DNA of 64,000 bases from a virus. Below, one piece after another: positions 1 to 64,000 of the stretch. Location: positions 5,872 to 69,871 of the IMG/VR virus record IMGVR_UViG_3300029319_009496, one strand, 5' to 3'. Made by a program: the position numbers and the translations under genes. The notes under the pieces were generated by a model that saw only the letters and a program-made list of their open reading frames with translations, was not told where the DNA came from and made no database searches. How positions within the stretch are numbered: position 1 is the first letter of the stretch; each line of letters begins with the position of its first letter.

Positions 1-1
1 T

Positions 2-1354
2 GTTAAGAATATTAAATCAAAAGATCCAATAGTCAAGGCTCAAAAAGACTTAGAAAAACTAAGAAGAAAACTAGCTAGAAAATCAATTAAATACTCAAAT
101 CGACTAATAAACTTAGATAATCGTGCATCTGTCTTACCAGCAGGGGCTAAAGCAAGGCTTAGAGCAGCTGCTTCAGTGCTTGGTGGTACATTTAGAAATC
201 TAGATAGAGCATTAAATTATTTAAGTAAAGGAAAATTTAGATTTCAAAAAACACCCCCCTTGTTACCTGGAGCGCAAGTAAAAATTGATCCTGAAATACA
301 AAAATTATCAAAAAATATTACACCAACTAGCCCTCTTGATGTGCATACAGATCCTGAAGGTGTAAGAACAACAGGTGAAAGAAGGCCTGATCCTAGATCT
401 GCACAAGCAAGAACAAGATACCATGGTCAAGATGTTAAAGATCAAATTGATTGGTTTAAAAATAGAGCAGCTGCGGCTAAAGATAGAGTGGATGATATAT
501 TAGTAGAGATTAACAAAACTCCAAATCCAATTAAAAGAAGACGTTTAGAGGGTCTCAGATTTTATTACGCTGGCGCAGAGAAGTTATATAATGAAGCTGC
601 TGATAATTTAGATAAGCTACATACTGAAGCGCCCAGAGGACTGCGTTTAGATGATCTAGGCGGTAAAAAAAGCCTTAGTTTGTTTAAAAATGCTCTTTGG
701 ATAGCTTTAATTGCTAATCCATTTGGTGGTACTGGAGCAGCTGCGGTTAGTATTGGTATTGCAATTCGTGCAGCTGCTATAGCTCTTACTATGTATTTTT
801 TTAGTGAAACATATGATAAATATTATGATCAATTTAAAACTTATGTTGGTGATACAATGGCCATGGGTATGATAACTTCAATTGAAAGTGGAGCTGGAGC
901 TTTTGCAGAAATAGCAACTCAAGTAGGTTATGATAAAGAATTTGGTGATCTTATGTTAGAAATTCTTAGAGAAAAAAATCAAAGTTTTATTGATAAAACA
1001 AAATGGAACGTAAAGAATAGAGACGCTGTTATTGATTATATCAATAATCTTGATAAAGAAAACTATGAACTTAGAAATCAACAAGATTTAAAAGGTGCTA
1101 CGGATCCAGAGATAGAAAAACAAATTAAAAAAAATGAAGAAAATATAGAAAAGCTTAATAATAAATTAGAAGAAATGGATCCTACATGGTGGGAACAATC
1201 AATCCATAGAAATGTAAGAAAAAAAATGGATCCAGATTATAAGCCAGAAAGAACTAAACAATTTCAGCGATCTCAAAGACCTAGCGCTAAAACAAATATA
1301 TTGGATCTTCTAGAAGAATCTAGTGCTAAAAAACTTAAGATTAAAATTAATTAA
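2..1354 (+). CDS. 3' part of a lysine-rich protein with a hydrophobic segment (5' end outside window)
   Basis: The frame is open from base 2 and ends at the TAA at 1352-1354, giving 450 residues of a protein whose start lies before the window. A GTG at 176 is only an internal codon: the 58 codons upstream of it are open and have the same Lys/Arg-rich helical character. After a basic, coiled-coil-like N-terminal part there is a Gly/Ala-rich hydrophobic stretch (about bases 680-815) that could form two membrane-inserting helices. A charged C-terminal helical region rich in Lys, Glu and Asn follows. I do not recognise a family. Membrane-active virion proteins and internal proteins of phages can look like this, but that is a guess. 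The gene is followed by a 72-bp AT-rich gap. Confidence 0.8.
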   Translation, partial: VKNIKSKDPIVKAQKDLEKLRRKLARKSIKYSNRLINLDNRASVLPAGAKARLRAAASVLGGTFRNLDRALNYLSKGKFRFQKTPPLLPGAQVKIDPEIQKLSKNITPTSPLDVHTDPEGVRTTGERRPDPRSAQARTRYHGQDVKDQIDWFKNRAAAAKDRVDDILVEINKTPNPIKRRRLEGLRFYYAGAEKLYNEAADNLDKLHTEAPRGLRLDDLGGKKSLSLFKNALWIALIANPFGGTGAAAVSIGIAIRAAAIALTMYFFSETYDKYYDQFKTYVGDTMAMGMITSIESGAGAFAEIATQVGYDKEFGDLMLEILREKNQSFIDKTKWNVKNRDAVIDYINNLDKENYELRNQQDLKGATDPEIEKQIKKNEENIEKLNNKLEEMDPTWWEQSIHRNVRKKMDPDYKPERTKQFQRSQRPSAKTNILDLLEESSAKKLKIKIN

Positions 1355-1391
1355 TATTTAACTATTATTAATATAATATTATAATGTATAA

Positions 1392-1399
1392 TATAAATT
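1392..1399 (+). promoter_or_regulatory. Candidate T4-type late promoter box
   Basis: The sequence TATAAATT matches seven of eight bases of the T4 late consensus TATAAATA. It lies 27 bp before the TTG start at 1427, in the longest gap of this part of the window. A gp55-like sigma factor is encoded at 25735-26427. The gap is almost pure A/T, so a chance match is quite possible. Confidence 0.25.
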
Positions 1400-1426
1400 G
1401 CTATTATATATTATAAGGAGAAAACA

Positions 1427-1714
1427 TTGAGTGTAAATAAGCCATGGAAAAATGAAAGCTTTCATGATACTTTTGAATCAGCTGATGCTATTAGAAGTAA
1501 ATTACTTAGAATTTGGAAAGAAAATCCAATATATGAAGGAATGCAAGCAAAAATAAAATGGATGCCTTCTAAAAGTAAATTTGCAGTTAAAATAAGGATG
1601 GATCCAAATTTAACTAAAGACGAAATAATTAAGGAAAAAAAGAATGGGAAAAGTCGCAAAAGAAATAAGAAAAATACAAGTGGAAGAATGTTTGACCCTA
1701 CCGCAAGTGTTTGA
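1427..1714 (+). CDS. Small basic protein, unknown function
   Basis: This is a 95-residue protein that I do not recognise. The start is a TTG at 1427, chosen because a clear AAGGAG ribosome-binding site lies at 1415-1420 with 6-bp spacing and no ATG or GTG in this frame is as well placed. The first 65 residues look like a small alpha/beta domain (a helix, then strands around residues 45-60). The C-terminal third is strongly basic (KEKKNGKSRKRNKKN), as in nucleic-acid binding tails. Its 3' end overlaps the next small gene by 71 bp in another frame. Confidence 0.7.
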   Translation: MSVNKPWKNESFHDTFESADAIRSKLLRIWKENPIYEGMQAKIKWMPSKSKFAVKIRMDPNLTKDEIIKEKKNGKSRKRNKKNTSGRMFDPTASV

Positions 1715-1814
1715 AAAATATCCTCATCTTGCTTCTTTACAATATCAAGAGCTTAATGAAGAAAGTTCGTTAAATGAAGAGTCTAATAAGCAAATTAAGC
1801 TGCTATTAGACTAA
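1644..1814 (+). CDS. 56-residue small protein, unknown function
   Basis: An ATG at 1644 opens a 56-residue frame ending at the TAA 1812-1814. It fills what would otherwise be a 144-bp gap before the tRNA. An AAGGA motif at 1631-1635 sits 8 bp before the start. The product is acidic and helical in its second half (LNEESSLNEES) with no membrane segment, and I do not recognise it. It overlaps the end of the preceding 95-residue gene by 71 bp in a different frame, a longer overlap than is usual here. Either this gene or the end of its neighbour could be read differently. Confidence 0.55.
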   Translation: MGKVAKEIRKIQVEECLTLPQVFEKYPHLASLQYQELNEESSLNEESNKQIKLLLD

Positions 1815-1820
1815 TTTTTA

Positions 1821-1848
1821 TTTACTAAGGGTTAAAATATGTTATATT
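1821..1848 (+). promoter_or_regulatory. Candidate host-type promoter for the tRNA
   Basis: TTTACT at 1821-1826 and TATATT at 1843-1848 are separated by 16 bp, and the tRNA starts 11 bp after the -10-like element. This is a plausible sigma-70 type arrangement placed where a tRNA promoter is expected. The surrounding A/T content makes the match weak. Confidence 0.3.
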
Positions 1849-1858
1849 ATACATATAC

Positions 1859-1935
1859 TGGCCCATAGCTCAGCAGGTTAGAGCGCCATTCTTATAAAGT
1901 GGGTGTCACGGGTTCAAGTCCCGTTGGGCCAACCA
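1859..1935 (+). tRNA. tRNA-Ile, anticodon UAU (reads AUA)
   Basis: A full cloverleaf can be folded by hand. The acceptor stem 1859-1865 pairs with 1925-1931 in all seven positions. The D stem is GCTC/GAGC (1868-1871 with 1881-1884). The anticodon stem 1886-1890 pairs with 1898-1902 with one G-T wobble. The variable loop has five bases. The T stem 1908-1912 pairs with 1920-1924 around loop TTCAAGT. The discriminator is A1932 and CCA is encoded at 1933-1935. The anticodon loop is 1891-1897 with TAT at 1893-1895, which gives isoleucine for AUA codons. Most bacteria read AUA with a lysidine-modified CAU anticodon, so UAU is uncommon. A first base T (T1-A72) is also unusual. The phage genes use ATA very often, so a supplementary AUA reader makes sense. 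Confidence 0.93.
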
Positions 1936-1945
1936 TATTAATGTT

Positions 1946-2269
1946 ATGAATTATAAATTAAAAAAAGATAATTTCTTAACTTCAAAAAAGTATGTCTGGA
2001 AAGATGGAAGATGTCTAGGTCATATTTTTTTAGAAATAAAAGAAAAGCAAGATATAGATTGGAATAAGATCCGACAAGATAAAACAATTAATTTATCAGT
2101 TAATGATAGGTTAATAAAAAAATATAACGCTGTTTCTTACCCAAATGAAAGTTGTGGACAGCACGATACTGTTCAAGATGCTATTATTGCAATTGAAGAT
2201 AAACAACACAAAATGTTTGCAGATTTAAATGATTGTGATATAGTTACTATAGGTGCTGATGATGTCTGA
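1946..2269 (+). CDS. Hypothetical protein, 107 residues
   Basis: The ATG is 10 bp after the tRNA CCA end. The protein is soluble, of mixed alpha/beta character, and has no motif I recognise. It ends in an acidic tail (DDV). Its last 11 bases overlap the start of the SPOUT methyltransferase gene, so the two are probably translated together. Because it lies between a tRNA and an RNA methyltransferase, a role in RNA metabolism is conceivable, but nothing in the sequence shows it. Confidence 0.6.
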   Translation: MNYKLKKDNFLTSKKYVWKDGRCLGHIFLEIKEKQDIDWNKIRQDKTINLSVNDRLIKKYNAVSYPNESCGQHDTVQDAIIAIEDKQHKMFADLNDCDIVTIGADDV

Positions 2270-2894
2270 ACGCTGGAGTATGTGGACCCGCAATGTTGTT
2301 GACAAATATAAAAACTGGTCTACAGAATCGATTAAGAAAGATCTCCAAAGAAATTCCAACTCCTTCGCAGTTTGCATGGAACATTGGCAAGGAGATTTTA
2401 ACATTAGTACTCTCATTCGTAATGCGAATGCTTTCGGTGCTAGAGAAGTTTTTTACGTGGGCAAGAAACGTTTTGACAGACGTGGAACAGTGGGCTCTCA
2501 TCATTATATTCACTTTGCACACCTTCAACGTGGTTTACAACAGCTTATAAATCTAAAAAATGATTATACCATTGTTGCAATTGAGAACAATGTATCTAAA
2601 ACACATAAATTAGGCAAATTTAACTGGCTATCTTTAGAAAAACCACCTTTAATGCTTTTTGGTGAGGAAGGAGTAGGCCTAACTAAACAAGCCATAGAAT
2701 TAGCTGATTTATGTGTTGAAATTCCACAGTATGGCTCTGTTCGAAGTCTTAATGTTGGGACGAGTTCTGGAATTGTAATGTATGATTACGTACATGCGCT
2801 AAAAAATTCCAAAGCTGAGCATGAGTTGCAGAAAGAGTTATATGATGAAATCGAAAATGCACAGAATGAATCATGCCAATTAGCTCTCCTTTAG
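2259..2894 (+). CDS. SPOUT (TrmH/SpoU-type) RNA 2'-O-methyltransferase
   Basis: This 211-residue protein carries all three signature motifs of SpoU/TrmH enzymes, which methylate the ribose 2'-OH of tRNA or rRNA with S-adenosylmethionine. NISTLIRNANAFGA is at about 48-61 with the invariant Asn and Arg. FGEEGVGL is at 134-141. IPQYGSVRSLNVGTSSG is at 155-171; this last segment forms the trefoil knot that binds the cofactor. I chose ATG 2259; ATG 2262 and a GTG at 2253 are in the same frame. The target cannot be told from sequence, but a phage-encoded tRNA lies about 320 bp upstream. The last 146 bp overlap the 3' end of the protease gene on the other strand. The overlap starts just inside the third motif (2749 versus a motif end near 2770), so mainly the C-terminal tail is shared. 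Confidence 0.88.
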   Translation: MMSERWSMWTRNVVDKYKNWSTESIKKDLQRNSNSFAVCMEHWQGDFNISTLIRNANAFGAREVFYVGKKRFDRRGTVGSHHYIHFAHLQRGLQQLINLKNDYTIVAIENNVSKTHKLGKFNWLSLEKPPLMLFGEEGVGLTKQAIELADLCVEIPQYGSVRSLNVGTSSGIVMYDYVHALKNSKAEHELQKELYDEIENAQNESCQLALL

Positions 2895-3501
2895 AATTTA
2901 AAACCGGAGAACCAGACGAACCCCCAATGGCTGGAATACTATAGAAAGCATGGCTGTCATGTTCTCCAAAAAACTGACCGTGCATTAATGGCACCATATC
3001 TCCTTCTATTATTCCTAGTGGGCCAGCTATATTATAAACATGCTCACCGTACTCAGGTTTTTTAACTGATAACTTGAGATACTGCCCATCACCTAATGGC
3101 CCTGAAACACTTTCTAGAAGACATATATCTTGTTTTTTATTATGCTTTATTCTTTCTAGTATATACTCTTTGCCTTCTCGATCGACTGCTTTTAAATAAA
3201 AATGACCCTTGTTAATTTCTATAAATTCTTCGAAGCTTTCTTGTTTACAGACATGAGCAGCAGTTAACACTGTTTTTGAATTTTTGTAAAGAACTATTGC
3301 ACCGGTACCCATTGAAAGCATTTCATATTCACCACATGACATTGTTCTTTCATTGCATTGACCTAGTCTAGCCCAAGTTTCTATTTTTAAAACAGATTTT
3401 TTTGCATCTTCTAAAGACTTAATAACATTTGTTTGTATTGCACAACTATTTAATACAGTGCATATAAAAACTAATAATATAATCTTTAAATATTTGGTCA
3501 T
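2749..3501 (-). CDS. Trypsin-like serine protease with lipoprotein signal
   Basis: This is the only minus-strand gene in the window. It encodes 250 residues. Residues 1-20 form a lipoprotein signal: Lys near the start, a hydrophobic core, and a lipobox LNSC with the acylated Cys at 20. The mature part has a chymotrypsin/HtrA-type catalytic triad in the usual contexts: His83 in TAAHVC, Asp125 in KQDICLL and Ser196 in GGSSGSPV. Cys49 and Cys56 could pair outside the cytoplasm. There is no PDZ domain, so it is shorter than DegP. The protein should end up membrane-anchored in the host envelope, where it could cleave envelope or competing-phage proteins; that role is inference. It converges on the methyltransferase gene and diverges from phoH across a 36-bp gap that must hold its promoter. 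Confidence 0.85.
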   Translation of the reverse strand: MTKYLKIILLVFICTVLNSCAIQTNVIKSLEDAKKSVLKIETWARLGQCNERTMSCGEYEMLSMGTGAIVLYKNSKTVLTAAHVCKQESFEEFIEINKGHFYLKAVDREGKEYILERIKHNKKQDICLLESVSGPLGDGQYLKLSVKKPEYGEHVYNIAGPLGIIEGDMVPLMHGQFFGEHDSHAFYSIPAIGGSSGSPVLNSKGELIGMIHSVHFRFHHITLSATHAQLWNFLAHVRNHTLQFQNSSQH

Positions 3502-3537
3502 TATATGATTAACTAGTTATACGCCAAAGAGTAACAC

Positions 3538-4845
3538 ATGAAAAAAATTTACGTGCTTGATACGAATGTATTTTTAACCAGTTCAAATTCTATATTTGAA
3601 TACGGTAATAATGATATAGTTGTGCCTTTAAAAGTTTTAGATGAAATTGATAAACATAAAAAAAGACAAGATGGAGTTGGTTTAAATGCAAGAGCAGTTA
3701 TACGAACTTTAGATGATTTTAGAGGACGAGGCAATTTGCATAAAGGGATTCGAATTGCAAAACGCAAAGGTATATTATCTGTAAGAGGATATGATATAAA
3801 TGATTTACCTCCAGCTTGTGATTTGAAAAGTGCTGATAATGAGATTATTACCACTGCTATTACTGAGCAAAAAAACAACCCTAGACGTAAAGTTATAGTT
3901 GTAACTCGTGACATTAACATGAGAGTTAAATGTGACGCATTAGGTATTCTAACGGAAGATTATGTTTCAAATAAAGTTGTTACAGATTTAAATAAACTTT
4001 ATACAGGCTTTAAAAAACATTTAGTCGATGATCAATTAATAGATCAGATATATGCTGGTGAAAAAATTATCTTCGAAAAATCAGAAGGAAGATTTTTACC
4101 AAATCAGTTTTTAATGCTTGTTTCAAATGCAAATGAGAAAAAAACTGCCTTAGTAAGGTTTAAAAATTATGATATTCCTCTTTCAAAAGTCTCGGAAATG
4201 AAAAATGATGTTTGGGGGCTTAAACCTAGAAATAAAGAACAGATGTTTGCTTTAGACGTTTTATTAGACCCAGAAGTACCAATTGTTACTCTTGTTGGTA
4301 AAGCAGGCTGTGGAAAAACTTTGTTAGCAATTGCAGCCGGGTTAGACCAAGTATTAGATGCAGAAAAACATAAAAAATTAGTTATCTCTAGACCTGTACA
4401 GCCTTTAGGAAAAGACATTGGATATCTACCTGGTACGATGGAAGAAAAAATGAGGCCATGGCTAATGCCAATTCAAGATAATATCGATCATCTTTTAAAT
4501 GGTAAGAAAGATTCTATGGGAATGTTTTTTGAAAATGGTGTTATACAAATCGAAGCTTTAACTTATATTCGTGGCAGATCCATTTCTAATGCTTTTATTA
4601 TAATTGATGAGGCACAAAACTTAACAACTCATGAATTAAAGACTATAATTACAAGAGTAGGTGAAAATACTAAGATAGTTCTCACAGGAGATATTGAACA
4701 AATAGATAGTGTTTATTTAGATTCAACATCAAATGGTTTATCATACGCAGTTGAAAAATTTAAATCCCATCAATTATCTGGACATATGACTCTTGTAAAG
4801 GGAGAAAGATCAAAAGTAGCCACCTTAGCTTCAAAGGTATTATAA
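3538..4845 (+). CDS. phoH: PIN-PhoH fusion protein (PhoH2-type ATPase/ribonuclease)
   Basis: The 435-residue protein joins two domains. An N-terminal PIN domain starts with the acidic motif VLDTNVF (Asp8) and spans roughly residues 1-140, with further acidic residues (CDLKSADNEI, TRDINMRVK). A C-terminal PhoH ATPase has Walker A GKAGCGKT at 254-261, the SRPVQPLGKDIGYLPG segment typical of PhoH, and Walker B IIDEAQN with Asp357. PhoH2 proteins of this build act as RNA helicase/ribonucleases in bacteria. PhoH genes are frequent in marine phages, where their job is unsettled. The start ATG follows AAAGAG. The stop TAA shares one base with the next ATG. Confidence 0.93.
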   Translation: MKKIYVLDTNVFLTSSNSIFEYGNNDIVVPLKVLDEIDKHKKRQDGVGLNARAVIRTLDDFRGRGNLHKGIRIAKRKGILSVRGYDINDLPPACDLKSADNEIITTAITEQKNNPRRKVIVVTRDINMRVKCDALGILTEDYVSNKVVTDLNKLYTGFKKHLVDDQLIDQIYAGEKIIFEKSEGRFLPNQFLMLVSNANEKKTALVRFKNYDIPLSKVSEMKNDVWGLKPRNKEQMFALDVLLDPEVPIVTLVGKAGCGKTLLAIAAGLDQVLDAEKHKKLVISRPVQPLGKDIGYLPGTMEEKMRPWLMPIQDNIDHLLNGKKDSMGMFFENGVIQIEALTYIRGRSISNAFIIIDEAQNLTTHELKTIITRVGENTKIVLTGDIEQIDSVYLDSTSNGLSYAVEKFKSHQLSGHMTLVKGERSKVATLASKVL

Positions 4846-5135
4846 TGAAAGTTTTAGATGCGAAAAGTTTTGAGACTAATCCAACTTTGTCTCAGGAAGT
4901 TGAGCCGAGCAATGATTTAAAAAATATTTTAGTAGAGTATGTTGGTGAAGAAATAAATCCTGAAAATAAATTAGTAACCATTGAAATGATTATACAAACA
5001 ATGGCAAAAGAATTTCCAGAGTTTATCTTAGCTATAGCAGAAGAAAATTGGGTTAGAGGCTATCAACAAGCGCTAGATGATGTTGATACTGGTCGCTCAC
5101 TTGTAGAAGAACAAACTAGTAAACAAAATGTTTAA
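4845..5135 (+). CDS. Hypothetical protein, 96 residues
   Basis: The start overlaps the stop of phoH (TAATG), so the gene is very likely translationally coupled to it. The product is acidic and mostly helical; the segment IEMIIQTMAKEFPEFILAIAEENWVRGYQQALDD is a likely helical pair. There is no membrane segment or known motif. It overlaps the next gene by 8 bp. I cannot assign a function. Confidence 0.7.
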   Translation: MKVLDAKSFETNPTLSQEVEPSNDLKNILVEYVGEEINPENKLVTIEMIIQTMAKEFPEFILAIAEENWVRGYQQALDDVDTGRSLVEEQTSKQNV

Positions 5136-5820
5136 AAATAATATTGTTGAATATATGAAAAATAAAAATCTTGTTGAAAAAAATATGTTTGGGATGCAGG
5201 TAATTGTAAAAGATCCTATAGAAACAAAAACAGAAAATTTTAATTTAGAAAATGTGTTTCAAAAAGTTAAATATATATTACCAGATTCATTTATAAATTT
5301 AATTGATGCTGTATACATAGGTGATTTTGAATTTTTAACTTCAAAAAATATTAATGCTGTTTTCGCTGATGATACTTTATACATTTTAAATGTACAAGAT
5401 GATGAAGAGGATTTACTAGATGATATAATTCATGAAATTGCTCATGCTGTTGAAGACAAATATGGACAGTATATTTATGAAGACAACTCGATAGAAAAAG
5501 AATTTATTCTTAAAAGAGCTAAATTAAGAAATAGATTAGAGACATATGATTATGATGTTTCAAATGTAGATTTTTATAATTTAGAGTATACAGAAGAGTT
5601 TGACAAATTTTTATATGAAGATATAGGTTATGATTCTTTACATGTAATGTTTGCTGATGTATTTATTAATCCCTATTCAATTACATCTTTTAGAGAGTAT
5701 TTTGCTACTGCTTTTGAAGAATATTTTTTAGGTGATAGAAATTTAACAAAAAGAATTTGTCCTTATGTTTATAGTAAAATAAATCTTTTAATAGAAAAAA
5801 TTAATAAAGGAGATATATAA
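5128..5820 (+). CDS. Zincin-type metallopeptidase-like protein
   Basis: This 230-residue protein has a zinc-protease motif HEIAHAVE with His102, Glu103 and His106. A glutamate-bearing helix follows about 85 residues later (SFREYFATAFEEYFLGD, Glu190 the best candidate for third zinc ligand). That spacing and the EYFATAF pattern resemble gluzincin domains of the anthrax lethal factor (ATLF/M34) type. There is no signal peptide, so it should act in the cytoplasm or be packaged. The substrate is unknown. The low-GC gene overlaps its neighbours by 8 bp and 1 bp. Confidence 0.75.
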   Translation: MFKNNIVEYMKNKNLVEKNMFGMQVIVKDPIETKTENFNLENVFQKVKYILPDSFINLIDAVYIGDFEFLTSKNINAVFADDTLYILNVQDDEEDLLDDIIHEIAHAVEDKYGQYIYEDNSIEKEFILKRAKLRNRLETYDYDVSNVDFYNLEYTEEFDKFLYEDIGYDSLHVMFADVFINPYSITSFREYFATAFEEYFLGDRNLTKRICPYVYSKINLLIEKINKGDI

Positions 5821-6149
5821 TGGAATTTAGTTTTACAAATGATTTAGAAAAAAACTTAATGAGGGCAACAATTCGAATTAAAAAAAGACAAACCTATGGA
5901 CAAGAAAGAGTTTTCTTGGGTTGGCATGATGTTAAAAAAATTGTAGATGAAAATTATGTATGTCCTCCAACACATAAGCTTGGTCAATGTTTAATTAATT
6001 CTAAAGGTTTAGATAATAATGTAGAGGCGCTTTGTGAACAAGTATATGAATTTAGACTGGAGCCTCTAGAAATACCAAAACCTAAAAAAACAGTGGCTAA
6101 AAAACAAGTTACTAAAAAAACTACTACGACCAAAAATAAAAAATCATGA
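5820..6149 (+). CDS. Hypothetical protein with basic Lys/Thr-rich tail
   Basis: The 109-residue protein starts on the last base of the zincin stop codon. Residues 1-80 look like a compact domain. The last 25 residues are a low-complexity basic tail (KPKKTVAKKQVTKKTT) like nucleic-acid binding tails. No family is recognised. It overlaps the nuclease gene by 4 bp (ATGA), which suggests that the two products are made together; a DNA-binding partner of the nuclease is one possibility, by position only. Confidence 0.65.
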   Translation: MEFSFTNDLEKNLMRATIRIKKRQTYGQERVFLGWHDVKKIVDENYVCPPTHKLGQCLINSKGLDNNVEALCEQVYEFRLEPLEIPKPKKTVAKKQVTKKTTTTKNKKS

Positions 6150-6922
6150 GAACACATATTTCTTTTTCAGAGATGAAAATATGGAGTGAGTGCCCTTATA
6201 AGCACAAGTTAATTTATAAAGATAATGTAAAACAATTTTTAGGAAATGAGTATACTGCTTTTGGCACAGCGATACATCATGTCTGTGAATTAGCTGTCGT
6301 TGATGATAAGGTTGATATGATTCAAGAATTTAATGTTAAATTTTTAGAAGAACTTAAATTATTAACTGAAAAAAACGTCGATCTTAAAAAAAAACTTATT
6401 AGTGATATGCGTCTGCAGGCAAAAAATTTAGTTAATTTTATTTTACCTGCCTTAAAAAAAACTTTTAAAAAATTTGAAGTTGTTTCTGTAGAAGAAGAAT
6501 TAATGATTCCAATTGAAAACAGCACTATGATGTTTAAAGGTTTTATTGATTTAGTTATTAAAACTCCAGATCAAAAATATCATGTTATTGATTGGAAAAC
6601 TTGTTCTTGGGGATGGGATTCAAAAAAGAAAACAGATAGAATTATAAATTATCAAATAACTCTTTATAAAAACTTTTTTGCCTCAAAACATAATATTGAT
6701 CCTAAAAATATTGAAACTTATTTTGCTCTTTTAAAAAGAACTGCCAAGACTAATAACGTTGAAATATTTCGAGTTACTAGTGGGCAAAAAAAAACTGATA
6801 ACGCTCTTAACTTATTAAATAAAGCAGTATACAATATAACAAGAAACAATCATATTAAAAATCGCCTTTCTTGCACGTCAGGCTATGGTTGTGAATTTTA
6901 TAAAACAAAATACTGTGAGTAA
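6146..6922 (+). CDS. PD-(D/E)xK nuclease, RecB/AddB/Cas4-like, with probable Fe-S cluster
   Basis: This 258-residue protein has the layout of the PDDEXK_1 (RecB-like) nuclease family. SFSEMKIWSECPYKHKL lies at the N-terminus and GTAIHHVCE at about 40-48. The catalytic Asp135 is in GFIDLVI, followed by Asp149-Trp-Lys151 in VIDWKT and the QxxxY-like helix YQITLYKNFF. Cys16 plus three C-terminal cysteines (243, 249, 257) match the one-plus-three arrangement that holds a 4Fe-4S cluster in AddB and Cas4. It probably degrades or processes DNA ends during replication, recombination or host DNA breakdown. T4 itself uses gp46/gp47 for this, so this would be a different solution. It is the last gene before the glycan cluster, with a 2-bp gap. 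Confidence 0.88.
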   Translation: MRTHISFSEMKIWSECPYKHKLIYKDNVKQFLGNEYTAFGTAIHHVCELAVVDDKVDMIQEFNVKFLEELKLLTEKNVDLKKKLISDMRLQAKNLVNFILPALKKTFKKFEVVSVEEELMIPIENSTMMFKGFIDLVIKTPDQKYHVIDWKTCSWGWDSKKKTDRIINYQITLYKNFFASKHNIDPKNIETYFALLKRTAKTNNVEIFRVTSGQKKTDNALNLLNKAVYNITRNNHIKNRLSCTSGYGCEFYKTKYCE

Positions 6923-6924
6923 AA

Positions 6925-8178
6925 ATGAATAAAAAAACAAAAATATTTGTTATTTCTGATCACCCTCTTTCTCCATCAGGTGTCGGAAATCAAACAAGAA
7001 ATTTTATTGAATCCTTAATTAAAACTGGAGAATATTCTTTTGTTTGTTTTGGTGGTGCAATTAAACATGCTGACTATCAACCTCAAAAAATTTCTCCATA
7101 TGAAGATGATTGGATAATTTATCCAGTTGATGGATATGGCACTCAAGAAACTGTAAGGTCTATTTTAAGAACAGAGAAGCCAGATTTACTTTGGTTTATG
7201 ACTGATCCAAGATTCTTTGCATGGCTTTGGGAAATGGAAGATGAAATTAGACCATTAATGCCAATGGTTTATTATCATGTTTGGGATAATTATCCCTATC
7301 CTGATTTTAATAAAGTATGGTATGACTCTTGTGACCATGTTGCTTGCATATCAAAAGTAACGCACGATATCGTAAAAACAGTTTCTCCTGATATAGGATC
7401 AACTTATTTACCTCACGCAGTAGATTCAGAAATATTTAGTCCATTATCTGATGATGAAATTCAAGAATTAAAACAAAAATCTGGTTTTGAAGATAATAAA
7501 TTTACTATTTTCTGGAATAATAGAAATGCTAGAAGAAAACAATCTGGTAGTTTAATATATTGGTATAATAAATTTTTAGATAAAGTTGGTAGAGATAAGG
7601 CGAGGTTAATTCTACATACCGACCCAAAAGATCCAAATGGACCTGATTTGGTCGCACAGATTAATAACTTAGGCCTTGTTAATGGAGAAGTTCAATTTTC
7701 AAAAGATAAGGTTGGGCATCAGCAATTAGCTGCCATGTATAATATGGCCGATGTTACAGTTAATATCTCTGATGCTGAAGGTTTTGGTTTAGCTACATTG
7801 GAATCATTATCATGCGGCACACCAATCATTGTTAATATGACTGGTGGTTTACAAGAGCAAGTTACAGATGGTGAGCAATGGTTCGGTGTAGGGCTGCAGC
7901 CTTCTTCAAAAGCTGTTATTGGTTCACAAGAGATACCTTATATCTATGAAGATAGAATAAACGAAGATGATTTTGTTGATGCTTTAGAAAAACTTTTTAA
8001 CATGACTTCTGAGGAGCGAAAAAACTTAGGCCATCTTGGTCGAGAGCATGTGCTTAAAAATTACAATTATAAACATTTTCAACATCAATGGAAAATTCTT
8101 ATTGATGAAGTACATCAAAAATTTGGTTCATGGGAAAATAGAACTGGTTATAAAACTTGGGAGTTGTTAGAGGTTTAA
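6925..8178 (+). CDS. GT4-type glycosyltransferase (group 1)
   Basis: The 417-residue protein has the two-domain GT-B look of retaining GT4 enzymes. The N-terminal domain opens with FVISDHPLSPSGVGNQTRNF, a glycine-rich acceptor-side loop. The C-terminal donor domain carries the E-x7-E motif in SDAEGFGLATLESLSCGTPI near residue 285. The full length is normal for the family. It probably transfers a sugar from a nucleotide-sugar donor to a growing glycan in the cytoplasm; donor and acceptor cannot be read from sequence. It opens the 18-kb glycan cluster, one base before the next gene. Confidence 0.9.
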   Translation: MNKKTKIFVISDHPLSPSGVGNQTRNFIESLIKTGEYSFVCFGGAIKHADYQPQKISPYEDDWIIYPVDGYGTQETVRSILRTEKPDLLWFMTDPRFFAWLWEMEDEIRPLMPMVYYHVWDNYPYPDFNKVWYDSCDHVACISKVTHDIVKTVSPDIGSTYLPHAVDSEIFSPLSDDEIQELKQKSGFEDNKFTIFWNNRNARRKQSGSLIYWYNKFLDKVGRDKARLILHTDPKDPNGPDLVAQINNLGLVNGEVQFSKDKVGHQQLAAMYNMADVTVNISDAEGFGLATLESLSCGTPIIVNMTGGLQEQVTDGEQWFGVGLQPSSKAVIGSQEIPYIYEDRINEDDFVDALEKLFNMTSEERKNLGHLGREHVLKNYNYKHFQHQWKILIDEVHQKFGSWENRTGYKTWELLEV

Positions 8179-8179
8179 T

Positions 8180-9442
8180 ATGAAAAAAGTATTTTTAAGA
8201 GGTCCGTTTTTAACTCAATCTGGGTATGGACACCATGCAAGAACTGTTTTGCGAGCGCTTCGAACTAAAGAAGACGTTTTTGATATATACGCTCACCCTA
8301 TTACATGGGGAAAAGTTAGTTGGCAATGGCAGGATGATGAAGAAAGAAGATGGATGGATGAGATTTTACAAAAAACAATTTCCTATACTCAAAGTGGAGA
8401 CGTTCAATTTGATATGTCTATTCAGGTTACAATTCCAAATGAATGGGAAAAATTAGCGCCTGTCAATATAGGTGTAACTGCTGGTATGGAGACTGATAAA
8501 GTTTCAGCCAAGTGGATTGAAAAAACATATCTAATGGATAAAATTATTACAATTAGTAAACATTCAAAAGATTCCTTAGTTAATACTGTTTATGAAGCTA
8601 CTAGACAAGATACAGGTGAGAAAGTTCCGTACAAGTGCCAAGTGCCTGTTGAGTATCTTACCTATCCAGTAAGAAAATTTGACCCTGTTAAATTAGATTT
8701 AAATCTAACAACTGATTTCAATTTTTTGTGTGTTGCACAACTAAGCCCTAGAAAAAATATCGATCAGTTAATAAAATGTTTTGTTGAGACTTTTAGAGAT
8801 AATGAAAATGTTGGTTTAATTATTAAAGCTAATATGGCAAAAAATTCCCTAATAGATAGAATTAATACCATTAGTAATTTTCGTCACCTAACTTCAAAAT
8901 ATGGTGAAAAGAAGTGTAAAATATACCTACTGCATGGATTTTTATCTGATCATGAGATGTCTGGGCTATATAATCACCCTAAAGTAAAAGCTATGGTTAG
9001 TACAGCTCATGGCGAAGGTTTTGGCTTACCTCTTTTTGAAGCAGCTTACTATAAATTACCTGTCATGGCTGTTGACTGGTCCGGTCATTTGGATTTTCTT
9101 TATAAGCCTGTAAAGCAAAAAAATGGTAAAGAAAAGAAAAAGCATATGTTTAGTAAAATTTCATACAATCTTGGTCCGGTGCAAGATGAAGCTGTCTGGA
9201 ATGATATTATTGTTAAAGACTCTAAATGGGCTTTTCCTGAAGATGGCTCTATTAAGATGAACCTAGAAGAAATTTACAAAGACTATGGTAGATTTCTAAA
9301 AAGAGCAGGAGAGCTTCAAAAGTGGGTTTGCGAAGAATTTGAAGAACAAAAAACGTATGAAAAAATGTGTAATTTAATATATGAGCCAGATCCTGAGCTA
9401 GAAAAATGGTTGGCTAAAATAGAGCAAATGGAGCAGCTTTGA
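8180..9442 (+). CDS. GT4-like glycosyltransferase
   Basis: This 420-residue GT-B type glycosyltransferase begins with LRGPFLTQSGYGHHARTVL, the glycine-containing loop seen in GT4 enzymes. Its donor domain has VAQLSPRKNID and the motif AHGEGFGLPLFEAAYYKLPV with both glutamates of E-x7-E. It is related in layout to the preceding gene but clearly not a recent copy. It has an insert with a Lys-rich loop (KQKNGKEKKKH) before the C-terminal helices. It overlaps the methyltransferase start by 4 bp (TTGA). Confidence 0.88.
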   Translation: MKKVFLRGPFLTQSGYGHHARTVLRALRTKEDVFDIYAHPITWGKVSWQWQDDEERRWMDEILQKTISYTQSGDVQFDMSIQVTIPNEWEKLAPVNIGVTAGMETDKVSAKWIEKTYLMDKIITISKHSKDSLVNTVYEATRQDTGEKVPYKCQVPVEYLTYPVRKFDPVKLDLNLTTDFNFLCVAQLSPRKNIDQLIKCFVETFRDNENVGLIIKANMAKNSLIDRINTISNFRHLTSKYGEKKCKIYLLHGFLSDHEMSGLYNHPKVKAMVSTAHGEGFGLPLFEAAYYKLPVMAVDWSGHLDFLYKPVKQKNGKEKKKHMFSKISYNLGPVQDEAVWNDIIVKDSKWAFPEDGSIKMNLEEIYKDYGRFLKRAGELQKWVCEEFEEQKTYEKMCNLIYEPDPELEKWLAKIEQMEQL

Positions 9443-10158
9443 AATATGATTTTGAAAAATACATAAATAATTTTAAAGAAATAATTACTGATTCTTGGTT
9501 AACACCTAGAGGAATAATGTTTAGTGAAGCCTTTGCCTTGTATAGTGTTATTAATGAATGTAAAAGTCGTACTATTTTAGAGTCTGGCACTGCATATGGC
9601 GGATCAACAGAAATGTTAGCTAACCTGTTTCCAAATTTACTTTTAACCAGCATTGATAACTATAAAGTTTATCCTGATAGTGAAGAATATGTAAGAAACA
9701 GAATGCTTAAGTATAAAAATACTAAGTTATTAAAAGGTGATTCTTATCACTTACTGCCACAAATTTTAAGTAAGCCATTTATTAAAAAAACTGCTATTTT
9801 TATAGATGGACCTAAAGGTAAGCATGCTGGAGAATTTGCAGTATTTTTACTAGAAAATTTTAAAGAAAAAATCGATTTTATAGCAGTTCATGATGTAAAA
9901 TATGATAGTGATGTGGCTCTTATGTATAAAAATACTTTCACAGATATTATACCATCTAATCTTATCTTTACTGATGAGCCAGATAATTATTTTTCTCCTT
10001 TTAGAAGAACAATTGATGATCATATGCTTAGTATTAATAAGAAAAAATTTAAACCATCTAAATCTTCTTTAGATAAAGATAAAAGTTTAGGTTTTCTTCA
10101 GAATGCTTTAGAAGAAAATCCTAGAGGTTATGGCATGATTATAATTAAACCGGAGTAA
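9439..10158 (+). CDS. Class I SAM-dependent methyltransferase (CmcI/Methyltransf_24-like)
   Basis: The 239-residue protein has a Rossmann-type SAM site ILESGTAYGGSTEML at 46-60. An acidic residue ends the second strand (LTSIDNY), and a metal-site-like FIDGPKGKHAGE segment lies near 115-127. This pattern fits the CmcI/Methyltransf_24 group, which often methylate sugar hydroxyls. The start is a TTG that overlaps the TGA of the upstream gene; no ATG is available before the SAM motif except ATG codons well inside the fold. Its place in a sugar cluster suggests O-methylation of a glycan. Confidence 0.75.
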   Translation: MKYDFEKYINNFKEIITDSWLTPRGIMFSEAFALYSVINECKSRTILESGTAYGGSTEMLANLFPNLLLTSIDNYKVYPDSEEYVRNRMLKYKNTKLLKGDSYHLLPQILSKPFIKKTAIFIDGPKGKHAGEFAVFLLENFKEKIDFIAVHDVKYDSDVALMYKNTFTDIIPSNLIFTDEPDNYFSPFRRTIDDHMLSINKKKFKPSKSSLDKDKSLGFLQNALEENPRGYGMIIIKPE

Positions 10159-10159
10159 A

Positions 10160-11011
10160 ATGAAAGACATAATATTCATAGCTGATTTTTTTTCTAATCA
10201 ACATACAGGTGGAGCTGAATTACACGACGATGTTGTTATAAAATATTTTAATAATACTAACAGGCTATTTGCAAAAGTTAATACTTCAAATCTTACAGAA
10301 CAATTCATAGAAGATAATTTAAATAAAACCTGGTTTATATCAAATTTTGTTGGTCTTAGAAATACACATAAAGCTATTTTGGCTAAAAAATGTAAATATT
10401 TAATTTATGAACATGACTATAAATTTATTGATGCAAGAAATCCAATATTTTTTGAAGATTTTAAAGTGCCACAAAAAAACTTTGTTAATTTAAGTTTTTA
10501 TCAAGCTGCAAAAAAAATAATATGTTTAAGCAAAATGCATCGAGATATTTTTGATAAAAATTTACAGCTTGATAATATAGTTAATATCAATTGTAGTATG
10601 TGGCATGATGAAGATTTAGAACTATTTGAAAGTCTTCAAAATCAACAAAAAATTAAAAAATTTGCTGTAATCGAAAGCAACAATAAAATTAAAAAAACCA
10701 AAGAGTCTGTTGAGTTTTGCAAGAAAAATAATCTAGATTATGACTTAATCAGCTCACAAAATTATACTGAATTTATTAATTTATTGTCGAAATACAGTGG
10801 TTTAATTTTTATGACAGGGCATCCTGAGCCTACACCTAGAGTGGCTATAGAAGCAAAAATGTTAAATATGAAGTTTGTATCTCAAAAAGATTTAATTGGG
10901 GTTGCTCATGAAGAATATTTTTCTTTAAGTGGACAAAGCTTAATTGATGAGGTAAAAAATATGAGAGACGAAGCATTAGAAAAAATAATTGGCTGGATTG
11001 ATGAAGCATAA
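10160..11011 (+). CDS. GT-B-fold glycosyltransferase-like protein
   Basis: This is a 283-residue protein with a glycosyltransferase-like opening FIADFFSNQHTGGAELHDDV and a donor-site-like C-terminal part MTGHPEPTPRVAIEAKMLN, in which Glu and Pro-Thr-Pro-Arg replace the usual GT4 EGF segment. It is shorter than normal GT4 enzymes (350-420). It may lack part of one Rossmann domain or be a compact version. Function by similarity of layout only. It overlaps the next gene by 11 bp. Confidence 0.65.
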   Translation: MKDIIFIADFFSNQHTGGAELHDDVVIKYFNNTNRLFAKVNTSNLTEQFIEDNLNKTWFISNFVGLRNTHKAILAKKCKYLIYEHDYKFIDARNPIFFEDFKVPQKNFVNLSFYQAAKKIICLSKMHRDIFDKNLQLDNIVNINCSMWHDEDLELFESLQNQQKIKKFAVIESNNKIKKTKESVEFCKKNNLDYDLISSQNYTEFINLLSKYSGLIFMTGHPEPTPRVAIEAKMLNMKFVSQKDLIGVAHEEYFSLSGQSLIDEVKNMRDEALEKIIGWIDEA

Positions 11012-11705
11012 TATTTTAACAGTTGCAAATGAAAATTATTCTTCTTTTATAAAATTGTTTATTAATTCATTATTTGAGCTAACAGATCTTAAAATGGTAG
11101 AAAAAATATATGTTTTTGATACCGGTCTAAGCGAAGAAACTAAAAAGCATTTAAATTATTTTCCAAAAATTGAAATAATGGATACTGGCATGCAGATATC
11201 ATCAGATAAAATACATGATGATGGATGGAAAAAAAACACTTACTCAAAAACAAAATTTTTATTGTCTATTTTACAAAAAACAAATTTGCCTACTTTTATG
11301 ATTGATTCAGATTCTATTTTTGTTGATAATTTTCAAGACTTAATTGATTGGAATGCTGATTTAGTTGCTTGTGATAGAAATAGAGATGGTTTTTCGAAAC
11401 ATATAGGATCTTTTTTTGGTGCTATTAATGTAGATCAAAGTATCACTTTCATAGAAAAATGGATAACAAATATTAGCAAACTGCAAAGGACCACTGATTT
11501 AAAACATTGTGAAAGTCCAGCTTTATCTTTAACAATTGAATCTGAAAATTTTAATGTACAAAATTTACCGGAGCAAATTGTATCTGCTGTTTTTCCTGAT
11601 GAAACATCTAGAGTTTTTCATTTAAAATCAGATTACTATGCCCTCACAGTTGAAGAAAGATTATCTTTAAAACACGCAAAACAATTTACGCAGAGGTACC
11701 TGTAA
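11001..11705 (+). CDS. GT-A-like glycosyltransferase (DxD)
   Basis: From ATG 11001 (a TTG at 10989 would add four residues and overlap more) the gene encodes 234 residues. The N-terminal strand HNILTVANENYSSFIKLFINSLF is typical of GT8-like sugar transferases that start with a nucleotide-binding strand. MIDSDSIFVDNF gives the DxD metal motif, and ACDRNRDGFSKHIGSFFGAINV matches the acceptor-side pattern of such enzymes. The sugar is unknown. The gene is tightly coupled to both neighbours (11-bp and 1-bp overlaps). Confidence 0.7.
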   Translation: MKHNILTVANENYSSFIKLFINSLFELTDLKMVEKIYVFDTGLSEETKKHLNYFPKIEIMDTGMQISSDKIHDDGWKKNTYSKTKFLLSILQKTNLPTFMIDSDSIFVDNFQDLIDWNADLVACDRNRDGFSKHIGSFFGAINVDQSITFIEKWITNISKLQRTTDLKHCESPALSLTIESENFNVQNLPEQIVSAVFPDETSRVFHLKSDYYALTVEERLSLKHAKQFTQRYL

Positions 11706-12418
11706 TGTTAATGTCGGTTGTTATTTCTACTTTTAATAGGTCAGATGTTTTAAAACAAAACTTAGATTGTTTTAAAAAACAAACTGATATGGATTTTGAA
11801 GTTGTAGTTGGTATTGATGGCTCAACTGACGACACTATTGAAATGTTGAAAAACTATGATTCTAATTTTTCAATTAGATGGGTTGATACTTTAGAAACTA
11901 AAGATTATTGTTTAGCTAAAGCTAGAAATATGGCAATGATAGAGTGTAAGGGAGAAGCAATAGTTATTTTAGATGATGATAGTTTTCCGGTTGAAGGCTT
12001 TATTCAAGCACATAAAAGTAGTGTTAAAAAAGGAGTTTTAACTGGAGGCTATAGAAACTCACATGACCCAAGTGATTCTTTACATGCAAAAATGAAAAAA
12101 ACACTATTAAAATATGGCATTCGAAAAGAAAATCCTATAGTTGAAAGAATAGTTGAGAACAATTGTTGTATGCTAACTAAAGACTGGATTGGATGTGGTA
12201 TGTTTTCAGAAAGATTTGTAGGATACGGAGGTTGTGGGCAAGAATTCATAGCAAGGCTGGCTTATCAGGGCTTTAAATATCAATTTAATCCAGATGCAAT
12301 GATGTATCACCATAGAGAGTTTGAGGGTGATAACGGTCTTACTAGAGATATTAAAAATCAACAAGCATCAAAATCGATTGCAATGATTAATAAGCATTGT
12401 TGGAGTTATTATGCCTAG
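11705..12418 (+). CDS. Family 2 glycosyltransferase
   Basis: The 237-residue protein shows the GT2 series in order: VVISTFNRSDVLKQNLDCF, GIDGSTDDTIEML, AKARNMAM, then the metal-binding triple aspartate VILDDDSFPV. In the second half, ERFVGYGGCGQEFIARLAYQG matches the galactosyltransferase/chondroitin-polymerase-like C-terminal motif with the catalytic-base Glu. It is an inverting transferase of the cytoplasmic type with no membrane segment. It shares 8 bp with the aminotransferase gene. Confidence 0.88.
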   Translation: MLMSVVISTFNRSDVLKQNLDCFKKQTDMDFEVVVGIDGSTDDTIEMLKNYDSNFSIRWVDTLETKDYCLAKARNMAMIECKGEAIVILDDDSFPVEGFIQAHKSSVKKGVLTGGYRNSHDPSDSLHAKMKKTLLKYGIRKENPIVERIVENNCCMLTKDWIGCGMFSERFVGYGGCGQEFIARLAYQGFKYQFNPDAMMYHHREFEGDNGLTRDIKNQQASKSIAMINKHCWSYYA

Positions 12419-13223
12419 TGTCATTAGAGATATATTTGAAGACTATGTCAAGAAAACTTATGATCTACAAGACTGTATCGCAGTTAATAATGGTACTAGT
12501 GCCTTAATAGCTCCGCTATGGTCAATGGATTTGCAGCCTGGTGATGAGGTTATAACAACACCTTTTACTTTTATCGCCACTTCAAACGCTATTCTTATCG
12601 CCGGCGCAAAACCAGTTTTTGTTGATATTGATCCTAATACTTTGTTGATCGATCCACAAAAAATTGAAAATGCGATAACTAAAAATACAAAAGCCATTAT
12701 TCCAGTACATCTTTATGGAAGAGTTTGTGATATGGAAAAGATAAACAATATTGCAAAAAGACACAATCTTGTTGTAATTGAAGATACGGCACAAGCATTT
12801 GGGGCAACCTGCCACTGCGGTAATCATGCAGGTATGATGTCAGATGTAGGAACTTTTAGTTTTTACAAAACCAAAAACATTTCTACTTTTGAGGGCGGAA
12901 TGATATGTATACCAAAAAATTCTAAGCTAGATCATGAAAAGATTAGGTCAATATGCGACCAGGGTCAAGTTGGAAAGTATAATCATGAATATATTGGATT
13001 TAACTTTAGACTAGCTGAGCCATTATGTTTAATGGCATATGAACAAATGAAGCTTCATATGGAAGGAGTCAAAGCCGAGCTTGGTTTTAGAGGTCCAGAA
13101 AAAGGTCATTACCCAAATGTAGTTTATGAACAGCCAATTTATGTAAAGAAAGGTATATCAGGTGACTGCCCAATTGCAGAAAAAGTGGCTAAATCAATTA
13201 GAGAAAAAACTTATGACATATAA
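12411..13223 (+). CDS. DegT/DnrJ/EryC1-type sugar aminotransferase, compact and possibly inactive
   Basis: The first 200 residues are clearly a PLP-dependent nucleotide-sugar aminotransferase: VNNGTSALIAPLW, GDEVITTPFTFIATSNAI, VIEDTAQAFGA and SFYKTKNISTFEGGM with PLP lysine at about 155. Members are normally 360-390 residues; this one has 270. It lacks about 30 N-terminal residues. After AYEQMKLH it jumps within roughly 30 residues to the late motif CPIAEKVAKSI, so most of the small C-terminal domain is missing. No frameshift is seen. The truncation overlaps the start of the next gene by 11 bp. It may work as a compact or heteromeric enzyme, or be a decaying gene. The Gfo/Idh oxidoreductase next door would be the usual partner in making 3-amino sugars. 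Confidence 0.85.
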   Translation: MPSVIRDIFEDYVKKTYDLQDCIAVNNGTSALIAPLWSMDLQPGDEVITTPFTFIATSNAILIAGAKPVFVDIDPNTLLIDPQKIENAITKNTKAIIPVHLYGRVCDMEKINNIAKRHNLVVIEDTAQAFGATCHCGNHAGMMSDVGTFSFYKTKNISTFEGGMICIPKNSKLDHEKIRSICDQGQVGKYNHEYIGFNFRLAEPLCLMAYEQMKLHMEGVKAELGFRGPEKGHYPNVVYEQPIYVKKGISGDCPIAEKVAKSIREKTYDI

Positions 13224-14217
13224 TATAGGTGTTGTTGGGTGTGGAAAAATTTTTTCTCGTCATTTTGAAGCAATTAATCAAAATAAAAAATATAACCTAG
13301 TAAGTGTTTGTGATACAGACGAACTGACACTGTTAAATATTAGAGTGCCAAAAAATGTAAAAAAGTATAAAAATTATAGAAATATGATAGATAAAGAGGA
13401 TATTAATTTTGTTGTAATTGCAAGCCCAAATGCTTTTCATTTTGATCATTGCATCTATGCACTTGAAAACGGATGTGACGCTCTTATAGAAAAGCCGGCA
13501 GTATTAAATCCAAAAAATTTAGATATTTTGCAGACAGTTGCTAGTAATCATGAGCAAAAAATTTACGCTGTACTGCAAGTTAGACTTAATCCAGCCGTGC
13601 AAAATTTAAAATATTTAATCGATAATAATTTAATAGGTGGAATAAGAGGTTTTAATCTAACACAAAGGTGGCAAAGACCAAAAGAATATTTTGATGATTG
13701 GCGAGGCAAGCCAAAAATTGGTGGAGGCATATTGCATGAGTGCGGTATTCATTATCTAGATATTCTTTGTTATTTACTTGGAAAGCCAAGTGTTGCCCAT
13801 GCTAAAACGTATAATACTAAGCATAAAAATGTTGACATTGAAGATACGTTATATGCTAATTTAGATTTTGGTGAATATGGTGGCAATATAGAAATAACAA
13901 TCGCTAGCGAGCCACATAATTTAGAATGTAGCCTTAGTTTACTAACGGATATAGGTTATATTAAATTAGGTGGAAAAGCAATGAATGTTGTAGAAGATAT
14001 AAAATTTAATAGTGAAGAAAAAACTATACAGATAAATAATTTTATGAATTTTAATAATAAAATTGTTAGCCCAAACTCTTATGGATCTTATGCAGGATCT
14101 TGTCCAAATCATCCAAATTTATATAATAATATTGAAAATTTTAATTTACAAGAAACAAAAAAAGTGTTACAGTTAATAACTGAAATATATGATTATTGTA
14201 AGATACAATATTTTTAG
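13213..14217 (+). CDS. Gfo/Idh/MocA-family oxidoreductase
   Basis: From ATG 13213 the protein has 334 residues. The Rossmann motif NIGVVGCGKIFSRHFEAI is at the very N-terminus, which decides the start; an upstream ATG at 13162 would add 17 residues out of the family pattern. EKPAVLN holds the conserved Lys of the EKP motif, and GGGILHECGIHYLDIL contains the His/Asp active-site helix. Such NAD(P)-dependent enzymes oxidise nucleotide sugars, commonly at C3, as the step before a DegT aminotransferase. The upstream neighbour fits that pairing. The substrate is unknown. Confidence 0.88.
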   Translation: MTYNIGVVGCGKIFSRHFEAINQNKKYNLVSVCDTDELTLLNIRVPKNVKKYKNYRNMIDKEDINFVVIASPNAFHFDHCIYALENGCDALIEKPAVLNPKNLDILQTVASNHEQKIYAVLQVRLNPAVQNLKYLIDNNLIGGIRGFNLTQRWQRPKEYFDDWRGKPKIGGGILHECGIHYLDILCYLLGKPSVAHAKTYNTKHKNVDIEDTLYANLDFGEYGGNIEITIASEPHNLECSLSLLTDIGYIKLGGKAMNVVEDIKFNSEEKTIQINNFMNFNNKIVSPNSYGSYAGSCPNHPNLYNNIENFNLQETKKVLQLITEIYDYCKIQYF

Positions 14218-14226
14218 AGGCAAAAA

Positions 14227-15126
14227 ATGAGTAAGCTAAATGCTTGTATAGTTTATATTTCATCTAGAAATAGGTGTGTTGAGCATAGTTTAAAAAGTTT
14301 ATGGGATATGTATAATAAGAATTATGATTATCCTGTTTATGTGCATTATTTCGATGATATATACGATTCTATAGATGTTCAAAAAAGAATTACAAGGCAT
14401 AATAAACAAAAAGTTATATTTAAAAAAGTGCCCTATAGAACTCCATCTTTTATAGCAGAATCAGATTTATATTACAACAGAACAAATCTTTGGTATGTTG
14501 CAAGAAGTTTTCCCATACAAAGAAAAGGTTACTTACATATGTGTAACTTTACTAGTAATATGTATGGCTATGAAAATACAGAATTACATGAGTATGATTA
14601 CATTATGACTCATGATGATGAGGCTGGATATGAAAAGCCTATACAAAAAGATCCATTTGAAATTATAGCCAATCAAAAAGAATACATTGGAGCTTATGAC
14701 GTAGGACAAAGGTTAAAAAATGGCCACCCACATCAAGGACATAAAGATACTAGAGTTGGTCTGTGGGAATTTACTAAAAATTTTTTGTTGCAAAATAATA
14801 TAAAACCAAGCTCAAAAATATTACAAAGTCTATTAGAAGATCCTGAAGCAGAAACAAGATATCATTATATTAAATGGTGCGATACATATGTAATTAAAAC
14901 TGAGGTTTTTAAAACTAGCTTATGGAAAAAATGGATAAATGCTGTGAATGAGAGTGGTGGTATATATAAGCATAGGTGGGGCGATAATGAAATTATGACT
15001 TTTTTTGCTTATATTATACAACAAAAAATATATAACTTAGACCTTGTTAAAACTGGCTTTCACAATCAAGGTATGTTTAGGCATATTCAAAACTATGCGC
15101 CGAGCGTAAAAAATTCAAATTTATAA
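14227..15126 (+). CDS. GT15-like glycosyltransferase (Kre2/Mnt1 mannosyltransferase family)
   Basis: The 299-residue protein follows the motif order of fungal GT15 alpha-1,2-mannosyltransferases. YPVYVHYFDD is at 35-44 and FKKVPYRTPSF at 65-75. YDYIMTHDDEAGYEKPIQ is at 123-140, at the site of the family's EPD metal-binding motif. KDPFEI follows, then YIKWCDTYVIKTEVF, and GGIYKHRWGDNE at 244-255 matches the family's GGFYYERWGDAP signature. A late GFHNQ corresponds to the GYHH motif. Unlike yeast enzymes it has no N-terminal membrane anchor, so it should be cytoplasmic. A GT15-like gene in a phage is unexpected. The call rests on motif order, since I could not run a profile search. Confidence 0.72.
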   Translation: MSKLNACIVYISSRNRCVEHSLKSLWDMYNKNYDYPVYVHYFDDIYDSIDVQKRITRHNKQKVIFKKVPYRTPSFIAESDLYYNRTNLWYVARSFPIQRKGYLHMCNFTSNMYGYENTELHEYDYIMTHDDEAGYEKPIQKDPFEIIANQKEYIGAYDVGQRLKNGHPHQGHKDTRVGLWEFTKNFLLQNNIKPSSKILQSLLEDPEAETRYHYIKWCDTYVIKTEVFKTSLWKKWINAVNESGGIYKHRWGDNEIMTFFAYIIQQKIYNLDLVKTGFHNQGMFRHIQNYAPSVKNSNL

Positions 15127-15136
15127 AACAAATTAT

Positions 15137-16120
15137 ATGAAAGTTTTAATTATCGATCCAAGAGTTCACACTTCCTTATCAAAAACATATAAGCATTATG
15201 ATTATTTATATGATGAACTAAAAAAATATACCGATTGTTTTCTATATCAGTCAATAAATTTTAACAATATTTATGAACCTTTGACACATGTTAGAGAGCA
15301 GGGCTTTAATCCAGATATAATATATTTTGGGATGGGCTATTTTGCATTAAGTCCCCCTTATTTTTCGAAAAATTTAAAAACAGAAGATATTGATATACCA
15401 TGTGTAGGGTTTTTATACAAGCCTCAAAATTTCTTATCAGAAAAATTAAATTTTTTAAAACAATTTACTGCAGCAATTTCATCCATACCAAATTGTAAAG
15501 AATATGAAAAAACAACTGGTATAGAATTTAAGGTTCTCTCCCAGGCAGGAGATGAAAAAGTTTTCTATGATAGAAAATTAGAAAAAATATATGACATTGG
15601 TTTTAGTGGAGCACTGCATGATAATAAGTTGTATGTTGAAGGTGCTTTTAAATCATTTAATATACGATCACGAGCACAAGAAATATTGTTGAAAGAAAAA
15701 AATTTGTCTACTTTTTTAAACGGATCTGACGACGCGTCGAAAAGACTACCAACTTATGAAGAGTATGCAAAAAAAATAAATCAATGTAGAATGTGGATAG
15801 CCACCCCAGCACCTTTTGAGGAAATAACTGGTAGATATTATGAAATAGGCATGTCAAACACTTTATTATTTTGTAGCGAAATACCTAAAATATATGAAAC
15901 TATTTTGGTTGATGGAAAAAATTGTGTAACTTTTGATAATAATTTAAACAATTTTTTAGATAAGTTTTATTATTATTTAAATAATTGGCAAGAATCAGAA
16001 AAAATAATAAGCAATGCGTTTCAAGATTTTCACAATAATCATACATGGGACAACAGAGCGCAGCAATTATATAGATATTTTAAAAAAATTTTAGAGAGGA
16101 AATATGAGAAACAACATTAG
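15137..16120 (+). CDS. CgeB-like glycosyltransferase
   Basis: The 327-residue protein resembles the CgeB/Glyco_trans_1_2 group. It has an N-terminal Rossmann-like part (KVLIIDPRVHTSL, NPDIIYFGMGYF), a middle IYDIGFSGALHDN strand-loop typical of CgeB relatives, and the donor-site segment APFEEITGRYYEIGMSNTLL with the conserved Glu and Arg. C-terminal helices carry the NHTWDNRAQQLYRYF ending seen in the group. It overlaps the dehydrogenase gene by 17 bp. Confidence 0.8.
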   Translation: MKVLIIDPRVHTSLSKTYKHYDYLYDELKKYTDCFLYQSINFNNIYEPLTHVREQGFNPDIIYFGMGYFALSPPYFSKNLKTEDIDIPCVGFLYKPQNFLSEKLNFLKQFTAAISSIPNCKEYEKTTGIEFKVLSQAGDEKVFYDRKLEKIYDIGFSGALHDNKLYVEGAFKSFNIRSRAQEILLKEKNLSTFLNGSDDASKRLPTYEEYAKKINQCRMWIATPAPFEEITGRYYEIGMSNTLLFCSEIPKIYETILVDGKNCVTFDNNLNNFLDKFYYYLNNWQESEKIISNAFQDFHNNHTWDNRAQQLYRYFKKILERKYEKQH

Positions 16121-17207
16121 CATTATTGGCATAGGTAAACTTGGTTTATGTTTTTCTTTAACTTTAGAAAAGTCTGGATATAATGTCTTAGGAGTTGATA
16201 TATCAGAAGAATATGTTAACAAAATAAACGATAAGACTTTCAAGAGTGATGAAAAAAATGTAGAGCAGCTTTTACTAAAAAGCACAAATTTTAAAGCTAC
16301 TACATCACTTGCAGCTGCGCTAAACCACTCAAATAATATTTTTGTTTTTGTAGCAACACCTTCATTGAAAAATGGAAGATACGATCATTCTTCAGTAGAT
16401 AAGCTTGTACAAGACCTCAAAAATTTTGGATTTCAAAAAAATAAAAAACATTTGATTATTGGATGTACAACAATGCCAGAATATTGTGATACAGTACAAG
16501 ATCGTTTAAATAAATACAATTATGAGGTTAGTTATAATCCAGAATTTATTGCGCAAGGAACTATTTTAAAAGACCAAGCAAATCCTGATATGGTTCTTAT
16601 TGGCCAGGCCTCAGAAGAAGCTGGTGATATTTTAGAAGAAATATATATTAAGCACACTCTTAATAACCCACGTATTCATAGGATGACCAGAACAGAGGCT
16701 GAAATATGTAAAATATCTTTAAACTGTTTTTTAACGACTAAAATAGCATACGCTAATATGATAGGTGATATAGCTTTATCTGCGAAATCAAGGCCAGAAA
16801 AAATATTGTCTGCGATTGGTAGTGATAGCAGGATTGGCGGCAAGTATTTAAAATATGGATTTGGATATGGAGGCCCTTGTTTTCCTAGAGATAACCGCGC
16901 TTTAGCTATATTTGCTAAAGATAAAAATTCACAAGCATTGATAAGTATAGCTTCTGATGATAGTAATAAATTACATTTAAAAAATCAAGTAAATCATTTT
17001 TGTGAAAATCAAAAAATCTCAGAACCGGTTATATTTGATAGTGTCACCTACAAACCAGAGTCGACTATGTTAGAAGAATCACAACAGCTTTTTTTTGCAG
17101 TTGAAATAGCAAAAAAAGGTTACAATGTTACGATTAGAGAGAGAGAAGAAGTTATAAAACAAATTAAAAAAAATTATGGGGATTTGTTTAAATATGAATT
17201 ACGATAA
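16104..17207 (+). CDS. UDP-glucose/GDP-mannose-type dehydrogenase
   Basis: This 367-residue NAD-dependent enzyme oxidises the C6 alcohol of a nucleotide sugar to the acid in two steps. GIGKLGLCFSLTLE gives the NAD site and YNPEFIAQGTI the second family motif. The catalytic cysteine is Cys259 in YGGPCFPRDNRAL. A C-terminal nucleotide-binding domain is present but shortened (VTYKPESTMLEESQQL). The product could be UDP-glucuronate or GDP-mannuronate; sequence does not decide. It overlaps the NAD synthase gene, an unusual and perhaps meaningful neighbour because this reaction consumes two NAD per sugar. Confidence 0.9.
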   Translation: MRNNISIIGIGKLGLCFSLTLEKSGYNVLGVDISEEYVNKINDKTFKSDEKNVEQLLLKSTNFKATTSLAAALNHSNNIFVFVATPSLKNGRYDHSSVDKLVQDLKNFGFQKNKKHLIIGCTTMPEYCDTVQDRLNKYNYEVSYNPEFIAQGTILKDQANPDMVLIGQASEEAGDILEEIYIKHTLNNPRIHRMTRTEAEICKISLNCFLTTKIAYANMIGDIALSAKSRPEKILSAIGSDSRIGGKYLKYGFGYGGPCFPRDNRALAIFAKDKNSQALISIASDDSNKLHLKNQVNHFCENQKISEPVIFDSVTYKPESTMLEESQQLFFAVEIAKKGYNVTIREREEVIKQIKKNYGDLFKYELR

Positions 17208-17949
17208 AGATAAAATAGTAGAGTGGCTATTAGAAAAATGTAACGACTCTAATTGCAATGGTTTTGTTGTTGGTGTTTCTGGCGGTGTTGATTCAGCTCT
17301 TACATCGACACTGTGTGCCCATACAAAAAAACCTGTTATTGTAGTTGGGATGCCTATTAACCAACAAATTGATCAACTTTCTAGATCACAAAAGCACATG
17401 GATTGGTTGTGTGATATTTTTCCTAATGTTAAACAAAAAACATTTGATCTTTCTAAATCTTTTGAAATATTTTCGAAAGCAGTTGAGTGCAGATCTAAAT
17501 TAGCACTAGCTAATTTTCAATCAAGAATGCGAATGGCTGCTTTGTACTCAGTTGCAAATACAAATAATATGTTAGTTGTTGGCACTGGAAACAAAGTTGA
17601 AGATTATGGTATAGGTTTTTTCACTAAATATGGTGATGGTGGTGTTGATTTAAGTCCTATAGCAAATCTTTTAAAATCACAAGTTAAAAATTTAGCAGTG
17701 AAACTTGGTGTTATATCTGAAATAACTAATGCAACACCTACAGATGGCCTTTGGGAAGATAATAGGAGCGATGAAGATCAAATTGGTGCTTCTTATGAAG
17801 AATTAGAATGGGCGTTGCAATATTATGATAAACATAAAAAACAAAATTTTAACTTAACTGATAGACAAAAGGATGTTCTTGAAATTTATTCTAAAAGACA
17901 TTTAGCTAATAAACATAAATTAACAATGCCGCCCGTTTGTGAGTTGTAA
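17194..17949 (+). CDS. nadE: NAD synthase, ammonia-dependent type
   Basis: This is a 251-residue PP-loop ATPase with the NadE signatures. SGGVDS at 29-34 is the pyrophosphate loop. GTGNKVEDYGIGFFTKYGDG and GVDLSPIANLLKSQV follow, and PTDGLWEDNRSDEDQIGASY is characteristic of true NAD synthases rather than asparagine-synthase-like proteins. No glutaminase domain is present, so it would use ammonia to amidate deamido-NAD. I chose ATG 17194, preceded by GGGGA; ATG 17176 adds six residues. The gene sits inside the glycan cluster directly after an NAD-using dehydrogenase. Supplying NAD to sugar oxidation, or refilling NAD drained by host defence, are both possible. Confidence 0.9.
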   Translation: MNYDKDKIVEWLLEKCNDSNCNGFVVGVSGGVDSALTSTLCAHTKKPVIVVGMPINQQIDQLSRSQKHMDWLCDIFPNVKQKTFDLSKSFEIFSKAVECRSKLALANFQSRMRMAALYSVANTNNMLVVGTGNKVEDYGIGFFTKYGDGGVDLSPIANLLKSQVKNLAVKLGVISEITNATPTDGLWEDNRSDEDQIGASYEELEWALQYYDKHKKQNFNLTDRQKDVLEIYSKRHLANKHKLTMPPVCEL

Positions 17950-17954
17950 AGCAT

Positions 17955-18644
17955 ATGAGTATTATGAAAAAATATAAAAAAAAGTTTCACATATTCAAAG
18001 ATTTATTAGCAAAAGAAAATCCTGTTATAGTTGAAATTGGCGCTCATTTTGGTGAGGATTCAATGAGGTTTTGTGAAGTCTTTAAAGACCCTACAATTTA
18101 TTGTATTGAGCCTGATCCCAGATGTATAAAAATATTTAAAAAGCATGTTAAAAATAAAAATATCAAACTTTATGAAGTAGCTTTTTCAGATAAAAATGGA
18201 GAAATGAATTTTTACCAAAGCTATAAGCCAAATGAAATAAAAACTCCAGAAAAATATAATTGGATTAGTGACGATGATTATAAAAAATATAAACTCGGTA
18301 ATTCTGGATCTTCATCATTAAAAAAAGGATATAAACATATTTTAGATGAAACAATAAAAGTGCAAGTTGTAAGATTTGATGATTGGGCAGAACAAAATAA
18401 TATAGAAAAATTAGATTTAGCTTGGATAGATGTGCAAGGATCAGAAAAAAATGTATTGACAGGTATGGGTGATAGCATACATAAAATAAAATATATTTGG
18501 ATTGAATATGGTGAAAAAGAATATGAAGGAGCAATGTCTAGGCAAGAAACAATAAGCTATATGGCAGATAAAGGCTATCAAGTTATTAATTTTATGTCTA
18601 GTTTTTCTGATAGTGGTGACTTAATGTTTGAGAGCGTAAAATGA
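17955..18644 (+). CDS. FkbM-family methyltransferase
   Basis: The 229-residue protein has the FkbM pattern. The SAM site is IVEIGAHFG at 25-33, followed by an acidic YCIEPDPR. VAFSDKNGEMNFY and SSSLKKG lie in the middle, and the late motif LDLAWIDVQGSEKNVLTGM is diagnostic for the family. FkbM proteins O-methylate sugars and natural products, and are common in surface polysaccharide clusters of marine bacteria and phages. A second in-frame ATG at 17964 could be the start. It overlaps the sulfotransferase by 4 bp (ATGA), which suggests coordinated methylation and sulfation. Confidence 0.9.
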   Translation: MSIMKKYKKKFHIFKDLLAKENPVIVEIGAHFGEDSMRFCEVFKDPTIYCIEPDPRCIKIFKKHVKNKNIKLYEVAFSDKNGEMNFYQSYKPNEIKTPEKYNWISDDDYKKYKLGNSGSSSLKKGYKHILDETIKVQVVRFDDWAEQNNIEKLDLAWIDVQGSEKNVLTGMGDSIHKIKYIWIEYGEKEYEGAMSRQETISYMADKGYQVINFMSSFSDSGDLMFESVK

Positions 18645-19336
18645 AAATTTTGTATATACACATCCCGAAGACTGGTGGGACTAGTTTTGAAAATGTTTTA
18701 TCAAATTTTAAAAATACAGTTATAACAGAAAATCATCCTATGTATAAAAATCATATTGAATATCATCAAAATATTGGAAATGTTTTAAATTTTAACTTAT
18801 CCAGAGCAGAACATTTTCGAAAAGTATTAGGTCCAGAATTTTACAATAATGTTTGGTCTATAGCGATAGTTAGAAATCCTTGGGACAGATATGTATCGAA
18901 TTGGAAATGGCTAACTAGAGAATCATGTAAATATAATAATTATACAAAAACTAATGGTGTAGTAACATTTGATACTTTTGTTAAAGAATCAGTTCAATGC
19001 TATAATAGAAATACCATGTATTATGATCATCAAAAGTGGCACATTAGAAATCAACTAGAACACATAACAGACAAATCAAAAAATATAATAGTATCACACG
19101 TTGGAAAGTTTGAAGATTTAGAAAATGAATTTAAAAACCTTTGCTGTAAGGCAAAAATAGATGCACAGTTACCTTATCTAAATTATGATGGCCATTATTC
19201 TGGTGAACAAAAAAAACACGAACCAAAAAAAATTCACTACTCGCAGCACTATACACAAGAATTAGTTGATATTGTTGCAAGAAGATGTAAAGAAGATATT
19301 GAATTTTTTAAATATGATTATGAAGAGATTAATTAA
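18641..19336 (+). CDS. Sulfotransferase (Sulfotransfer_2-like)
   Basis: The 231-residue protein has both PAPS-binding motifs of carbohydrate sulfotransferases. The 5'-phosphosulfate loop HIPKTGGTSF is at 7-16 and the 3'-phosphate site RNPWDRYVSNW at 78-88. The length and motif positions fit the Sulfotransfer_2 group that sulfates polysaccharides, but no membrane anchor is present. PAPS could come from the APS kinase encoded at 23362-24093 in the same cluster. The acceptor is probably the glycan built by the surrounding transferases. It overlaps the next gene by one base. Confidence 0.9.
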   Translation: MKILYIHIPKTGGTSFENVLSNFKNTVITENHPMYKNHIEYHQNIGNVLNFNLSRAEHFRKVLGPEFYNNVWSIAIVRNPWDRYVSNWKWLTRESCKYNNYTKTNGVVTFDTFVKESVQCYNRNTMYYDHQKWHIRNQLEHITDKSKNIIVSHVGKFEDLENEFKNLCCKAKIDAQLPYLNYDGHYSGEQKKHEPKKIHYSQHYTQELVDIVARRCKEDIEFFKYDYEEIN

Positions 19337-20175
19337 TGGGAAATGTAACTGTACAATTAACAAACGGTTTTGGAAATAATATTTTTCAATATGTTGCAGC
19401 GCGCTTATTAGCTGAACACCATAATAGTGAGCTTTGTGCAATTCCACCACATGACAAATATTATGCAATTAATGACCTATCAACTTTAGGTATTAAATTT
19501 ATTAATCATAAATATCAAAAGCAAAATTCATTTTTAATAAGTGAAAAAAATTATCTTGAAGCTTTTTCAAAAAATTATTCTGATGCCGATTTATTGTTGA
19601 ATGGTTATTTTGAAGATTATACCTATTATTTTAAACATATAGAAAAAATAAAAAGTTGGTTTCCTAAGCAACAAGTAAGAAACAACAATGATCTTGTAAT
19701 ACATATGCGAACTGGCGATAGGCTTTTTATGAAAAATGAATTTTATTCAAAACCCAGAGCTATGAATTATTTACGAGCAATAAATAAATTTGAATTTAAT
19801 CAACTACATATTGTAACTGATATGCCAGTTTGGGACTATGTTACAGAAAATGATTTAAAAAACTTTAAATTTCATGTTAATATAGCAGAAAATAAAAGAG
19901 TGCCTATTGCTGAATCAGTTAAATATTTTAATGAAATTGTTGAGGCGTTTTCTTTTTACTCCCCGATTATAAAAAAAAGAGGTATATTAGAAGATTTTAA
20001 TCATATTAGGAGCTTTAAAAATATTTTATTTGAACATGGAACATTGTCTTGGTGGGCAGCAGTTTTGAGTTCTGCAAAAAAAGTGGGCGTCTATGGTCCT
20101 TGGCGTCCTTGGAAGGCTGAAAAAAATAAAAACTTAAGTGACATACCAATTGATACTTGGTTTAAGTGGGAATAA
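19336..20175 (+). CDS. GT11-like (alpha-1,2-fucosyltransferase-type) glycosyltransferase
   Basis: The 279-residue protein starts with a GT11-type motif GFGNNIFQYVAARLLAE (11-27). It contains LLLNGYFEDYTYY, like the GYFQS segment of these enzymes. The fucosyltransferase motif I is HMRTGD at 123-128, whose Arg binds the GDP-sugar phosphates. The late SWWAAVLSSAKKVGVYGPW matches the family's SxFSWWAAYL region. The donor in the family is usually GDP-fucose. No GDP-fucose synthesis genes are seen here, but the epimerase at 21484 would make the closely related GDP-L-galactose, which is a possible donor. Confidence 0.82.
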   Translation: MGNVTVQLTNGFGNNIFQYVAARLLAEHHNSELCAIPPHDKYYAINDLSTLGIKFINHKYQKQNSFLISEKNYLEAFSKNYSDADLLLNGYFEDYTYYFKHIEKIKSWFPKQQVRNNNDLVIHMRTGDRLFMKNEFYSKPRAMNYLRAINKFEFNQLHIVTDMPVWDYVTENDLKNFKFHVNIAENKRVPIAESVKYFNEIVEAFSFYSPIIKKRGILEDFNHIRSFKNILFEHGTLSWWAAVLSSAKKVGVYGPWRPWKAEKNKNLSDIPIDTWFKWE

Positions 20176-20176
20176 T

Positions 20177-20755
20177 ATGAAAAATAAACATCTAGATTTT
20201 TGGCAAGAGGACTGTACAATTGATAAATTTAAGTCTTGGTGTCATAAAGATACAGAGTGGAAAAATTATGTTTTACAACAAATATTAGAAGTAAACTCAA
20301 CAAGTGTTTTAGATATTGGTTGCGGCACTGCACACATGGGAGAGAAATTAAAATCTATTAGTCCAAAAATAAAATACGTTGGAACAGAAATAACAAAAAA
20401 GTTTGTCGAATATAATAAAAAAAATAATTTTAATTGCATCGAAAACGATATGGTTGTTTTACCATTTCAAGACAATGAGTTTGATACAACAATATGTTTA
20501 GATGTTTTAAATCACCAAATAGAATATGAAAACAAAATTTTAGAAATGTTAAGAGTCACAAAAAAAAAGTTAATAATTAGTTTTTTCAAATCATGGGAGA
20601 GGCAAAATAGAATAGTAGAAAAGCATAAAAATTTAATCTATCATCATTTTTCTTTACAAAATTATGAAACTTTTTTAAGAAAAAATAATTTACAATACAA
20701 ATTTTTAGATTTAAATTTAGCGGTAAATCCAAAAATATTAATCATAGAAAAATAG
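20177..20755 (+). CDS. Class I SAM-dependent methyltransferase (Methyltransf_11-like)
   Basis: Starting at ATG 20177, two bases after the previous stop, the gene gives 192 residues. Starting at the upstream in-frame ATG 20138 would overlap the GT11-like gene by 38 bp for no gain. Motif I is VLDIGCGTAHMG at 44-55, motif II is the acidic GTEIT, and motif IV is FDTTICLDVLNHQ. The C-terminal half is short and Lys-rich. The substrate is unknown; the location points to a sugar or lipid-linked glycan. Confidence 0.82.
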   Translation: MKNKHLDFWQEDCTIDKFKSWCHKDTEWKNYVLQQILEVNSTSVLDIGCGTAHMGEKLKSISPKIKYVGTEITKKFVEYNKKNNFNCIENDMVVLPFQDNEFDTTICLDVLNHQIEYENKILEMLRVTKKKLIISFFKSWERQNRIVEKHKNLIYHHFSLQNYETFLRKNNLQYKFLDLNLAVNPKILIIEK

Positions 20756-20763
20756 GATAAAAA

Positions 20764-21471
20764 ATGAATGAATTAAAAAAACTTGGTATTAAACATAGAA
20801 CTGATAAAGCTTATCGTCATTTTTATATGGATGAAGTATATTTTCCACTTTTTAAAAATTTAAAACAATCTAAAATTAAAATACTAGAAATTGGCTGTGG
20901 TCGTTTTGGAGGCTCTGTTAAAACTTGGAAAGATTTTTTTATAAATGGCAGTGTTTATCTTTTTGATCCGTTTTTTATAAGAGGACAAGATGAAATTGGT
21001 CCTTTTAATGGTGATAAACAAGACATTGAAAAATATGGAATTACTGTAATACAAGGTAATCAATTAAGCAGGGAGGATCTTGCTAGCGCCTCTCAATATT
21101 GTGAGGATGGATTTGATTTTATAATTGATGATGGTGCTCATATGAACGATGCAATTCAAATTTCACTAGCATCTTTATTTCCTTTTTTAAAACCAAAAGG
21201 TTGTTATATTATTGAAGATTTGAATACTGCTAGAAGAAGAACTCCAGAAGATGTTAATCACTGGTTAAATAATTCTGAAAACGTTTTTTGTGATGAAAAA
21301 ATATATCACAAAGATGAAATTCATATACTTGATAGTATAAAGCAATATGAAGATGATAAAACTTGGAACTCTAAACTTCTATCACAAAAAGAAAAAAATT
21401 ATTTAACAGATAATATTTCTAATATTTCAGTTCATCCATCTGAAATGATATGTTTAATAAACAAAAAATAG
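20764..21471 (+). CDS. Class I SAM-dependent O-methyltransferase (rhamnosyl O-methyltransferase-like)
   Basis: The 235-residue protein opens with LGIKHRTDKAYRHFYMDEVY, close to the KIGTDK-H-Y opening of the macrolide and tetracenomycin sugar O-methyltransferases (TylE/ElmM type). It continues with the SAM motif LEIGCGRFGGSVKTW at 41-55. FIIDDGAHMNDAIQ supplies the metal-binding Asp pair and catalytic His of this group, and LKPKGCYIIEDL follows. It is therefore probably a Mg-dependent sugar O-methyltransferase. A GGATAAAA leader precedes its ATG. Confidence 0.82.
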   Translation: MNELKKLGIKHRTDKAYRHFYMDEVYFPLFKNLKQSKIKILEIGCGRFGGSVKTWKDFFINGSVYLFDPFFIRGQDEIGPFNGDKQDIEKYGITVIQGNQLSREDLASASQYCEDGFDFIIDDGAHMNDAIQISLASLFPFLKPKGCYIIEDLNTARRRTPEDVNHWLNNSENVFCDEKIYHKDEIHILDSIKQYEDDKTWNSKLLSQKEKNYLTDNISNISVHPSEMICLINKK

Positions 21472-21483
21472 TAAGGAACAAAA

Positions 21484-22491
21484 ATGAAAAAAGTATTAAT
21501 ATGTGGAGCCGGCGGCTTTATTGGTGGACATCTTGTTAATTATTTAATAAATAAAGGATTTTGGGTTAGAGGGGTTGATTTAAAATACAATGAATGGCAA
21601 CCGGTGCATCAAAAAGCTAATGAATTTATAATAGGAGACCTGAGAGATCCTAATCTAGTTGAAAAAGTAGTCACTAGTGATATTGATGAAATTTACCAGC
21701 TAGCTGCTGACATGGGTGGAGCCGGCTTTGTTTTCACAGGTGAAAATGATGCAGATATAATGCATAATTCTGCTCTTGTTAATCTTAACATAGCACATGA
21801 AGCTTCGAAAAAGAATATAAAAAGAATTTTTTATTCTTCATCAGCATGCATGTACCCCGAACATAATCAGCTAGATCCAGATAATCCAAACTGTGTAGAG
21901 GACTCTGCCTATCCTGCAAATCCTGATTCTGAGTATGGGTGGGAAAAGCTTTTTTCTGAGAGAATGTTTTTGTCTTTTTTAAGAAATAAAAATTTACAGG
22001 TGCGTATAGCGAGATATCATAATATTTTTGGAGAATATGGATCTTGGACTGGGGGAAGAGAAAAAGCGCCTGCTGCATTTTGTAGAAAAGTCGCTGAAAC
22101 TCCAAATGGTGGAAAAATTGAAGTTTGGGGGCCAGGTAATCAAACTAGATCTTTCTTGCATGTTGACGAGTGTGTTGAAGCAACTTATCGTTTAATGCAG
22201 TCAGATTTTACAGGACCAGTTAATATTGGATCTGAAGAAATGATATCAATCAATGAATTTGCACAAATGGCAATAGACATATCTGGTAAAGATCTTTCAA
22301 TCTACAATATTGATGGTGAAGATTTTTTTGCAAAATATGGTCATAAGTGTCCAGTTGGTGTTAATGGTCGTAACTCAGATAATAATCTTTTTAAAGAAAA
22401 AATAGGCTGGGTTGTTTCAGAGCCGCTAAGAAAAGGGATGGAAAGAACCTATGAGTGGATAGAGAGCCAAGTAAGGGGCAATAATGGCTAA
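21484..22491 (+). CDS. GDP-mannose 3,5-epimerase-like SDR enzyme
   Basis: The 335-residue extended SDR has the NAD motif GAGGFIG at 8-14. It also has the specific active-site residues of GDP-mannose 3,5-epimerase: Cys122 in SSSACMYPE, Tyr151-Lys155 in YGWEK, and Lys194 in GGREKAPAAF. LAADMGGAGFVF and VGVNGRNSDN are further hallmarks. The enzyme converts GDP-mannose to GDP-L-galactose or GDP-L-gulose. It is best known from plant ascorbate synthesis and is uncommon in bacteria. Here it would supply an L-sugar donor to the cluster's transferases, the GT11-like one being a good candidate. It overlaps the next SDR by 8 bp. Confidence 0.88.
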   Translation: MKKVLICGAGGFIGGHLVNYLINKGFWVRGVDLKYNEWQPVHQKANEFIIGDLRDPNLVEKVVTSDIDEIYQLAADMGGAGFVFTGENDADIMHNSALVNLNIAHEASKKNIKRIFYSSSACMYPEHNQLDPDNPNCVEDSAYPANPDSEYGWEKLFSERMFLSFLRNKNLQVRIARYHNIFGEYGSWTGGREKAPAAFCRKVAETPNGGKIEVWGPGNQTRSFLHVDECVEATYRLMQSDFTGPVNIGSEEMISINEFAQMAIDISGKDLSIYNIDGEDFFAKYGHKCPVGVNGRNSDNNLFKEKIGWVVSEPLRKGMERTYEWIESQVRGNNG

Positions 22492-23365
22492 ATGTTTAGT
22501 AACGGGCCATAAAGGTTATATTGGCACTAAACTTTTTAATAAATTAAAAAAAGATGGGCATGAAGTATTAGGAATTGATTTAAAAAGTAAAGAATCAATG
22601 GACATTCTTTATTATTTAAAAGAAGATTCAGATGGAAAGTTTCATCCATTGTTTTGGAATTTTCAACCAGAATATATTTTTCATATGGCATGTTTTCCTC
22701 GGGTGGGCTTTTCTATAGAAAATCCAGTGTCTACAATGAAAAATAATGTTTTAATAGGCTCATACGTATTAAATTTTGCCAGAAAATGTCCGTCTGTAAA
22801 AAGACTAATATATTCTAGCTCCTCATCAGTTGTTGGAAATGGAGAAGGACCAACTAGTCCGTATGCGCTTCACAAATATACAACTGAAGTTGAATGTAAA
22901 ATATATTCAAGAATATATAATTTAGATACAGTTTCTCTTAGGTACTTTAACGTTTACTCAGAAGATCAAAAAACTAATGGTGCATATGCTACAGCTGTAT
23001 CAAATTGGATGCATCATATAAAAACAAATCGCAAGCCTTTTATTACAGGTACAGGCGAGCAGAGAAGAGATATGATTCATGTCGACGATGTTATATCTGC
23101 TAACATTTTTTGCATGAATAGAAAACAAAATTTTCATGGGCATCATTTTGATGTTGGTACAGGTAAGAATATTTCTTTAAATGAAATAAAAAATATAGTT
23201 CAAAAATATCATAACGTAGAATTTAATTATATTGAATCTAGACCAGGTGATGTACAATTTACTAAAGCTGATATATCTAAGCTTAAAGAAATAGGTTGGT
23301 CCGCAAAAACATCTATTTGTGATGGCATTAATAATTGTTTTAAAAATTTAGTAAGTGAAAAATGA
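22484..23365 (+). CDS. NAD-dependent nucleotide-sugar epimerase/dehydratase (GalE-like SDR)
   Basis: The 293-residue extended SDR has TGHKGYIG at 7-14 for NAD binding. The catalytic serine stretch YSSSSSVVG is followed by Tyr127-x3-Lys131 in SPYALHK. RYFNVYSEDQ and RRDMIHVDDV are the usual C-terminal substrate-side motifs. It resembles UDP-glucose 4-epimerases and related 4,6-dehydratase/epimerases. At 293 residues it is somewhat short because the segment after FHMAC is compact. The exact sugar is not decidable. The gene overlaps the APS kinase fusion by 4 bp. Confidence 0.87.
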   Translation: MAKCLVTGHKGYIGTKLFNKLKKDGHEVLGIDLKSKESMDILYYLKEDSDGKFHPLFWNFQPEYIFHMACFPRVGFSIENPVSTMKNNVLIGSYVLNFARKCPSVKRLIYSSSSSVVGNGEGPTSPYALHKYTTEVECKIYSRIYNLDTVSLRYFNVYSEDQKTNGAYATAVSNWMHHIKTNRKPFITGTGEQRRDMIHVDDVISANIFCMNRKQNFHGHHFDVGTGKNISLNEIKNIVQKYHNVEFNYIESRPGDVQFTKADISKLKEIGWSAKTSICDGINNCFKNLVSEK

Positions 23366-24093
23366 TTGATACTAGCAAAAGAAGCATTACAAAAGCTATA
23401 ACATGGAAAAGTTTAGGATTTTTTATAATATCTTTGCTTTCTTATGCGGCGACTAAATCTGTAGAAAAAACTTTTTTTGTAGCGCTAACGTATCACTTTA
23501 TAATGCTTTGCTTGTTCATTATACATGAAAAATTATGGAATTTTATAAAGTGGGGAAAGACAAGTGGTTTGTTTATTCAAATGACAGGATTATCAGGAGC
23601 AGGCAAAACTACTTTGGCTAGCCTAGTTTCAAAAAGTTTGTCTAAAAAAGGAATTTTAGTTGAGGTCATCGATGGGGATGAATATAGAAAAGAATTGTGC
23701 GAGGATCTTGGTTTTTCTAAAAAAGACAGACAGGAAAACATTAAAAGACTATCGTTTGTTGGTAAGGTTCTCGGACGTAATAATGTTGTATGTATTATGT
23801 CTGCCATTAATCCTTATAATTCTACAAGAGATAAAATAAAAAAGTCTGTGCCTGATTCAAGATTGGTATATATAAAATGTAGTTTAGATGAGGTAATAAA
23901 AAGAGATGTAAAGGGGTTATACAAACGTGCACTCCTGCCAAAAAATCATGAGGACCATATACCTAATTTTACTGGCATATCTGATCCATTTGAAGAACCA
24001 ACACAGTCAGATTTAGTTTTGCAGACTGACGAGTTATCATTAAAGCAGGCAGCTGCTAAGTTAGAGAAATATATTTTAAAACAAATTAAATAG
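23362..24093 (+). CDS. cysC: DUF2061-APS kinase fusion (makes PAPS)
   Basis: The 243-residue protein has two parts. Residues 1-65 match DUF2061: RSITKAITWKSLGFFIISLL, then a second hydrophobic helix ending HEKLWNFIKWGK. They should place the protein at the membrane through two helices. Residues 70-243 are an adenylylsulfate kinase with P-loop GLSGAGKTT at 76-84, DGDEYRKELCEDLGFSKKDR, ENIKR, RDVKGLYKRAL and NFTGISDPFEEP. The enzyme phosphorylates APS to PAPS, the donor for the sulfotransferase at 18641. No ATP sulfurylase is visible in the window, so APS must come from the host or from phage genes elsewhere. Confidence 0.92.
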   Translation: MIDTSKRSITKAITWKSLGFFIISLLSYAATKSVEKTFFVALTYHFIMLCLFIIHEKLWNFIKWGKTSGLFIQMTGLSGAGKTTLASLVSKSLSKKGILVEVIDGDEYRKELCEDLGFSKKDRQENIKRLSFVGKVLGRNNVVCIMSAINPYNSTRDKIKKSVPDSRLVYIKCSLDEVIKRDVKGLYKRALLPKNHEDHIPNFTGISDPFEEPTQSDLVLQTDELSLKQAAAKLEKYILKQIK

Positions 24094-24100
24094 GTGTAAT

Positions 24101-24931
24101 ATGAAATCAGTAGGAGTAGTAGGTCAAGGTTTTGTTGGCCAAGCAGTAAAAGAAGGGTTTGAATCTTTCTATAAGATAGAGACATATGATAAATTTAAAC
24201 ATTCTACTTGTGAGTCAATTCAAGATTTATGTGAAAAAACAAAAACTATCTTTGTATGTGTTCCAACACCAATGAGAAAAGATGGATCTTGCGATACTAG
24301 TATCGTAAAAGAAGTTGTTTACGAAATAAACAGATTTGCAAAAAATCATATATTAGTTATAAAATCTACTGTGCCTCCTGGTACAACTGAGGTTTTAAAT
24401 AAAGAATGTGAAAATCTACAGGTTGTTTTTAATCCTGAATTTCTCACAGAAGCTAATTTTTTAAATGATTTTAAAAATCAAAATAGGATTATAATTGGTG
24501 GACCTAGGCCGGCATCAACAAAAATTAAAAATTTATATACTAAAGTATTTCCAAATGTGCCTGTAATAAAAACAGGATCATCTACCGCTGAAATGGTAAA
24601 ATATTTTACAAATTGTTTTCTAGCGGTAAAAGTTAGTTTTGCAAATGAATTCAGACAATTTTGTGAACAAGTTGATGTTGATTATGATAAAGTAGTAGAA
24701 TATGGATTACATGATCTAAGATTAGGAAAAACTCATTTTGCAAGCCCAGGGCCAGACTTAAAATATGGTTTTGGTGGATCATGTTTTCCAAAAGATATAA
24801 ATGCTTTAATACAATTTGCAAAAAAATTAAATATTAATCCTGTTGTATTAGAGGCTGCTTGGAAAAAAAATCTAGAAGTAAGACCTGAGAAAGATTGGGA
24901 ACAATTAAAAGGTCGCGCTGTCAGTGAATAA
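24101..24931 (+). CDS. Short UDP-glucose/GDP-mannose-type dehydrogenase
   Basis: The 276-residue protein has the NAD motif GVVGQGFVGQAV, then VPTPMRKDG, KSTVPPGTTE and FNPEFLTEANFL. The catalytic Cys228 lies in YGFGGSCFPKDINAL. It ends soon after the middle domain, so the C-terminal nucleotide-binding domain found in 400-residue relatives is absent. Short versions of this enzyme are known from phages. It is distinct from the 367-residue enzyme at 16104. Two such dehydrogenases may act on different sugars, or the pair may be partly redundant. It is the last gene of the glycan cluster, 16 bp before a strong ribosome-binding site. Confidence 0.85.
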   Translation: MKSVGVVGQGFVGQAVKEGFESFYKIETYDKFKHSTCESIQDLCEKTKTIFVCVPTPMRKDGSCDTSIVKEVVYEINRFAKNHILVIKSTVPPGTTEVLNKECENLQVVFNPEFLTEANFLNDFKNQNRIIIGGPRPASTKIKNLYTKVFPNVPVIKTGSSTAEMVKYFTNCFLAVKVSFANEFRQFCEQVDVDYDKVVEYGLHDLRLGKTHFASPGPDLKYGFGGSCFPKDINALIQFAKKLNINPVVLEAAWKKNLEVRPEKDWEQLKGRAVSE

Positions 24932-24947
24932 ATTTAAAGGAGAAAAA

Positions 24948-25133
24948 ATGTATAATTTATCTGATGAAGCTTTAGGAGCCGTAATGATGGCTTTACAAAA
25001 ATCATTATTAGAACAAAGCGATATAGTCCCTGTGTTAAAAGGTTTTAATTTTAAGGTAAATGAGGATAATGAGCTGTTAGTTATGAATCCTCCTTTAATT
25101 AAATTTTCAGAGACTCAAGAAGAAACAGCTTAA
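24948..25133 (+). CDS. Small protein, 61 residues, unknown function
   Basis: The ATG at 24948 is preceded by AAAGGAG with good spacing, which decides the start over an in-frame ATG at 24924 that would overlap the dehydrogenase. The product has an amphipathic helix (LSDEALGAVMMALQKSLLEQ) followed by a short strand-rich part. No known family. It opens the small control block before the virion genes, and its stop shares a base with the zinc-ribbon start (TAATG). Confidence 0.65.
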   Translation: MYNLSDEALGAVMMALQKSLLEQSDIVPVLKGFNFKVNEDNELLVMNPPLIKFSETQEETA

Positions 25134-25393
25134 TGCCAAAGTATTCTTATAGGTGTTCAAATTGTGAGCATGTAATGGATGTGTACCATTCTTTTAAAGA
25201 ACAATATAATACATGCGATAATTGTGGATCGATAGATTGCTTAGAAAAATTACCATCAAAATTCTCTGTTTTAAAAAACAACACTGAAATGAAAATTGGT
25301 GATTTAGTTAAAAAAAGCATTAAAGATTTTAGTGAAGAGCTTTCTCTAGAAAAAGAAAAACTTAAAAATGAATTTTATAAACCAGATAAGTAA
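25133..25393 (+). CDS. FmdB-type zinc-ribbon protein
   Basis: The 86-residue protein begins PKYSYRCSNCEHVMDVYHSF, the standard opening of FmdB/CxxC-CxxC regulatory proteins. Zinc-binding cysteines are at 8, 11, 28 and 31. A charged helical C-terminus follows. Members are small nucleic-acid or protein-binding zinc ribbons of unclear role. It lies two genes upstream of the gp55-like sigma factor, so a role in late transcription is possible but unproven. It overlaps the next gene by 26 bp. Confidence 0.85.
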   Translation: MPKYSYRCSNCEHVMDVYHSFKEQYNTCDNCGSIDCLEKLPSKFSVLKNNTEMKIGDLVKKSIKDFSEELSLEKEKLKNEFYKPDK

Positions 25394-25769
25394 ATATGTA
25401 TTATTAATATCAATTATTCTTAACGGAATATTGTTAGCAATTATATTTGGTATGATACCATTTCTATTGTATATAAGCGTTATAATAAACGTTATTATGA
25501 TATGGTATACCAGTAAATGTTTACTAACAATAAATAATTTAGAGAATGATATGGTGCAACTTTTAGAAAGCAATGAACAGTTTTTACAAAACCTAGAAGA
25601 AATATATTCATTGGAAATGTATTATGGAGATGAGCATATTCAAAATTTAATTGATGAATCTAGATTGCTTATTAATGAGTTTATTGATGTTCAAGAAAAA
25701 TATTTTGATGTTGAAGTAACAGAAATGGAACAAGATGAAGAAGACGAGACGGCCCCGCAAGAAAAATAA
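25368..25769 (+). CDS. Membrane protein with cytoplasmic coiled-coil tail
   Basis: The 133-residue protein has two adjacent hydrophobic helices in residues 8-50 (YVLLISIILNGILLAIIFGM and a second one ending WYTSKC). A long acidic helical region follows (LENDMVQLLESNEQFLQNLEE) with a Glu/Asp-rich tail. It has the shape of a small inner-membrane protein with a coiled-coil domain. No family recognised. A spanin or holin role is not supported, as there is no lysis gene beside it. It overlaps its neighbours by 26 bp and 35 bp. Confidence 0.65.
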   Translation: MNFINQISKYVLLISIILNGILLAIIFGMIPFLLYISVIINVIMIWYTSKCLLTINNLENDMVQLLESNEQFLQNLEEIYSLEMYYGDEHIQNLIDESRLLINEFIDVQEKYFDVEVTEMEQDEEDETAPQEK

Positions 25770-26427
25770 TTATTTTACAAAAGTTCATGAACAGGCAATC
25801 ATTGATTATGCTCTTACTAATGATATAAAAATTAGAACAGAATTATATATTCAATTAATACAACCTGCCTTTAACGAAATGGTAGACAAAATTGTCTATA
25901 CATATAAATTTAATAATTTACCAAACATTGATTATCTTAAAGATGATTGCAAGCTATGGCTTATCACAATTTTAGACAAATATGACCCTAATAGAAAATC
26001 TAAAGCTTTTTCTTATTTTAGTGTTATAACTAAAAATTGGTTTATTCACAAAGTTAAACAAAACTCTAAAAAACTTAAAAGAGATTTACAATATGAAAAT
26101 CTAAACAATGAAACTGAATTAGAAGAATTTATTGTAGAAAATACTTATGAGCAAGATAGAGAAAAAAAAGAGTTTTGGGAACATTTATTTTCTGAAATGG
26201 ATAAATGGGAAAAAATGAAACTTCGTGAGTCAGAGAAAAAAGTATTAGATGCTATAAAGATACTTTTTAACAGCACTCAGGATATAGAAATTTTTAATAA
26301 AAAAGCTATTTATTTATACATGCGTGAAATTACCGGTTTAAATACAAAACAAATTGTTAATAACTTAAATAGAATTAGAAAAAGATACAGGATTTTTAAA
26401 GTAGAATGGGAAAAAGGAAACATATAA
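25735..26427 (+). CDS. Late-transcription sigma factor, T4 gp55-like
   Basis: The 230-residue protein has a basic N-terminus followed by a sigma region 2-like core: YLKDDCKLWLITILDKYDPN, KAFSYFSVITKNWFIHKVKQ. Then come an acidic linker and a C-terminal helical part ending in a helix-turn-helix-like segment (TGLNTKQIVNNLNRIRKRYR). The core matches the gp55 family of T4-like phages, which direct host RNA polymerase to TATAAATA late promoters. T4 gp55 is 185 residues, so this one is longer. It lies directly upstream of the virion genes it would be expected to switch on. Confidence 0.82.
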   Translation: MKKTRRPRKKNNYFTKVHEQAIIDYALTNDIKIRTELYIQLIQPAFNEMVDKIVYTYKFNNLPNIDYLKDDCKLWLITILDKYDPNRKSKAFSYFSVITKNWFIHKVKQNSKKLKRDLQYENLNNETELEEFIVENTYEQDREKKEFWEHLFSEMDKWEKMKLRESEKKVLDAIKILFNSTQDIEIFNKKAIYLYMREITGLNTKQIVNNLNRIRKRYRIFKVEWEKGNI

Positions 26428-26708
26428 ACTCTCAAGAATTTATTGATGAAGCAATAAAAAATATTAGAGATGATAGAGCTATGGCATCAACATTGTTAGT
26501 CGAGTTAGTAAAAATATTAAAATCTGACGAGACAAAACATCAAAATTCTGGCCCTGTAGCAGCAAAATATTTAGAAACTTTACAAAGATCAAATGAACAA
26601 CTTGTAAAGCTTGCATCTTTGATATCAAAAAAAGAATCTAATTCTACTAATTTATCACAATTTGAAAAATCAGAAATTTACAATTTAATTAATGAAAGTG
26701 AGGATTAA
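26406..26708 (+). CDS. Small helical protein after the sigma factor
   Basis: The 100-residue protein overlaps the sigma gene by 22 bp. It is almost wholly helical, with a long amphipathic segment (AAKYLETLQRSNEQLVKLAS) suited to dimerisation. I do not recognise it. By position it might be a co-activator of late transcription, as gp33 is in T4, or a small packaging protein. Nothing in the sequence chooses between these. Confidence 0.65.
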   Translation: MGKRKHINSQEFIDEAIKNIRDDRAMASTLLVELVKILKSDETKHQNSGPVAAKYLETLQRSNEQLVKLASLISKKESNSTNLSQFEKSEIYNLINESED

Positions 26709-26711
26709 TGG

Positions 26712-29700
26712 TTGGCATACAAATTAAAAGGTTTTCTTCATGAAGGCTCTCGTGTAGCTGGTAATGATTTAGAATATATCCAAACAGCGCTAGATTATTT
26801 TTCTGCAAAAGAAGGTATTGAAGGCTATCAAATGATGCGTCATTTGGTTGACAAAACTTTTGGTAGAGATCAGGAAGAAAGTTCAAGACCAAGATTATTA
26901 GAAGTTGTTGATATTTTAAGTGGCCCAAACAAAACTGTTAGAGGCGGCGTTGGGCATGAAGCAGTTACAGCAGTATTAAGGCAGAAACTAGAGCATACTG
27001 ATGCATTTCATGAGTCAATAAAAAATAAAATTGTGATTACTGCAAGGTGTGTAAGATCTGATTTTATAAGAACACCAAATAGATTTTCAAAAGAACAAGA
27101 CTATCTTCGAAGAGGCACACTAGGTGTTTTTCTTTGTGCATCTACAGATTCTAAATTTAATAATTTGCGCCCCGGCGCTTATGTCTGGGGTAGTTTAAGA
27201 GGACAGACTGTTGCTGCGCTTGATGGTGGTTTTGCAGGAACTATTTTTGATGTTGCAACCAATGTTGGAAAAATAGCTGATGCAATTGAAGAGTATGTCT
27301 CATCAGTTAGATCTTTTAATAAAAAATGTAAAACATTTCGTCAGTTTGAGGGCCCAACTGCAAAACTTTTTGTTGGCTCAACTTTAGCAGATCCAAATCC
27401 AAGATCTTCACCAATATCTAAATTTAAAACTGTAATAAAGACTGGGCTATATGGTAATGGTACACCACAAACAAAATATCATTTTAATCATTGTTTGTTG
27501 AAAAGTGAAAAATCTTATAATTTTGATATTGTAGGGCCAGCTCCTGCAAAAGAAAATGCATTTATATGGATTGGACATTTAAGAAATAATGGCTTTTTAG
27601 ATGTATTGGATAGGCCAATTGGTCTAGGCAGAGAAACTATTATATATGCACCAATGACACTAAATATATCTGTTCCAATCGAAATTAAATATTATTTTCA
27701 TGACAAAGCAGGCTTTGGTCATGCATGGATAAACGGCCCTAACACTAGTGTTTCTGATTCAATAAATAATGTTCAGCGTGGTGGAAATGACTTTAAAGAC
27801 GTTATCGGCCCAGCAATAAAAGATTTAATAAAACAAAAAAGAAATTTTATACTTGTAATACCAGAAATGGCTTACTCTAGAGGCTTCTCTACAAATAATA
27901 AAAATATTTCTAGAATACAGACGTTAACCGATAATAATTTAGCTAGATCAACTGATGCAGCTGGTAAACAAATTCTAAGAGTTGTTATTCCGCCAGAAAC
28001 TGTCCCTGCAGTAAAAACTTATTTAAGAAAATTACCTGCAGAAGCTGTGGTTGAATATGGTGTTACTACTGCAGCAGGTGGTGGCACTAATAACGTTGGA
28101 GGGCTTCAAAAAAAACAAGCCAGTTTATCTAATTTAACACAAAAAACACATTTTAGAGAGCGGGAAACAGTTACTTTTGATGGCTCATACACTGGAGGTA
28201 ATTTTGGTGATTTCCATGTAGAAGTTCTAGAAGTGCTTGATGAACATTTAGGAAGTCAGGTTTCACAAAACATTGATTTTGTTTCAATAGTCGCACATGG
28301 AATGGGAGCAATAAATTTAGCATCCATAGTTAAAAATATGCCTAATAGTTCTGTGCATCGCGACGCTGAGGTTGGATTTAAATCTGTGCCAATAAAAAGA
28401 ATTGATTTTGTTGAAGATGGGACAGATTCAATTAGTTCATATCCTTTTGCAAAACATACTCCATCTTATACAGTATATGAGGATTATTTATTAGCAAAAT
28501 CAGAGGAAGGGTCTTATTTTGAATTTAATTATATAACAGAAGCAGGAACACAAGCAGGAACTGAGTTTTTTAATAAAATTGATGCTTCATTGCAGTTTAC
28601 TAAAAATAATAAACCAGAATCATCCTTGGGAGAAGCATTTACTATTCCAATAAATGGTGATTTAAACTTGCAAAGTAATATTAGTATGCATGCTATAAGA
28701 CCAACTAGGGGAGATATTTCAAAAGTATTGTATGCCTTTCCCATGGAAACAACCGCAACTAATTCAATTCAAGGACAAAGCAATAAACCTTTGTATCCTA
28801 AGTTACCAGATACTACAATTGCTTTAAGGCCAGGAGATTCGCTTGTTCCAGATCACGCCGGCGCCATGGCGTCAACTCCTTCAGAGGGAAAACTTAATCA
28901 ATATTCTTTGGAGCAAAATAATCTAAAAAATCTTATTGATAATTTTTCAGTTGTTTTAAATGATTGGAAAAATATGGACGAATCTGAGTTTTGTCAAGCA
29001 AACCCAACTTATTGTAAAATTTTAACTGAAGGGTCATCAGTAACTTCTGCCGGCGCCGGCACCACAATTAATGTTAATGTTGCGAGGCATTTTGAACTTT
29101 CAAAAATACAAAATAGTTTAAAAAAACATTATGAACATATTCAACGTTATTATCAATTAAAATATTTAATACAAGATGAGGAACAAATATTAGAATATAT
29201 AAATGATAAATCTGCCCTCAGAGAATATCAGAAGCAAAGACGAAAAGATTTATCAGATCAAAATTTGAAATTAGTAACCGATTATGACGCATTCGACCCT
29301 CAAAGTATTATTAGGATACATTTTCTTCCACTATCTGTTCTATCAGCCGTTGGTCCGCAAAGCGCAACTAGCGGTCAATTTTTAGGGCGCCCTGTCCCGA
29401 TTGATTTTGCGACCGCAAAACAGTGCTTTACAGCTGAACCTTTGCTTATGCCGCAAAAGACACAAATTTATCCTTTTGGGGACGTTGAAAATAATCCTGG
29501 CATGGTTGAAAAAATTCTAGAGCAATTAGCTATAGCCGATGCTCTGGACATAACAATCAATAGGCTTGACGATGCTATAGAGCGAGCTAGGCCTAGGCCA
29601 ATAACACAAACACCAAATTGTGATGAGCAGCCAATAGCAATTAGAGATTTAATAGTTCCATCATATGAGGTATCAAAATACAACACTAAGGATATATCCG

Positions 29701-30749
29701 CAACACAATCTCCATGTGCTGGAAAGACAATAAGAGTTGTTGGTGATTATGCTGCGTTAAAAACAATGATAAATTGGGCTCCGTCAAAAGTATCTCTAAT
29801 TTCAGCAGCTGAAAGATTTTCTACTAGCAAAACTGATCTTCAAGAAACTTTAGGGAAAACAAATCAATTTGACGTAGGTAGATTTTCTTATAAATGCCGA
29901 GGCCCTAATAATAAAATAAATCATAAAAAAAGTCCTGAGATTTGGAGCTGCATTACAGATATTATGAAAGAGTCTTGGGAGGCAGCATGTAATGTTTCTG
30001 GCTATGTTCCTTTTAAAATAACAACAGGCATTAAAGGATACCATGCATCTGACACTGGTGTTGTTGCATTACCTGGTGGATTATCTATTGACGCCTATGG
30101 ACTTTCAATTAATGTGGATCCTCATTTAACAGGATATAGTAACGATGGTGATCCCATATATAGTATTTTTACCGGCATGTGGACTCCTGGTTTTGTCGAG
30201 GCATATCAAGATCAATTATATGATTTAGGTATTTTAGATGACCAGCCTTTTTCAAGTTTTGGTGTTTCCGGAAGATATTTAGATAATGCGTATTCTGGCT
30301 TTACTGGCAGACAAAGAAGGTTGTCGCAAGATTGGAAATTTGCTACAGATTCTTACAGCGGCCCAGCAGGCGCCGAAGAAAAAGAGGAAGGATATCAAAA
30401 AATTATGCGAGCCGCAAAAAATAGTGTTATAGTGCCACCAAATGCTAATCCTTTGTTGTGGGTGTTAACATTTTGTGAAAGAAGTGGTATGAAATGGGGT
30501 AATGGTACTTTTATGAAAAAAAGACACAGAGGGACAAAAAGAGGCTATAGCATTGCCGGATTTGATATAAGAAATCCGGCACCTGAATCTTGGTCTCTTG
30601 ATGAACAAAATAAAATTGCTGCTATTTATGGTATAGCAGATGTTGTAGCAAGAGTTAACGCAATTTCTTGGCCCTATGACATTGACAAACACATGCATTT
30701 TCAATACTATTCTGGACCTCCGGTAATACCGTGGGAAGATATTCAATAA
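26712..30749 (+). CDS. Large virion protein with C-terminal M15-like peptidase domain
   Basis: The 1345-residue protein starts with TTG at 26712. GAGGA lies at 26700-26704, and an in-frame stop at 26706 excludes any earlier start. The N-terminal and central parts are strand-rich, like baseplate hub or tail proteins, but no family is certain. The last 270 residues follow the order of an M15-type L,D- or D,D-peptidase: FKITTGIKGYH, then SIDAYGLSINVD (1125-1136), then FCERSGMKWGNG, and DKHMHFQYY (from 1325). The usual zinc ligands in SxHxxGxAxD are replaced by Asp1127 and Asn1134, while His1327/1329 remain. The domain may be a structural relic or bind metal differently. It opens the virion module. 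Confidence 0.75.
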   Translation: MAYKLKGFLHEGSRVAGNDLEYIQTALDYFSAKEGIEGYQMMRHLVDKTFGRDQEESSRPRLLEVVDILSGPNKTVRGGVGHEAVTAVLRQKLEHTDAFHESIKNKIVITARCVRSDFIRTPNRFSKEQDYLRRGTLGVFLCASTDSKFNNLRPGAYVWGSLRGQTVAALDGGFAGTIFDVATNVGKIADAIEEYVSSVRSFNKKCKTFRQFEGPTAKLFVGSTLADPNPRSSPISKFKTVIKTGLYGNGTPQTKYHFNHCLLKSEKSYNFDIVGPAPAKENAFIWIGHLRNNGFLDVLDRPIGLGRETIIYAPMTLNISVPIEIKYYFHDKAGFGHAWINGPNTSVSDSINNVQRGGNDFKDVIGPAIKDLIKQKRNFILVIPEMAYSRGFSTNNKNISRIQTLTDNNLARSTDAAGKQILRVVIPPETVPAVKTYLRKLPAEAVVEYGVTTAAGGGTNNVGGLQKKQASLSNLTQKTHFRERETVTFDGSYTGGNFGDFHVEVLEVLDEHLGSQVSQNIDFVSIVAHGMGAINLASIVKNMPNSSVHRDAEVGFKSVPIKRIDFVEDGTDSISSYPFAKHTPSYTVYEDYLLAKSEEGSYFEFNYITEAGTQAGTEFFNKIDASLQFTKNNKPESSLGEAFTIPINGDLNLQSNISMHAIRPTRGDISKVLYAFPMETTATNSIQGQSNKPLYPKLPDTTIALRPGDSLVPDHAGAMASTPSEGKLNQYSLEQNNLKNLIDNFSVVLNDWKNMDESEFCQANPTYCKILTEGSSVTSAGAGTTINVNVARHFELSKIQNSLKKHYEHIQRYYQLKYLIQDEEQILEYINDKSALREYQKQRRKDLSDQNLKLVTDYDAFDPQSIIRIHFLPLSVLSAVGPQSATSGQFLGRPVPIDFATAKQCFTAEPLLMPQKTQIYPFGDVENNPGMVEKILEQLAIADALDITINRLDDAIERARPRPITQTPNCDEQPIAIRDLIVPSYEVSKYNTKDISATQSPCAGKTIRVVGDYAALKTMINWAPSKVSLISAAERFSTSKTDLQETLGKTNQFDVGRFSYKCRGPNNKINHKKSPEIWSCITDIMKESWEAACNVSGYVPFKITTGIKGYHASDTGVVALPGGLSIDAYGLSINVDPHLTGYSNDGDPIYSIFTGMWTPGFVEAYQDQLYDLGILDDQPFSSFGVSGRYLDNAYSGFTGRQRRLSQDWKFATDSYSGPAGAEEKEEGYQKIMRAAKNSVIVPPNANPLLWVLTFCERSGMKWGNGTFMKKRHRGTKRGYSIAGFDIRNPAPESWSLDEQNKIAAIYGIADVVARVNAISWPYDIDKHMHFQYYSGPPVIPWEDIQ

Positions 30750-30762
30750 AAAAAAGGATAAA

Positions 30763-32277
30763 ATGGCATCAAATATTAAAATAAGCGCAACTTCAACTTA
30801 TGTTGCTCCAGGAAAACCAACTCTATATACTTTTCATGTTATTAAAGATGGGCAAAATCAAGGCCCTCCATATATGACAGTAAGCCCAGAGGATGCAAAA
30901 TCATGGTTTAATGATAAGAAAAAAGAAGTTTTAGCACAAGATCCTAATGCGCAATTAAATGATAGTCCGCTAAGCTCTAGTGATCCTTTCACTGATCAAT
31001 CATTTATTGATACAGCTGAAGATGTTTCCGCCGGCGGATTTGAAGAAGTTGCTAGTAGAGATGCCCGAATGGCTGCAATGGACATCGATGGCGATGGTTT
31101 AGATGATATGGATTCTCCACCAGACCTAGAAGAGCGTGCCTTAACAGGACAGGAGTTATTAAAAAAATATCCTGAAGTAGCTAATGCTCCAGGCCCAAAT
31201 GCATTATCATCTTTAGGTGGAAAAATTAGTCAAAAAGCACAAGATTACAATACTCTAGATAGAAACAAGAAAAAAGTAATTGATGGTGTAACTCACGCTG
31301 ATAAACATAAATTAAATTTATGTGGTGTTTTTAATGCACCCAGGGTACAGACACGAGTTATTCCAAAAAAATGTGGGTCTGAAAATTGGGCCTTAGAGGG
31401 TGTTGATAATAATGCTTTTATTGTTGTAGGGAACGATCGTCCATTTTTACCTCATACTGGATATGGTGGAAAAGCTCATACGCAATGTGATAGTATTGAT
31501 ATTATTGTTGGTATGGGAGGCCACAACCCCATTAGAGAAATACAGGTTCCAGTTGAAGCAACTAGCGATACACAAACAACTTTTCAAACAAAAGAAATTG
31601 AAACAAATCCTAACTTTTTTCTTGACGCGGCAAGGATATACATATCTCAAAAAACTGACGTTGATAAAAATTTTGGTATAGGTGAATTTGGAAGATCTAG
31701 AGATTACCCTCCAAAGATAGATTATACAGATGAAGAAAATATAGGTAAATATGGTGGAAAATCAGCTGTTGCAGCAAAGGCTGACAACATTAGGCTAATA
31801 GGTAGAGAAAGCATAAGATTAGTTACGGGAACAGATGAAATTAATTCAAAAGGTGGTAGAGTTTTAGGTAAGCATGGCATTGAATTGGTAGCAATGAATA
31901 AAGTTGAAGATCTTCAGCCTTTAGTTTTAGGAAATAATTTAGAATTAGCTTTAAATGCAATTGTTGATAATATCATAGCTTTAGCTAAAATATTTGAAGC
32001 TTTTGTGCATTATCAAATGAAATATAATAGAGCATTACAAAAACACAAACATAAAACCCAATTTTATGGTTTAGATTCTTTGCCATCTTCTGAAGCAATT
32101 ACTGGTGGGATTCAATGTGACGTAGAGACTGTTATGAATACAGAAACATCTATTGTAAAACATATAACAAACTTACAAGGTTTGATAATAAATTTCTTGT
32201 CTCCTGCAAATGCTGGCGGAAAGAAACCTAGCCCACCCCCTACTTATATTTTAAGTAAACATAATAAAACTACATAA
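30763..32277 (+). CDS. Baseplate/tail structural protein with Ca-binding-like motif
   Basis: The 504-residue protein follows an AAGGA ribosome-binding site. It includes an acidic DIDGDGLDD at 107-115, which fits an EF-hand or thrombospondin-3-type calcium loop. A regular strand repeat KADNIRLIGRESIRLVTG lies near 339-356, of the kind seen in baseplate spike and gp5-type beta-helix regions of marine myoviruses. A helical segment with His/Lys (MKYNRALQKHKHK) and a Pro-rich tail follow. I infer a baseplate or spike component from these features and from its place between two large virion proteins and upstream of gp25/gp6. Confidence 0.7.
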   Translation: MASNIKISATSTYVAPGKPTLYTFHVIKDGQNQGPPYMTVSPEDAKSWFNDKKKEVLAQDPNAQLNDSPLSSSDPFTDQSFIDTAEDVSAGGFEEVASRDARMAAMDIDGDGLDDMDSPPDLEERALTGQELLKKYPEVANAPGPNALSSLGGKISQKAQDYNTLDRNKKKVIDGVTHADKHKLNLCGVFNAPRVQTRVIPKKCGSENWALEGVDNNAFIVVGNDRPFLPHTGYGGKAHTQCDSIDIIVGMGGHNPIREIQVPVEATSDTQTTFQTKEIETNPNFFLDAARIYISQKTDVDKNFGIGEFGRSRDYPPKIDYTDEENIGKYGGKSAVAAKADNIRLIGRESIRLVTGTDEINSKGGRVLGKHGIELVAMNKVEDLQPLVLGNNLELALNAIVDNIIALAKIFEAFVHYQMKYNRALQKHKHKTQFYGLDSLPSSEAITGGIQCDVETVMNTETSIVKHITNLQGLIINFLSPANAGGKKPSPPPTYILSKHNKTT

Positions 32278-32288
32278 GCAGAAATAAT

Positions 32289-35200
32289 ATGTCTAAAAAA
32301 CAAAAATGGGAAATATTTCAAGAAAAATGTTCTGATTTATATGATCGTCTTATCTTGTATGATAATTGGTTTGCCGTCAATTGGTATCCAGTTTTTGGTA
32401 TTGATAATTTTGGATCTATTATCGCCGCGACGCCACCTCCTCTACCGTCAAATCCATCAAACTTAGACTTAGTGCAACAAAGCTATTATAATGAAGCAGA
32501 GGTTTTAGCTAAAAGACTAAATTTTTTGGTTACAAACTATTTTCATGTTACTTATGACGCTGCAGGACAAAATATTAGTCCTCCAGGGTGGGAGTCAATT
32601 ATCTATTCTGACAACTGGATAGAAGAAGACTTCTTTTTAAACTACCAAGATACTGGGGGTCGTTTTTTCTGGACGAAAGATAAATTTCCAATTGAAGCAG
32701 ATGGTAATCAAAATTATGAAGATATTTTAGGAGATGATAGTGTATGGCATACAGAAGTTGGAGGGCCAATCGCAAATAGTTTATTAGAAGATATAAAGGT
32801 AATATTAGAAAATAAACTTGTAGATGCTCCACAAGAGTTTTATGAGAAATTTTTTGTTGGTTCAGATTGGTGGCCAGGCACAGAATCAGATTTTTTAAAT
32901 TTTTCTAATCAGCCTCCGCCTGATATATCTTTGCGCTTGGAAGATGTTTTAACAGCATCAGCACAATATTTAGCAGAACTTGGTCAATATGGCTTTACAA
33001 CTAAAATTGATATAGAGCCTGCGTCTGATACAACTGGCTTAGGTCCTGCAATAATTCCAGCAGATTCAAAATTAGAAGCGCAAATATCTTCTACTCTAAC
33101 AGCTAATTCGACTCATTATATTGGTTTTGCGCTCGATCCTGGTAGAGGTGTGCAGAAAGATCAATATTTTGTACCTATCAGGTACTCGCCATTTGATGAT
33201 CCTAATATTCAAGACGTAACACAAATGACTTGGGACAATGAAGACTATTCATTAATAAATGGTCGAGGAGAAGTTGAGGATGTCGCTACAACTGATCAAT
33301 ATGATTACGGTGGTGTGCAGCTTCCTTTTGGCTTAGGAGTTATTGTAACAGAAATAGTTCAAGGAAAATCTGGTGTGTGGGTAGGTTTTGTTGTTGATCA
33401 ACAAGATCAAAGATTAAACGAGAATCCTGTTATTGGAAATGTTCGAACTTATGAAGACAGAATTCAAGATGCTACAGATAATTACACTAAAATTTTATAT
33501 ACTAGACCTGAATTTCTAAGAGCAAAAGAAAGCACTGTAAGAAATAATCCAGACCCATACATTTCTTATGTTGAAGATTTATCAGCCGAAAGCGATGCAA
33601 GTGTATCACATTCTGCAGCACTTAGTTTAATAAAAGCCAATTTGCCGCCCGGGCTAGAGCCGATAGATCCTGCTAATAATAGAAATTGGCTAAAGATGAT
33701 TCCTGGTGAAGTCATAATGGATATTTTTGATTTTCAAGCTTATAATCAAGGTCTTAAAGAGATAGAAAGTCGACCTGAAAATCAAAAAATAGATTATGCA
33801 ACAATAATTGACACACCAAATTTAAGATATTCTACTGGTTATTTTTATTTTATAGTTGGTGAATCTTCAGTTAGTACCAGCGAGCCAGGCGTAGAAAGTG
33901 ATGCTTCAGCAGGAATACCGCCGGCCAGTCAAGAATCTATAACAGAGGCTAAAGATAAAGCCTGGGAATCTTTAATAAGATACTTTAATAAAGACACAGA
34001 TCTTGCAAATAAAAAATTATATGAAAAACTTTATAAGGATTATTTTGTTGTTGTTGATGTGCGTGTAAATACTGAAAGCACCAGCCCCAACAATCAAAAA
34101 GTGTTGTTTGCCATAAGATCAGATTATATTGACGCGCTTCCAGATTCAAAAAAACATTATTTGCAAAATTTTGATTCAGATAGTGAATTTGCAAATGGAA
34201 GAGATTATATGGTTACTTTCTATGCAGAAGAATTTGCAACGTCAATGACTGAAATTGCAGATTATTTGTACACCATAAAAGAGATATTTGATGAGGCTGG
34301 AACAGATTTAATTGTTAAAGATGCTAATGATAATGAATTTAATATGGACATAATCAATGGATTTTTTAATGCAAATGATACCTCTTCTGTAAGCGTTGGT
34401 GATTTTACAACACTAATATCAGATTTTCTTAGAAAGCAAACATTCCCTAGATCATCACAAAACAATATCTTATCAAAACTAATAAAACAAGCAGCTGACG
34501 CTATGGTGGCTCAAGATACTGGCGATGATGAAGCTACACCTGGCGGAGGGCCAGGATCTAGACACTTAATACAAATAGGCATTAGAGATAATGGTAAAAT
34601 TGGCGCTGGAGTAAGAAAAACTATTTCTTATATATTATTTTCACCAGACCCTCTAGCATTGATTGATGCAGAGGATAAATCACAAGTCTTTGATCAAATG
34701 TTTTATTTTGATCCGTATGTGTCAAATGAGGAGCTGCAAAATAAAGATCAGGGAGGAGTTCGACGTAGTGCCATACCATTGGTAATTGGCATTGATAATC
34801 TCAGAGAAAATTTTTCTGGTGTGTATGGTTCCATGGCTTTACATTATTTATATTCTTATTCAGGTATGATAGAATTTTTTGAGCGCGTCGGGCTTGATGG
34901 AGTTGGCTTAGGTGCTAAATTTGCAGACGATACCTTAACTGAAGAATTTGAGTCCGTCGATCCTAGCTCTTATGATAGCACACGAAAACGTGTTGATATG
35001 GTAGAGTTACAGAAAATTTTATCATTTTCTGTTCCTCCTTTAAGAGTTCATATATCTAAACAGCCAGAAACAGAAAAAACAGAACAAATTAATTGTCAAG
35101 AAATTATTGATCAATTAAACAGTTCTAGCAATGTGTCTGGTATTGAAGAACTTGAGTTGATGGAAAGGCTATACAATAGTCCAAAATGCAGAGAGTTTTA

Positions 35201-38200
35201 TTTTAATAAATTCAGTAGAACAACACCCGCCACAGATCCAGAAGCAACAAAAAGATCATTAGAGAACAAAGCTAGAAAATCTGATGAGGCTGCATTTTTG
35301 TCTGATGATGTTTTTCTAGGTTTCAAAAATTTCTATCAACAAGTTTTATTTAATATGGATATGGACGCAATTATAGCTTTGCTATTAGCGTGTATACAAA
35401 GTAAATTAGGTATACCATTAACAGCTGAAGCTATTTGTGAAGCAGCTATACTAGAACTTATTAAAAACATAGGTATTGATAAAGCCATGGCTATATTAAT
35501 AACTAATGCACAACAAGATCCGGAAAGATACGCCGCCTTATTAAATGAACTAGAAGAAAATAATGACAACATATATTCCTCATTAAACCAATCGGCATCA
35601 AATGTTAGGCCTAGTTATGCGAGCGCACCGATCGCGACATGGATGGCTATTGATGGTAGTTATGAAGCTAGCACAATCGCTGCTGTTAGACAATTAGAAT
35701 TGGGTGGCACAACGATTCAACTTGAACCTGGCCTGCGACCAGCTGGCGCTTCGGCCCCAACGACTTTATATTCTTCTGGAACAGATGAATTGTATGCATC
35801 AGATGGTATTGTAAATCCAATACTAGAAGCAGCTTACCCTAGTGGTCAATTTTCCTCTGGAGAAACCTATACATATTCTGAAATCGAAGCAGAAAGAGAA
35901 AGATTAAAACAATTAGGTTATTCGTCATCAGAAATTGACGCACTTCTAGTAAACAGAGGATTTTTACGTCCTGTCGCTACTCAATATGAAAGTGTTTTAT
36001 ATGGAGGTGGCGTACTTGATCCGCTAATAGATGCTACAAATAGTATTACAGATGGTAGGTTTGGTAATGCTGTCGCCGGCGCTAATCAGTTACGAAATAT
36101 CGGCGCCACCTTAAAAGATGCTAAAAGTTGGCTTAACTATATAAAAGGCATAATTAACTTACAAGAAATATGTGAATTGTTGGTGGGTTCACTTCTAGAT
36201 GGCTTAGAAGATTTATTAAAAGATCCAGCTGCATTTTTAACTGGAGGACTAGACGACTGGTTTGATGATTTTATTGAAAATTTAAAAAGAAGATTTTCTT
36301 TTCCCGAGCCTTCTTTTAAATTTCCAGATAAATTAAAAACTGATGATCATATTGGTGATTATGGTAAAAAATTACTTCAATTAGTTTTATCAATGATAGC
36401 AACAATTTTAGGTCAGATATTAAATTTATTAATAAAAAGAGCGTTAGAAAATTGTATAGAAGAAGCCGATGAAAATCAAGGGGCTGCTAATGATCCAGTC
36501 ACAGTTAATTCTTTACCAACTATTGAAATTCCTAATTTACGCTCAATGGCTCCGGTCGCAGGCTTAGACTTTCCAATTTTAAAAGATATGATAGATGACT
36601 TACTTGATAATTTAAAATTAGGTCAATTGTGTGCTCTTTTAAGAGGAGAAGCATCAAAGCAAACTTTGTATAATATTTTTGAAAGAATTAAAACTCATCA
36701 AGAAAATAAAACACAAAAAACGTATGAGTCACTTCTAGCACAAGGATTAAGCGAAGATGAAGCGTATGAAAACGCGAGACAGCATGCTAGATCAACAATA
36801 GAATCTTGGACAGATGTTCAAGCTATGTTTATACAGATCGGTTCGAACATGGATTTAGATTTTTGTAATTTTCTTACACCTACAACTTCATTTTTTACTG
36901 ATATATGTAATATTTTTTATGATGCAGATGGAAAAGTTTCAGCCTTGGAAGATCAAGGAATTCCAAAAGAACAAGCACAAGACCAAGTCAATAAAGATTT
37001 GCAATCTTTAAAGAATGAAATAATTGACTTGGCCCCAGCTCTTTTTCCTGGTAACGGCGGACTTTCAAATATTCTTAGTGCTGTTCCTGATATATGTGAA
37101 ATACCTGGAGCTTTTCAGGTACCTCCCGGTGTAGAAAATTCTATGAATCTCATAACCGATAATATTTTGGACGTTGCAAAAATTGCCTTAGTGCAGGATA
37201 TGAGTTCTTTGAAATTTTTCTCTGTACCGCCACGTGCAGTTTTAACAGCAACAGATCCTATGAAAATGAGAGAGGCTACAGAGTTATTTCAAGAAGCAAT
37301 TAGACGACCGTATCAAAAACAATGCATTGCTTGGATTGGACCTCATCGAGCTGGCTATTTTAACAGCACACCAAATTCAATCAAAGAGCATATAAAGTCC
37401 TATAAACTAACTTATGGCGCAAAACCAGAAGTACCAACTTTAGAGATGGATCAAAGAGTAGCGTATGGTGGCTTTTTAAAAGACGCTAAAACACAAACAC
37501 CAAATAATGAAGCTAAATTAATAAAAGATTATTATCTTAACGATAACGAATTACATGATTATTTGCAAGACTTTACTAGCACTGAAAGAGAAAATAACTT
37601 TTTTAAGCCTCTAACTATCTCTGTCGCTATAAATGATCCACAATTATATACTTTTAATCCAGAAATTTTTAATCTTGCTAGAGAAATTTTTATAGCAGCT
37701 AATCCAGATTTATCTCCACCTGAGTCTGTTGAAGAGCTTATTAGTGAGCCTTTTTCAAACAATGATAATCTAATTAATTCTATTATTGCACAATCACGAA
37801 GAGACATAAAACCACCTTATGCTCACTTATTAGTTTATGATATTAATCAATTATTTAAAAGATCAAAAACCTATAATCAAGGCTTGGCTTGGCCAAGATT
37901 AGATATTGCTGATGATGAAAATGTTTCTAGTGGGGAATATGTAGATCAGAATTCATATGATGACGGCGCCGTCGAAACCAAGCGTTTTGGTTATTTGCGA
38001 AAAGATTATTCACTGGATACTGTATTAAAAGACATAACTCCAAAAGAAGATCGTTGGAAAGCGATGTTTGAATATTATACTGGTTTCGACGCTGACGAAA
38101 TTACTTTTAAAGTCAGAGATAATCCAGGTATTGGTACTGGAGACAGATTACATGGTGATATTGAAGATATTAGTGGCCTGATAGAGAACACATATCCCTA

Positions 38201-41200
38201 TGAAGAAAAAGACTTTGTTGTTGCAATTAATGATGTCATTTCATCTAATTTAGCTATCATTGAAAATGAAGGCGGGGCGCTGCAGGGTGAAGATATTAGT
38301 ATTACGGAGCAAGTACAAGAACAAATTGGAGAAAATGAAGATACTGGAGAACCAATATTTCAAACTGTGACGGTAACAAAGGCACAATTGTCAAATTCAG
38401 ATTTACATAACTTAGCTTTATTTTCTAGATCGCCAGGGCTATATTCACTGCGTAATATAATGAACAGAATACTTCGTGCAAGTGATTCTGATGCTAATTT
38501 AAATATGTTTGAAACAAATGCTAATGACACAAATATTCATTTAAGAGCTTTTATGGAATTAACAGTCGGTGAGGCAATAGGTTTAACTCAGGAAAGATTA
38601 AATATTTTAACACCAAATTGGACCACGCCAATTGAAGCAATTGATGGTGTTATTTTTCAAAATGTACAAGGTCGTTTATATCCTGCTTATGTTGTATACA
38701 AAGAAACATTTATAGATCCTGCAGGCCCACTATCTTTAGATAATCCACAAAAAATGATAGAATATTTTTCTGGAGATGAAGATCCTGTCAATGATGCGTT
38801 AGTAAATTATTTATCTGATACATCTAATTTTCCACAATCTTTAGGCTTTGAAGATGCATCCTCGCCATATTCAAACGACGAACAAGAGTTTGATAAATTA
38901 GAACAGTATATAAATTATAACCCTAACACTCTAAGATACGAAATACCTAAATCTATGACTGTGGGTCCATCACTGGGCGCTAGCGCTACTAATCCTGCCT
39001 TAAGTCCTCATACTGCAGAATTATTAAATAGTTCTGTTGGAATATCAGCTGTATATGATTATTTTAGTCCAGCTAACTTAGAATATGGTGGTAGCGAGTC
39101 AGTTAATTCATTAATAACAAGCTTGGTATTAGAAAACAAATCAGATAGTTTAATATATCAAAACATTCCTGAAATTGATAGAAGAAATTATTTAGATCAA
39201 TTAGACTCTTTTAAAGACACATATAGAGTGCTTAAAGGAAAATTGACTGAAAGAGAAGGCTTTAATGTACCACCTGGAATTTTAAAAGATGATACATCAG
39301 TTGAATTAGAGCAGTTTGATTTTAATTTTTTGACTGAGGCTAGTGATGAAATACAAAATTTATTATCAGTAATTTATGGATATGATGAAAATAATCAACA
39401 GGAAGATTTTAATATAGCAAGAGCAGTTCAAAAAGATCTTGGTAGATTAAAATATCTTACCGAAGGTAAAAATGCGGTTGATATACCTCAAGAAATTAAA
39501 GATGAGCTATATGCTGTTCCCGACGTCGGATATAAAAAATTAAAATTTAATAGATTTAATAACCCTGAACTTGGCAGTAAGTCGACCTACAAACTTGATC
39601 CTTATAATTTTAAAGCTTTGGTTTTTGGCAAATTTTTGACTTATAAATTTAAGCAAATGTTTGACAGGTATAAATCATTTGAAAATACTACCGATTCTAG
39701 TGGAGGACATCTTCCAAAAACTCTACTACATAATGATGAAAAACTTCAATATATTTTAACAACTTATGGATTTTCATCTTTACAGTTTGCATATAGTAAT
39801 CAAATGTTTGCAAAATTAAGAAGATCTAGACTTCAAGATAGAAGTTTTATGAAAAAATTGTGGGATAAAGTACTTCAGTCCCCGCTTGGCTCTTCTGTTA
39901 ACCCCGCCTGTAGAGATATAATAGAACAAATAGGCGTACAAAGCAGAGATGATATTGAAAATTTAGAGACTGATTTTTTTGATCTTGATGAAGTAAAAAG
40001 AGAAATATTAGATTATTATAAAAAATCTTTGTGCAGAGATGTCTATGAGGGTGTGCCTGAAGATCAAAATGCAACCAGAATCGCTTTATTACACGGTGTA
40101 ATAAAATTATTAATAAAAATCTACACCTTAGAAATGTGTTTTGCAAGTATAATAGCATGGGATAGTTTTGATATCGAAGATATTTTTAAGACTGATTTGA
40201 TGACTAATATTATTATTAATAATATGGCTAAAGAAGCGAGAAAAGAACGAATTTCTAGTTTTGCCACCGAAATATTGAAAAGAGATTTAAATATTAAAAC
40301 TGATAATCAATTAGCAGATATGCTAAAAAATAAAAGTGCACTTGCATATCTTGTTTCAGATGCATCACGAAAAATATCATCAATAGTTAAAAACATGTTC
40401 AACAATAGTAATCCTTTACGTACTGGATTACAATTAGATATTTTAAAAAATTCTGATGAAGAATTTATTACTGAATACGGAAAAAAGATCGCTCCCGTAC
40501 AAGTAATTCATAATTCATCAATAACTTCATCCCAAGATCCTCTACTTTATAATTCTATTTATTTAAATTCAGGATATGAATATGTTGTCGATGCTAGATT
40601 AAAAGATAATATTTACACAATGAATTATGGTGCTGGAGAAAGACAAGATCTTATTAGACCAAGAGGTTATCGATATAATATATATAATATATCCGATAAT
40701 GGTGCAGGCGACATAGCGTCAAAGCATCTTAACGTTTATGGATTTAATGAATCAGCAAATGAAAAAGGATATAATTCAAAACACTTCTTACACTCTTTAC
40801 CATATAATTATTTTGAAGCTGGCGCTCATTGGAGCATAAGCTCTCCAGAACTTGAAAATGAGGATACAGTTGTAATACTAAATGACGAAAATTATTTTAA
40901 TCCTGACATTCCAGTTGTGACCACACTCGGATTAGAGCCGGCAAGAATTTATTCCTACTCATATAGTTTTATTTATGGCACACATCCTCTCCATTTGCAC
41001 GCTGACCAGACTGGAAGTGCTCCTGAACTACCATATAGTACAAAAGTAAAACATTATGCTTATAGGGCCCTGTCAGGCTTAACACCAGAAGATACTCCTG
41101 ATTTAGCAGAAGATTATGAATCTTTTATAAAAACAAATGATCTAATGGCAAGCTATCTTGGAAGGGCAGACGCATTTAATAAAGAAAATTATCAACATAC

Positions 41201-44108
41201 ACAATTTGGAAATGCCTATAATGGCGCTCTAGGTAATATGATTTTTCAACCTTATGTTTTTATAGAGGATTGGGAAGAGGAAGTCATGACCTCAGATACG
41301 TTTCAAGATAAATATACAACGCTAGTCTACAAAGAAACGCCTTTAGGTTCTTTTCAATTAGATCCCTGTGATGATGCTTATCAAATTGAAGAGCTGAAGT
41401 ATGGCGACTTCATAGAAGCATTTTTTGAAGAAATAAATGAATATAGAATGGAAAACAATGTTTTCAAATCATATATTTTTGGATATATTCCGCTTCCGGT
41501 TTGGAGTCATTTTTATAATCAAATGTTCTTAAAAACACTCAATAAAGAGGAGTATGAAGGTTTAAAGCTTATTTTTGATAAATTTGGACTAGAGCCTTTC
41601 TTTAAAAAAATATCATTTGGTATGAGAATGAGCTATTTAACAGCTGCTCCATTTAATCTAGAACATGCATCTTCTTTTGATTTAAAATTACACTTTAAAA
41701 GACATTTTGGCAAGGGAAAAGTCGACGCAATAGGCACAAAAGATTTTCCAGCGCATGGTTTGAAGTTATCGAAAACTCTTCTAACCCATCGTCCATATTA
41801 TGTTGATGCTAGCCAGCCCACCCAGGGCGCCCTTCCTGAAGGCTTAAGACCAGAGTTTAGTAAAAGATTTAAAATTTGTGACGAACTAAGTATACCAATT
41901 GTTGATGTTGAAAAACAATTAATTTTTGTAAAAGATGCCCGTGCATTTGTGATAGAAGGCACTAATGAACTAATTTCTTTAGATAAGCTAGGAGAATACT
42001 CTAGTGATACTTTAAATCTTTTTGGCACTGTGGAGCAAGATGTTGATGATATTATTTATGTTGAACCCACAGTTGAAGTTATAACACCAAACAATGAATT
42101 TTGTAACGAAGAAGAACAAGCCGGCTGCGGCCAAGTATGTAAAGAATACTTAGCAGCTTGGGAGGTATATGATCTGCTGCTTGCTGAAAAAATTCCACCC
42201 ACGCTTGATGATTTTAATCAGCGCCGTATTGGAGCCATTGATCAATTCACAGGTACAGGGAAACTTACTCAGGCTATGGATCTTATTAATGACGTTGCAA
42301 ACATAATGTCTTACAAAATCGATAGTGCTATTTATCCTGAAAACCCACCGGTTCATTTGTATCCAGATTATGGCCCGGATTTTGTACCTACACCCGGCGG
42401 TGGCGTTCCGCACACTTTTCTGCCAAATTCTGCAGGTCAGGGATTTATTATCGATGGTGAGAGCACACCCTCGGATTCATCCTATGTATCAGCAGGAGCA
42501 TCATATCAGTTTGTTGCAAATGTTCTTTTTGGCGACACCTATGCCAATAGCCCAGCTCCACCCACCGAAGTGGGAGAGCCGATAGGCGTAGGTGTTCCTA
42601 TTCTTGTTGCTTTGGCTAGCCCAGGAGAATATACTAATTCTTACGGTCAGCAAGCCCAGGTTGATCTTACAAAATTACCAACGTTAGAAAAAGTAGTAGA
42701 AAATTGGGCTCGTCTGCAGAATGAAATATTACAGGCGCATCCAGAAGATAATGTTCTGGCGACACCCAACGTAGCAGCTGTGAATCCTTGTCCATATACC
42801 ATAAGAGGCTATACCGGAGATGATGGCTCTGTAACTATTGAAACACCTGGCTATACTCTTGGCATAGATGAGGAGACAATTATTCCTCCACAGCTAGACA
42901 GTACTCAATCTTATCAGCTAAAAACTCTTTTAGAAAATGAAGACTCTTTAAGATCTTTAATAAATAATCCACATCAATTTTACTATGGCAGATTAGCTCA
43001 GACTTTGTTATTAGAACTTCAAGAAACTGCAGAGTTTAAACTTATTTTTGATCATCTATTACCTATGAGAAGATATATGGCTTTGGCATTTACTTATTCT
43101 GGAGATAGTTTGTCAAAGTTTGTACCGGAACCAACTGATATTTTAGATATTACAAAAGATAGACTTTCTGTGGCATATGATAGCATCTATAACGGATTGG
43201 ATTACCAATTCATAGATCCATCATTACGACAAGCAGTTAGAGACGAAATTGTGGCTGGTCAATTTGATTCTAGAGGCCAAAACCCAGACCTTACAAAACA
43301 AATTTTAGAAATTATACTTAAAACGCCATTAAGAATATTGAAAGGGTTTGTTGAGGTAACTGATCCAGCAATTATTTTTGCTAAAGCTATTATTGATGCA
43401 GCAAATGCTGTACAGCAAGCTGTTGTTGCTGGAATAGAAAGTGGCATAAGAATAACAAAGCAAACCACTCAAGCATTAAAAGATACCGCTTATTCTACTA
43501 TGAGAAATATAGAAATAACTGCAGCTACTACAGCTGGTATATTACCGGCAACAATTGATTCAACTTTAGGCGCTATACCAGATCCTGAATTTCCACAAGA
43601 TAATCAAAAATCACTAGCCGATTATATAACAATAGATATTGAAGATAAAGAATTTGTACAATGGGTTTTAGATGTCAGATCATTGCCACAACCACAGGCT
43701 AATGAGCTTTTAACACCTGAACAATTACAGTCTTGGGAAGATCTTAAACAAAGTGTTACTGATCTAAAATCAGCGCAAACTGAATATGTTGCTGCGAAAA
43801 AAACTTTTGATGATTTAGATACTGAATTAAAAACTGTTATTGCAGAATTAGAAATAAATTTAGCTGCAGCTAAAAAAGAATTGAAAAAGGTTTTTCAATC
43901 GCCATATTTGCTACCGGGCATGTGGTCAGCAATGCTGCCTTCAATGATGCCCCTAGGGGGCGGTTTAGTTCCCCCACCATTTCCAAGTTGGATATCAAGT
44001 ACCATTCCGGGCATGATATATTTAATGATTTTGTTTTTGGATACATGGGAAGAACAACAGCATAATTTATCTCAAGAAGAAGAGCTTGATTGTTCAGATG
44101 AACTTTAG
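32289..44108 (+). CDS. Giant virion-associated protein, 3939 residues
   Basis: One uninterrupted frame of 11.8 kb, the longest gene here. I find no enzyme motif. The protein is a mixture of acidic loop-rich and helical parts. Hydrophobic stretches lie near residues 1025-1040 (DAIIALLLACIQSKLGI), 1361-1385 (LLQLVLSMIATILGQILNLL) and 3878-3920 (a Met/Pro/Gly-rich segment ending PGMIYLMILFLDTW). A coiled-coil-like helix lies near 3830-3870. It stands just upstream of gp25 and gp6, so a baseplate or tail-interior role is likely. A tape measure is possible but would be expected to be more uniformly helical. Delivery of membrane-active segments on ejection is another possibility. Confidence 0.8.
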   Translation: MSKKQKWEIFQEKCSDLYDRLILYDNWFAVNWYPVFGIDNFGSIIAATPPPLPSNPSNLDLVQQSYYNEAEVLAKRLNFLVTNYFHVTYDAAGQNISPPGWESIIYSDNWIEEDFFLNYQDTGGRFFWTKDKFPIEADGNQNYEDILGDDSVWHTEVGGPIANSLLEDIKVILENKLVDAPQEFYEKFFVGSDWWPGTESDFLNFSNQPPPDISLRLEDVLTASAQYLAELGQYGFTTKIDIEPASDTTGLGPAIIPADSKLEAQISSTLTANSTHYIGFALDPGRGVQKDQYFVPIRYSPFDDPNIQDVTQMTWDNEDYSLINGRGEVEDVATTDQYDYGGVQLPFGLGVIVTEIVQGKSGVWVGFVVDQQDQRLNENPVIGNVRTYEDRIQDATDNYTKILYTRPEFLRAKESTVRNNPDPYISYVEDLSAESDASVSHSAALSLIKANLPPGLEPIDPANNRNWLKMIPGEVIMDIFDFQAYNQGLKEIESRPENQKIDYATIIDTPNLRYSTGYFYFIVGESSVSTSEPGVESDASAGIPPASQESITEAKDKAWESLIRYFNKDTDLANKKLYEKLYKDYFVVVDVRVNTESTSPNNQKVLFAIRSDYIDALPDSKKHYLQNFDSDSEFANGRDYMVTFYAEEFATSMTEIADYLYTIKEIFDEAGTDLIVKDANDNEFNMDIINGFFNANDTSSVSVGDFTTLISDFLRKQTFPRSSQNNILSKLIKQAADAMVAQDTGDDEATPGGGPGSRHLIQIGIRDNGKIGAGVRKTISYILFSPDPLALIDAEDKSQVFDQMFYFDPYVSNEELQNKDQGGVRRSAIPLVIGIDNLRENFSGVYGSMALHYLYSYSGMIEFFERVGLDGVGLGAKFADDTLTEEFESVDPSSYDSTRKRVDMVELQKILSFSVPPLRVHISKQPETEKTEQINCQEIIDQLNSSSNVSGIEELELMERLYNSPKCREFYFNKFSRTTPATDPEATKRSLENKARKSDEAAFLSDDVFLGFKNFYQQVLFNMDMDAIIALLLACIQSKLGIPLTAEAICEAAILELIKNIGIDKAMAILITNAQQDPERYAALLNELEENNDNIYSSLNQSASNVRPSYASAPIATWMAIDGSYEASTIAAVRQLELGGTTIQLEPGLRPAGASAPTTLYSSGTDELYASDGIVNPILEAAYPSGQFSSGETYTYSEIEAERERLKQLGYSSSEIDALLVNRGFLRPVATQYESVLYGGGVLDPLIDATNSITDGRFGNAVAGANQLRNIGATLKDAKSWLNYIKGIINLQEICELLVGSLLDGLEDLLKDPAAFLTGGLDDWFDDFIENLKRRFSFPEPSFKFPDKLKTDDHIGDYGKKLLQLVLSMIATILGQILNLLIKRALENCIEEADENQGAANDPVTVNSLPTIEIPNLRSMAPVAGLDFPILKDMIDDLLDNLKLGQLCALLRGEASKQTLYNIFERIKTHQENKTQKTYESLLAQGLSEDEAYENARQHARSTIESWTDVQAMFIQIGSNMDLDFCNFLTPTTSFFTDICNIFYDADGKVSALEDQGIPKEQAQDQVNKDLQSLKNEIIDLAPALFPGNGGLSNILSAVPDICEIPGAFQVPPGVENSMNLITDNILDVAKIALVQDMSSLKFFSVPPRAVLTATDPMKMREATELFQEAIRRPYQKQCIAWIGPHRAGYFNSTPNSIKEHIKSYKLTYGAKPEVPTLEMDQRVAYGGFLKDAKTQTPNNEAKLIKDYYLNDNELHDYLQDFTSTERENNFFKPLTISVAINDPQLYTFNPEIFNLAREIFIAANPDLSPPESVEELISEPFSNNDNLINSIIAQSRRDIKPPYAHLLVYDINQLFKRSKTYNQGLAWPRLDIADDENVSSGEYVDQNSYDDGAVETKRFGYLRKDYSLDTVLKDITPKEDRWKAMFEYYTGFDADEITFKVRDNPGIGTGDRLHGDIEDISGLIENTYPYEEKDFVVAINDVISSNLAIIENEGGALQGEDISITEQVQEQIGENEDTGEPIFQTVTVTKAQLSNSDLHNLALFSRSPGLYSLRNIMNRILRASDSDANLNMFETNANDTNIHLRAFMELTVGEAIGLTQERLNILTPNWTTPIEAIDGVIFQNVQGRLYPAYVVYKETFIDPAGPLSLDNPQKMIEYFSGDEDPVNDALVNYLSDTSNFPQSLGFEDASSPYSNDEQEFDKLEQYINYNPNTLRYEIPKSMTVGPSLGASATNPALSPHTAELLNSSVGISAVYDYFSPANLEYGGSESVNSLITSLVLENKSDSLIYQNIPEIDRRNYLDQLDSFKDTYRVLKGKLTEREGFNVPPGILKDDTSVELEQFDFNFLTEASDEIQNLLSVIYGYDENNQQEDFNIARAVQKDLGRLKYLTEGKNAVDIPQEIKDELYAVPDVGYKKLKFNRFNNPELGSKSTYKLDPYNFKALVFGKFLTYKFKQMFDRYKSFENTTDSSGGHLPKTLLHNDEKLQYILTTYGFSSLQFAYSNQMFAKLRRSRLQDRSFMKKLWDKVLQSPLGSSVNPACRDIIEQIGVQSRDDIENLETDFFDLDEVKREILDYYKKSLCRDVYEGVPEDQNATRIALLHGVIKLLIKIYTLEMCFASIIAWDSFDIEDIFKTDLMTNIIINNMAKEARKERISSFATEILKRDLNIKTDNQLADMLKNKSALAYLVSDASRKISSIVKNMFNNSNPLRTGLQLDILKNSDEEFITEYGKKIAPVQVIHNSSITSSQDPLLYNSIYLNSGYEYVVDARLKDNIYTMNYGAGERQDLIRPRGYRYNIYNISDNGAGDIASKHLNVYGFNESANEKGYNSKHFLHSLPYNYFEAGAHWSISSPELENEDTVVILNDENYFNPDIPVVTTLGLEPARIYSYSYSFIYGTHPLHLHADQTGSAPELPYSTKVKHYAYRALSGLTPEDTPDLAEDYESFIKTNDLMASYLGRADAFNKENYQHTQFGNAYNGALGNMIFQPYVFIEDWEEEVMTSDTFQDKYTTLVYKETPLGSFQLDPCDDAYQIEELKYGDFIEAFFEEINEYRMENNVFKSYIFGYIPLPVWSHFYNQMFLKTLNKEEYEGLKLIFDKFGLEPFFKKISFGMRMSYLTAAPFNLEHASSFDLKLHFKRHFGKGKVDAIGTKDFPAHGLKLSKTLLTHRPYYVDASQPTQGALPEGLRPEFSKRFKICDELSIPIVDVEKQLIFVKDARAFVIEGTNELISLDKLGEYSSDTLNLFGTVEQDVDDIIYVEPTVEVITPNNEFCNEEEQAGCGQVCKEYLAAWEVYDLLLAEKIPPTLDDFNQRRIGAIDQFTGTGKLTQAMDLINDVANIMSYKIDSAIYPENPPVHLYPDYGPDFVPTPGGGVPHTFLPNSAGQGFIIDGESTPSDSSYVSAGASYQFVANVLFGDTYANSPAPPTEVGEPIGVGVPILVALASPGEYTNSYGQQAQVDLTKLPTLEKVVENWARLQNEILQAHPEDNVLATPNVAAVNPCPYTIRGYTGDDGSVTIETPGYTLGIDEETIIPPQLDSTQSYQLKTLLENEDSLRSLINNPHQFYYGRLAQTLLLELQETAEFKLIFDHLLPMRRYMALAFTYSGDSLSKFVPEPTDILDITKDRLSVAYDSIYNGLDYQFIDPSLRQAVRDEIVAGQFDSRGQNPDLTKQILEIILKTPLRILKGFVEVTDPAIIFAKAIIDAANAVQQAVVAGIESGIRITKQTTQALKDTAYSTMRNIEITAATTAGILPATIDSTLGAIPDPEFPQDNQKSLADYITIDIEDKEFVQWVLDVRSLPQPQANELLTPEQLQSWEDLKQSVTDLKSAQTEYVAAKKTFDDLDTELKTVIAELEINLAAAKKELKKVFQSPYLLPGMWSAMLPSMMPLGGGLVPPPFPSWISSTIPGMIYLMILFLDTWEEQQHNLSQEEELDCSDEL

Positions 44109-44143
44109 CTTAATAGCGGCACGATTTTAATGAATTAACTAAT

Positions 44144-44151
44144 TATAAATG
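44144..44151 (+). promoter_or_regulatory. Candidate T4-type late promoter box before gp25
   Basis: TATAAATG matches seven of eight positions of the T4 late consensus. It lies 37 bp before the gp25-like start, inside the largest intergenic gap of the virion module (80 bp). Together with the gp55-like sigma factor this is the best-placed late promoter candidate in the window. A 6-bp inverted repeat (ATGAAT/ATTCAT) flanks it. Confidence 0.4.
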
Positions 44152-44188
44152 CATTCATATATTTTATAAGTGCTAGCAGGAGAAAAAA

Positions 44189-44584
44189 ATGAGTTCAATA
44201 GGCCCTAAGCTTCCTTTGATGAGAGATACAACTTACGGATTTTTTCTTCCAGTGCAAACTTATGCTGAAGAAATACAGCAAAATTTAAAAAATCTTTTAT
44301 TAACTGGCCCGGGCGAAAGAATGATGAACCCTGACTTTGGTGTTGGCTTAAGGCATTTTTTATTTGAGCCTAGGCAGCATAGTGTTTCTTTAATAAGACA
44401 AAAGATTGATGAACAAATGAAAAGATATATGCCATTTATAAGAGCTTATTCAGTTCGCTTTAATCCAGGTACTTCTGCTATTGATCTGGAGGATTCAAAT
44501 ATTCTCTCAATAACAATCGCGTATGATGTTCCATCATTAAATTTATCATCAGAAATAGTTTTGTCTAGAGAGGATATAAATTAA
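44189..44584 (+). CDS. Baseplate wedge protein, gp25-like
   Basis: The 131-residue protein has the GPW/gp25 signature: EEIQQNLKNLLLTGPGERMM, then NPDFGVGLRHFLFEP. In T4 this small protein joins the wedge to the hub and has a lysozyme-like fold name only; in contractile tails it helps to nucleate the sheath. The start follows AGCAGGAG. It is two bases before the gp6-like gene, an arrangement kept in many myoviruses and contractile injection systems. Confidence 0.95.
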   Translation: MSSIGPKLPLMRDTTYGFFLPVQTYAEEIQQNLKNLLLTGPGERMMNPDFGVGLRHFLFEPRQHSVSLIRQKIDEQMKRYMPFIRAYSVRFNPGTSAIDLEDSNILSITIAYDVPSLNLSSEIVLSREDIN

Positions 44585-44586
44585 CC

Positions 44587-46383
44587 ATGTCAAAAAAACA
44601 AAAAAAATTAATAAGGTATACAGATAGAGACTTTAATAATATAAAAGAAAGTTTAGTAAATTATTCAAAAAGATATTACCCAACAATATTTCAAGATTTT
44701 TCAGAAGCCTCTTTTGGCTCATTAATGCTTGACACTGTATCGTATGTTGGTGATGTATTATCGTTTTATTTAGACTATCAAGTCAATGAGTCTTTTCTAG
44801 ACACATCAATTGAATATAATAATGTTTTGAGGCAAGGAGAACAAGTAGGCTATAAAGAGCCTCTAAAATCAAATTCATTTGGTGTCTCAACTTTTTTTAT
44901 TCTTGTTCCAACTGCTCCCAATTCTACACAGCCAGATACTAACTATTTACCAACTTTAGCAAAAAATTCAAAACTTTCATCACAGTCAGGTCAGATATTT
45001 ACTTTAGTTGATGACGTTGATTTTTCTCATCCAGATAATGAAATTTTAACTGCTACATCAAGAGCTAATGATGGTCAGGTCACCTCTTATGTTGTTAAAG
45101 CTTACGGAAAAGTCATCTCTGGAGAACTTAGGGAAGAATTGGTGACAGTTGGTGAGTTTAGAAGATTTTTTACTGCTACTTTATCAGACCCAAATATTAC
45201 TGAAATTGTTTCTGTTGTTGACACCGAGGGGCACGAGTATTTTGAAGTAGATTATTTATCGCAGGATACAATTTTTAGATCCGTTGTTAACAAAGATACA
45301 CAAAGTAGTCGCTATGCTCCCGAAAAAATAGTTACAACTTCTGTACCAAGAAGATTTGTTGTGTTTAATAAGTTTGGCCAAACAACATTAAAGTTTGGAT
45401 ATGGTTCTGAGAGCACTTTAAAAACAGAAAATATTTCACATCCCTCAAATGTTGTTTTAAAAATGCATGGTAGGGAATATGAAAAAGATGATAGTTTTGA
45501 TCCTTCAAAGCTTTTAACAACAGATAAATTTGGTATTGCACCTGCAAACACAACATTAACTGTAACTTATAGAACAAATACAATTGATAATGTTAATGTT
45601 GCTTCACAGGCACTTAATCAAGTTATACAACCATTTTTTATTTTTGGACCAAATGCAGATAATACTGATAAAATTACTTTAGTAAAAAATAGCATTGAAA
45701 CAGTAAATGAAAAATCAATCATGGGAGATGTTTCAGTACCAACTATTAATGAGCTTAAACAAAGAGTAAATGATATTTTTGCTTCACAAAATAGAGCTGT
45801 TACAATTAATGATTATGAAGCATTAGTATACAGATTACCAACAAAGTTTGGAAGTATTAAAAGATGTAAAGTATTAAGAGATCAAGATTCATTCAAAAGA
45901 AATTTAAATCTTTATGTTTTATCGGAAGATAACAATGGAAACTATATTACGACAAATCAAATTGTTAAAAATAATTTAAAAGTATGGCTTAATCATTATC
46001 GCATGATAAATGATACAATCGATATTTTAGACCCAAGAATTATAAACATAGGAGTTAATTTTACTGCAGTAGTTGATTATTCACAAAATAAGTTTGATGC
46101 GCTAAACGCTGGCATCACCGAAATACAACAAATGTTTGATCAAAAAATGGATATTGCAGAGCCAATTTACATAACAGAAATTTATGATCGTTTAAATAAT
46201 TTAGATGAAATTGTTGACGTGACTGATGTTGTAATACTAAATCTAAGTGGAGATAGATATTCAGACGAAACTTTAAATACTTCTGAATTTATATCAGCTG
46301 ACGGTAGAATTTTATATGCTCCTGAAAACGCAGTTTATGAACTTAAATTTTCAAATTTAGATATTGTAGGAACTATTAAATAA
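44587..46383 (+). CDS. Baseplate wedge protein, gp6-like (baseplate J family)
   Basis: The 598-residue protein has the N-terminal pattern of T4 gp6: IRYTDRDFNNIKESLVNY, then FQDFSEASFGSLMLDTVSYV and LSFYLDYQVNESFLDTS. Downstream come INDYEALVYRLPTKFGSIKR and a C-terminal LNPxI-like part with ITEIYDRLNNLDEI. gp6 dimers form the inner ring that controls the baseplate switch. The length is close to T4 gp6 (660). It shares its last base with the next gene. Confidence 0.95.
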   Translation: MSKKQKKLIRYTDRDFNNIKESLVNYSKRYYPTIFQDFSEASFGSLMLDTVSYVGDVLSFYLDYQVNESFLDTSIEYNNVLRQGEQVGYKEPLKSNSFGVSTFFILVPTAPNSTQPDTNYLPTLAKNSKLSSQSGQIFTLVDDVDFSHPDNEILTATSRANDGQVTSYVVKAYGKVISGELREELVTVGEFRRFFTATLSDPNITEIVSVVDTEGHEYFEVDYLSQDTIFRSVVNKDTQSSRYAPEKIVTTSVPRRFVVFNKFGQTTLKFGYGSESTLKTENISHPSNVVLKMHGREYEKDDSFDPSKLLTTDKFGIAPANTTLTVTYRTNTIDNVNVASQALNQVIQPFFIFGPNADNTDKITLVKNSIETVNEKSIMGDVSVPTINELKQRVNDIFASQNRAVTINDYEALVYRLPTKFGSIKRCKVLRDQDSFKRNLNLYVLSEDNNGNYITTNQIVKNNLKVWLNHYRMINDTIDILDPRIINIGVNFTAVVDYSQNKFDALNAGITEIQQMFDQKMDIAEPIYITEIYDRLNNLDEIVDVTDVVILNLSGDRYSDETLNTSEFISADGRILYAPENAVYELKFSNLDIVGTIK

Positions 46384-48350
46384 TGGCTATAAAAAAATAT
46401 TTAGCAACAAAAGATAATACAATTACGAATGCATTTGAACTAAATCGTAATGTTAGAGCTACAGGTTCAAATATGGGTGCTTCTGACATATTAGAAGTTT
46501 TTTCTATATATGGTCAATCAACTACATCATCAGTTGAGTTGTCTCGTGTATTAGTAGAGTTTCCTATATCCAGTGTTTCTGCCGATCGCGCAGCTGGAAA
46601 ATTACCAGCCTCAGGAAGTGCAAGGTTTTATTTAAGAATGTTCAATGCAAGGCACTCAGAGCAACTTCCAAGAGACTATACTTTCAATGTTTTAGCTGTA
46701 TCACAGTCTTGGCAAGAGGGCTACGGCTTAGATATGGAGTCTTACAGTGATAAAACAAAAGATCGAATACAAGGTTCAAATTGGTTTAATGCTAATAATA
46801 ATCTTGTAGCAGCAAAGTTGATTAATGCTATTGACTGTTCAGGTGTTAGCAATGACCATACATTTACGTTAACATCTCCTACAGCCATGGGAGGCGACGG
46901 AGTTACTTACACGTTTAAATTTGTACACGATGTAACAGCTGTTAATGCAGGCGCCGCAGGAAATATATATTATATTGCCCGCGATGGACTGACAGACGCC
47001 CAACGTGCCGCTGCCTGCGCTGATGCAATTAACGGAACTGCAAATGTAAATGTTGCTTTTAGCAATGGCGATGCAAGTTCTGTAAACACCACTGATCTTA
47101 AAATTAAAGCAACTGCGCCAGGAACTGGTGGTGGAGCAACTATAGATTTAGAATTTGATAATCCGGGTATAATAGGAAATGGCCATGCAAATGTACTAGC
47201 AGCTACAAACGGGTTTACTGGAACTAAAATTCTTGAAGATGCATTCACAGGCGGTGATGGTAGGTGGGCAAACATTGGTGGCGATTATCATATCTCTGGC
47301 CCTTATGTGTCTGGCTCCACAATGCCAAAGAAAACTTTTACATTTAATGACGGAGATGAAGACTTGATTGTTGATGTTACTCCTTTTGTTGAGGAATGGA
47401 TTGATGGTAATAAATCAAATTATGGCTTTGGTGTGTTCCTAACATCTAGTTTTGAAGGATTTGTTTCTAACTCATCTGGTCTTGATGGTGATGAAATACC
47501 ACACAATCCTGATGGTGCCAAAAAAAGTTTTTATACAAAAAGATTTTTTTCTAGAACAAGTGAGTTCTTTTTTAAAAGACCGGTGCTTGAAGCTAGATGG
47601 GACTCAAGAATAAGTGATGATAGGGGATATTTTTTCTCAAGCTCTTCTCTTGCTCCAGCATCAGATAATTTAAATAACTTGTATCTTTACAATTACATAA
47701 GAGGAAATTTGGTGGATATACCACGTTCTGAAACAATAACTGTTAGTTTATATTCATCAAGTTTAGCAGGTTCTCCTACAGGAGATGCATTAGCCACTGC
47801 TACAGCTAGTAAAATTAGCACTGGAGTATATAAGGCACAAATATCTATAAATACTACCTCTTCAGTATTAAATGATGTTTGGTCTGGGAGTATTGGTGGT
47901 GAATATAAAACAGGCTCAATTAAAGTAAATAATTTTAATAATTCTAGTGTTTTAATGTCTGATGATTTTACAACATTTAATACAAAAATAACTAATTTAC
48001 GCTCTAAATATTCTTCAGATGAACAAGCTAGATTTAGAGTTTTTACTAGGCCAAGAAATTTTTCACCTACAATATATACTGTGGCCAATACTGAGCTACA
48101 AAAATTAATTGTTCCAAGTGCTTCTTTCGAAATATTTAGATCTGTTGATAATCATACTGTGATTAACAATTCTACTGGTAGCTCGACTAAACATACATAT
48201 TTGTCTTATGATAATTCTGGTAGTTATTTTGATCTTGACATGTCACTTTTAGAGCCCGGTTATATGTATGGAATACGTCTTTATTACCACTCATCTGGTG
48301 AGTGGAGAAGACAAAGACAAGAATTTAAATTTAGAGTAGAAGATATATAA
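46383..48350 (+). CDS. Tail/baseplate structural protein with inserted beta domain
   Basis: The 655-residue protein is strand-rich with Ser/Thr/Asn-rich loops. Its first 150 residues (ATKDNTITNAFELNRNV, RVLVEFPISSV, YTFNVLAVSQSWQEGYGLD) resemble DNRLRE-type beta-sandwiches, and FVEEWIDGNKSNYGFGVFL resumes that pattern near 320. Between them, at about residues 155-295, lies an Ala/Gly-rich domain (GLTDAQRAAACADAING, ATAPGTGGG) whose base composition is richer in GC than the flanks. It looks like a mobile domain inserted in the sandwich. The gene follows gp6 directly and should encode a baseplate or fibre component. Confidence 0.8.
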   Translation: MAIKKYLATKDNTITNAFELNRNVRATGSNMGASDILEVFSIYGQSTTSSVELSRVLVEFPISSVSADRAAGKLPASGSARFYLRMFNARHSEQLPRDYTFNVLAVSQSWQEGYGLDMESYSDKTKDRIQGSNWFNANNNLVAAKLINAIDCSGVSNDHTFTLTSPTAMGGDGVTYTFKFVHDVTAVNAGAAGNIYYIARDGLTDAQRAAACADAINGTANVNVAFSNGDASSVNTTDLKIKATAPGTGGGATIDLEFDNPGIIGNGHANVLAATNGFTGTKILEDAFTGGDGRWANIGGDYHISGPYVSGSTMPKKTFTFNDGDEDLIVDVTPFVEEWIDGNKSNYGFGVFLTSSFEGFVSNSSGLDGDEIPHNPDGAKKSFYTKRFFSRTSEFFFKRPVLEARWDSRISDDRGYFFSSSSLAPASDNLNNLYLYNYIRGNLVDIPRSETITVSLYSSSLAGSPTGDALATATASKISTGVYKAQISINTTSSVLNDVWSGSIGGEYKTGSIKVNNFNNSSVLMSDDFTTFNTKITNLRSKYSSDEQARFRVFTRPRNFSPTIYTVANTELQKLIVPSASFEIFRSVDNHTVINNSTGSSTKHTYLSYDNSGSYFDLDMSLLEPGYMYGIRLYYHSSGEWRRQRQEFKFRVEDI

Positions 48351-48368
48351 TGTATAGTTGGAATATTT

Positions 48369-51300
48369 ATGAGCATAAAAGATTTATTTAATAAAGGTTA
48401 CTCTTTAAAATTTCTTAAAAGTAAAAATCAAGACAATCTTAGAGAAGATTTAGAATCTAACAGGTTTATTGAGGCTTACTCAAAAAGAAGTCAAAGATTT
48501 TTTCCAGATGTTGATTTTACAACAGCTTCAAATTTCGCTCGCTTTGGTTTAGCCGAGGAATATTATGACACTGCTATAAAAAGGATATATCAAACATATC
48601 CATATGATGGCTCTGCTGCAGAAAGAATTGAATGGGAAAATGAAAGCACTTATTTAGATTTATTTATTTTTGAAAATGAATACCCAAGAACAAATGGCTT
48701 TGTTACTGTTAATAGTGCATCTCATACATACACCAGTACTCGTCAAAATAATATTTATAGTAGTAGCTTGCCACAATATATCTCATTCAAAGGAGCACCA
48801 AAAGTTGACCCAAGAGGTGATTACAAAAGTCCTTTAGGGGCAGGCACAGCTCGGTCTGGAATATCCAAAGCTAATATATACGATACAGGCTCTCAAAGAA
48901 CTAGCAACTTAGAATTTGATTTAGAAAAAGGTGTTACTGTAGAGTGCTGGATGAAAAAAGATGCTTGGGCAGGCCAAACCCCAAATGCTTGGGAAGTTAT
49001 ATTTAGTAATATTACAACTGGGTCAGTAGCAAGCGATAATTATATGATTATGTATGTTGCTGATTCATCAAAATCGACAGTATATGTAGAAATTAATTCA
49101 GGTTCAGTTAATCATACTTTTTCGCATAACACAGGCTTAACAGATATAGCTGACGGTTTATGGCATCATTACGCCTTGACTGCTAAAAAAACATCGACAG
49201 GAACTAAAACAGAATTATTTGTTGATGGTACACATATTTCTGAAATAGATACAAACAAATCATTTACCGCGTTTGACAATACTTTAGTTGGAGCAATAGG
49301 CGCCTTGGCCGCTCCGATAAAGCTCGGCCCGGGCAAGGTGCAGCTGACCCGAGCCGGCTGGGGAAATATTGTTCGTACATCATTTGATGAATTTAGATAT
49401 TGGAAAACAGAAAGAAATGCAAAGCAAATTGGTAGATTTTGGAGAGATCAAATTGCAGGAGGTACCAACACTGACAATATAAAATATGATGACATTACAA
49501 ACAAAGTTGATTTAGGTATATATTATAAATTTAATGAAGGGATTGCAGCGATTCCAAGTACTGATTCTATCATTTTAGACTACTCTGGTAGAATATCCAA
49601 TGGAATTTATGAAAACTACTCGGCAGCAAATTCTAGAAGCACTGAATCTGCAATGGTTTTAGCAGGAGCAGCAACTAAAGAATTTAAAGATCCAATATTA
49701 TATGCCACACACCCAGCTGTTGCATCACTTATAGTAAATAAGAAAAAACTTGGTAAGATGCATGATTATTCTAATGCCGCTTCTTTGTATAAATCTTTAC
49801 CTGGCTGGATAGCTGAAGAGGACGAAAAAGAGTCAAATCATTTAAAATACCTAACACAAATAATGGCTAGTTTTTTAGATGATTTGTATTTGCAAATTAA
49901 AAAAATACCAGAATTAAAAAACATAAATTATCCTGATGATAATTTATATGAAAAGCCACTTCCTTTTGCAGATAGATTGCTAGAAACTAGAGGATATGAC
50001 GCCCCAGAGCTTTTTTCTCATGCCTCCGCTCTAGCACAGTTTTTGCAAAGAGATGAAAAAATTCTTTTTGAAAAAAAATTACAAGAAATAAAAAATATAA
50101 TATATCAAAACATTTACAATAATTTATCTTATATACAAAAATCTAAAGGAACTTTTAAATCTTTAAGAAACTTTTTAAGGTGTTTTGGAGTTGATGAAGA
50201 GCTGATAAAGCTTAATTTATATGCTAATAATGATGAGTATGAATTTAAAGATAATTTTACCAACACTGCATTATCAAAAAAATATGTTGATTTTGATGAT
50301 CTAGAAACAAGATTTAAATCTAATGGTAATTATAATAATTCATTTACAGCGACTGCATATCAGTTTAAGTATGCATCAGTGAATAATTCAATATCATATA
50401 TACCTGCTATAACAGAAACACAAATGAGCGGCGCCGCCCTCACAATCGAAGCAGAAATTATTTTTCCAAAAAGAAAATTAGCTGTTGATACTAATTTTGA
50501 AGTTTTTCCTTCCCTAACATCATCATTATTTGGATTACATGCTGTTCCAGCATCAGATACAAATATTGCTTTTGCATCGGATGATACAATCAATTTTAAT
50601 ATTGTGGCCTTAAAGAACAGCGTCAATGAAAAGGACGCATCAATAGCGCTTATAACTTCTGGATCATCAAACATACTATCTGATTTAAAATCTACTTTAT
50701 ATACGAGTATATATGATAATCAAAAATGGAATTTAGCTTTTAGGTTAAGGCCAAAAAATATCTCAGTACCAAACTTTGTTGACGGCGCTGTTGGAAATTT
50801 AAATTCTGGCTACATATACGAATTATATGGAAATAACTTTCTGTCAAATGAACTTCAAAATGAGTTTATTATTACTGGCTCATTAAATACAGCACAAGCA
50901 GCTAAATTTTTTACAAACCCTAAAAGAATATTTATTGGATCGGCAAGAAAACATTTTACTGGAAGTGTCGAACTTTATTCAGACGTAAAAATATCATCTG
51001 TACGCGCATGGTACAATTATATTGATAATGAAACTATGAGATTTCATGGTAAAAATTCTAAAACCTATGGCGCTAAAGATCCTTTTAAAAGTAGTGATTT
51101 AAACTATCAAAATAGTAATATTAAAATTCCTGAAATAAAAACTCTATTTCTTAACTGGACTATTGATAATGTTACAGGCTCTGATGCAAACGGTCAATTT
51201 TTAATAAATGATTTTTCATCTGGCTCTAATAGTACAACAGATTATGGATATATATCTTCTCTTATAAATAAAAATTACACTGGTAGAGGAGATTTTTTTA

Positions 51301-54218
51301 CTTCTGGTGCTGCATTTAGAGAAGAAGCTGTTGATGTTGAGTTTGTACAAACAGCAAAACAAAAATTACCTGAAGTTGTTAATAGCGACGATATGATCAA
51401 AATTTTAAATAAGCAAGATGATGTTGTTTTCACAAGAGACACAACTTACGTTCAACACCTCTTATCAGTTGAAAAAAGCATGTATCAGATTATATCTGAA
51501 GAGATGTTAAGATTTTTTGCATCAATCACAAGCTTTAACAATTTAATTGGGGAGCCAGTCAATAGATATAGGCCTAGATACAAAACGTTAGAAAAACTTA
51601 AACAATTATTTTTTGAAAGAGTTGAGACTGGCATAGATCTAGAAAAGTTTATAGAATTTTATAAATGGATTGATGATGCTGTAACAATGATGATTGGTCA
51701 GTTGATTCCAGCTTCAGCAAATACAGTAGAACTATTAAGAAATATGGTTGAAAGTCATATCTTAGAAAGAAATAAATATTTTACAAAATTTCCCACTTTA
51801 GAATTGTCAGATAAAAATATTATAGGATCAGCTAAGGCAATAGATGAATTAAAGTACAATTGGAAATTTGGCCATGCACCTTTAAATCAAAATCAAAATT
51901 CTAATCAGAATACAAATTGTTTATGGTGGAAAGAGCGCGCTGAGCGTGATGATGCTTTATCATCAGGTGTTACAGCAGTCGATAATGATAAAAATACAAT
52001 ACTAAAAGTTTATAATACTGATACCTCAGGCGCTTTTCTGCCGGTGCTTAAAACACAAGCTGGCGAAAAATATTTAAAATCCTATTATCATGATCGTTCT
52101 TTAACAAAACTACATGATTTAGTTTCTGATAGGAGCTTAAAATTAAAATCTGGCGCAAACTCACAACAACAAAACAGACACGATTTTTATAAAGGTATTA
52201 TTAAGTGGGGAAGTGATGACGATTTTATTTATATTGATGCCGACAATGAATTACCAAAAGTGGATTGCAATGATAAACATATTCCTGATGAAATAAACAA
52301 AAAACGTTTTTTAAGCACTGTGCTTACAATGCCAGCAACTGAATTGTCTGGCTCTAACTCATTGGGAACAGGCATCGCAGATAAAAAACCAACTGATGGT
52401 AAATCAACCTTACTGCTTCCGTTTAGTATGTATTCATCCTCGATAAGCACTGGCTATAGATCTTCATACGTTGGCGGTACAATGCCAAAAATTGAATTTG
52501 CTAACATCCATGAAGACAAATATGGACTTGATGCAGAAATACCAATGCAGGGGCCATTCACAGAAAAATATGTTGGAGGCATGCAACATCGCCACATCAA
52601 ACTGAATCAGGGCTCTGATAATGACTTAAATAGGGCAGAAGGATGGCATATAGAGCCGTTTTTAGATTTAAGCGCCGATAAAGATATTTTAGATCAAACA
52701 TTTGATACTGCTACTACAACACCATCGGAAGACACACATTTTCTTCCATTGCCAGCTGGCTCTGCAACTGGCGACCCAAGTCCTTTTGAGTATTGGAAAA
52801 ATGGTGTAGGCGCAGATAATCAATGGTCGTTTATATCAGGCCCTACGCCCTCTGCTGGAACTGGGCCCTCTGGCGGTTCTTTTGGGTCAAATGGCTATGC
52901 ATATTGCGAAGTTCTGCCATCTAGGGTTGGTCAAACATTCTCGTTAGTGTCACCTCTGATAGACTTTTTAGATATTTCAGCTGAATCTAGAATATTATTC
53001 ACTTTCCTTTATCATATGCATGGTGTACACATAGGAAATTTAGTTGTTCAAGCTAGCGAAGATTCTAGTTTTACTACTGGTGTAAAAAATTTGAATGTAA
53101 GGTGGTACGATTCATCTGGCCTTAACTTTACAACTTCAAATGTTATCTCCGGGCAACAACAAACTTCACCAACTGAGGCTTTCCGTGTCGCTGCAGCTGG
53201 CGTAAATATGAGTTCGCCCGCAGCACTTGGGCCTGATGATGGTTTAAATAGTTTTATTGGAAAGCGTTTTTATATAAGGTTTTTATACACAGCGGGAATA
53301 TCTCATTTAGGTGATCTTGCTATCGATCGCGTAAGAATTTATAAGGCCGGCACTACTACAGAATCATTATATGGAGATGTATTTCAAAATTCATTCAAGC
53401 TTCTACACCCAACTTATGATGATCACAATCGACCATATGCAACTTTAAGCAGAGATAACCTAGCTAAAAGCCCAATTAATATTAAGAATATTCATATGAC
53501 AGGAAGTTCACCTACAGTAGCAGGAAACTTTCTTAATAGATATGAATACATCAACACAGTAAGTCCGGAAGCTAACGACCCATTTTTTGTTAAAAATATT
53601 GGCAGTATAACACAAACTCATCCTGAAATTCCCTTAATTAATAAAATAGAAACAATATTATTAACTCCTGCATCCGAGACTACGGGCAGAACTAGCCTAT
53701 CAGCTTTTCGTAATTTTACTTTACCCGATAGATCTTTCATATCTGGAAGCACTATAAAAAATAGAACTAGAATAATGAGTAGATTTAGTTCACCCGGTGG
53801 TTTTGAAACAACAACTAGAGGATTTTTAGATCCGGCCCATGAGACTTATTCAGTTTATAATGCATTAAATTATAAAAATTTATCACCAAGAATAGTTTTT
53901 AATACACAGCTCCAAGCCCACTGTGGCCAGTTTGGTGCCAGCACACATGGCACTGGCTCAACATCAGCTAGAATTTTTGGAAATACATTATTAGAAAAAA
54001 CTGGTACAATAAATGCCCTGGATTATCAATTAGCAGGCGATGCTGCAAAGCACAAATATCATAGAAATAATATTGAAAGATTAAAACTAACTGGCGCGTC
54101 ATCTGATTTTTCGAAAATGACAGCAATTACTGCTTCCTCTTTCGATAACGCTTTTGTGTCTCATATGATTCCAAGAACTGATAAACAAACAAGATGGATA
54201 ACAGCGTCGTTAATTTAA
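48369..54218 (+). CDS. Giant structural protein with LamG-like and MAM-like domains
   Basis: The 1949-residue protein has an N-terminal part of baseplate type (RFFPDVDFTTASNFARFG, KRIYQTYPYDGS). A LamG/concanavalin-like jelly roll follows at about 185-345 (GVTVECWMKKDAW, DGLWHHYALT, LFVDGT). A helical middle (LYLQIKKIPELKNINYPDD, SKGTFKSLRNFLRCFGVDEE) is of the kind seen in tail proteins of marine myoviruses. At about 1465-1655 there is a MAM-like jelly roll (SFGSNGYAYCEV, SPLIDFLDIS, FTFLYHMHGVHIGNLVVQAS, GDLAIDRVRIY). Both jelly-roll types often bind carbohydrates, so host glycan contact is likely. An Asn/Gln linker (NQNQNSNQNTN) separates domains near 1178. It is probably a fibre or baseplate-periphery protein. 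Confidence 0.8.
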   Translation: MSIKDLFNKGYSLKFLKSKNQDNLREDLESNRFIEAYSKRSQRFFPDVDFTTASNFARFGLAEEYYDTAIKRIYQTYPYDGSAAERIEWENESTYLDLFIFENEYPRTNGFVTVNSASHTYTSTRQNNIYSSSLPQYISFKGAPKVDPRGDYKSPLGAGTARSGISKANIYDTGSQRTSNLEFDLEKGVTVECWMKKDAWAGQTPNAWEVIFSNITTGSVASDNYMIMYVADSSKSTVYVEINSGSVNHTFSHNTGLTDIADGLWHHYALTAKKTSTGTKTELFVDGTHISEIDTNKSFTAFDNTLVGAIGALAAPIKLGPGKVQLTRAGWGNIVRTSFDEFRYWKTERNAKQIGRFWRDQIAGGTNTDNIKYDDITNKVDLGIYYKFNEGIAAIPSTDSIILDYSGRISNGIYENYSAANSRSTESAMVLAGAATKEFKDPILYATHPAVASLIVNKKKLGKMHDYSNAASLYKSLPGWIAEEDEKESNHLKYLTQIMASFLDDLYLQIKKIPELKNINYPDDNLYEKPLPFADRLLETRGYDAPELFSHASALAQFLQRDEKILFEKKLQEIKNIIYQNIYNNLSYIQKSKGTFKSLRNFLRCFGVDEELIKLNLYANNDEYEFKDNFTNTALSKKYVDFDDLETRFKSNGNYNNSFTATAYQFKYASVNNSISYIPAITETQMSGAALTIEAEIIFPKRKLAVDTNFEVFPSLTSSLFGLHAVPASDTNIAFASDDTINFNIVALKNSVNEKDASIALITSGSSNILSDLKSTLYTSIYDNQKWNLAFRLRPKNISVPNFVDGAVGNLNSGYIYELYGNNFLSNELQNEFIITGSLNTAQAAKFFTNPKRIFIGSARKHFTGSVELYSDVKISSVRAWYNYIDNETMRFHGKNSKTYGAKDPFKSSDLNYQNSNIKIPEIKTLFLNWTIDNVTGSDANGQFLINDFSSGSNSTTDYGYISSLINKNYTGRGDFFTSGAAFREEAVDVEFVQTAKQKLPEVVNSDDMIKILNKQDDVVFTRDTTYVQHLLSVEKSMYQIISEEMLRFFASITSFNNLIGEPVNRYRPRYKTLEKLKQLFFERVETGIDLEKFIEFYKWIDDAVTMMIGQLIPASANTVELLRNMVESHILERNKYFTKFPTLELSDKNIIGSAKAIDELKYNWKFGHAPLNQNQNSNQNTNCLWWKERAERDDALSSGVTAVDNDKNTILKVYNTDTSGAFLPVLKTQAGEKYLKSYYHDRSLTKLHDLVSDRSLKLKSGANSQQQNRHDFYKGIIKWGSDDDFIYIDADNELPKVDCNDKHIPDEINKKRFLSTVLTMPATELSGSNSLGTGIADKKPTDGKSTLLLPFSMYSSSISTGYRSSYVGGTMPKIEFANIHEDKYGLDAEIPMQGPFTEKYVGGMQHRHIKLNQGSDNDLNRAEGWHIEPFLDLSADKDILDQTFDTATTTPSEDTHFLPLPAGSATGDPSPFEYWKNGVGADNQWSFISGPTPSAGTGPSGGSFGSNGYAYCEVLPSRVGQTFSLVSPLIDFLDISAESRILFTFLYHMHGVHIGNLVVQASEDSSFTTGVKNLNVRWYDSSGLNFTTSNVISGQQQTSPTEAFRVAAAGVNMSSPAALGPDDGLNSFIGKRFYIRFLYTAGISHLGDLAIDRVRIYKAGTTTESLYGDVFQNSFKLLHPTYDDHNRPYATLSRDNLAKSPINIKNIHMTGSSPTVAGNFLNRYEYINTVSPEANDPFFVKNIGSITQTHPEIPLINKIETILLTPASETTGRTSLSAFRNFTLPDRSFISGSTIKNRTRIMSRFSSPGGFETTTRGFLDPAHETYSVYNALNYKNLSPRIVFNTQLQAHCGQFGASTHGTGSTSARIFGNTLLEKTGTINALDYQLAGDAAKHKYHRNNIERLKLTGASSDFSKMTAITASSFDNAFVSHMIPRTDKQTRWITASLI

Positions 54219-54254
54219 TATATAATCTAATTATACAATAGGAAAAGGTTTAAA

Positions 54255-57200
54255 ATGGCAATAAGCGGATCATTAAATTTTATAAGCGCCAGCTCTACAG
54301 GCTCTAATAACATTAAAGTGGATTTTGTAGGCTTAAACACTTTAGTAGTCGACCCAGTTTCTGCTTCTACAAATCAATTAGGGTACAATCAAGAAAAAAC
54401 AGCAGGCATATATTTTAATAATAGTATTGAATCAATTTACCCTGCTGAAGGTGGTGAATTAAATAGCATACTTTTAAATCGAAACGGACCATATCAACAC
54501 CCCTCTTGGAAGCAATATCGAAACGCTAATCATCCTGTCGCTAGAAGTTTGCGCTTAGCTAACACAATGTCGTTTGAAACTAAAGAGCCTAATCCTTTAA
54601 AATTAGAAGAAAGGAAAAAAAACTTAAGAGATTCTATCGATAATGATAAATATTATTCACATTATGAGCTTTTTGGCAAAAATGTTTTTGATGTTATAAA
54701 CGAGACGATTATAGAGGGAGCTGGTGACGTTATTGATAAAGGGACACCTGTGTTGGCACAATTTTATGAGCCAGTTATAACAACAAAGCATTCACCTTTT
54801 ATATATGAAAGAGGACTTCTTGTAGGAAGACTATCTTTAATGAATCAAATTGCTGATTTCTCTAATCAAAATATTAATAGCCTTTTAAAATTAGCTTCTG
54901 GTAATCCTAAGACAGGTTCTCAAATATCACCACACACTCTCAGTAATGATGAAGTATATAAACTATTTCATTTAATTAAAAAACACCAAGGTCGTAATTT
55001 TGTTTATTCAGAAACTTTATATCCAAAAGACATTAACTCGTATAGAGGGTTCAAACTACAAAAAGGTGATTATGAACAAGTGCCTGGACTTGGAAAAAAT
55101 GGCTATGATGCCGCAACACATAGATTATTTTGGAAAAATTCACAACCTAGTAGGGCAAGAAATTTAACATCTGATGGTACCACACGCGTAAGAACTGACG
55201 GAGTGGCTTTAAATACCATAGAAACTTTGCAAACACTTAAGCCTGACAAAGAATATAGCTTTGCAAATTCAACTTCTAGACAATTAATATCTTCATCTCT
55301 TTGGCAACTGAGTGGTTCTAATCCAAATTCATTTCCTAGTTATGGAACAAAAATATTAACTTCGAGTATTTTAGCTAATGTAGCTAAAGGTACTAATCCT
55401 AGCGCCAACCCTACTTTTATTGTGCCTTCAATATCTACTCACCTGGTAGAATATACAACAAATGGTATTGTTGTTAATCCAGTAGCTGCTGGTTATAGCT
55501 CTGGAGCCTTCTTTCAAAGAACTGCGTACCAGCCTTATCCCATATCTTTATTAAGTGCTTGGCCACTAGATACTAGAGATGATGTATATGATTTTAGCAA
55601 TGTGTACTTATCATCTGATTTAGGTGGGCAAGGTCGACATATTGGTTTGACACCCTTTAACGGTGCAGGCTCTAATATTCTAATTGAATCAGGTGCCAGT
55701 GGAATTAAAGCTTTTAACACTGGTACCTTTGCTGGAAAATTATCCGTTATGGCAACTGCCTCAGCAGGAGAATTAGTATATAGCACCAAACCAACCATAT
55801 TTTTCTGGAGAAACTCCACAGCCGCAGCACAATCAGAATTAATTTTGTCAGGCACCACCATGGGCAAGCTTAATTGTCACAGTGGAACTTTTGAACTTCA
55901 AGATGCTCAAGGAAATCGTGTTCCATATATGTTTGATAAAAATCTTTCTGTTGCAGATGGAACTCGAAGAATTAGAACCGTCGACGGTAAAGAAGTTCTT
56001 GTTATTATTGTTGGACTTGATGGCATCACTACCACTGGTCAAAGTCATCATCAAATCATGGTAAGAGCAGCTAGCACTATTAATGGCACTACTGCTACAG
56101 GCAATGGCTTTACTTTAAATATTACAGCCACTGCAAGTGCGAACACAGTTACATTTAAACAAACAACACCAGGCACCGGAAAATCAATTAAAGTTGGAAA
56201 ATATGTATTTCCTACAGCCTCAGGTTTAACTTTTCTCCGGGGCCCAGCCGGCTCAACTACAGCAGGTGATTTTTTTGCTGCAACAGAAAACGGAAGCACT
56301 GGATCTTTAGATAATGATGCATTTCAAGGCTATCGATATCCTACTGCATCAATGCAATACAATAGGCATACTTTCCCCTACAACACTCCTTTTTATGTAA
56401 CTAATCGTGTTAGAGAAAGAGATCCTTTTTATAATTCTTATTCTGATTATTCAACTCATTTTGATCTTTTAGGTAAAGATCATTCTATTCTGCCAGAATT
56501 TAAATTTTCAGATCATGCAGATTTTTATACTAATTTATATCAATTTTCGATTATTAATAATGATAATTTGTTTATTAAGGAACAAGTTGGAAATAAATAC
56601 AAATTTGTTAGAAATGTACAATTAGGTTCTCTTAAGGCAGATACACAAAAATTTATTCACAAGCCTAATTTTCTTAGAATTGATGGTGCAGAAGTCACCT
56701 CAAGCGCTAGCGGAAGCACTCCTGAAAAATCTACAAACAGATATGAATATGATGATATTTCAGGAGCTAAACTGATATCTACAAACGAAGAAGATAAGTT
56801 TACTTATAAAAACAATCAAATTAACGTTGCTTTTGATGGTAAATTTGCAAACACTGATACGTTGATTAATTTTTCTAGCGTTATGACACAACAGGGCTTA
56901 GGCTTTGAAGATGATGTAAGAACAATTCCTGAACAAATTAATTTTGAAGCTACAGCAATTAAAAAACTATTGCCTTACAATGGATTCTATCCAGTTTTAC
57001 GTACTTTGCAAATTGGTAATGCATTTAAAAAAGATTGGACTGGTGCTGAAGGATATGAAGGTGCTATGGATCAGATACCAGTTGGCCAAGGATCACAAGC
57101 ACAAGCTCACCTTCAAGCGTTACTTGAGCCCTTTATGGCGCCTGGTATTTTATATAATTCTATTAAATCTGGCATAGCTGTTAATTATCCAATTTATACT

Positions 57201-59879
57201 GGATCAGTTAAATATTATTATCCAAATGATTTTGTTACCAATAATACATCATCTGCTACACAGAAAAAAGAATTTGGTATGCAGCCAGAGGCGATATCAT
57301 CTTCTTTTCATGGCGGTTTATACATGATGGGTAGCTCTAGGTGTATACCATCCATTTTAACTTCAAAACCTCATTTAAAACTTCCATTTAAGGCTTTATA
57401 CGATTCTAAAGAAGACACTGTAAGAAATATTTTAGCTGGTGCAGGAACTCAGGGTGAAAGACCATTTATTCACTTACCTTCTGATTTTGTAGATTTAGAT
57501 AGAGCACATTCTAGACACAATGATATATATGAAGGCAAGCCATCGTACACACAAGGTGAATATTTAATAGGTGAGCCAAAAGTTAAAATTCCAAATAGCG
57601 AAACGGGTATGGCTAGAGTCGAAGCTGGAACGTACTATCAAAAAATAAATAATTTCTTATCTGAAACAATGGAATTTTTCTTGGCAGATGTTAATGGATC
57701 AAAACTTCCTGTAGCGCTTTCTAATTTAACTGAAACAAGCGCCAATACTTTTTATAAGAATGGCGCTAACTTTTTTATGAACTTGTCTTTAAGGATGGGC
57801 AAACATCAAGTTTCTTGTGAAGGTCCACGTCGAGCCGGAATTGGTAACCCACAATCTGCATTTGATCAGCTAGCAACTGACAAAGGGTATTTCCTAAGAA
57901 ACTCAACTATGAGAGGCTACATATATGGACCTCCAATTGAAATAGTTCCTAGAATTTCTGGCACTATAACCTGGACACCAGATATAGGAAAATCAAAAAA
58001 AGATGCAGGAATTGCAAAGCATGATTATGCATCATATTTTGCTGCTAACTTACAAGATCCAGCTTACCACGCTTACACTCCGCCATATTTCTATGGTAAA
58101 AGCAATTTTATTTATAAATATACTGGTGTCGGATCACCAAAAAATCTATCAGAGGTCGTTGCTAGTTTAAATAATTCTTTTTATCTAGATGAGTATTCAA
58201 ATCAAACTTTAACTGGCAGTACTATCAATAATTACATTTTACATACAGACTCACTTTGCCTTACTACGCCAAGCACAGGTTCAGTTTCGAGTGGGTCTTT
58301 AGTTAGAATGAAAACAGATGCAAGTATTGAAATTTTATCTTCACCTGTTGAAATACAAACAAGTCAATTTTTAAGTGTTGGAAACGATTCTTTTGCTTCA
58401 GAAAAAACACATCATGTTTGGTACGTCGCGCCACATTGGGTTTGCCCAGTATTAGATTTTTCTTCTTCTATTTCTTTCGTTGATGAAAAAACAAAAAATA
58501 ATTTACCTGGAGAAAACGCTCAATTTTCAGTAACGCCAAAAAGAATTAGCAACTCTTTTCATGATTTTAAAACAGGCCGCGGCTTATGGGGTGGTTATGG
58601 AATAGACCCATATGATTCAGATAAAGTTACAAAATCAATGACAGGATTAGGTTATTCTGAGGAAAAACAAATAGATATTGCATCTGGAAAAGGCATATAC
58701 ATGGAAATAAGTGATTTTTCCTTGAATGGTAGCGGAGAAAATATTGTACCTCAAAGTGTTATTTTTCAAGACGCAACAGATGATTCAAAATATTTTGAAA
58801 ATATAGAATCCTCATTCTTTGCACAAAGCGATTCTCTAACTGATAAATTAGGATTTGAAAAAAAATCATACCCAATTGGAAAAATTGCAGAGCAAAAAAA
58901 TGTTAAAGAAGGGATTGTTTTAATACCTTATCTTGAGGAACAAATTATTATACATTTGCAGGAAGAGTATTTTACTGAAGGTATATATGATAGAAGATCT
59001 CTTTATACAACTCGTGAATTAATTCCTGGTAAACACTTTTTACCAATTCATGATGCTTTGCTGGAAAATATATTAAATTTACACATGGTTGAAAAACTTC
59101 AACAAATTTCTAAAGGCGCTTTAAATAGTTTCATTGGTGAAGGTGATGGCAACGAAGCTGCTCGTCACGAAATGCTTGAAGAAACAGATGTTGGAAGATT
59201 AATTTCTAAGCTATCAGTTTTTTCTGATCATGGTGGCTATTCTTTACCTCCGGAATTTGATTTTGTGCATAATAAATCTGTACCTCCATTTCAAATGATT
59301 TTGATAGAAATGAATCATACATTTGACAAGCAAGATCTATTGGATATATATCAGGGTATAATGCCACATAGTGCTAAAAATGCTGAAAAAATAAAAATTT
59401 CTGATTTTATTAGACCAGGATATTCACCAGCAAACACTTCCTTTATCCCAAAACATGGATTTGAAGATGTTTTTGAAGGGTCAGCTTTAGAAAATTTTGG
59501 TATTACAAACTTTTTATCCCCATTATTAGCGACAACATCAGAAACTTTAGCACAGCCATTTTTTAACGTTGTGCACCCAGGAACTTTTAAAGTACCTTTT
59601 AAAAATCATGCCGAGTTTTATAAAAATTTGAAATTTATGGTATTTAAAGTTAAGCAGAGAGCAAAAAAAGATTATGGTAATTATAGAAAAGAACAAATTA
59701 ACAGAACAATACTTAAGCAAAAAAGTGATATATTAGCTGATCAAAACATAGTTGGTGAATTTTTTGATTTCTTTAAAAACAAACAAGTTAAAGATGTATA
59801 TGGTTCGAATTGGCCATATGATTTCTTTTCAATGATGGAAACAGCAAAAATAGATATTCAATTTGAGGTAAAAAAATAA
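54255..59879 (+). CDS. Giant tail structural protein, 1874 residues
   Basis: After an AGGAAAAGG leader the gene gives a strand-rich, Ser/Thr/Gly-rich protein with many aromatic loops. I recognise no whole-length family. At about residues 536-680 it carries an Ala/Thr/Gly domain (FTLNITATASANTVTFKQ, TTPGTGKSIKV) that looks like the same insert domain as in the 655-residue protein. The N-terminal third repeats place-like motifs (YNSIKSG, SFHGGLYMMGSS in the middle) typical of large fibre or wedge proteins. It ends in a helical, Lys-rich part (KVKQRAKKDYGNYRKEQINR). It probably builds the baseplate periphery with its neighbours; the next gene starts on its last base. Confidence 0.75.
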   Translation: MAISGSLNFISASSTGSNNIKVDFVGLNTLVVDPVSASTNQLGYNQEKTAGIYFNNSIESIYPAEGGELNSILLNRNGPYQHPSWKQYRNANHPVARSLRLANTMSFETKEPNPLKLEERKKNLRDSIDNDKYYSHYELFGKNVFDVINETIIEGAGDVIDKGTPVLAQFYEPVITTKHSPFIYERGLLVGRLSLMNQIADFSNQNINSLLKLASGNPKTGSQISPHTLSNDEVYKLFHLIKKHQGRNFVYSETLYPKDINSYRGFKLQKGDYEQVPGLGKNGYDAATHRLFWKNSQPSRARNLTSDGTTRVRTDGVALNTIETLQTLKPDKEYSFANSTSRQLISSSLWQLSGSNPNSFPSYGTKILTSSILANVAKGTNPSANPTFIVPSISTHLVEYTTNGIVVNPVAAGYSSGAFFQRTAYQPYPISLLSAWPLDTRDDVYDFSNVYLSSDLGGQGRHIGLTPFNGAGSNILIESGASGIKAFNTGTFAGKLSVMATASAGELVYSTKPTIFFWRNSTAAAQSELILSGTTMGKLNCHSGTFELQDAQGNRVPYMFDKNLSVADGTRRIRTVDGKEVLVIIVGLDGITTTGQSHHQIMVRAASTINGTTATGNGFTLNITATASANTVTFKQTTPGTGKSIKVGKYVFPTASGLTFLRGPAGSTTAGDFFAATENGSTGSLDNDAFQGYRYPTASMQYNRHTFPYNTPFYVTNRVRERDPFYNSYSDYSTHFDLLGKDHSILPEFKFSDHADFYTNLYQFSIINNDNLFIKEQVGNKYKFVRNVQLGSLKADTQKFIHKPNFLRIDGAEVTSSASGSTPEKSTNRYEYDDISGAKLISTNEEDKFTYKNNQINVAFDGKFANTDTLINFSSVMTQQGLGFEDDVRTIPEQINFEATAIKKLLPYNGFYPVLRTLQIGNAFKKDWTGAEGYEGAMDQIPVGQGSQAQAHLQALLEPFMAPGILYNSIKSGIAVNYPIYTGSVKYYYPNDFVTNNTSSATQKKEFGMQPEAISSSFHGGLYMMGSSRCIPSILTSKPHLKLPFKALYDSKEDTVRNILAGAGTQGERPFIHLPSDFVDLDRAHSRHNDIYEGKPSYTQGEYLIGEPKVKIPNSETGMARVEAGTYYQKINNFLSETMEFFLADVNGSKLPVALSNLTETSANTFYKNGANFFMNLSLRMGKHQVSCEGPRRAGIGNPQSAFDQLATDKGYFLRNSTMRGYIYGPPIEIVPRISGTITWTPDIGKSKKDAGIAKHDYASYFAANLQDPAYHAYTPPYFYGKSNFIYKYTGVGSPKNLSEVVASLNNSFYLDEYSNQTLTGSTINNYILHTDSLCLTTPSTGSVSSGSLVRMKTDASIEILSSPVEIQTSQFLSVGNDSFASEKTHHVWYVAPHWVCPVLDFSSSISFVDEKTKNNLPGENAQFSVTPKRISNSFHDFKTGRGLWGGYGIDPYDSDKVTKSMTGLGYSEEKQIDIASGKGIYMEISDFSLNGSGENIVPQSVIFQDATDDSKYFENIESSFFAQSDSLTDKLGFEKKSYPIGKIAEQKNVKEGIVLIPYLEEQIIIHLQEEYFTEGIYDRRSLYTTRELIPGKHFLPIHDALLENILNLHMVEKLQQISKGALNSFIGEGDGNEAARHEMLEETDVGRLISKLSVFSDHGGYSLPPEFDFVHNKSVPPFQMILIEMNHTFDKQDLLDIYQGIMPHSAKNAEKIKISDFIRPGYSPANTSFIPKHGFEDVFEGSALENFGITNFLSPLLATTSETLAQPFFNVVHPGTFKVPFKNHAEFYKNLKFMVFKVKQRAKKDYGNYRKEQINRTILKQKSDILADQNIVGEFFDFFKNKQVKDVYGSNWPYDFFSMMETAKIDIQFEVKK

Positions 59880-60874
59880 TGGAATTTTTTGATAAAAAAG
59901 AAGATGTAATTGATTTAGAGCTTACTCAATTTGGTAGGCACTTATTATCAAAAGGGCAGTTTCAGCCAGTATATTATTCTTTTTTTGATGACAATGTAAT
60001 GTATGACTCTAATAAAGCCGGCGTGTCTGAAAATCAAAACTTTTCTGAAGATAGAATCAAAGAAACACCAATAATAAAGCCACCTGCAGCTTATTCATCT
60101 TTAGAAAAAGAGTTTAACAGTTCTTATGAAGCTTATTTAACAGAGCACGCTGAAGGTGATTTTGTAACTTTACAAAAAACAGCAGAAAAAAATTATTTAT
60201 TACCGCGCTCTCTTGGCACTTCTGATATAAATAAGGAATACTCTCCATCGTGGACAGTTAGGTTTTTGAAAGGACACATATCTAGCTCTATTAAACATCT
60301 TACTTTAGAGGAAAAATCTGGTGGTAAAAATACTTTATTAATACCTCAGCTAGAAACAAGATCAAAAGCAAAAATGCAAGAAATGACAGCAGATCAAGCA
60401 TCAGCAGCTCAAGAGCTTTTAGATGCTCCTTCTTTTGCAAATTATATTATCGCACCTGGTTCATCAAAAGAAGATTTTACAATAATCTTGAAGCTAATTG
60501 AAAATAATGCACCATTTCAAAAAGAAAATTTTGATATAGAGATTTTTGAAATAATTGATCAGAAGGAAGGAAATAAAACAATTCAAGCTTTAAGGCCCCT
60601 ACGTTTTTCTAATTCTTTAGAGTTGAATAATGCAGATGACTATTATAGCTCTGAAGTACCACAAGAAGATATAAATTATGCTTCACATTATTTTGACATT
60701 CTTGTTGATGATGAAATTGATTCAAATGTGCTTTGTGAATTAGATCCAGAAAACACAAAAATGGGTGTCTTTGCCGATAGAAGATCTATTATTTGTCAAG
60801 ATGTTTTAAACAAACATAAAAAGGTTCCGTTTAATATTTATGATACGGAAGATGTACCAGGGGAAATTTGCTAA
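59879..60874 (+). CDS. Virion protein, 331 residues, conserved N-terminus
   Basis: The protein begins MEFFDKKEDVIDLELTQFGR, then LLSKGQFQPVYYSFFDDNVMY. From memory, an opening of this form recurs in tail proteins of large marine myoviruses; I could not confirm this with a search. The rest is acidic, mixed alpha/beta, with no enzyme motif. Its place between two giant structural genes, each joined by a one-base overlap (TAATG), supports a role in the same assembly, perhaps as a connector between the larger subunits. Confidence 0.75.
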   Translation: MEFFDKKEDVIDLELTQFGRHLLSKGQFQPVYYSFFDDNVMYDSNKAGVSENQNFSEDRIKETPIIKPPAAYSSLEKEFNSSYEAYLTEHAEGDFVTLQKTAEKNYLLPRSLGTSDINKEYSPSWTVRFLKGHISSSIKHLTLEEKSGGKNTLLIPQLETRSKAKMQEMTADQASAAQELLDAPSFANYIIAPGSSKEDFTIILKLIENNAPFQKENFDIEIFEIIDQKEGNKTIQALRPLRFSNSLELNNADDYYSSEVPQEDINYASHYFDILVDDEIDSNVLCELDPENTKMGVFADRRSIICQDVLNKHKKVPFNIYDTEDVPGEIC

Positions 60875-63800
60875 TGAGCGTAACTACACAATTTCTTGAT
60901 TCAGTAACAGGAGGAGGTTTTTTGCCTTATGTATATTGCAAGAAAGTTGTAATAGAAAATCATCCAGATTTTACTGATGCTTATAAAATTATTGTGCATA
61001 TAGAAATATTGCAAGAAAAAAATAAACTTTTGCAAAATCCATTTTTTAATCCTACAGCGCAAGACGTGCTCGGGGTTCGTCTTACTGATTATATTTATAT
61101 ACAGTTCGTGCCTTTTAGTGGGGTAAATAATGTAAAAAAACTATATCCTGGATCAGCAAACGATATAGAAAAAACATATGTTTCAAATGTTGCGCAGCCT
61201 ATAAGTCCATGGGCTATGGATCATCCTGATATACAAGGCATTCTTCTTAACACACACCTACCAGGAGCCTCGAAGAAGCTTTATTCACCTTTACCCCATG
61301 GACCGGTACCAATTAAAAACTTCGCTTCGGGCGAGGCTGAGAAAATACAAGCGCCGGGCCTAAACACTATTTTTGGAAATGATCCGCTATTGCAGGGCTT
61401 TTATTTTGACACCTGGCCTCCACCTCCTTATAGATTATCTATTGATTCAGCACTAGGTGACATTTTCAATAAGACTTTGAATCTTGATAATTTTATCGGC
61501 GTGGGCGGCATTATGGAGAATGCAGCTTTTCAAGTTTTTGGAAATACTAGACAAGAAATAATAAATGGTAAAATTTATTATGCAATTCCATTTCAAATTC
61601 CGTTTAATCACTTTTTTAATGAACATCAAAATTTAGGTTTTCTTTTTTATACGTTTTTTAATACTCCGTTATTTGTTGATGATTTAAAAAATAGTTATGA
61701 AGAAGTTTTTAATTATGGCGGTTCGGATCCTTTTATAGATTACGGAAATTTGTTTTCTCTGGGCCCAGTTAATACAGAGGTTATTTTTCTCAATGGCAAG
61801 ACTACAAAAACAAGAGATCAATTTCATTTAGATGATGGGGAGGCTTGGAATGGTCCCGCACATGTGCATATAGATAGTTCGGCTTTTTCAGGTGAAATTA
61901 TTGGACCAGATCCATCTGGTTATGCAGGTAATGGAGGTTATGGTCCAAATCAAGGCTGGATGGTGGGTCAGAGGCATTCAGGGCCAGAAAACGAAAGATT
62001 GCGGCTTTTAAAAGTTCCAAATACAAAAATACAAAACTTTACTTTTGATAAAAACTTAGATCTTGATGGTTTTTTAACTGTGGCGCAAGTATATTCCCAA
62101 CAATTCTTTGGCGCTGGCGATTTTATGAACAAAAGTATTCTTAAGAATATAATAAGCCCTTTTGAAAAACAAAATAAAAAATATCTAGATAAGCTTGATG
62201 CGTCATCACATTATGATAATGACAGTGAATTTTCAAAATTATATATTTCTAGAGATCATGATAATAATGCCCGAGGGATGTTTTTTATTGATTTTAAATC
62301 TCTTTTAACAAATAATTCGTTATTTTTTAGCTCTTTTAATGAATATGGAAAAAAGACACTTTTAAAATCTTGTCTAGAGTTTTCTAGCATACAAAGATTA
62401 ACAGTTTTAAGAGACAGAGTGCATAAAAAATTAAAAGGAAAAATTTATGAAAAATTTCAAAATGACACTTATCTAGAGGAGCCTTCCCAGGTTATAGCAA
62501 GAGGAAGCGATAATTATAATTTTTATTCATCTCTTGGAATTCAAGGCGGCGGTAGTCTTCAAGAGACTAATGTAGATTTTTTAAATAGTGTAAAGCCCAC
62601 GGGAGTTCCAGGAATTAAAGGCACAACGGGCCATATAAGAAATTTTGGCTTTACAGATAAAGACGTATCAAATAAATCAGCAGGACATTATCAGTATAAA
62701 ATTAATTTAGATTTTATAGACGGATCATATCAATACATTAGAAATTTTTTAAATGACATGCTAAACGCATCCAAAAGAATGGAACTATATTATGAAATAG
62801 CTAGCACAGGCGTTCTTTTAAAGTCTATAGATGGACAAGTTGTAACAACTGAATATATTCAAGCTAATTCGCCAGCTGGCCCTGGTCAACTTGTAGGTAG
62901 CGTAGCCTACAGTTATTTAGAAAAGCCTAATATCACAGCAAAAAGAGTGAAATATTATCAAGATGGAGCTTTTACCTCAGGCTTTGAGCATGCAGCTAAT
63001 TATCAATTTCCTGATAAACCATGGAATTTAGATCCCATCGACGGCGCTGATCTTGTAAATTTAATAGTTCATTATACAAAAATTTTTGAAAATGAAGATA
63101 ACGTAAATGAAACAAATATACAAGAGGCTGCAAATTACATGCGAGCTATGGTAAATCCAACTACCGGCTCACCAGAGGGTATTCTTTATATTTTAAAGAT
63201 TGCAAAAAAAATGTGCGAAAGATTGACAAAAGTTTTATCAAAGACACCAGTCTCTAAAAAAGGGTGCGAACTTTCAAAAGTTGCTGGAGGTAATTATAAT
63301 ATTAGTAATTTTTCCAATATTCACGGTAAAGCAGCCACGATAATACAAGAAGAACACGTTTTTAATGATCCAAAAGAAATTTTTACAGCAGTTAACAGTA
63401 AAAATATATATATAGATTATTTGTCAATAGGCACTCCCACCTCCCCCGGCCCCTTACCTGGGCTCGCTTCCTATCATTATTTACACTATCAAAATAGATG
63501 TCGTTTAGACGCTTTAAAAATATCTGAGGCTGCTGTCGATGATGAAAGATTTAATGATCAAGTTTTTGTTCTAAATGTCGAACCTCCTACTGGCGATAAT
63601 ACATTAGCTGGAACTGGATATTCCTACTTATCTCCTTCGATTATAGAGATGGAGACAAACAAAAATGGCTATGGCTTTATGTATAGCGCCTTCGTTCCGG
63701 GTGCCGACATCGCAGGCACGGATCCTTTAACACCTAACCAAACTGATTTAACAGAAAGAGTTGTGTTGTCAATTTTAGATTATGTGTACAATAAAGAGGA

Positions 63801-64000
63801 AATTAATGATGCTGATATAACAACAAATTATTTTGTACCAAATAAAATTGGTCCTGATCCATCAGATATTGCACCTGCAGGCCTTGAGCCTGTAAAAAAA
63901 GAATTTTATAAAAATTTATTTGGTAGTTTTGGCTTGACATTGCATACCCAAGTTGGTTATAATCAAACATTTAATAAATTCGCAGGTGCTATATCTGAAG
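60874..64000 (+). CDS. Large structural protein, 3' end outside window (more than 1042 residues)
   Basis: ATG 60874 shares a base with the TAA of the upstream gene, and the frame is open to the last base of the window with no stop codon. The visible 1042 residues start MSVTTQFLDSVTGGGFLPYVYCKK. The protein is strand- and aromatic-rich with Pro/Gly loops (TPTSPGPLPG near 63440) and no enzyme motif. A helical middle (LKSCLEFSSIQRLTVLRDRVHKK) contrasts with otherwise loop-rich sequence. By position and make-up it is another giant baseplate or tail component. Confidence 0.85.
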   Translation, partial: MSVTTQFLDSVTGGGFLPYVYCKKVVIENHPDFTDAYKIIVHIEILQEKNKLLQNPFFNPTAQDVLGVRLTDYIYIQFVPFSGVNNVKKLYPGSANDIEKTYVSNVAQPISPWAMDHPDIQGILLNTHLPGASKKLYSPLPHGPVPIKNFASGEAEKIQAPGLNTIFGNDPLLQGFYFDTWPPPPYRLSIDSALGDIFNKTLNLDNFIGVGGIMENAAFQVFGNTRQEIINGKIYYAIPFQIPFNHFFNEHQNLGFLFYTFFNTPLFVDDLKNSYEEVFNYGGSDPFIDYGNLFSLGPVNTEVIFLNGKTTKTRDQFHLDDGEAWNGPAHVHIDSSAFSGEIIGPDPSGYAGNGGYGPNQGWMVGQRHSGPENERLRLLKVPNTKIQNFTFDKNLDLDGFLTVAQVYSQQFFGAGDFMNKSILKNIISPFEKQNKKYLDKLDASSHYDNDSEFSKLYISRDHDNNARGMFFIDFKSLLTNNSLFFSSFNEYGKKTLLKSCLEFSSIQRLTVLRDRVHKKLKGKIYEKFQNDTYLEEPSQVIARGSDNYNFYSSLGIQGGGSLQETNVDFLNSVKPTGVPGIKGTTGHIRNFGFTDKDVSNKSAGHYQYKINLDFIDGSYQYIRNFLNDMLNASKRMELYYEIASTGVLLKSIDGQVVTTEYIQANSPAGPGQLVGSVAYSYLEKPNITAKRVKYYQDGAFTSGFEHAANYQFPDKPWNLDPIDGADLVNLIVHYTKIFENEDNVNETNIQEAANYMRAMVNPTTGSPEGILYILKIAKKMCERLTKVLSKTPVSKKGCELSKVAGGNYNISNFSNIHGKAATIIQEEHVFNDPKEIFTAVNSKNIYIDYLSIGTPTSPGPLPGLASYHYLHYQNRCRLDALKISEAAVDDERFNDQVFVLNVEPPTGDNTLAGTGYSYLSPSIIEMETNKNGYGFMYSAFVPGADIAGTDPLTPNQTDLTERVVLSILDYVYNKEEINDADITTNYFVPNKIGPDPSDIAPAGLEPVKKEFYKNLFGSFGLTLHTQVGYNQTFNKFAGAISE

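Follow-up and report, generated by a model that had tools for sequence, protein, structure and literature searches.

Glycan cassette and its genomic context

The window, i.e. the whole 64,000-nucleotide stretch of DNA analysed here, is part of an 81,704-base (81.7-kb) IMG/VR record of a marine phage and carries a sulfotransferase gene and, 4 kb away, a gene coding for an APS kinase fused to a DUF2061 domain, which raises the question of whether the phage provides the sulfate donor PAPS itself and uses it to sulfate a glycan during infection. By their coordinates the two genes lie on one strand and in a common cluster; the spacing and the cluster agree with the original prediction. The cluster is a cassette of about 18 kb, encoded on the plus strand only, with ORFs which mostly abut or overlap and code for glycosyltransferases, nucleotide-sugar dehydrogenases, epimerases, an aminotransferase, methyltransferases and an NAD synthase. 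Conserved phage genes border it: PhoH and a PD-(D/E)XK nuclease at one end, T4-type baseplate genes and a conserved sigma-like gene at the other. The virus record carries a T4-type baseplate wedge gene, and the cultured phages that come nearest in their baseplate and sigma-like proteins (about 30% identity) are Flavobacterium phage immuto and Microcystis phage Mel-JY01. The features referred to below are the following:

6925–24931, plus strand: glycan cassette holding the kinase and sulfotransferase genes (Pfam, PHROG and NCBIfam matches)
16104–17207, plus strand: nucleotide-sugar (UDP-glucose type) dehydrogenase (TIGR03026 over cut-off)
17955–18644, plus strand: FkbM-type methyltransferase, whose gene overlaps the 5' end of the sulfotransferase gene (PF05050, 5e-20)
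18641–19336, plus strand: Sulfotransfer_2 (PF03567) sulfotransferase, 231 aa (Pfam and PHROG profiles)
18659–18688, plus strand: HIPKTGGTSF, 5'-phosphosulfate-binding loop, residues 7–16 (sequence)
18872–18904, plus strand: RNPWDRYVSNW, 3'-phosphate-binding motif, residues 78–88 (sequence)
19336–20175, plus strand: glycosyltransferase-like protein, immediately 3' of the sulfotransferase (PHROG 2644, 1.6e-10)
21484–22491, plus strand: GDP-mannose 3,5-epimerase-like enzyme (phmmer, 3.2e-86 to 2c59)
22484–23365, plus strand: NAD-dependent sugar epimerase/dehydratase (PF01370, 6.4e-44)
23362–24093, plus strand: DUF2061-APS kinase fusion, 243 aa (PF09834 and PF01583 over cut-off; TIGR00455)
23386–23541, plus strand: DUF2061 domain, residues 9–60 (PF09834, 6.7e-7; two predicted helices)
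23566–24021, plus strand: APS kinase domain, residues 69–220 (PF01583, 7e-45)
24101–24931, plus strand: second nucleotide-sugar dehydrogenase, immediately 3' of the kinase (TIGR03026 over cut-off)
25735–26427, plus strand: conserved phage gene, called sigma-like from reading alone and without a Pfam match (at least 589 viral relatives)

Judging by its similarity, the GDP-mannose 3,5-epimerase-like protein would be expected to yield GDP-L-galactose. The NAD synthase (NadE) gene of the cassette is located at 17176–17949 and is present in the kinase-less relatives L232, L289 and L297 too. Outside the cassette, a CDS on the minus strand, opposite to its neighbours (2749–3501), appears on by-eye reading to code for a protein with a lipoprotein-like signal and, after it, a motif of trypsin-like proteases (TAAHVC ... 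GGSSGSP), and three giant ORFs among the structural genes (32289–44108, 48369–54218 and 54255–59879, coding for 3939, 1949 and 1874 aa, respectively) have no PHROG match.

Sulfotransferase and DUF2061-APS kinase

The sulfotransferase matches PF03567 over profile positions 10–252 of 252 with an E-value of 1.2e-16 (62.1 bits against a cut-off of 22) and PHROG 3347, 'Galactose-3-O-sulfotransferase', with 3e-17; together with both PAPS-binding motifs this places it in Sulfotransfer_2, in agreement with the carbohydrate-type sulfotransferase originally read from HIPKTGGTSF and RNPWDRYVSNW. Lys10 of the former motif and Arg78 and Ser86 of the latter are invariant in the alignment of phage Sulfotransfer_2 sequences (alignment A4). 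The predicted model is of moderate quality (pLDDT 73), and its top matches among solved structures are nearly all sulfotransferases, all of them weak (first match at an E-value of 1.5e-3, none below 0.001). The phage sequences of this family are diverse (20–27% identity), so the acceptors may differ from phage to phage. A search for close relatives with the sulfotransferase itself returned one weak locus, which, along with an alignment without conserved stretches, indicates that sulfotransferases turn over quickly here, and linkage was therefore tested by Pfam families instead of close relatives.

The fusion protein scores 153.2 bits with PF01583 (cut-off 21.1) and 167.7 bits with TIGR00455 apsK (equivalog cut-off 138.7) and contains a full APS kinase domain with the P-loop and substrate-binding motifs, the set being GLSGAGKT, IDGDEYR, LGFS..DR..NI.R, AINPY..R, KGLY and NFTGIS, invariant across 24 aligned sequences. 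The I-N-P-Y motif has an Asn, typical of the lineage, where most APS kinases have Ser (I-S-P-Y). The N-terminal part is assigned to DUF2061 by PF09834 (30.1 bits against a cut-off of 23.1) and by the predicted model (pLDDT 81.5), in which putative helices 5–31 and 34–64 precede the kinase. The best solved-structure matches of the model are APS kinases (5cb8, E-value 1.2e-14), and the enzyme is thus an APS kinase by family and by fold, which bears out the earlier reading of a kinase with all main motifs fused to a two-helix DUF2061 domain.

Kinase-sulfotransferase linkage in phages

Relatives of the window's kinase were found in 30 viral loci, with a weak 31st match. A sulfotransferase was recorded if PF00685, PF03567 or PF13469 matched with an E-value of 1e-3 or lower; PF03567 or PF13469 alone underestimated the linkage, the count rising when PF00685 was added. 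So defined, sulfotransferases are present in 25 of the 32 kinase-bearing phage records (over the curated cut-off in 23 of the 25), on the same strand as the kinase and mostly less than 8 kb away from it, with record G009 possessing three. Four of the seven negative records end close to the kinase, and the contigs are mostly fragments.

An unbiased sample was composed of 50 records chosen solely by the flanking sigma-like gene. Five of them carry the kinase, and a sulfotransferase is present in 5/5 records with it versus 3/45 without it (Fisher p = 2.6e-5; 1.7e-4 with one of two near-identical records removed). The pair does, therefore, occur in other phage genomes, where the original prediction had suggested looking for it. 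Neither of the outcomes named there as fatal to it, a lack of co-occurrence or best kinase matches outside the APS kinases, was observed. When the comparison was limited to loci possessing two or more cassette-like genes, the values were 5/5 with the kinase versus 2/37 without it (p = 2.5e-5), ruling out that the co-occurrence merely results from a shared need for a glycan cassette; the link is thus specific and not a by-product of glycan genes. The three kinase-less records with a sulfotransferase imply that PAPS supply by the phage is not obligatory. The recurrent pairing in many phages suggests that a glycan is sulfated during infection.

In the 462-kb sequence LR756500.1 from an uncultured phage, about 21 kb separate an APS kinase gene (112830) from a Sulfotransfer_2-like gene (134035).

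DUF2061 as a partner of the kinase

Each of the 14 kinase-bearing records that were scanned almost completely encodes DUF2061, even the two in which the kinase is unfused, whereas just one of 73 sigma-anchored loci lacking the kinase does so. It occurs as an N-terminal fusion in phages, as a C-terminal fusion in Bacteroidota and as a separate gene, and the reversed fusion in Bacteroidota rules out that fusion to DUF2061 is an oddity of phages. That the partnership recurs in such varied layouts speaks for the membrane domain being important to the pathway. With its two predicted helices, DUF2061 plausibly tethers the kinase to the membrane. It might be more than an anchor, e.g. help sulfate entry or link the kinase with a glycan-assembly complex in the membrane, which would be compatible with a phage sulfation pathway and which we consider rather unlikely: the charged and aromatic residues R7, K11, W15, H55, E56, W59 and W64, invariant across the 17 phage DUF2061 fusions in the alignment (the window's included), speak for such a wider role, as do the varied arrangements and the presence beside unfused kinases, while no paper on the biochemical function of DUF2061 was found in the literature search.

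Cellular relatives and the sulfate acceptor

The viral kinases form one group in 98% of bootstrap trees, and most of the cellular kinases found to be closest to them belong to Bacteroidota. A sulfotransferase is encoded in 51–55 of about 80 cellular kinase loci, adjacent or fused to the kinase in 43, values which describe the habit of this subclass and not APS kinases at large, as the set was gathered via the phage-kinase motifs. In Chitinophaga japonensis, the APS kinase and a Sulfotransfer_3 domain are fused in one ORF (L095:9941–11386). Three Bacteroidota loci have the reversed fusion, APS kinase followed by DUF2061 (L076:9995–10741, L086:4623–5369 and L088:10019–10777), in a gene row with GDP-mannose dehydratase, an epimerase family member and sulfotransferases, with cysD/cysN nearby. 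These loci resemble the window in the kinase subclass, the DUF2061 partner and the nearby sulfotransferase and differ in the kinase-first order, the accompanying cysDN and the sulfotransferase family, which is Sulfotransfer_1/3 there and Sulfotransfer_2 in the window.

Since sulfotransferases act on many acceptor types, and a sulfotransferase-based DNA modification is cited as reported in phages in PMC10829341, the acceptor could be a small molecule, lipid, protein or DNA base instead of a glycan. We regard this as unlikely given that the sulfotransferase gene is located between those of the FkbM methyltransferase and the glycosyltransferase, that the cassette showed no gene for DNA-base oxidation and that the Bacteroidota relatives of the kinase accompany GDP-sugar genes. 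A glycan, suggested by the content of the cassette, is the preferred acceptor.

Source of APS and use of PAPS

No ATP sulfurylase of the PF01747 family was found in G000 and 23 other records (24 records). A home-made profile, which a very divergent CysH could escape, detected no CysH- or CysD-like protein in the 14 almost completely scanned records with the kinase, and CysN was not detected in the phage records scanned whole (phmmer and home-made profile). Matches to CysH, CysD and CysN by phmmer and the home-made profile came only from bacterial loci and reference sequences, and the marginal Cys-type match L382:15691–16005 belongs to no Pfam family. The CysH which would accompany the kinase in an assimilatory sulfate reduction module was thus not found in the 14 records, nor was the ATP sulfurylase domain or neighbour of a PAPS synthetase (no PF01747 in the 24 records, and no CysD or CysN). 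As no ATP sulfurylase was found, APS in the window's phage must be supplied by the host, barring an unrecognised enzyme.

Most likely, PAPS here serves sulfation, whereas the usual reading of viral cysC would have it serve cysteine synthesis. The alternative, in which the kinase supplies cysteine as an auxiliary function in assimilatory sulfate reduction and the nearby sulfotransferase is unrelated, follows the published view of phage cysC, which includes its high transcription in a lake (PMC10914622; PMC9529941), and is very improbable for this group, where no PAPS reductase or CysD-like protein accompanies the kinase in the nearly whole scans, its presence strongly predicts a nearby sulfotransferase and it sits among glycan genes.

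NadM-like nucleotidyltransferase beside phage APS kinases

During the search for an APS source, a NadM-like HxGH nucleotidyltransferase of about 135 aa was noticed which adjoins most phage APS kinases (e.g. L023:9591–9992, L018:12889–13287 and L419–L497). Searched on its own in viral contigs, it was found in 80 loci; 77 of these encode an APS kinase no more than 3 kb away (70 of them at 50 bp or less), 63 have DUF2061 nearby and 49 a sulfotransferase. Nucleotidyltransferase-kinase fusions occur in some phages, in L054, L055 and L075, and in bacteria such as Acidobacteriota. Among solved structures, archaeal NMN adenylyltransferases come closest (3e-7), and the protein scores below every curated NMNAT cut-off. 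A role in NAD synthesis together with a NadE like that of the window was rejected, as no such NAD synthase is present in any of the 80 loci. The simplest guess at its function is that the protein may act as an ATP sulfurylase of compact type.

Whole-record scans of the window's own clade (G000, G001, G003, G004 and G080) showed no such nucleotidyltransferase, so it provides context and is not part of this locus. Tentatively, DUF2061, the APS kinase, the nucleotidyltransferase as an ATP sulfurylase of a new type and variable sulfotransferases might constitute a dedicated, previously undescribed phage module, of which the window would be a reduced form without the nucleotidyltransferase; we hold this to be possible, with the odds somewhat against it.

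The APS kinase ORFs L434:5036–5995, L436, L438 and L440 have a C-terminal extension, with a HAD-like motif (DFDGVIH) in L434, and separate DUF2061 and nucleotidyltransferase genes on both sides.

Proposed pathway and comparison with known systems

The enzyme families with their signature motifs, the recurrent linkage and the lack of a detected PAPS reductase or ATP sulfurylase make a phage-borne branch leading from APS via PAPS to a sulfated glycan the probable explanation. In this branch, host ATP sulfurylase would form APS, which the phage DUF2061-APS kinase would convert to PAPS, probably at the inner membrane, and the phage sulfotransferase would then transfer sulfate to a sugar built by the surrounding cassette. 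The sulfated product would be either a polysaccharide on the infected cell's surface or a virion glycan, and the by-product PAP would be cleared by host enzymes. The benefit to the phage, we infer, could be e.g. a block to superinfection or receptor masking.

A dedicated PAPS supply combined with a sulfotransferase whose acceptor is a glycan or lipid is known from NodPQ/NodH in rhizobia and CysNC/Stf in mycobacteria, which are cellular systems with ATP sulfurylase subunits and without DUF2061. Among viruses, the Megavirinae encode a predicted ATP sulfurylase/APS kinase and a sulfotransferase in a glycosylation cluster (Moumouvirus ma457/ma461), for which sugar sulfation was proposed (PMC10117803). 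As in the window, the viral APS kinase and sulfotransferase lie within a nucleotide-sugar/glycosyltransferase cluster, but those are giant viruses of eukaryotes with the kinase fused to ATP sulfurylase, whereas the window belongs to a phage with a DUF2061 fusion and no ATP sulfurylase found. The cysC gene is a known auxiliary gene of phages, read as part of assimilatory sulfate reduction in freshwater phages (PMC10914622) and Challenger Deep viruses (PMC9529941); the window's kinase is likewise a phage-encoded APS kinase and differs from these in its linkage to sulfotransferases, the lack of a detected CysH and the DUF2061 fusion. Phage sulfotransferases have been reported as well, with their role left unclear by the source (PMC10580990).

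No paper in the literature searched joins an APS kinase and a sulfotransferase in phages or describes the DUF2061 link. The original statement that no well-described phage system does this consequently holds for phages in that literature and needs qualifying for viruses, given the predicted Megavirinae pair (PMC10117803), and for the components, as cysC and sulfotransferases are each known from phages.

Many surveys count phage cysC as a sulfur-assimilation gene, which needs revision if the kinase serves sulfation. The unexplained phage sulfotransferases (PMC10580990) gain a partner and a testable pathway, the uncharacterised DUF2061 becomes tied to sulfate activation, and a possible new compact ATP sulfurylase is indicated. 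If the proposed pathway is true, sulfated glycans would be a surface trait under phage control, in the ocean as well as in fresh water.

Follow-up and report, generated by a model that had tools for sequence, protein, structure and literature searches.

The window, as we call the whole stretch of 64,000 nucleotides analysed here, belongs to a virus record of 81,704 bases (81.7 kb) and contains a baseplate gene cluster with one very long gene, hereafter the giant (Table 1). The same frame is recovered in the source record, and it corresponds exactly to the intact frame of 3939 residues described by an earlier sequence-only reading of this DNA. That reading also placed the frame 5' of gp25 and gp6, and both genes are indeed identified directly downstream (Pfam GPW_gp25 for the former).

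Table 1. Features of the baseplate gene cluster and of the giant protein (coordinates in the window, residues numbered along the giant).
Feature	Coordinates	Strand	Basis or remark
T4 gp55-like late sigma factor	25735..26427	+	phrog_234, 9.2e-5
Probable hub protein (1345 aa) with a role as cell-wall peptidase	26712..30749	+	position and weak similarity to the L069 counterpart
Spike-like protein, 504 aa, histidine-rich stretch (HKHKT)	30763..32277	+	position and motif
Giant protein gene, 3939 aa	32289..44108	+	ATG start, no internal stop
Variable N-terminal extension, residues 1-240	32289..33008	+	column occupancy 0.07-0.35; absent from most relatives
N-terminal alpha/beta module, about residues 454-854 (approximate range)	33648..34850	+	model of relative L036
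Conserved hydrophobic helices, residues 1018-1050, with C1035 and C1050	35340..35438	+	family alignment
Conserved helical core, residues 1280-1650, with hydrophobic segment 1362-1382	36126..37238	+	also in distant lineages
Conserved segment, residues 2440-2840, with hydrophobic stretch at about 2598-2622	39606..40808	+	alignment
Hypervariable insert, residues 3241-3540	42009..42908	+	anchors 3235-3583 spaced 37-627 aa
Most widely shared motif, residues 3573-3720, 'EF+LxFDHLFPM..YMAL' and 'ILKGFVEVTDPA'	43005..43448	+	
C-terminal Pro/Gly-rich hydrophobic tail, residues 3871-3939	43899..44105	+	among the most conserved parts
gp25-like baseplate wedge protein	44189..44584	+	Pfam PF04965, 1.5e-16; phrog_261, 6.2e-16
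gp6-like baseplate wedge protein	44587..46383	+	phrog_219, 3.6e-16; about 31% identity to Mel-JY01 and immuto
Large wedge-like protein, 1949 aa	48369..54218	+	hhalign 4e-7 to 2e-5

In all relatives the gene for the giant lies within the baseplate gene cluster, and the order sigma factor, hub lysin-like protein, spike-like protein, giant, gp25, gp6 and large wedge-like protein is constant across divergent lineages. The 504-aa protein, which would be the spike judging from its position and motif, is conserved in all lineages tested, among them a lineage that carries a short form in place of the giant (hhalign 5e-50). The counterpart of the 1345-aa protein in lineage L069, two genes upstream of the giant, contains a VanY domain (PF02557, 1.4e-7); this M15/VanY signature stands out clearly in L069, reaches only a borderline level in L096 and escapes detection in the window copy, which is a probable hub peptidase. 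Downstream of gp6, the 1949-aa wedge-like protein is the positional homologue of proteins of 1265-1400 aa in cultured phages (hhalign), and it is the first of two more very large proteins, of 1949 and 1874 aa (48369-54218 and 54255-59879), without credible PHROG match.

Other parts of the window deserve a brief description. An island of about 18 kb (6925-24931) holds some 20 sugar-related genes recognised by eye (glycosyltransferases, an aminotransferase, epimerases and methyltransferases), and a similar annotated island lies upstream of the baseplate module of phage immuto. Opposite to the other genes, 2749-3501 (-) encodes a lipoprotein-like protein with a trypsin-type GGSSGSP motif seen by eye, and a similar gene is found at 140060-140812 of G003, a 147-kb relative. 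The T4 late-promoter-like TATAAATA is no commoner than expected by chance and none is placed before the giant gene; promoter and terminator scans in general give results close to those of shuffled sequences.

The frame is real, and not an artefact, because the homologous frames are complete, base differences between the window and one relative peak at third codon positions (1727, 1322 and 2238 at the first, second and third), and all pairs that allow the calculation have a dN/dS under 1 (approximately 0.1-0.5 in close pairs), a pattern which indicates that the family is under purifying selection. The sequence-only reading had allowed for sequence errors that hide several genes; this option can be discarded with near certainty, given that 20 complete homologous frames, together with purifying selection, exclude both error and chance.

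The homologues were collected with the neighbouring gp6 as bait, which retrieved at least 80 viral contigs, about 50 of them with pieces of the giant; with a second scan that used the giant's C-terminus, the number of non-redundant homologues rises to at least 64. Among the homologues listed, 21 long ones have an intact 5' end and 20 are intact at both ends, and each of these 20 is one single frame of 2786-4260 aa. The sequence-only reading counted the protein among the larger phage proteins, but in its own family, the longest member of which has 4260 aa, it is not unusual. In divergent lineages the giants measure 1942-3484 aa; they retain the C-terminal motif and, with weaker similarity, the helical core, and the order of the two is unchanged. 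Judged by sequence, the giant is a member of a previously undescribed family of roughly 1,900-4,300 residues in uncultured T4-type phages. An open-literature search found no description of such a family. A 2025 study of one large lineage of aquatic phages counts gp25, gp6 and tail genes among the core genes, and the passages considered report no giant baseplate protein of this kind (PMC12619734).

Searches beyond the family return little. Single-sequence scans of viral and genome collections with the giant gave no matches, as they relied on exact patterns of 8 residues, which proved too specific, and tblastn of both halves of the giant, of the giants of other lineages and, likewise, a search with the spike-like neighbour gave nothing significant against phages; there is no detectable sequence relative of the giant in 50,697 phage records. 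No credible match was obtained for the window protein in Pfam, PHROGs, NCBIfam or PADLOC, and among 13 members compared with Pfam and PHROGs none gave a match above the cut-off or consistent across members, in agreement with the earlier statement that the protein has no known enzyme motif. Domain searches for a muralytic domain were equally negative, a profile search of the PDB returned only coiled-coil and chance matches, and neither a profile nor a fold match links the giant to wedge proteins (PHROGs; PDB fold search with the L036 models described below). Several sub-threshold matches were rejected: a CdiA-type toxin/tRNase in one of the 13 members (18.1 bits, cut-off 26.5), FeoB and other matches of this sort, and TIGR04320 at residues 3773-3870 (20 bits, cut-off 70), which is read as coiled-coil similarity. 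A signal of the PG_binding type was seen only in the divergent giant of L095, which has two PG_binding_1-like motifs ('DGIFGP.TE') at about residues 985-1105 and 1185-1300; the first reaches 15.1 bits (Pfam cut-off 23) and the second has no Pfam match.

The alignment of the closest clade reveals a scaffold, that is, a near-constant spacing between invariant residues, interrupted at a few places where insertions accumulate: ahead of residue 467 (hotspot of 29-466 aa), at 1709-1842 (87-439 aa), at 2625-2776 (113-418 aa) and at 3235-3583 (37-627 aa). Of the cysteines, thirteen are shared by over 80% of the long sequences. The hydrophobic segments that the sequence-only reading had noticed near residues 1025, 1361 and 3878 are confirmed and prove to be conserved, but they number about five rather than three (window residues ~1018-1050, ~1362, ~2604, ~3695 and ~3899). 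The helical core is the part common to distant lineages and, weakly, to short-form proteins of 631-664 aa.

Structure prediction in pieces, which had been proposed for the window protein, was carried out with AlphaFold2 on two pieces of L036 (2786 aa, the most compact close relative), corresponding to window residues ~454-1816 and ~2270-3939, and it gave partly confident models without a match among PDB folds at E 0.001. The first piece has a pLDDT of 62.6 and a pTM of 0.54, with a good N-terminal part (residues 20-400, pLDDT mostly 75-93). The C-terminal 1200 residues reach a pLDDT of 73.7 and a pTM of 0.71, with two long helices near the end, and we consider this model good enough to be trusted in part. 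It matches two predicted structures of viral proteins in BFVD, A0A516MAR9_2 (E 4.2e-6) and A0A516LBU8_2 (E 2.5e-4), which resemble it in fold over approximately 900-1000 columns but differ from it in sequence (10-11% identity) and in global TM-score (0.16-0.22). These entries may be cultured-phage members of the giant's fold.

Three related lineages have two shorter genes in the position of the giant: 634 and 211 aa in L064, 631 and 280 aa in L068/L097, and at least 664 and 517 aa in L085. The gp6 tree unites them in one clade (support 99) without fixing its position among giant-bearing lineages, and it fits both gain of the long form and reduction to the short form. In a single profile comparison, the larger short-form protein matches the helical core of the giant, collinearly, over 174 columns (E 8e-5), while its comparisons with the other segments give E values of at least 0.04 and a reversed control gives 0.017; it is probably homologous to the core. 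For the second short gene (211-517 aa), no segment of the giant gave a match. The giant probably grew by insertion. The suggestion in the sequence-only reading that several wedge or hub functions are combined in one chain is plausible, and it draws weak support from the presence of two short genes in place of one and from the weak match of the larger to the core.

Having described the protein and its setting, we consider that the giant is probably a lineage-specific, single-chain structural component of the baseplate, located in the hub/wedge region. As it lies in one gene run with hub/spike and wedge genes, it is probably made late, and the position of its gene suggests that it is present in the virion, where it would probably form part of the tail tip, placed between the spike and the wedge ring of gp25 and gp6. 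Its constant scaffold would consist of the N-terminal alpha/beta module, the hydrophobic helical core, a mixed segment, a C-terminal coiled-coil hairpin and the Pro/Gly-rich hydrophobic tail, and it would carry inserts that vary between phages; we infer both its oligomeric place and that these inserts probably face outwards. Most likely it would hold the spike/hub to the wedges and enlarge the baseplate. What counts for this structural role is the constant gene order, the existence of separate genes for the tape measure and the gp7-position protein, the match of the short-form protein to the core, a scaffold with hotspots, and the partly trustworthy C-terminal model of L036 with its two long helices. 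What counts against it is that the L036 models match no PDB fold, that baseplates can be built without the giant, since no homologue was detected in the cultured phages closest to the window by gp6, and that a plain scaffold would be expected to have fewer than five conserved hydrophobic segments.

The sequence-only reading also suggested delivery into the cell, for which nothing beyond these conserved segments speaks directly. An ejected or membrane-inserting giant is an unlikely proposal: when the tail contracts, the chain would be set free together with the spike, and a passage across the envelope would be formed or lined by its hydrophobic helices and its C-terminal tail. Membrane insertion would explain the conservation of the five segments, the long helices are followed by the Pro/Gly-rich hydrophobic tail, which is among the most conserved parts, and the gene adjoins the spike and lysin genes. 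However, the segments of the window protein peak at only 1.4-1.9 (Kyte-Doolittle, 19 aa), which is compatible with buried helices, and neither the PDB profile search nor the fold search reveals a resemblance to known pore proteins or to tape measures. The hotspots, with up to 627 aa between fixed anchors, bring to mind a peripheral adhesion platform whose variable inserts, presented on the scaffold, would recognise the host surface; this is rather improbable, as carbohydrate-binding, Ig-like and fibre domains were sought in 13 giants and none was found, and the gene sits with the hub and wedge core and not with fibres. A further idea, also unlikely, is that one polypeptide has absorbed and expanded the job of separate small baseplate proteins, its conserved hydrophobic helices and C-terminal tail being a membrane-crossing conduit during infection; to our knowledge, a baseplate of this design has not been described for T4-type phages.

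The two separate genes of the short-form relatives might also indicate that the giant is a polyprotein, cut into several baseplate proteins after synthesis. This is very unlikely, for the second short gene matches no part of the giant, no cleavage motif was identified, and conservation runs through the whole chain. Finally, a large, largely helical protein with hydrophobic segments recalls a tail tape measure, an assignment that is most improbable: G003 has, besides a giant of 3531 aa, a separate tape measure of 709 aa (phrog_167, 2.9e-12) that adjoins the tube and sheath genes, and no PHROG match was obtained for 13 giants. G003 also has its own genes for a hub (phrog_150), major capsid and terminase. 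The giant is not the tape measure, gp6, gp25 or the gp7-position protein, because each of these is encoded by a separate gene. The tail sheath of G003 has 1097 aa (L099:15775-19068 (-), phrog_23), much longer than the sheath of T4 (about 660 aa); enlargement in this lineage also affects tail proteins other than the giant.

What emerges is an unannotated and conserved giant family at the core of the tail-tip module of diverse uncultured T4-type phages, which suggests that a contractile-tail baseplate can be built or used in another manner. It also offers a natural size series in which growth can be studied, from 631 aa plus a second short gene, through 1,942-2,151 aa, to 2,786-4,260 aa.

The sequence-only reading held that T4 has nothing like the giant at this place, and no T4 counterpart was detected. 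The wedge proteins gp7, gp10 and gp53 and the hub proteins gp5 and gp27 of T4 are likewise products of baseplate-module genes, but they are far smaller than the giant and have no sequence match to it in PHROGs or the PDB. Closer to the window are phages immuto (Flavobacterium) and Mel-JY01 (Microcystis) and the uncultured LR756508, whose gp6 is 30-32% identical to that of the window and which share the gp25-gp6 order, the upstream spike-type gene and the downstream large wedge-like protein. At the giant's place they have only small genes of 139-371 aa or a 343-aa protein of endolysin/chitinase type, and profile comparison supports no homology of gp114 and gp115 of immuto to the giant. The 1949-aa protein serves as a control here, as hhalign detects its positional homologues in cultured phages, yet none for the giant. 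A further parallel is gp582 of Escherichia phage 121Q (L166:23467-33438), a virion structural protein of 3323 aa, thus also a giant, encoded next to gp6 in a phage with a T4-type contractile tail. It lies downstream of gp6, whereas the window giant lies upstream of gp25, and at the sensitivity used hhalign shows no homology between the two (E at least 0.37); its existence shows that giants do occur in T4-type baseplate modules.
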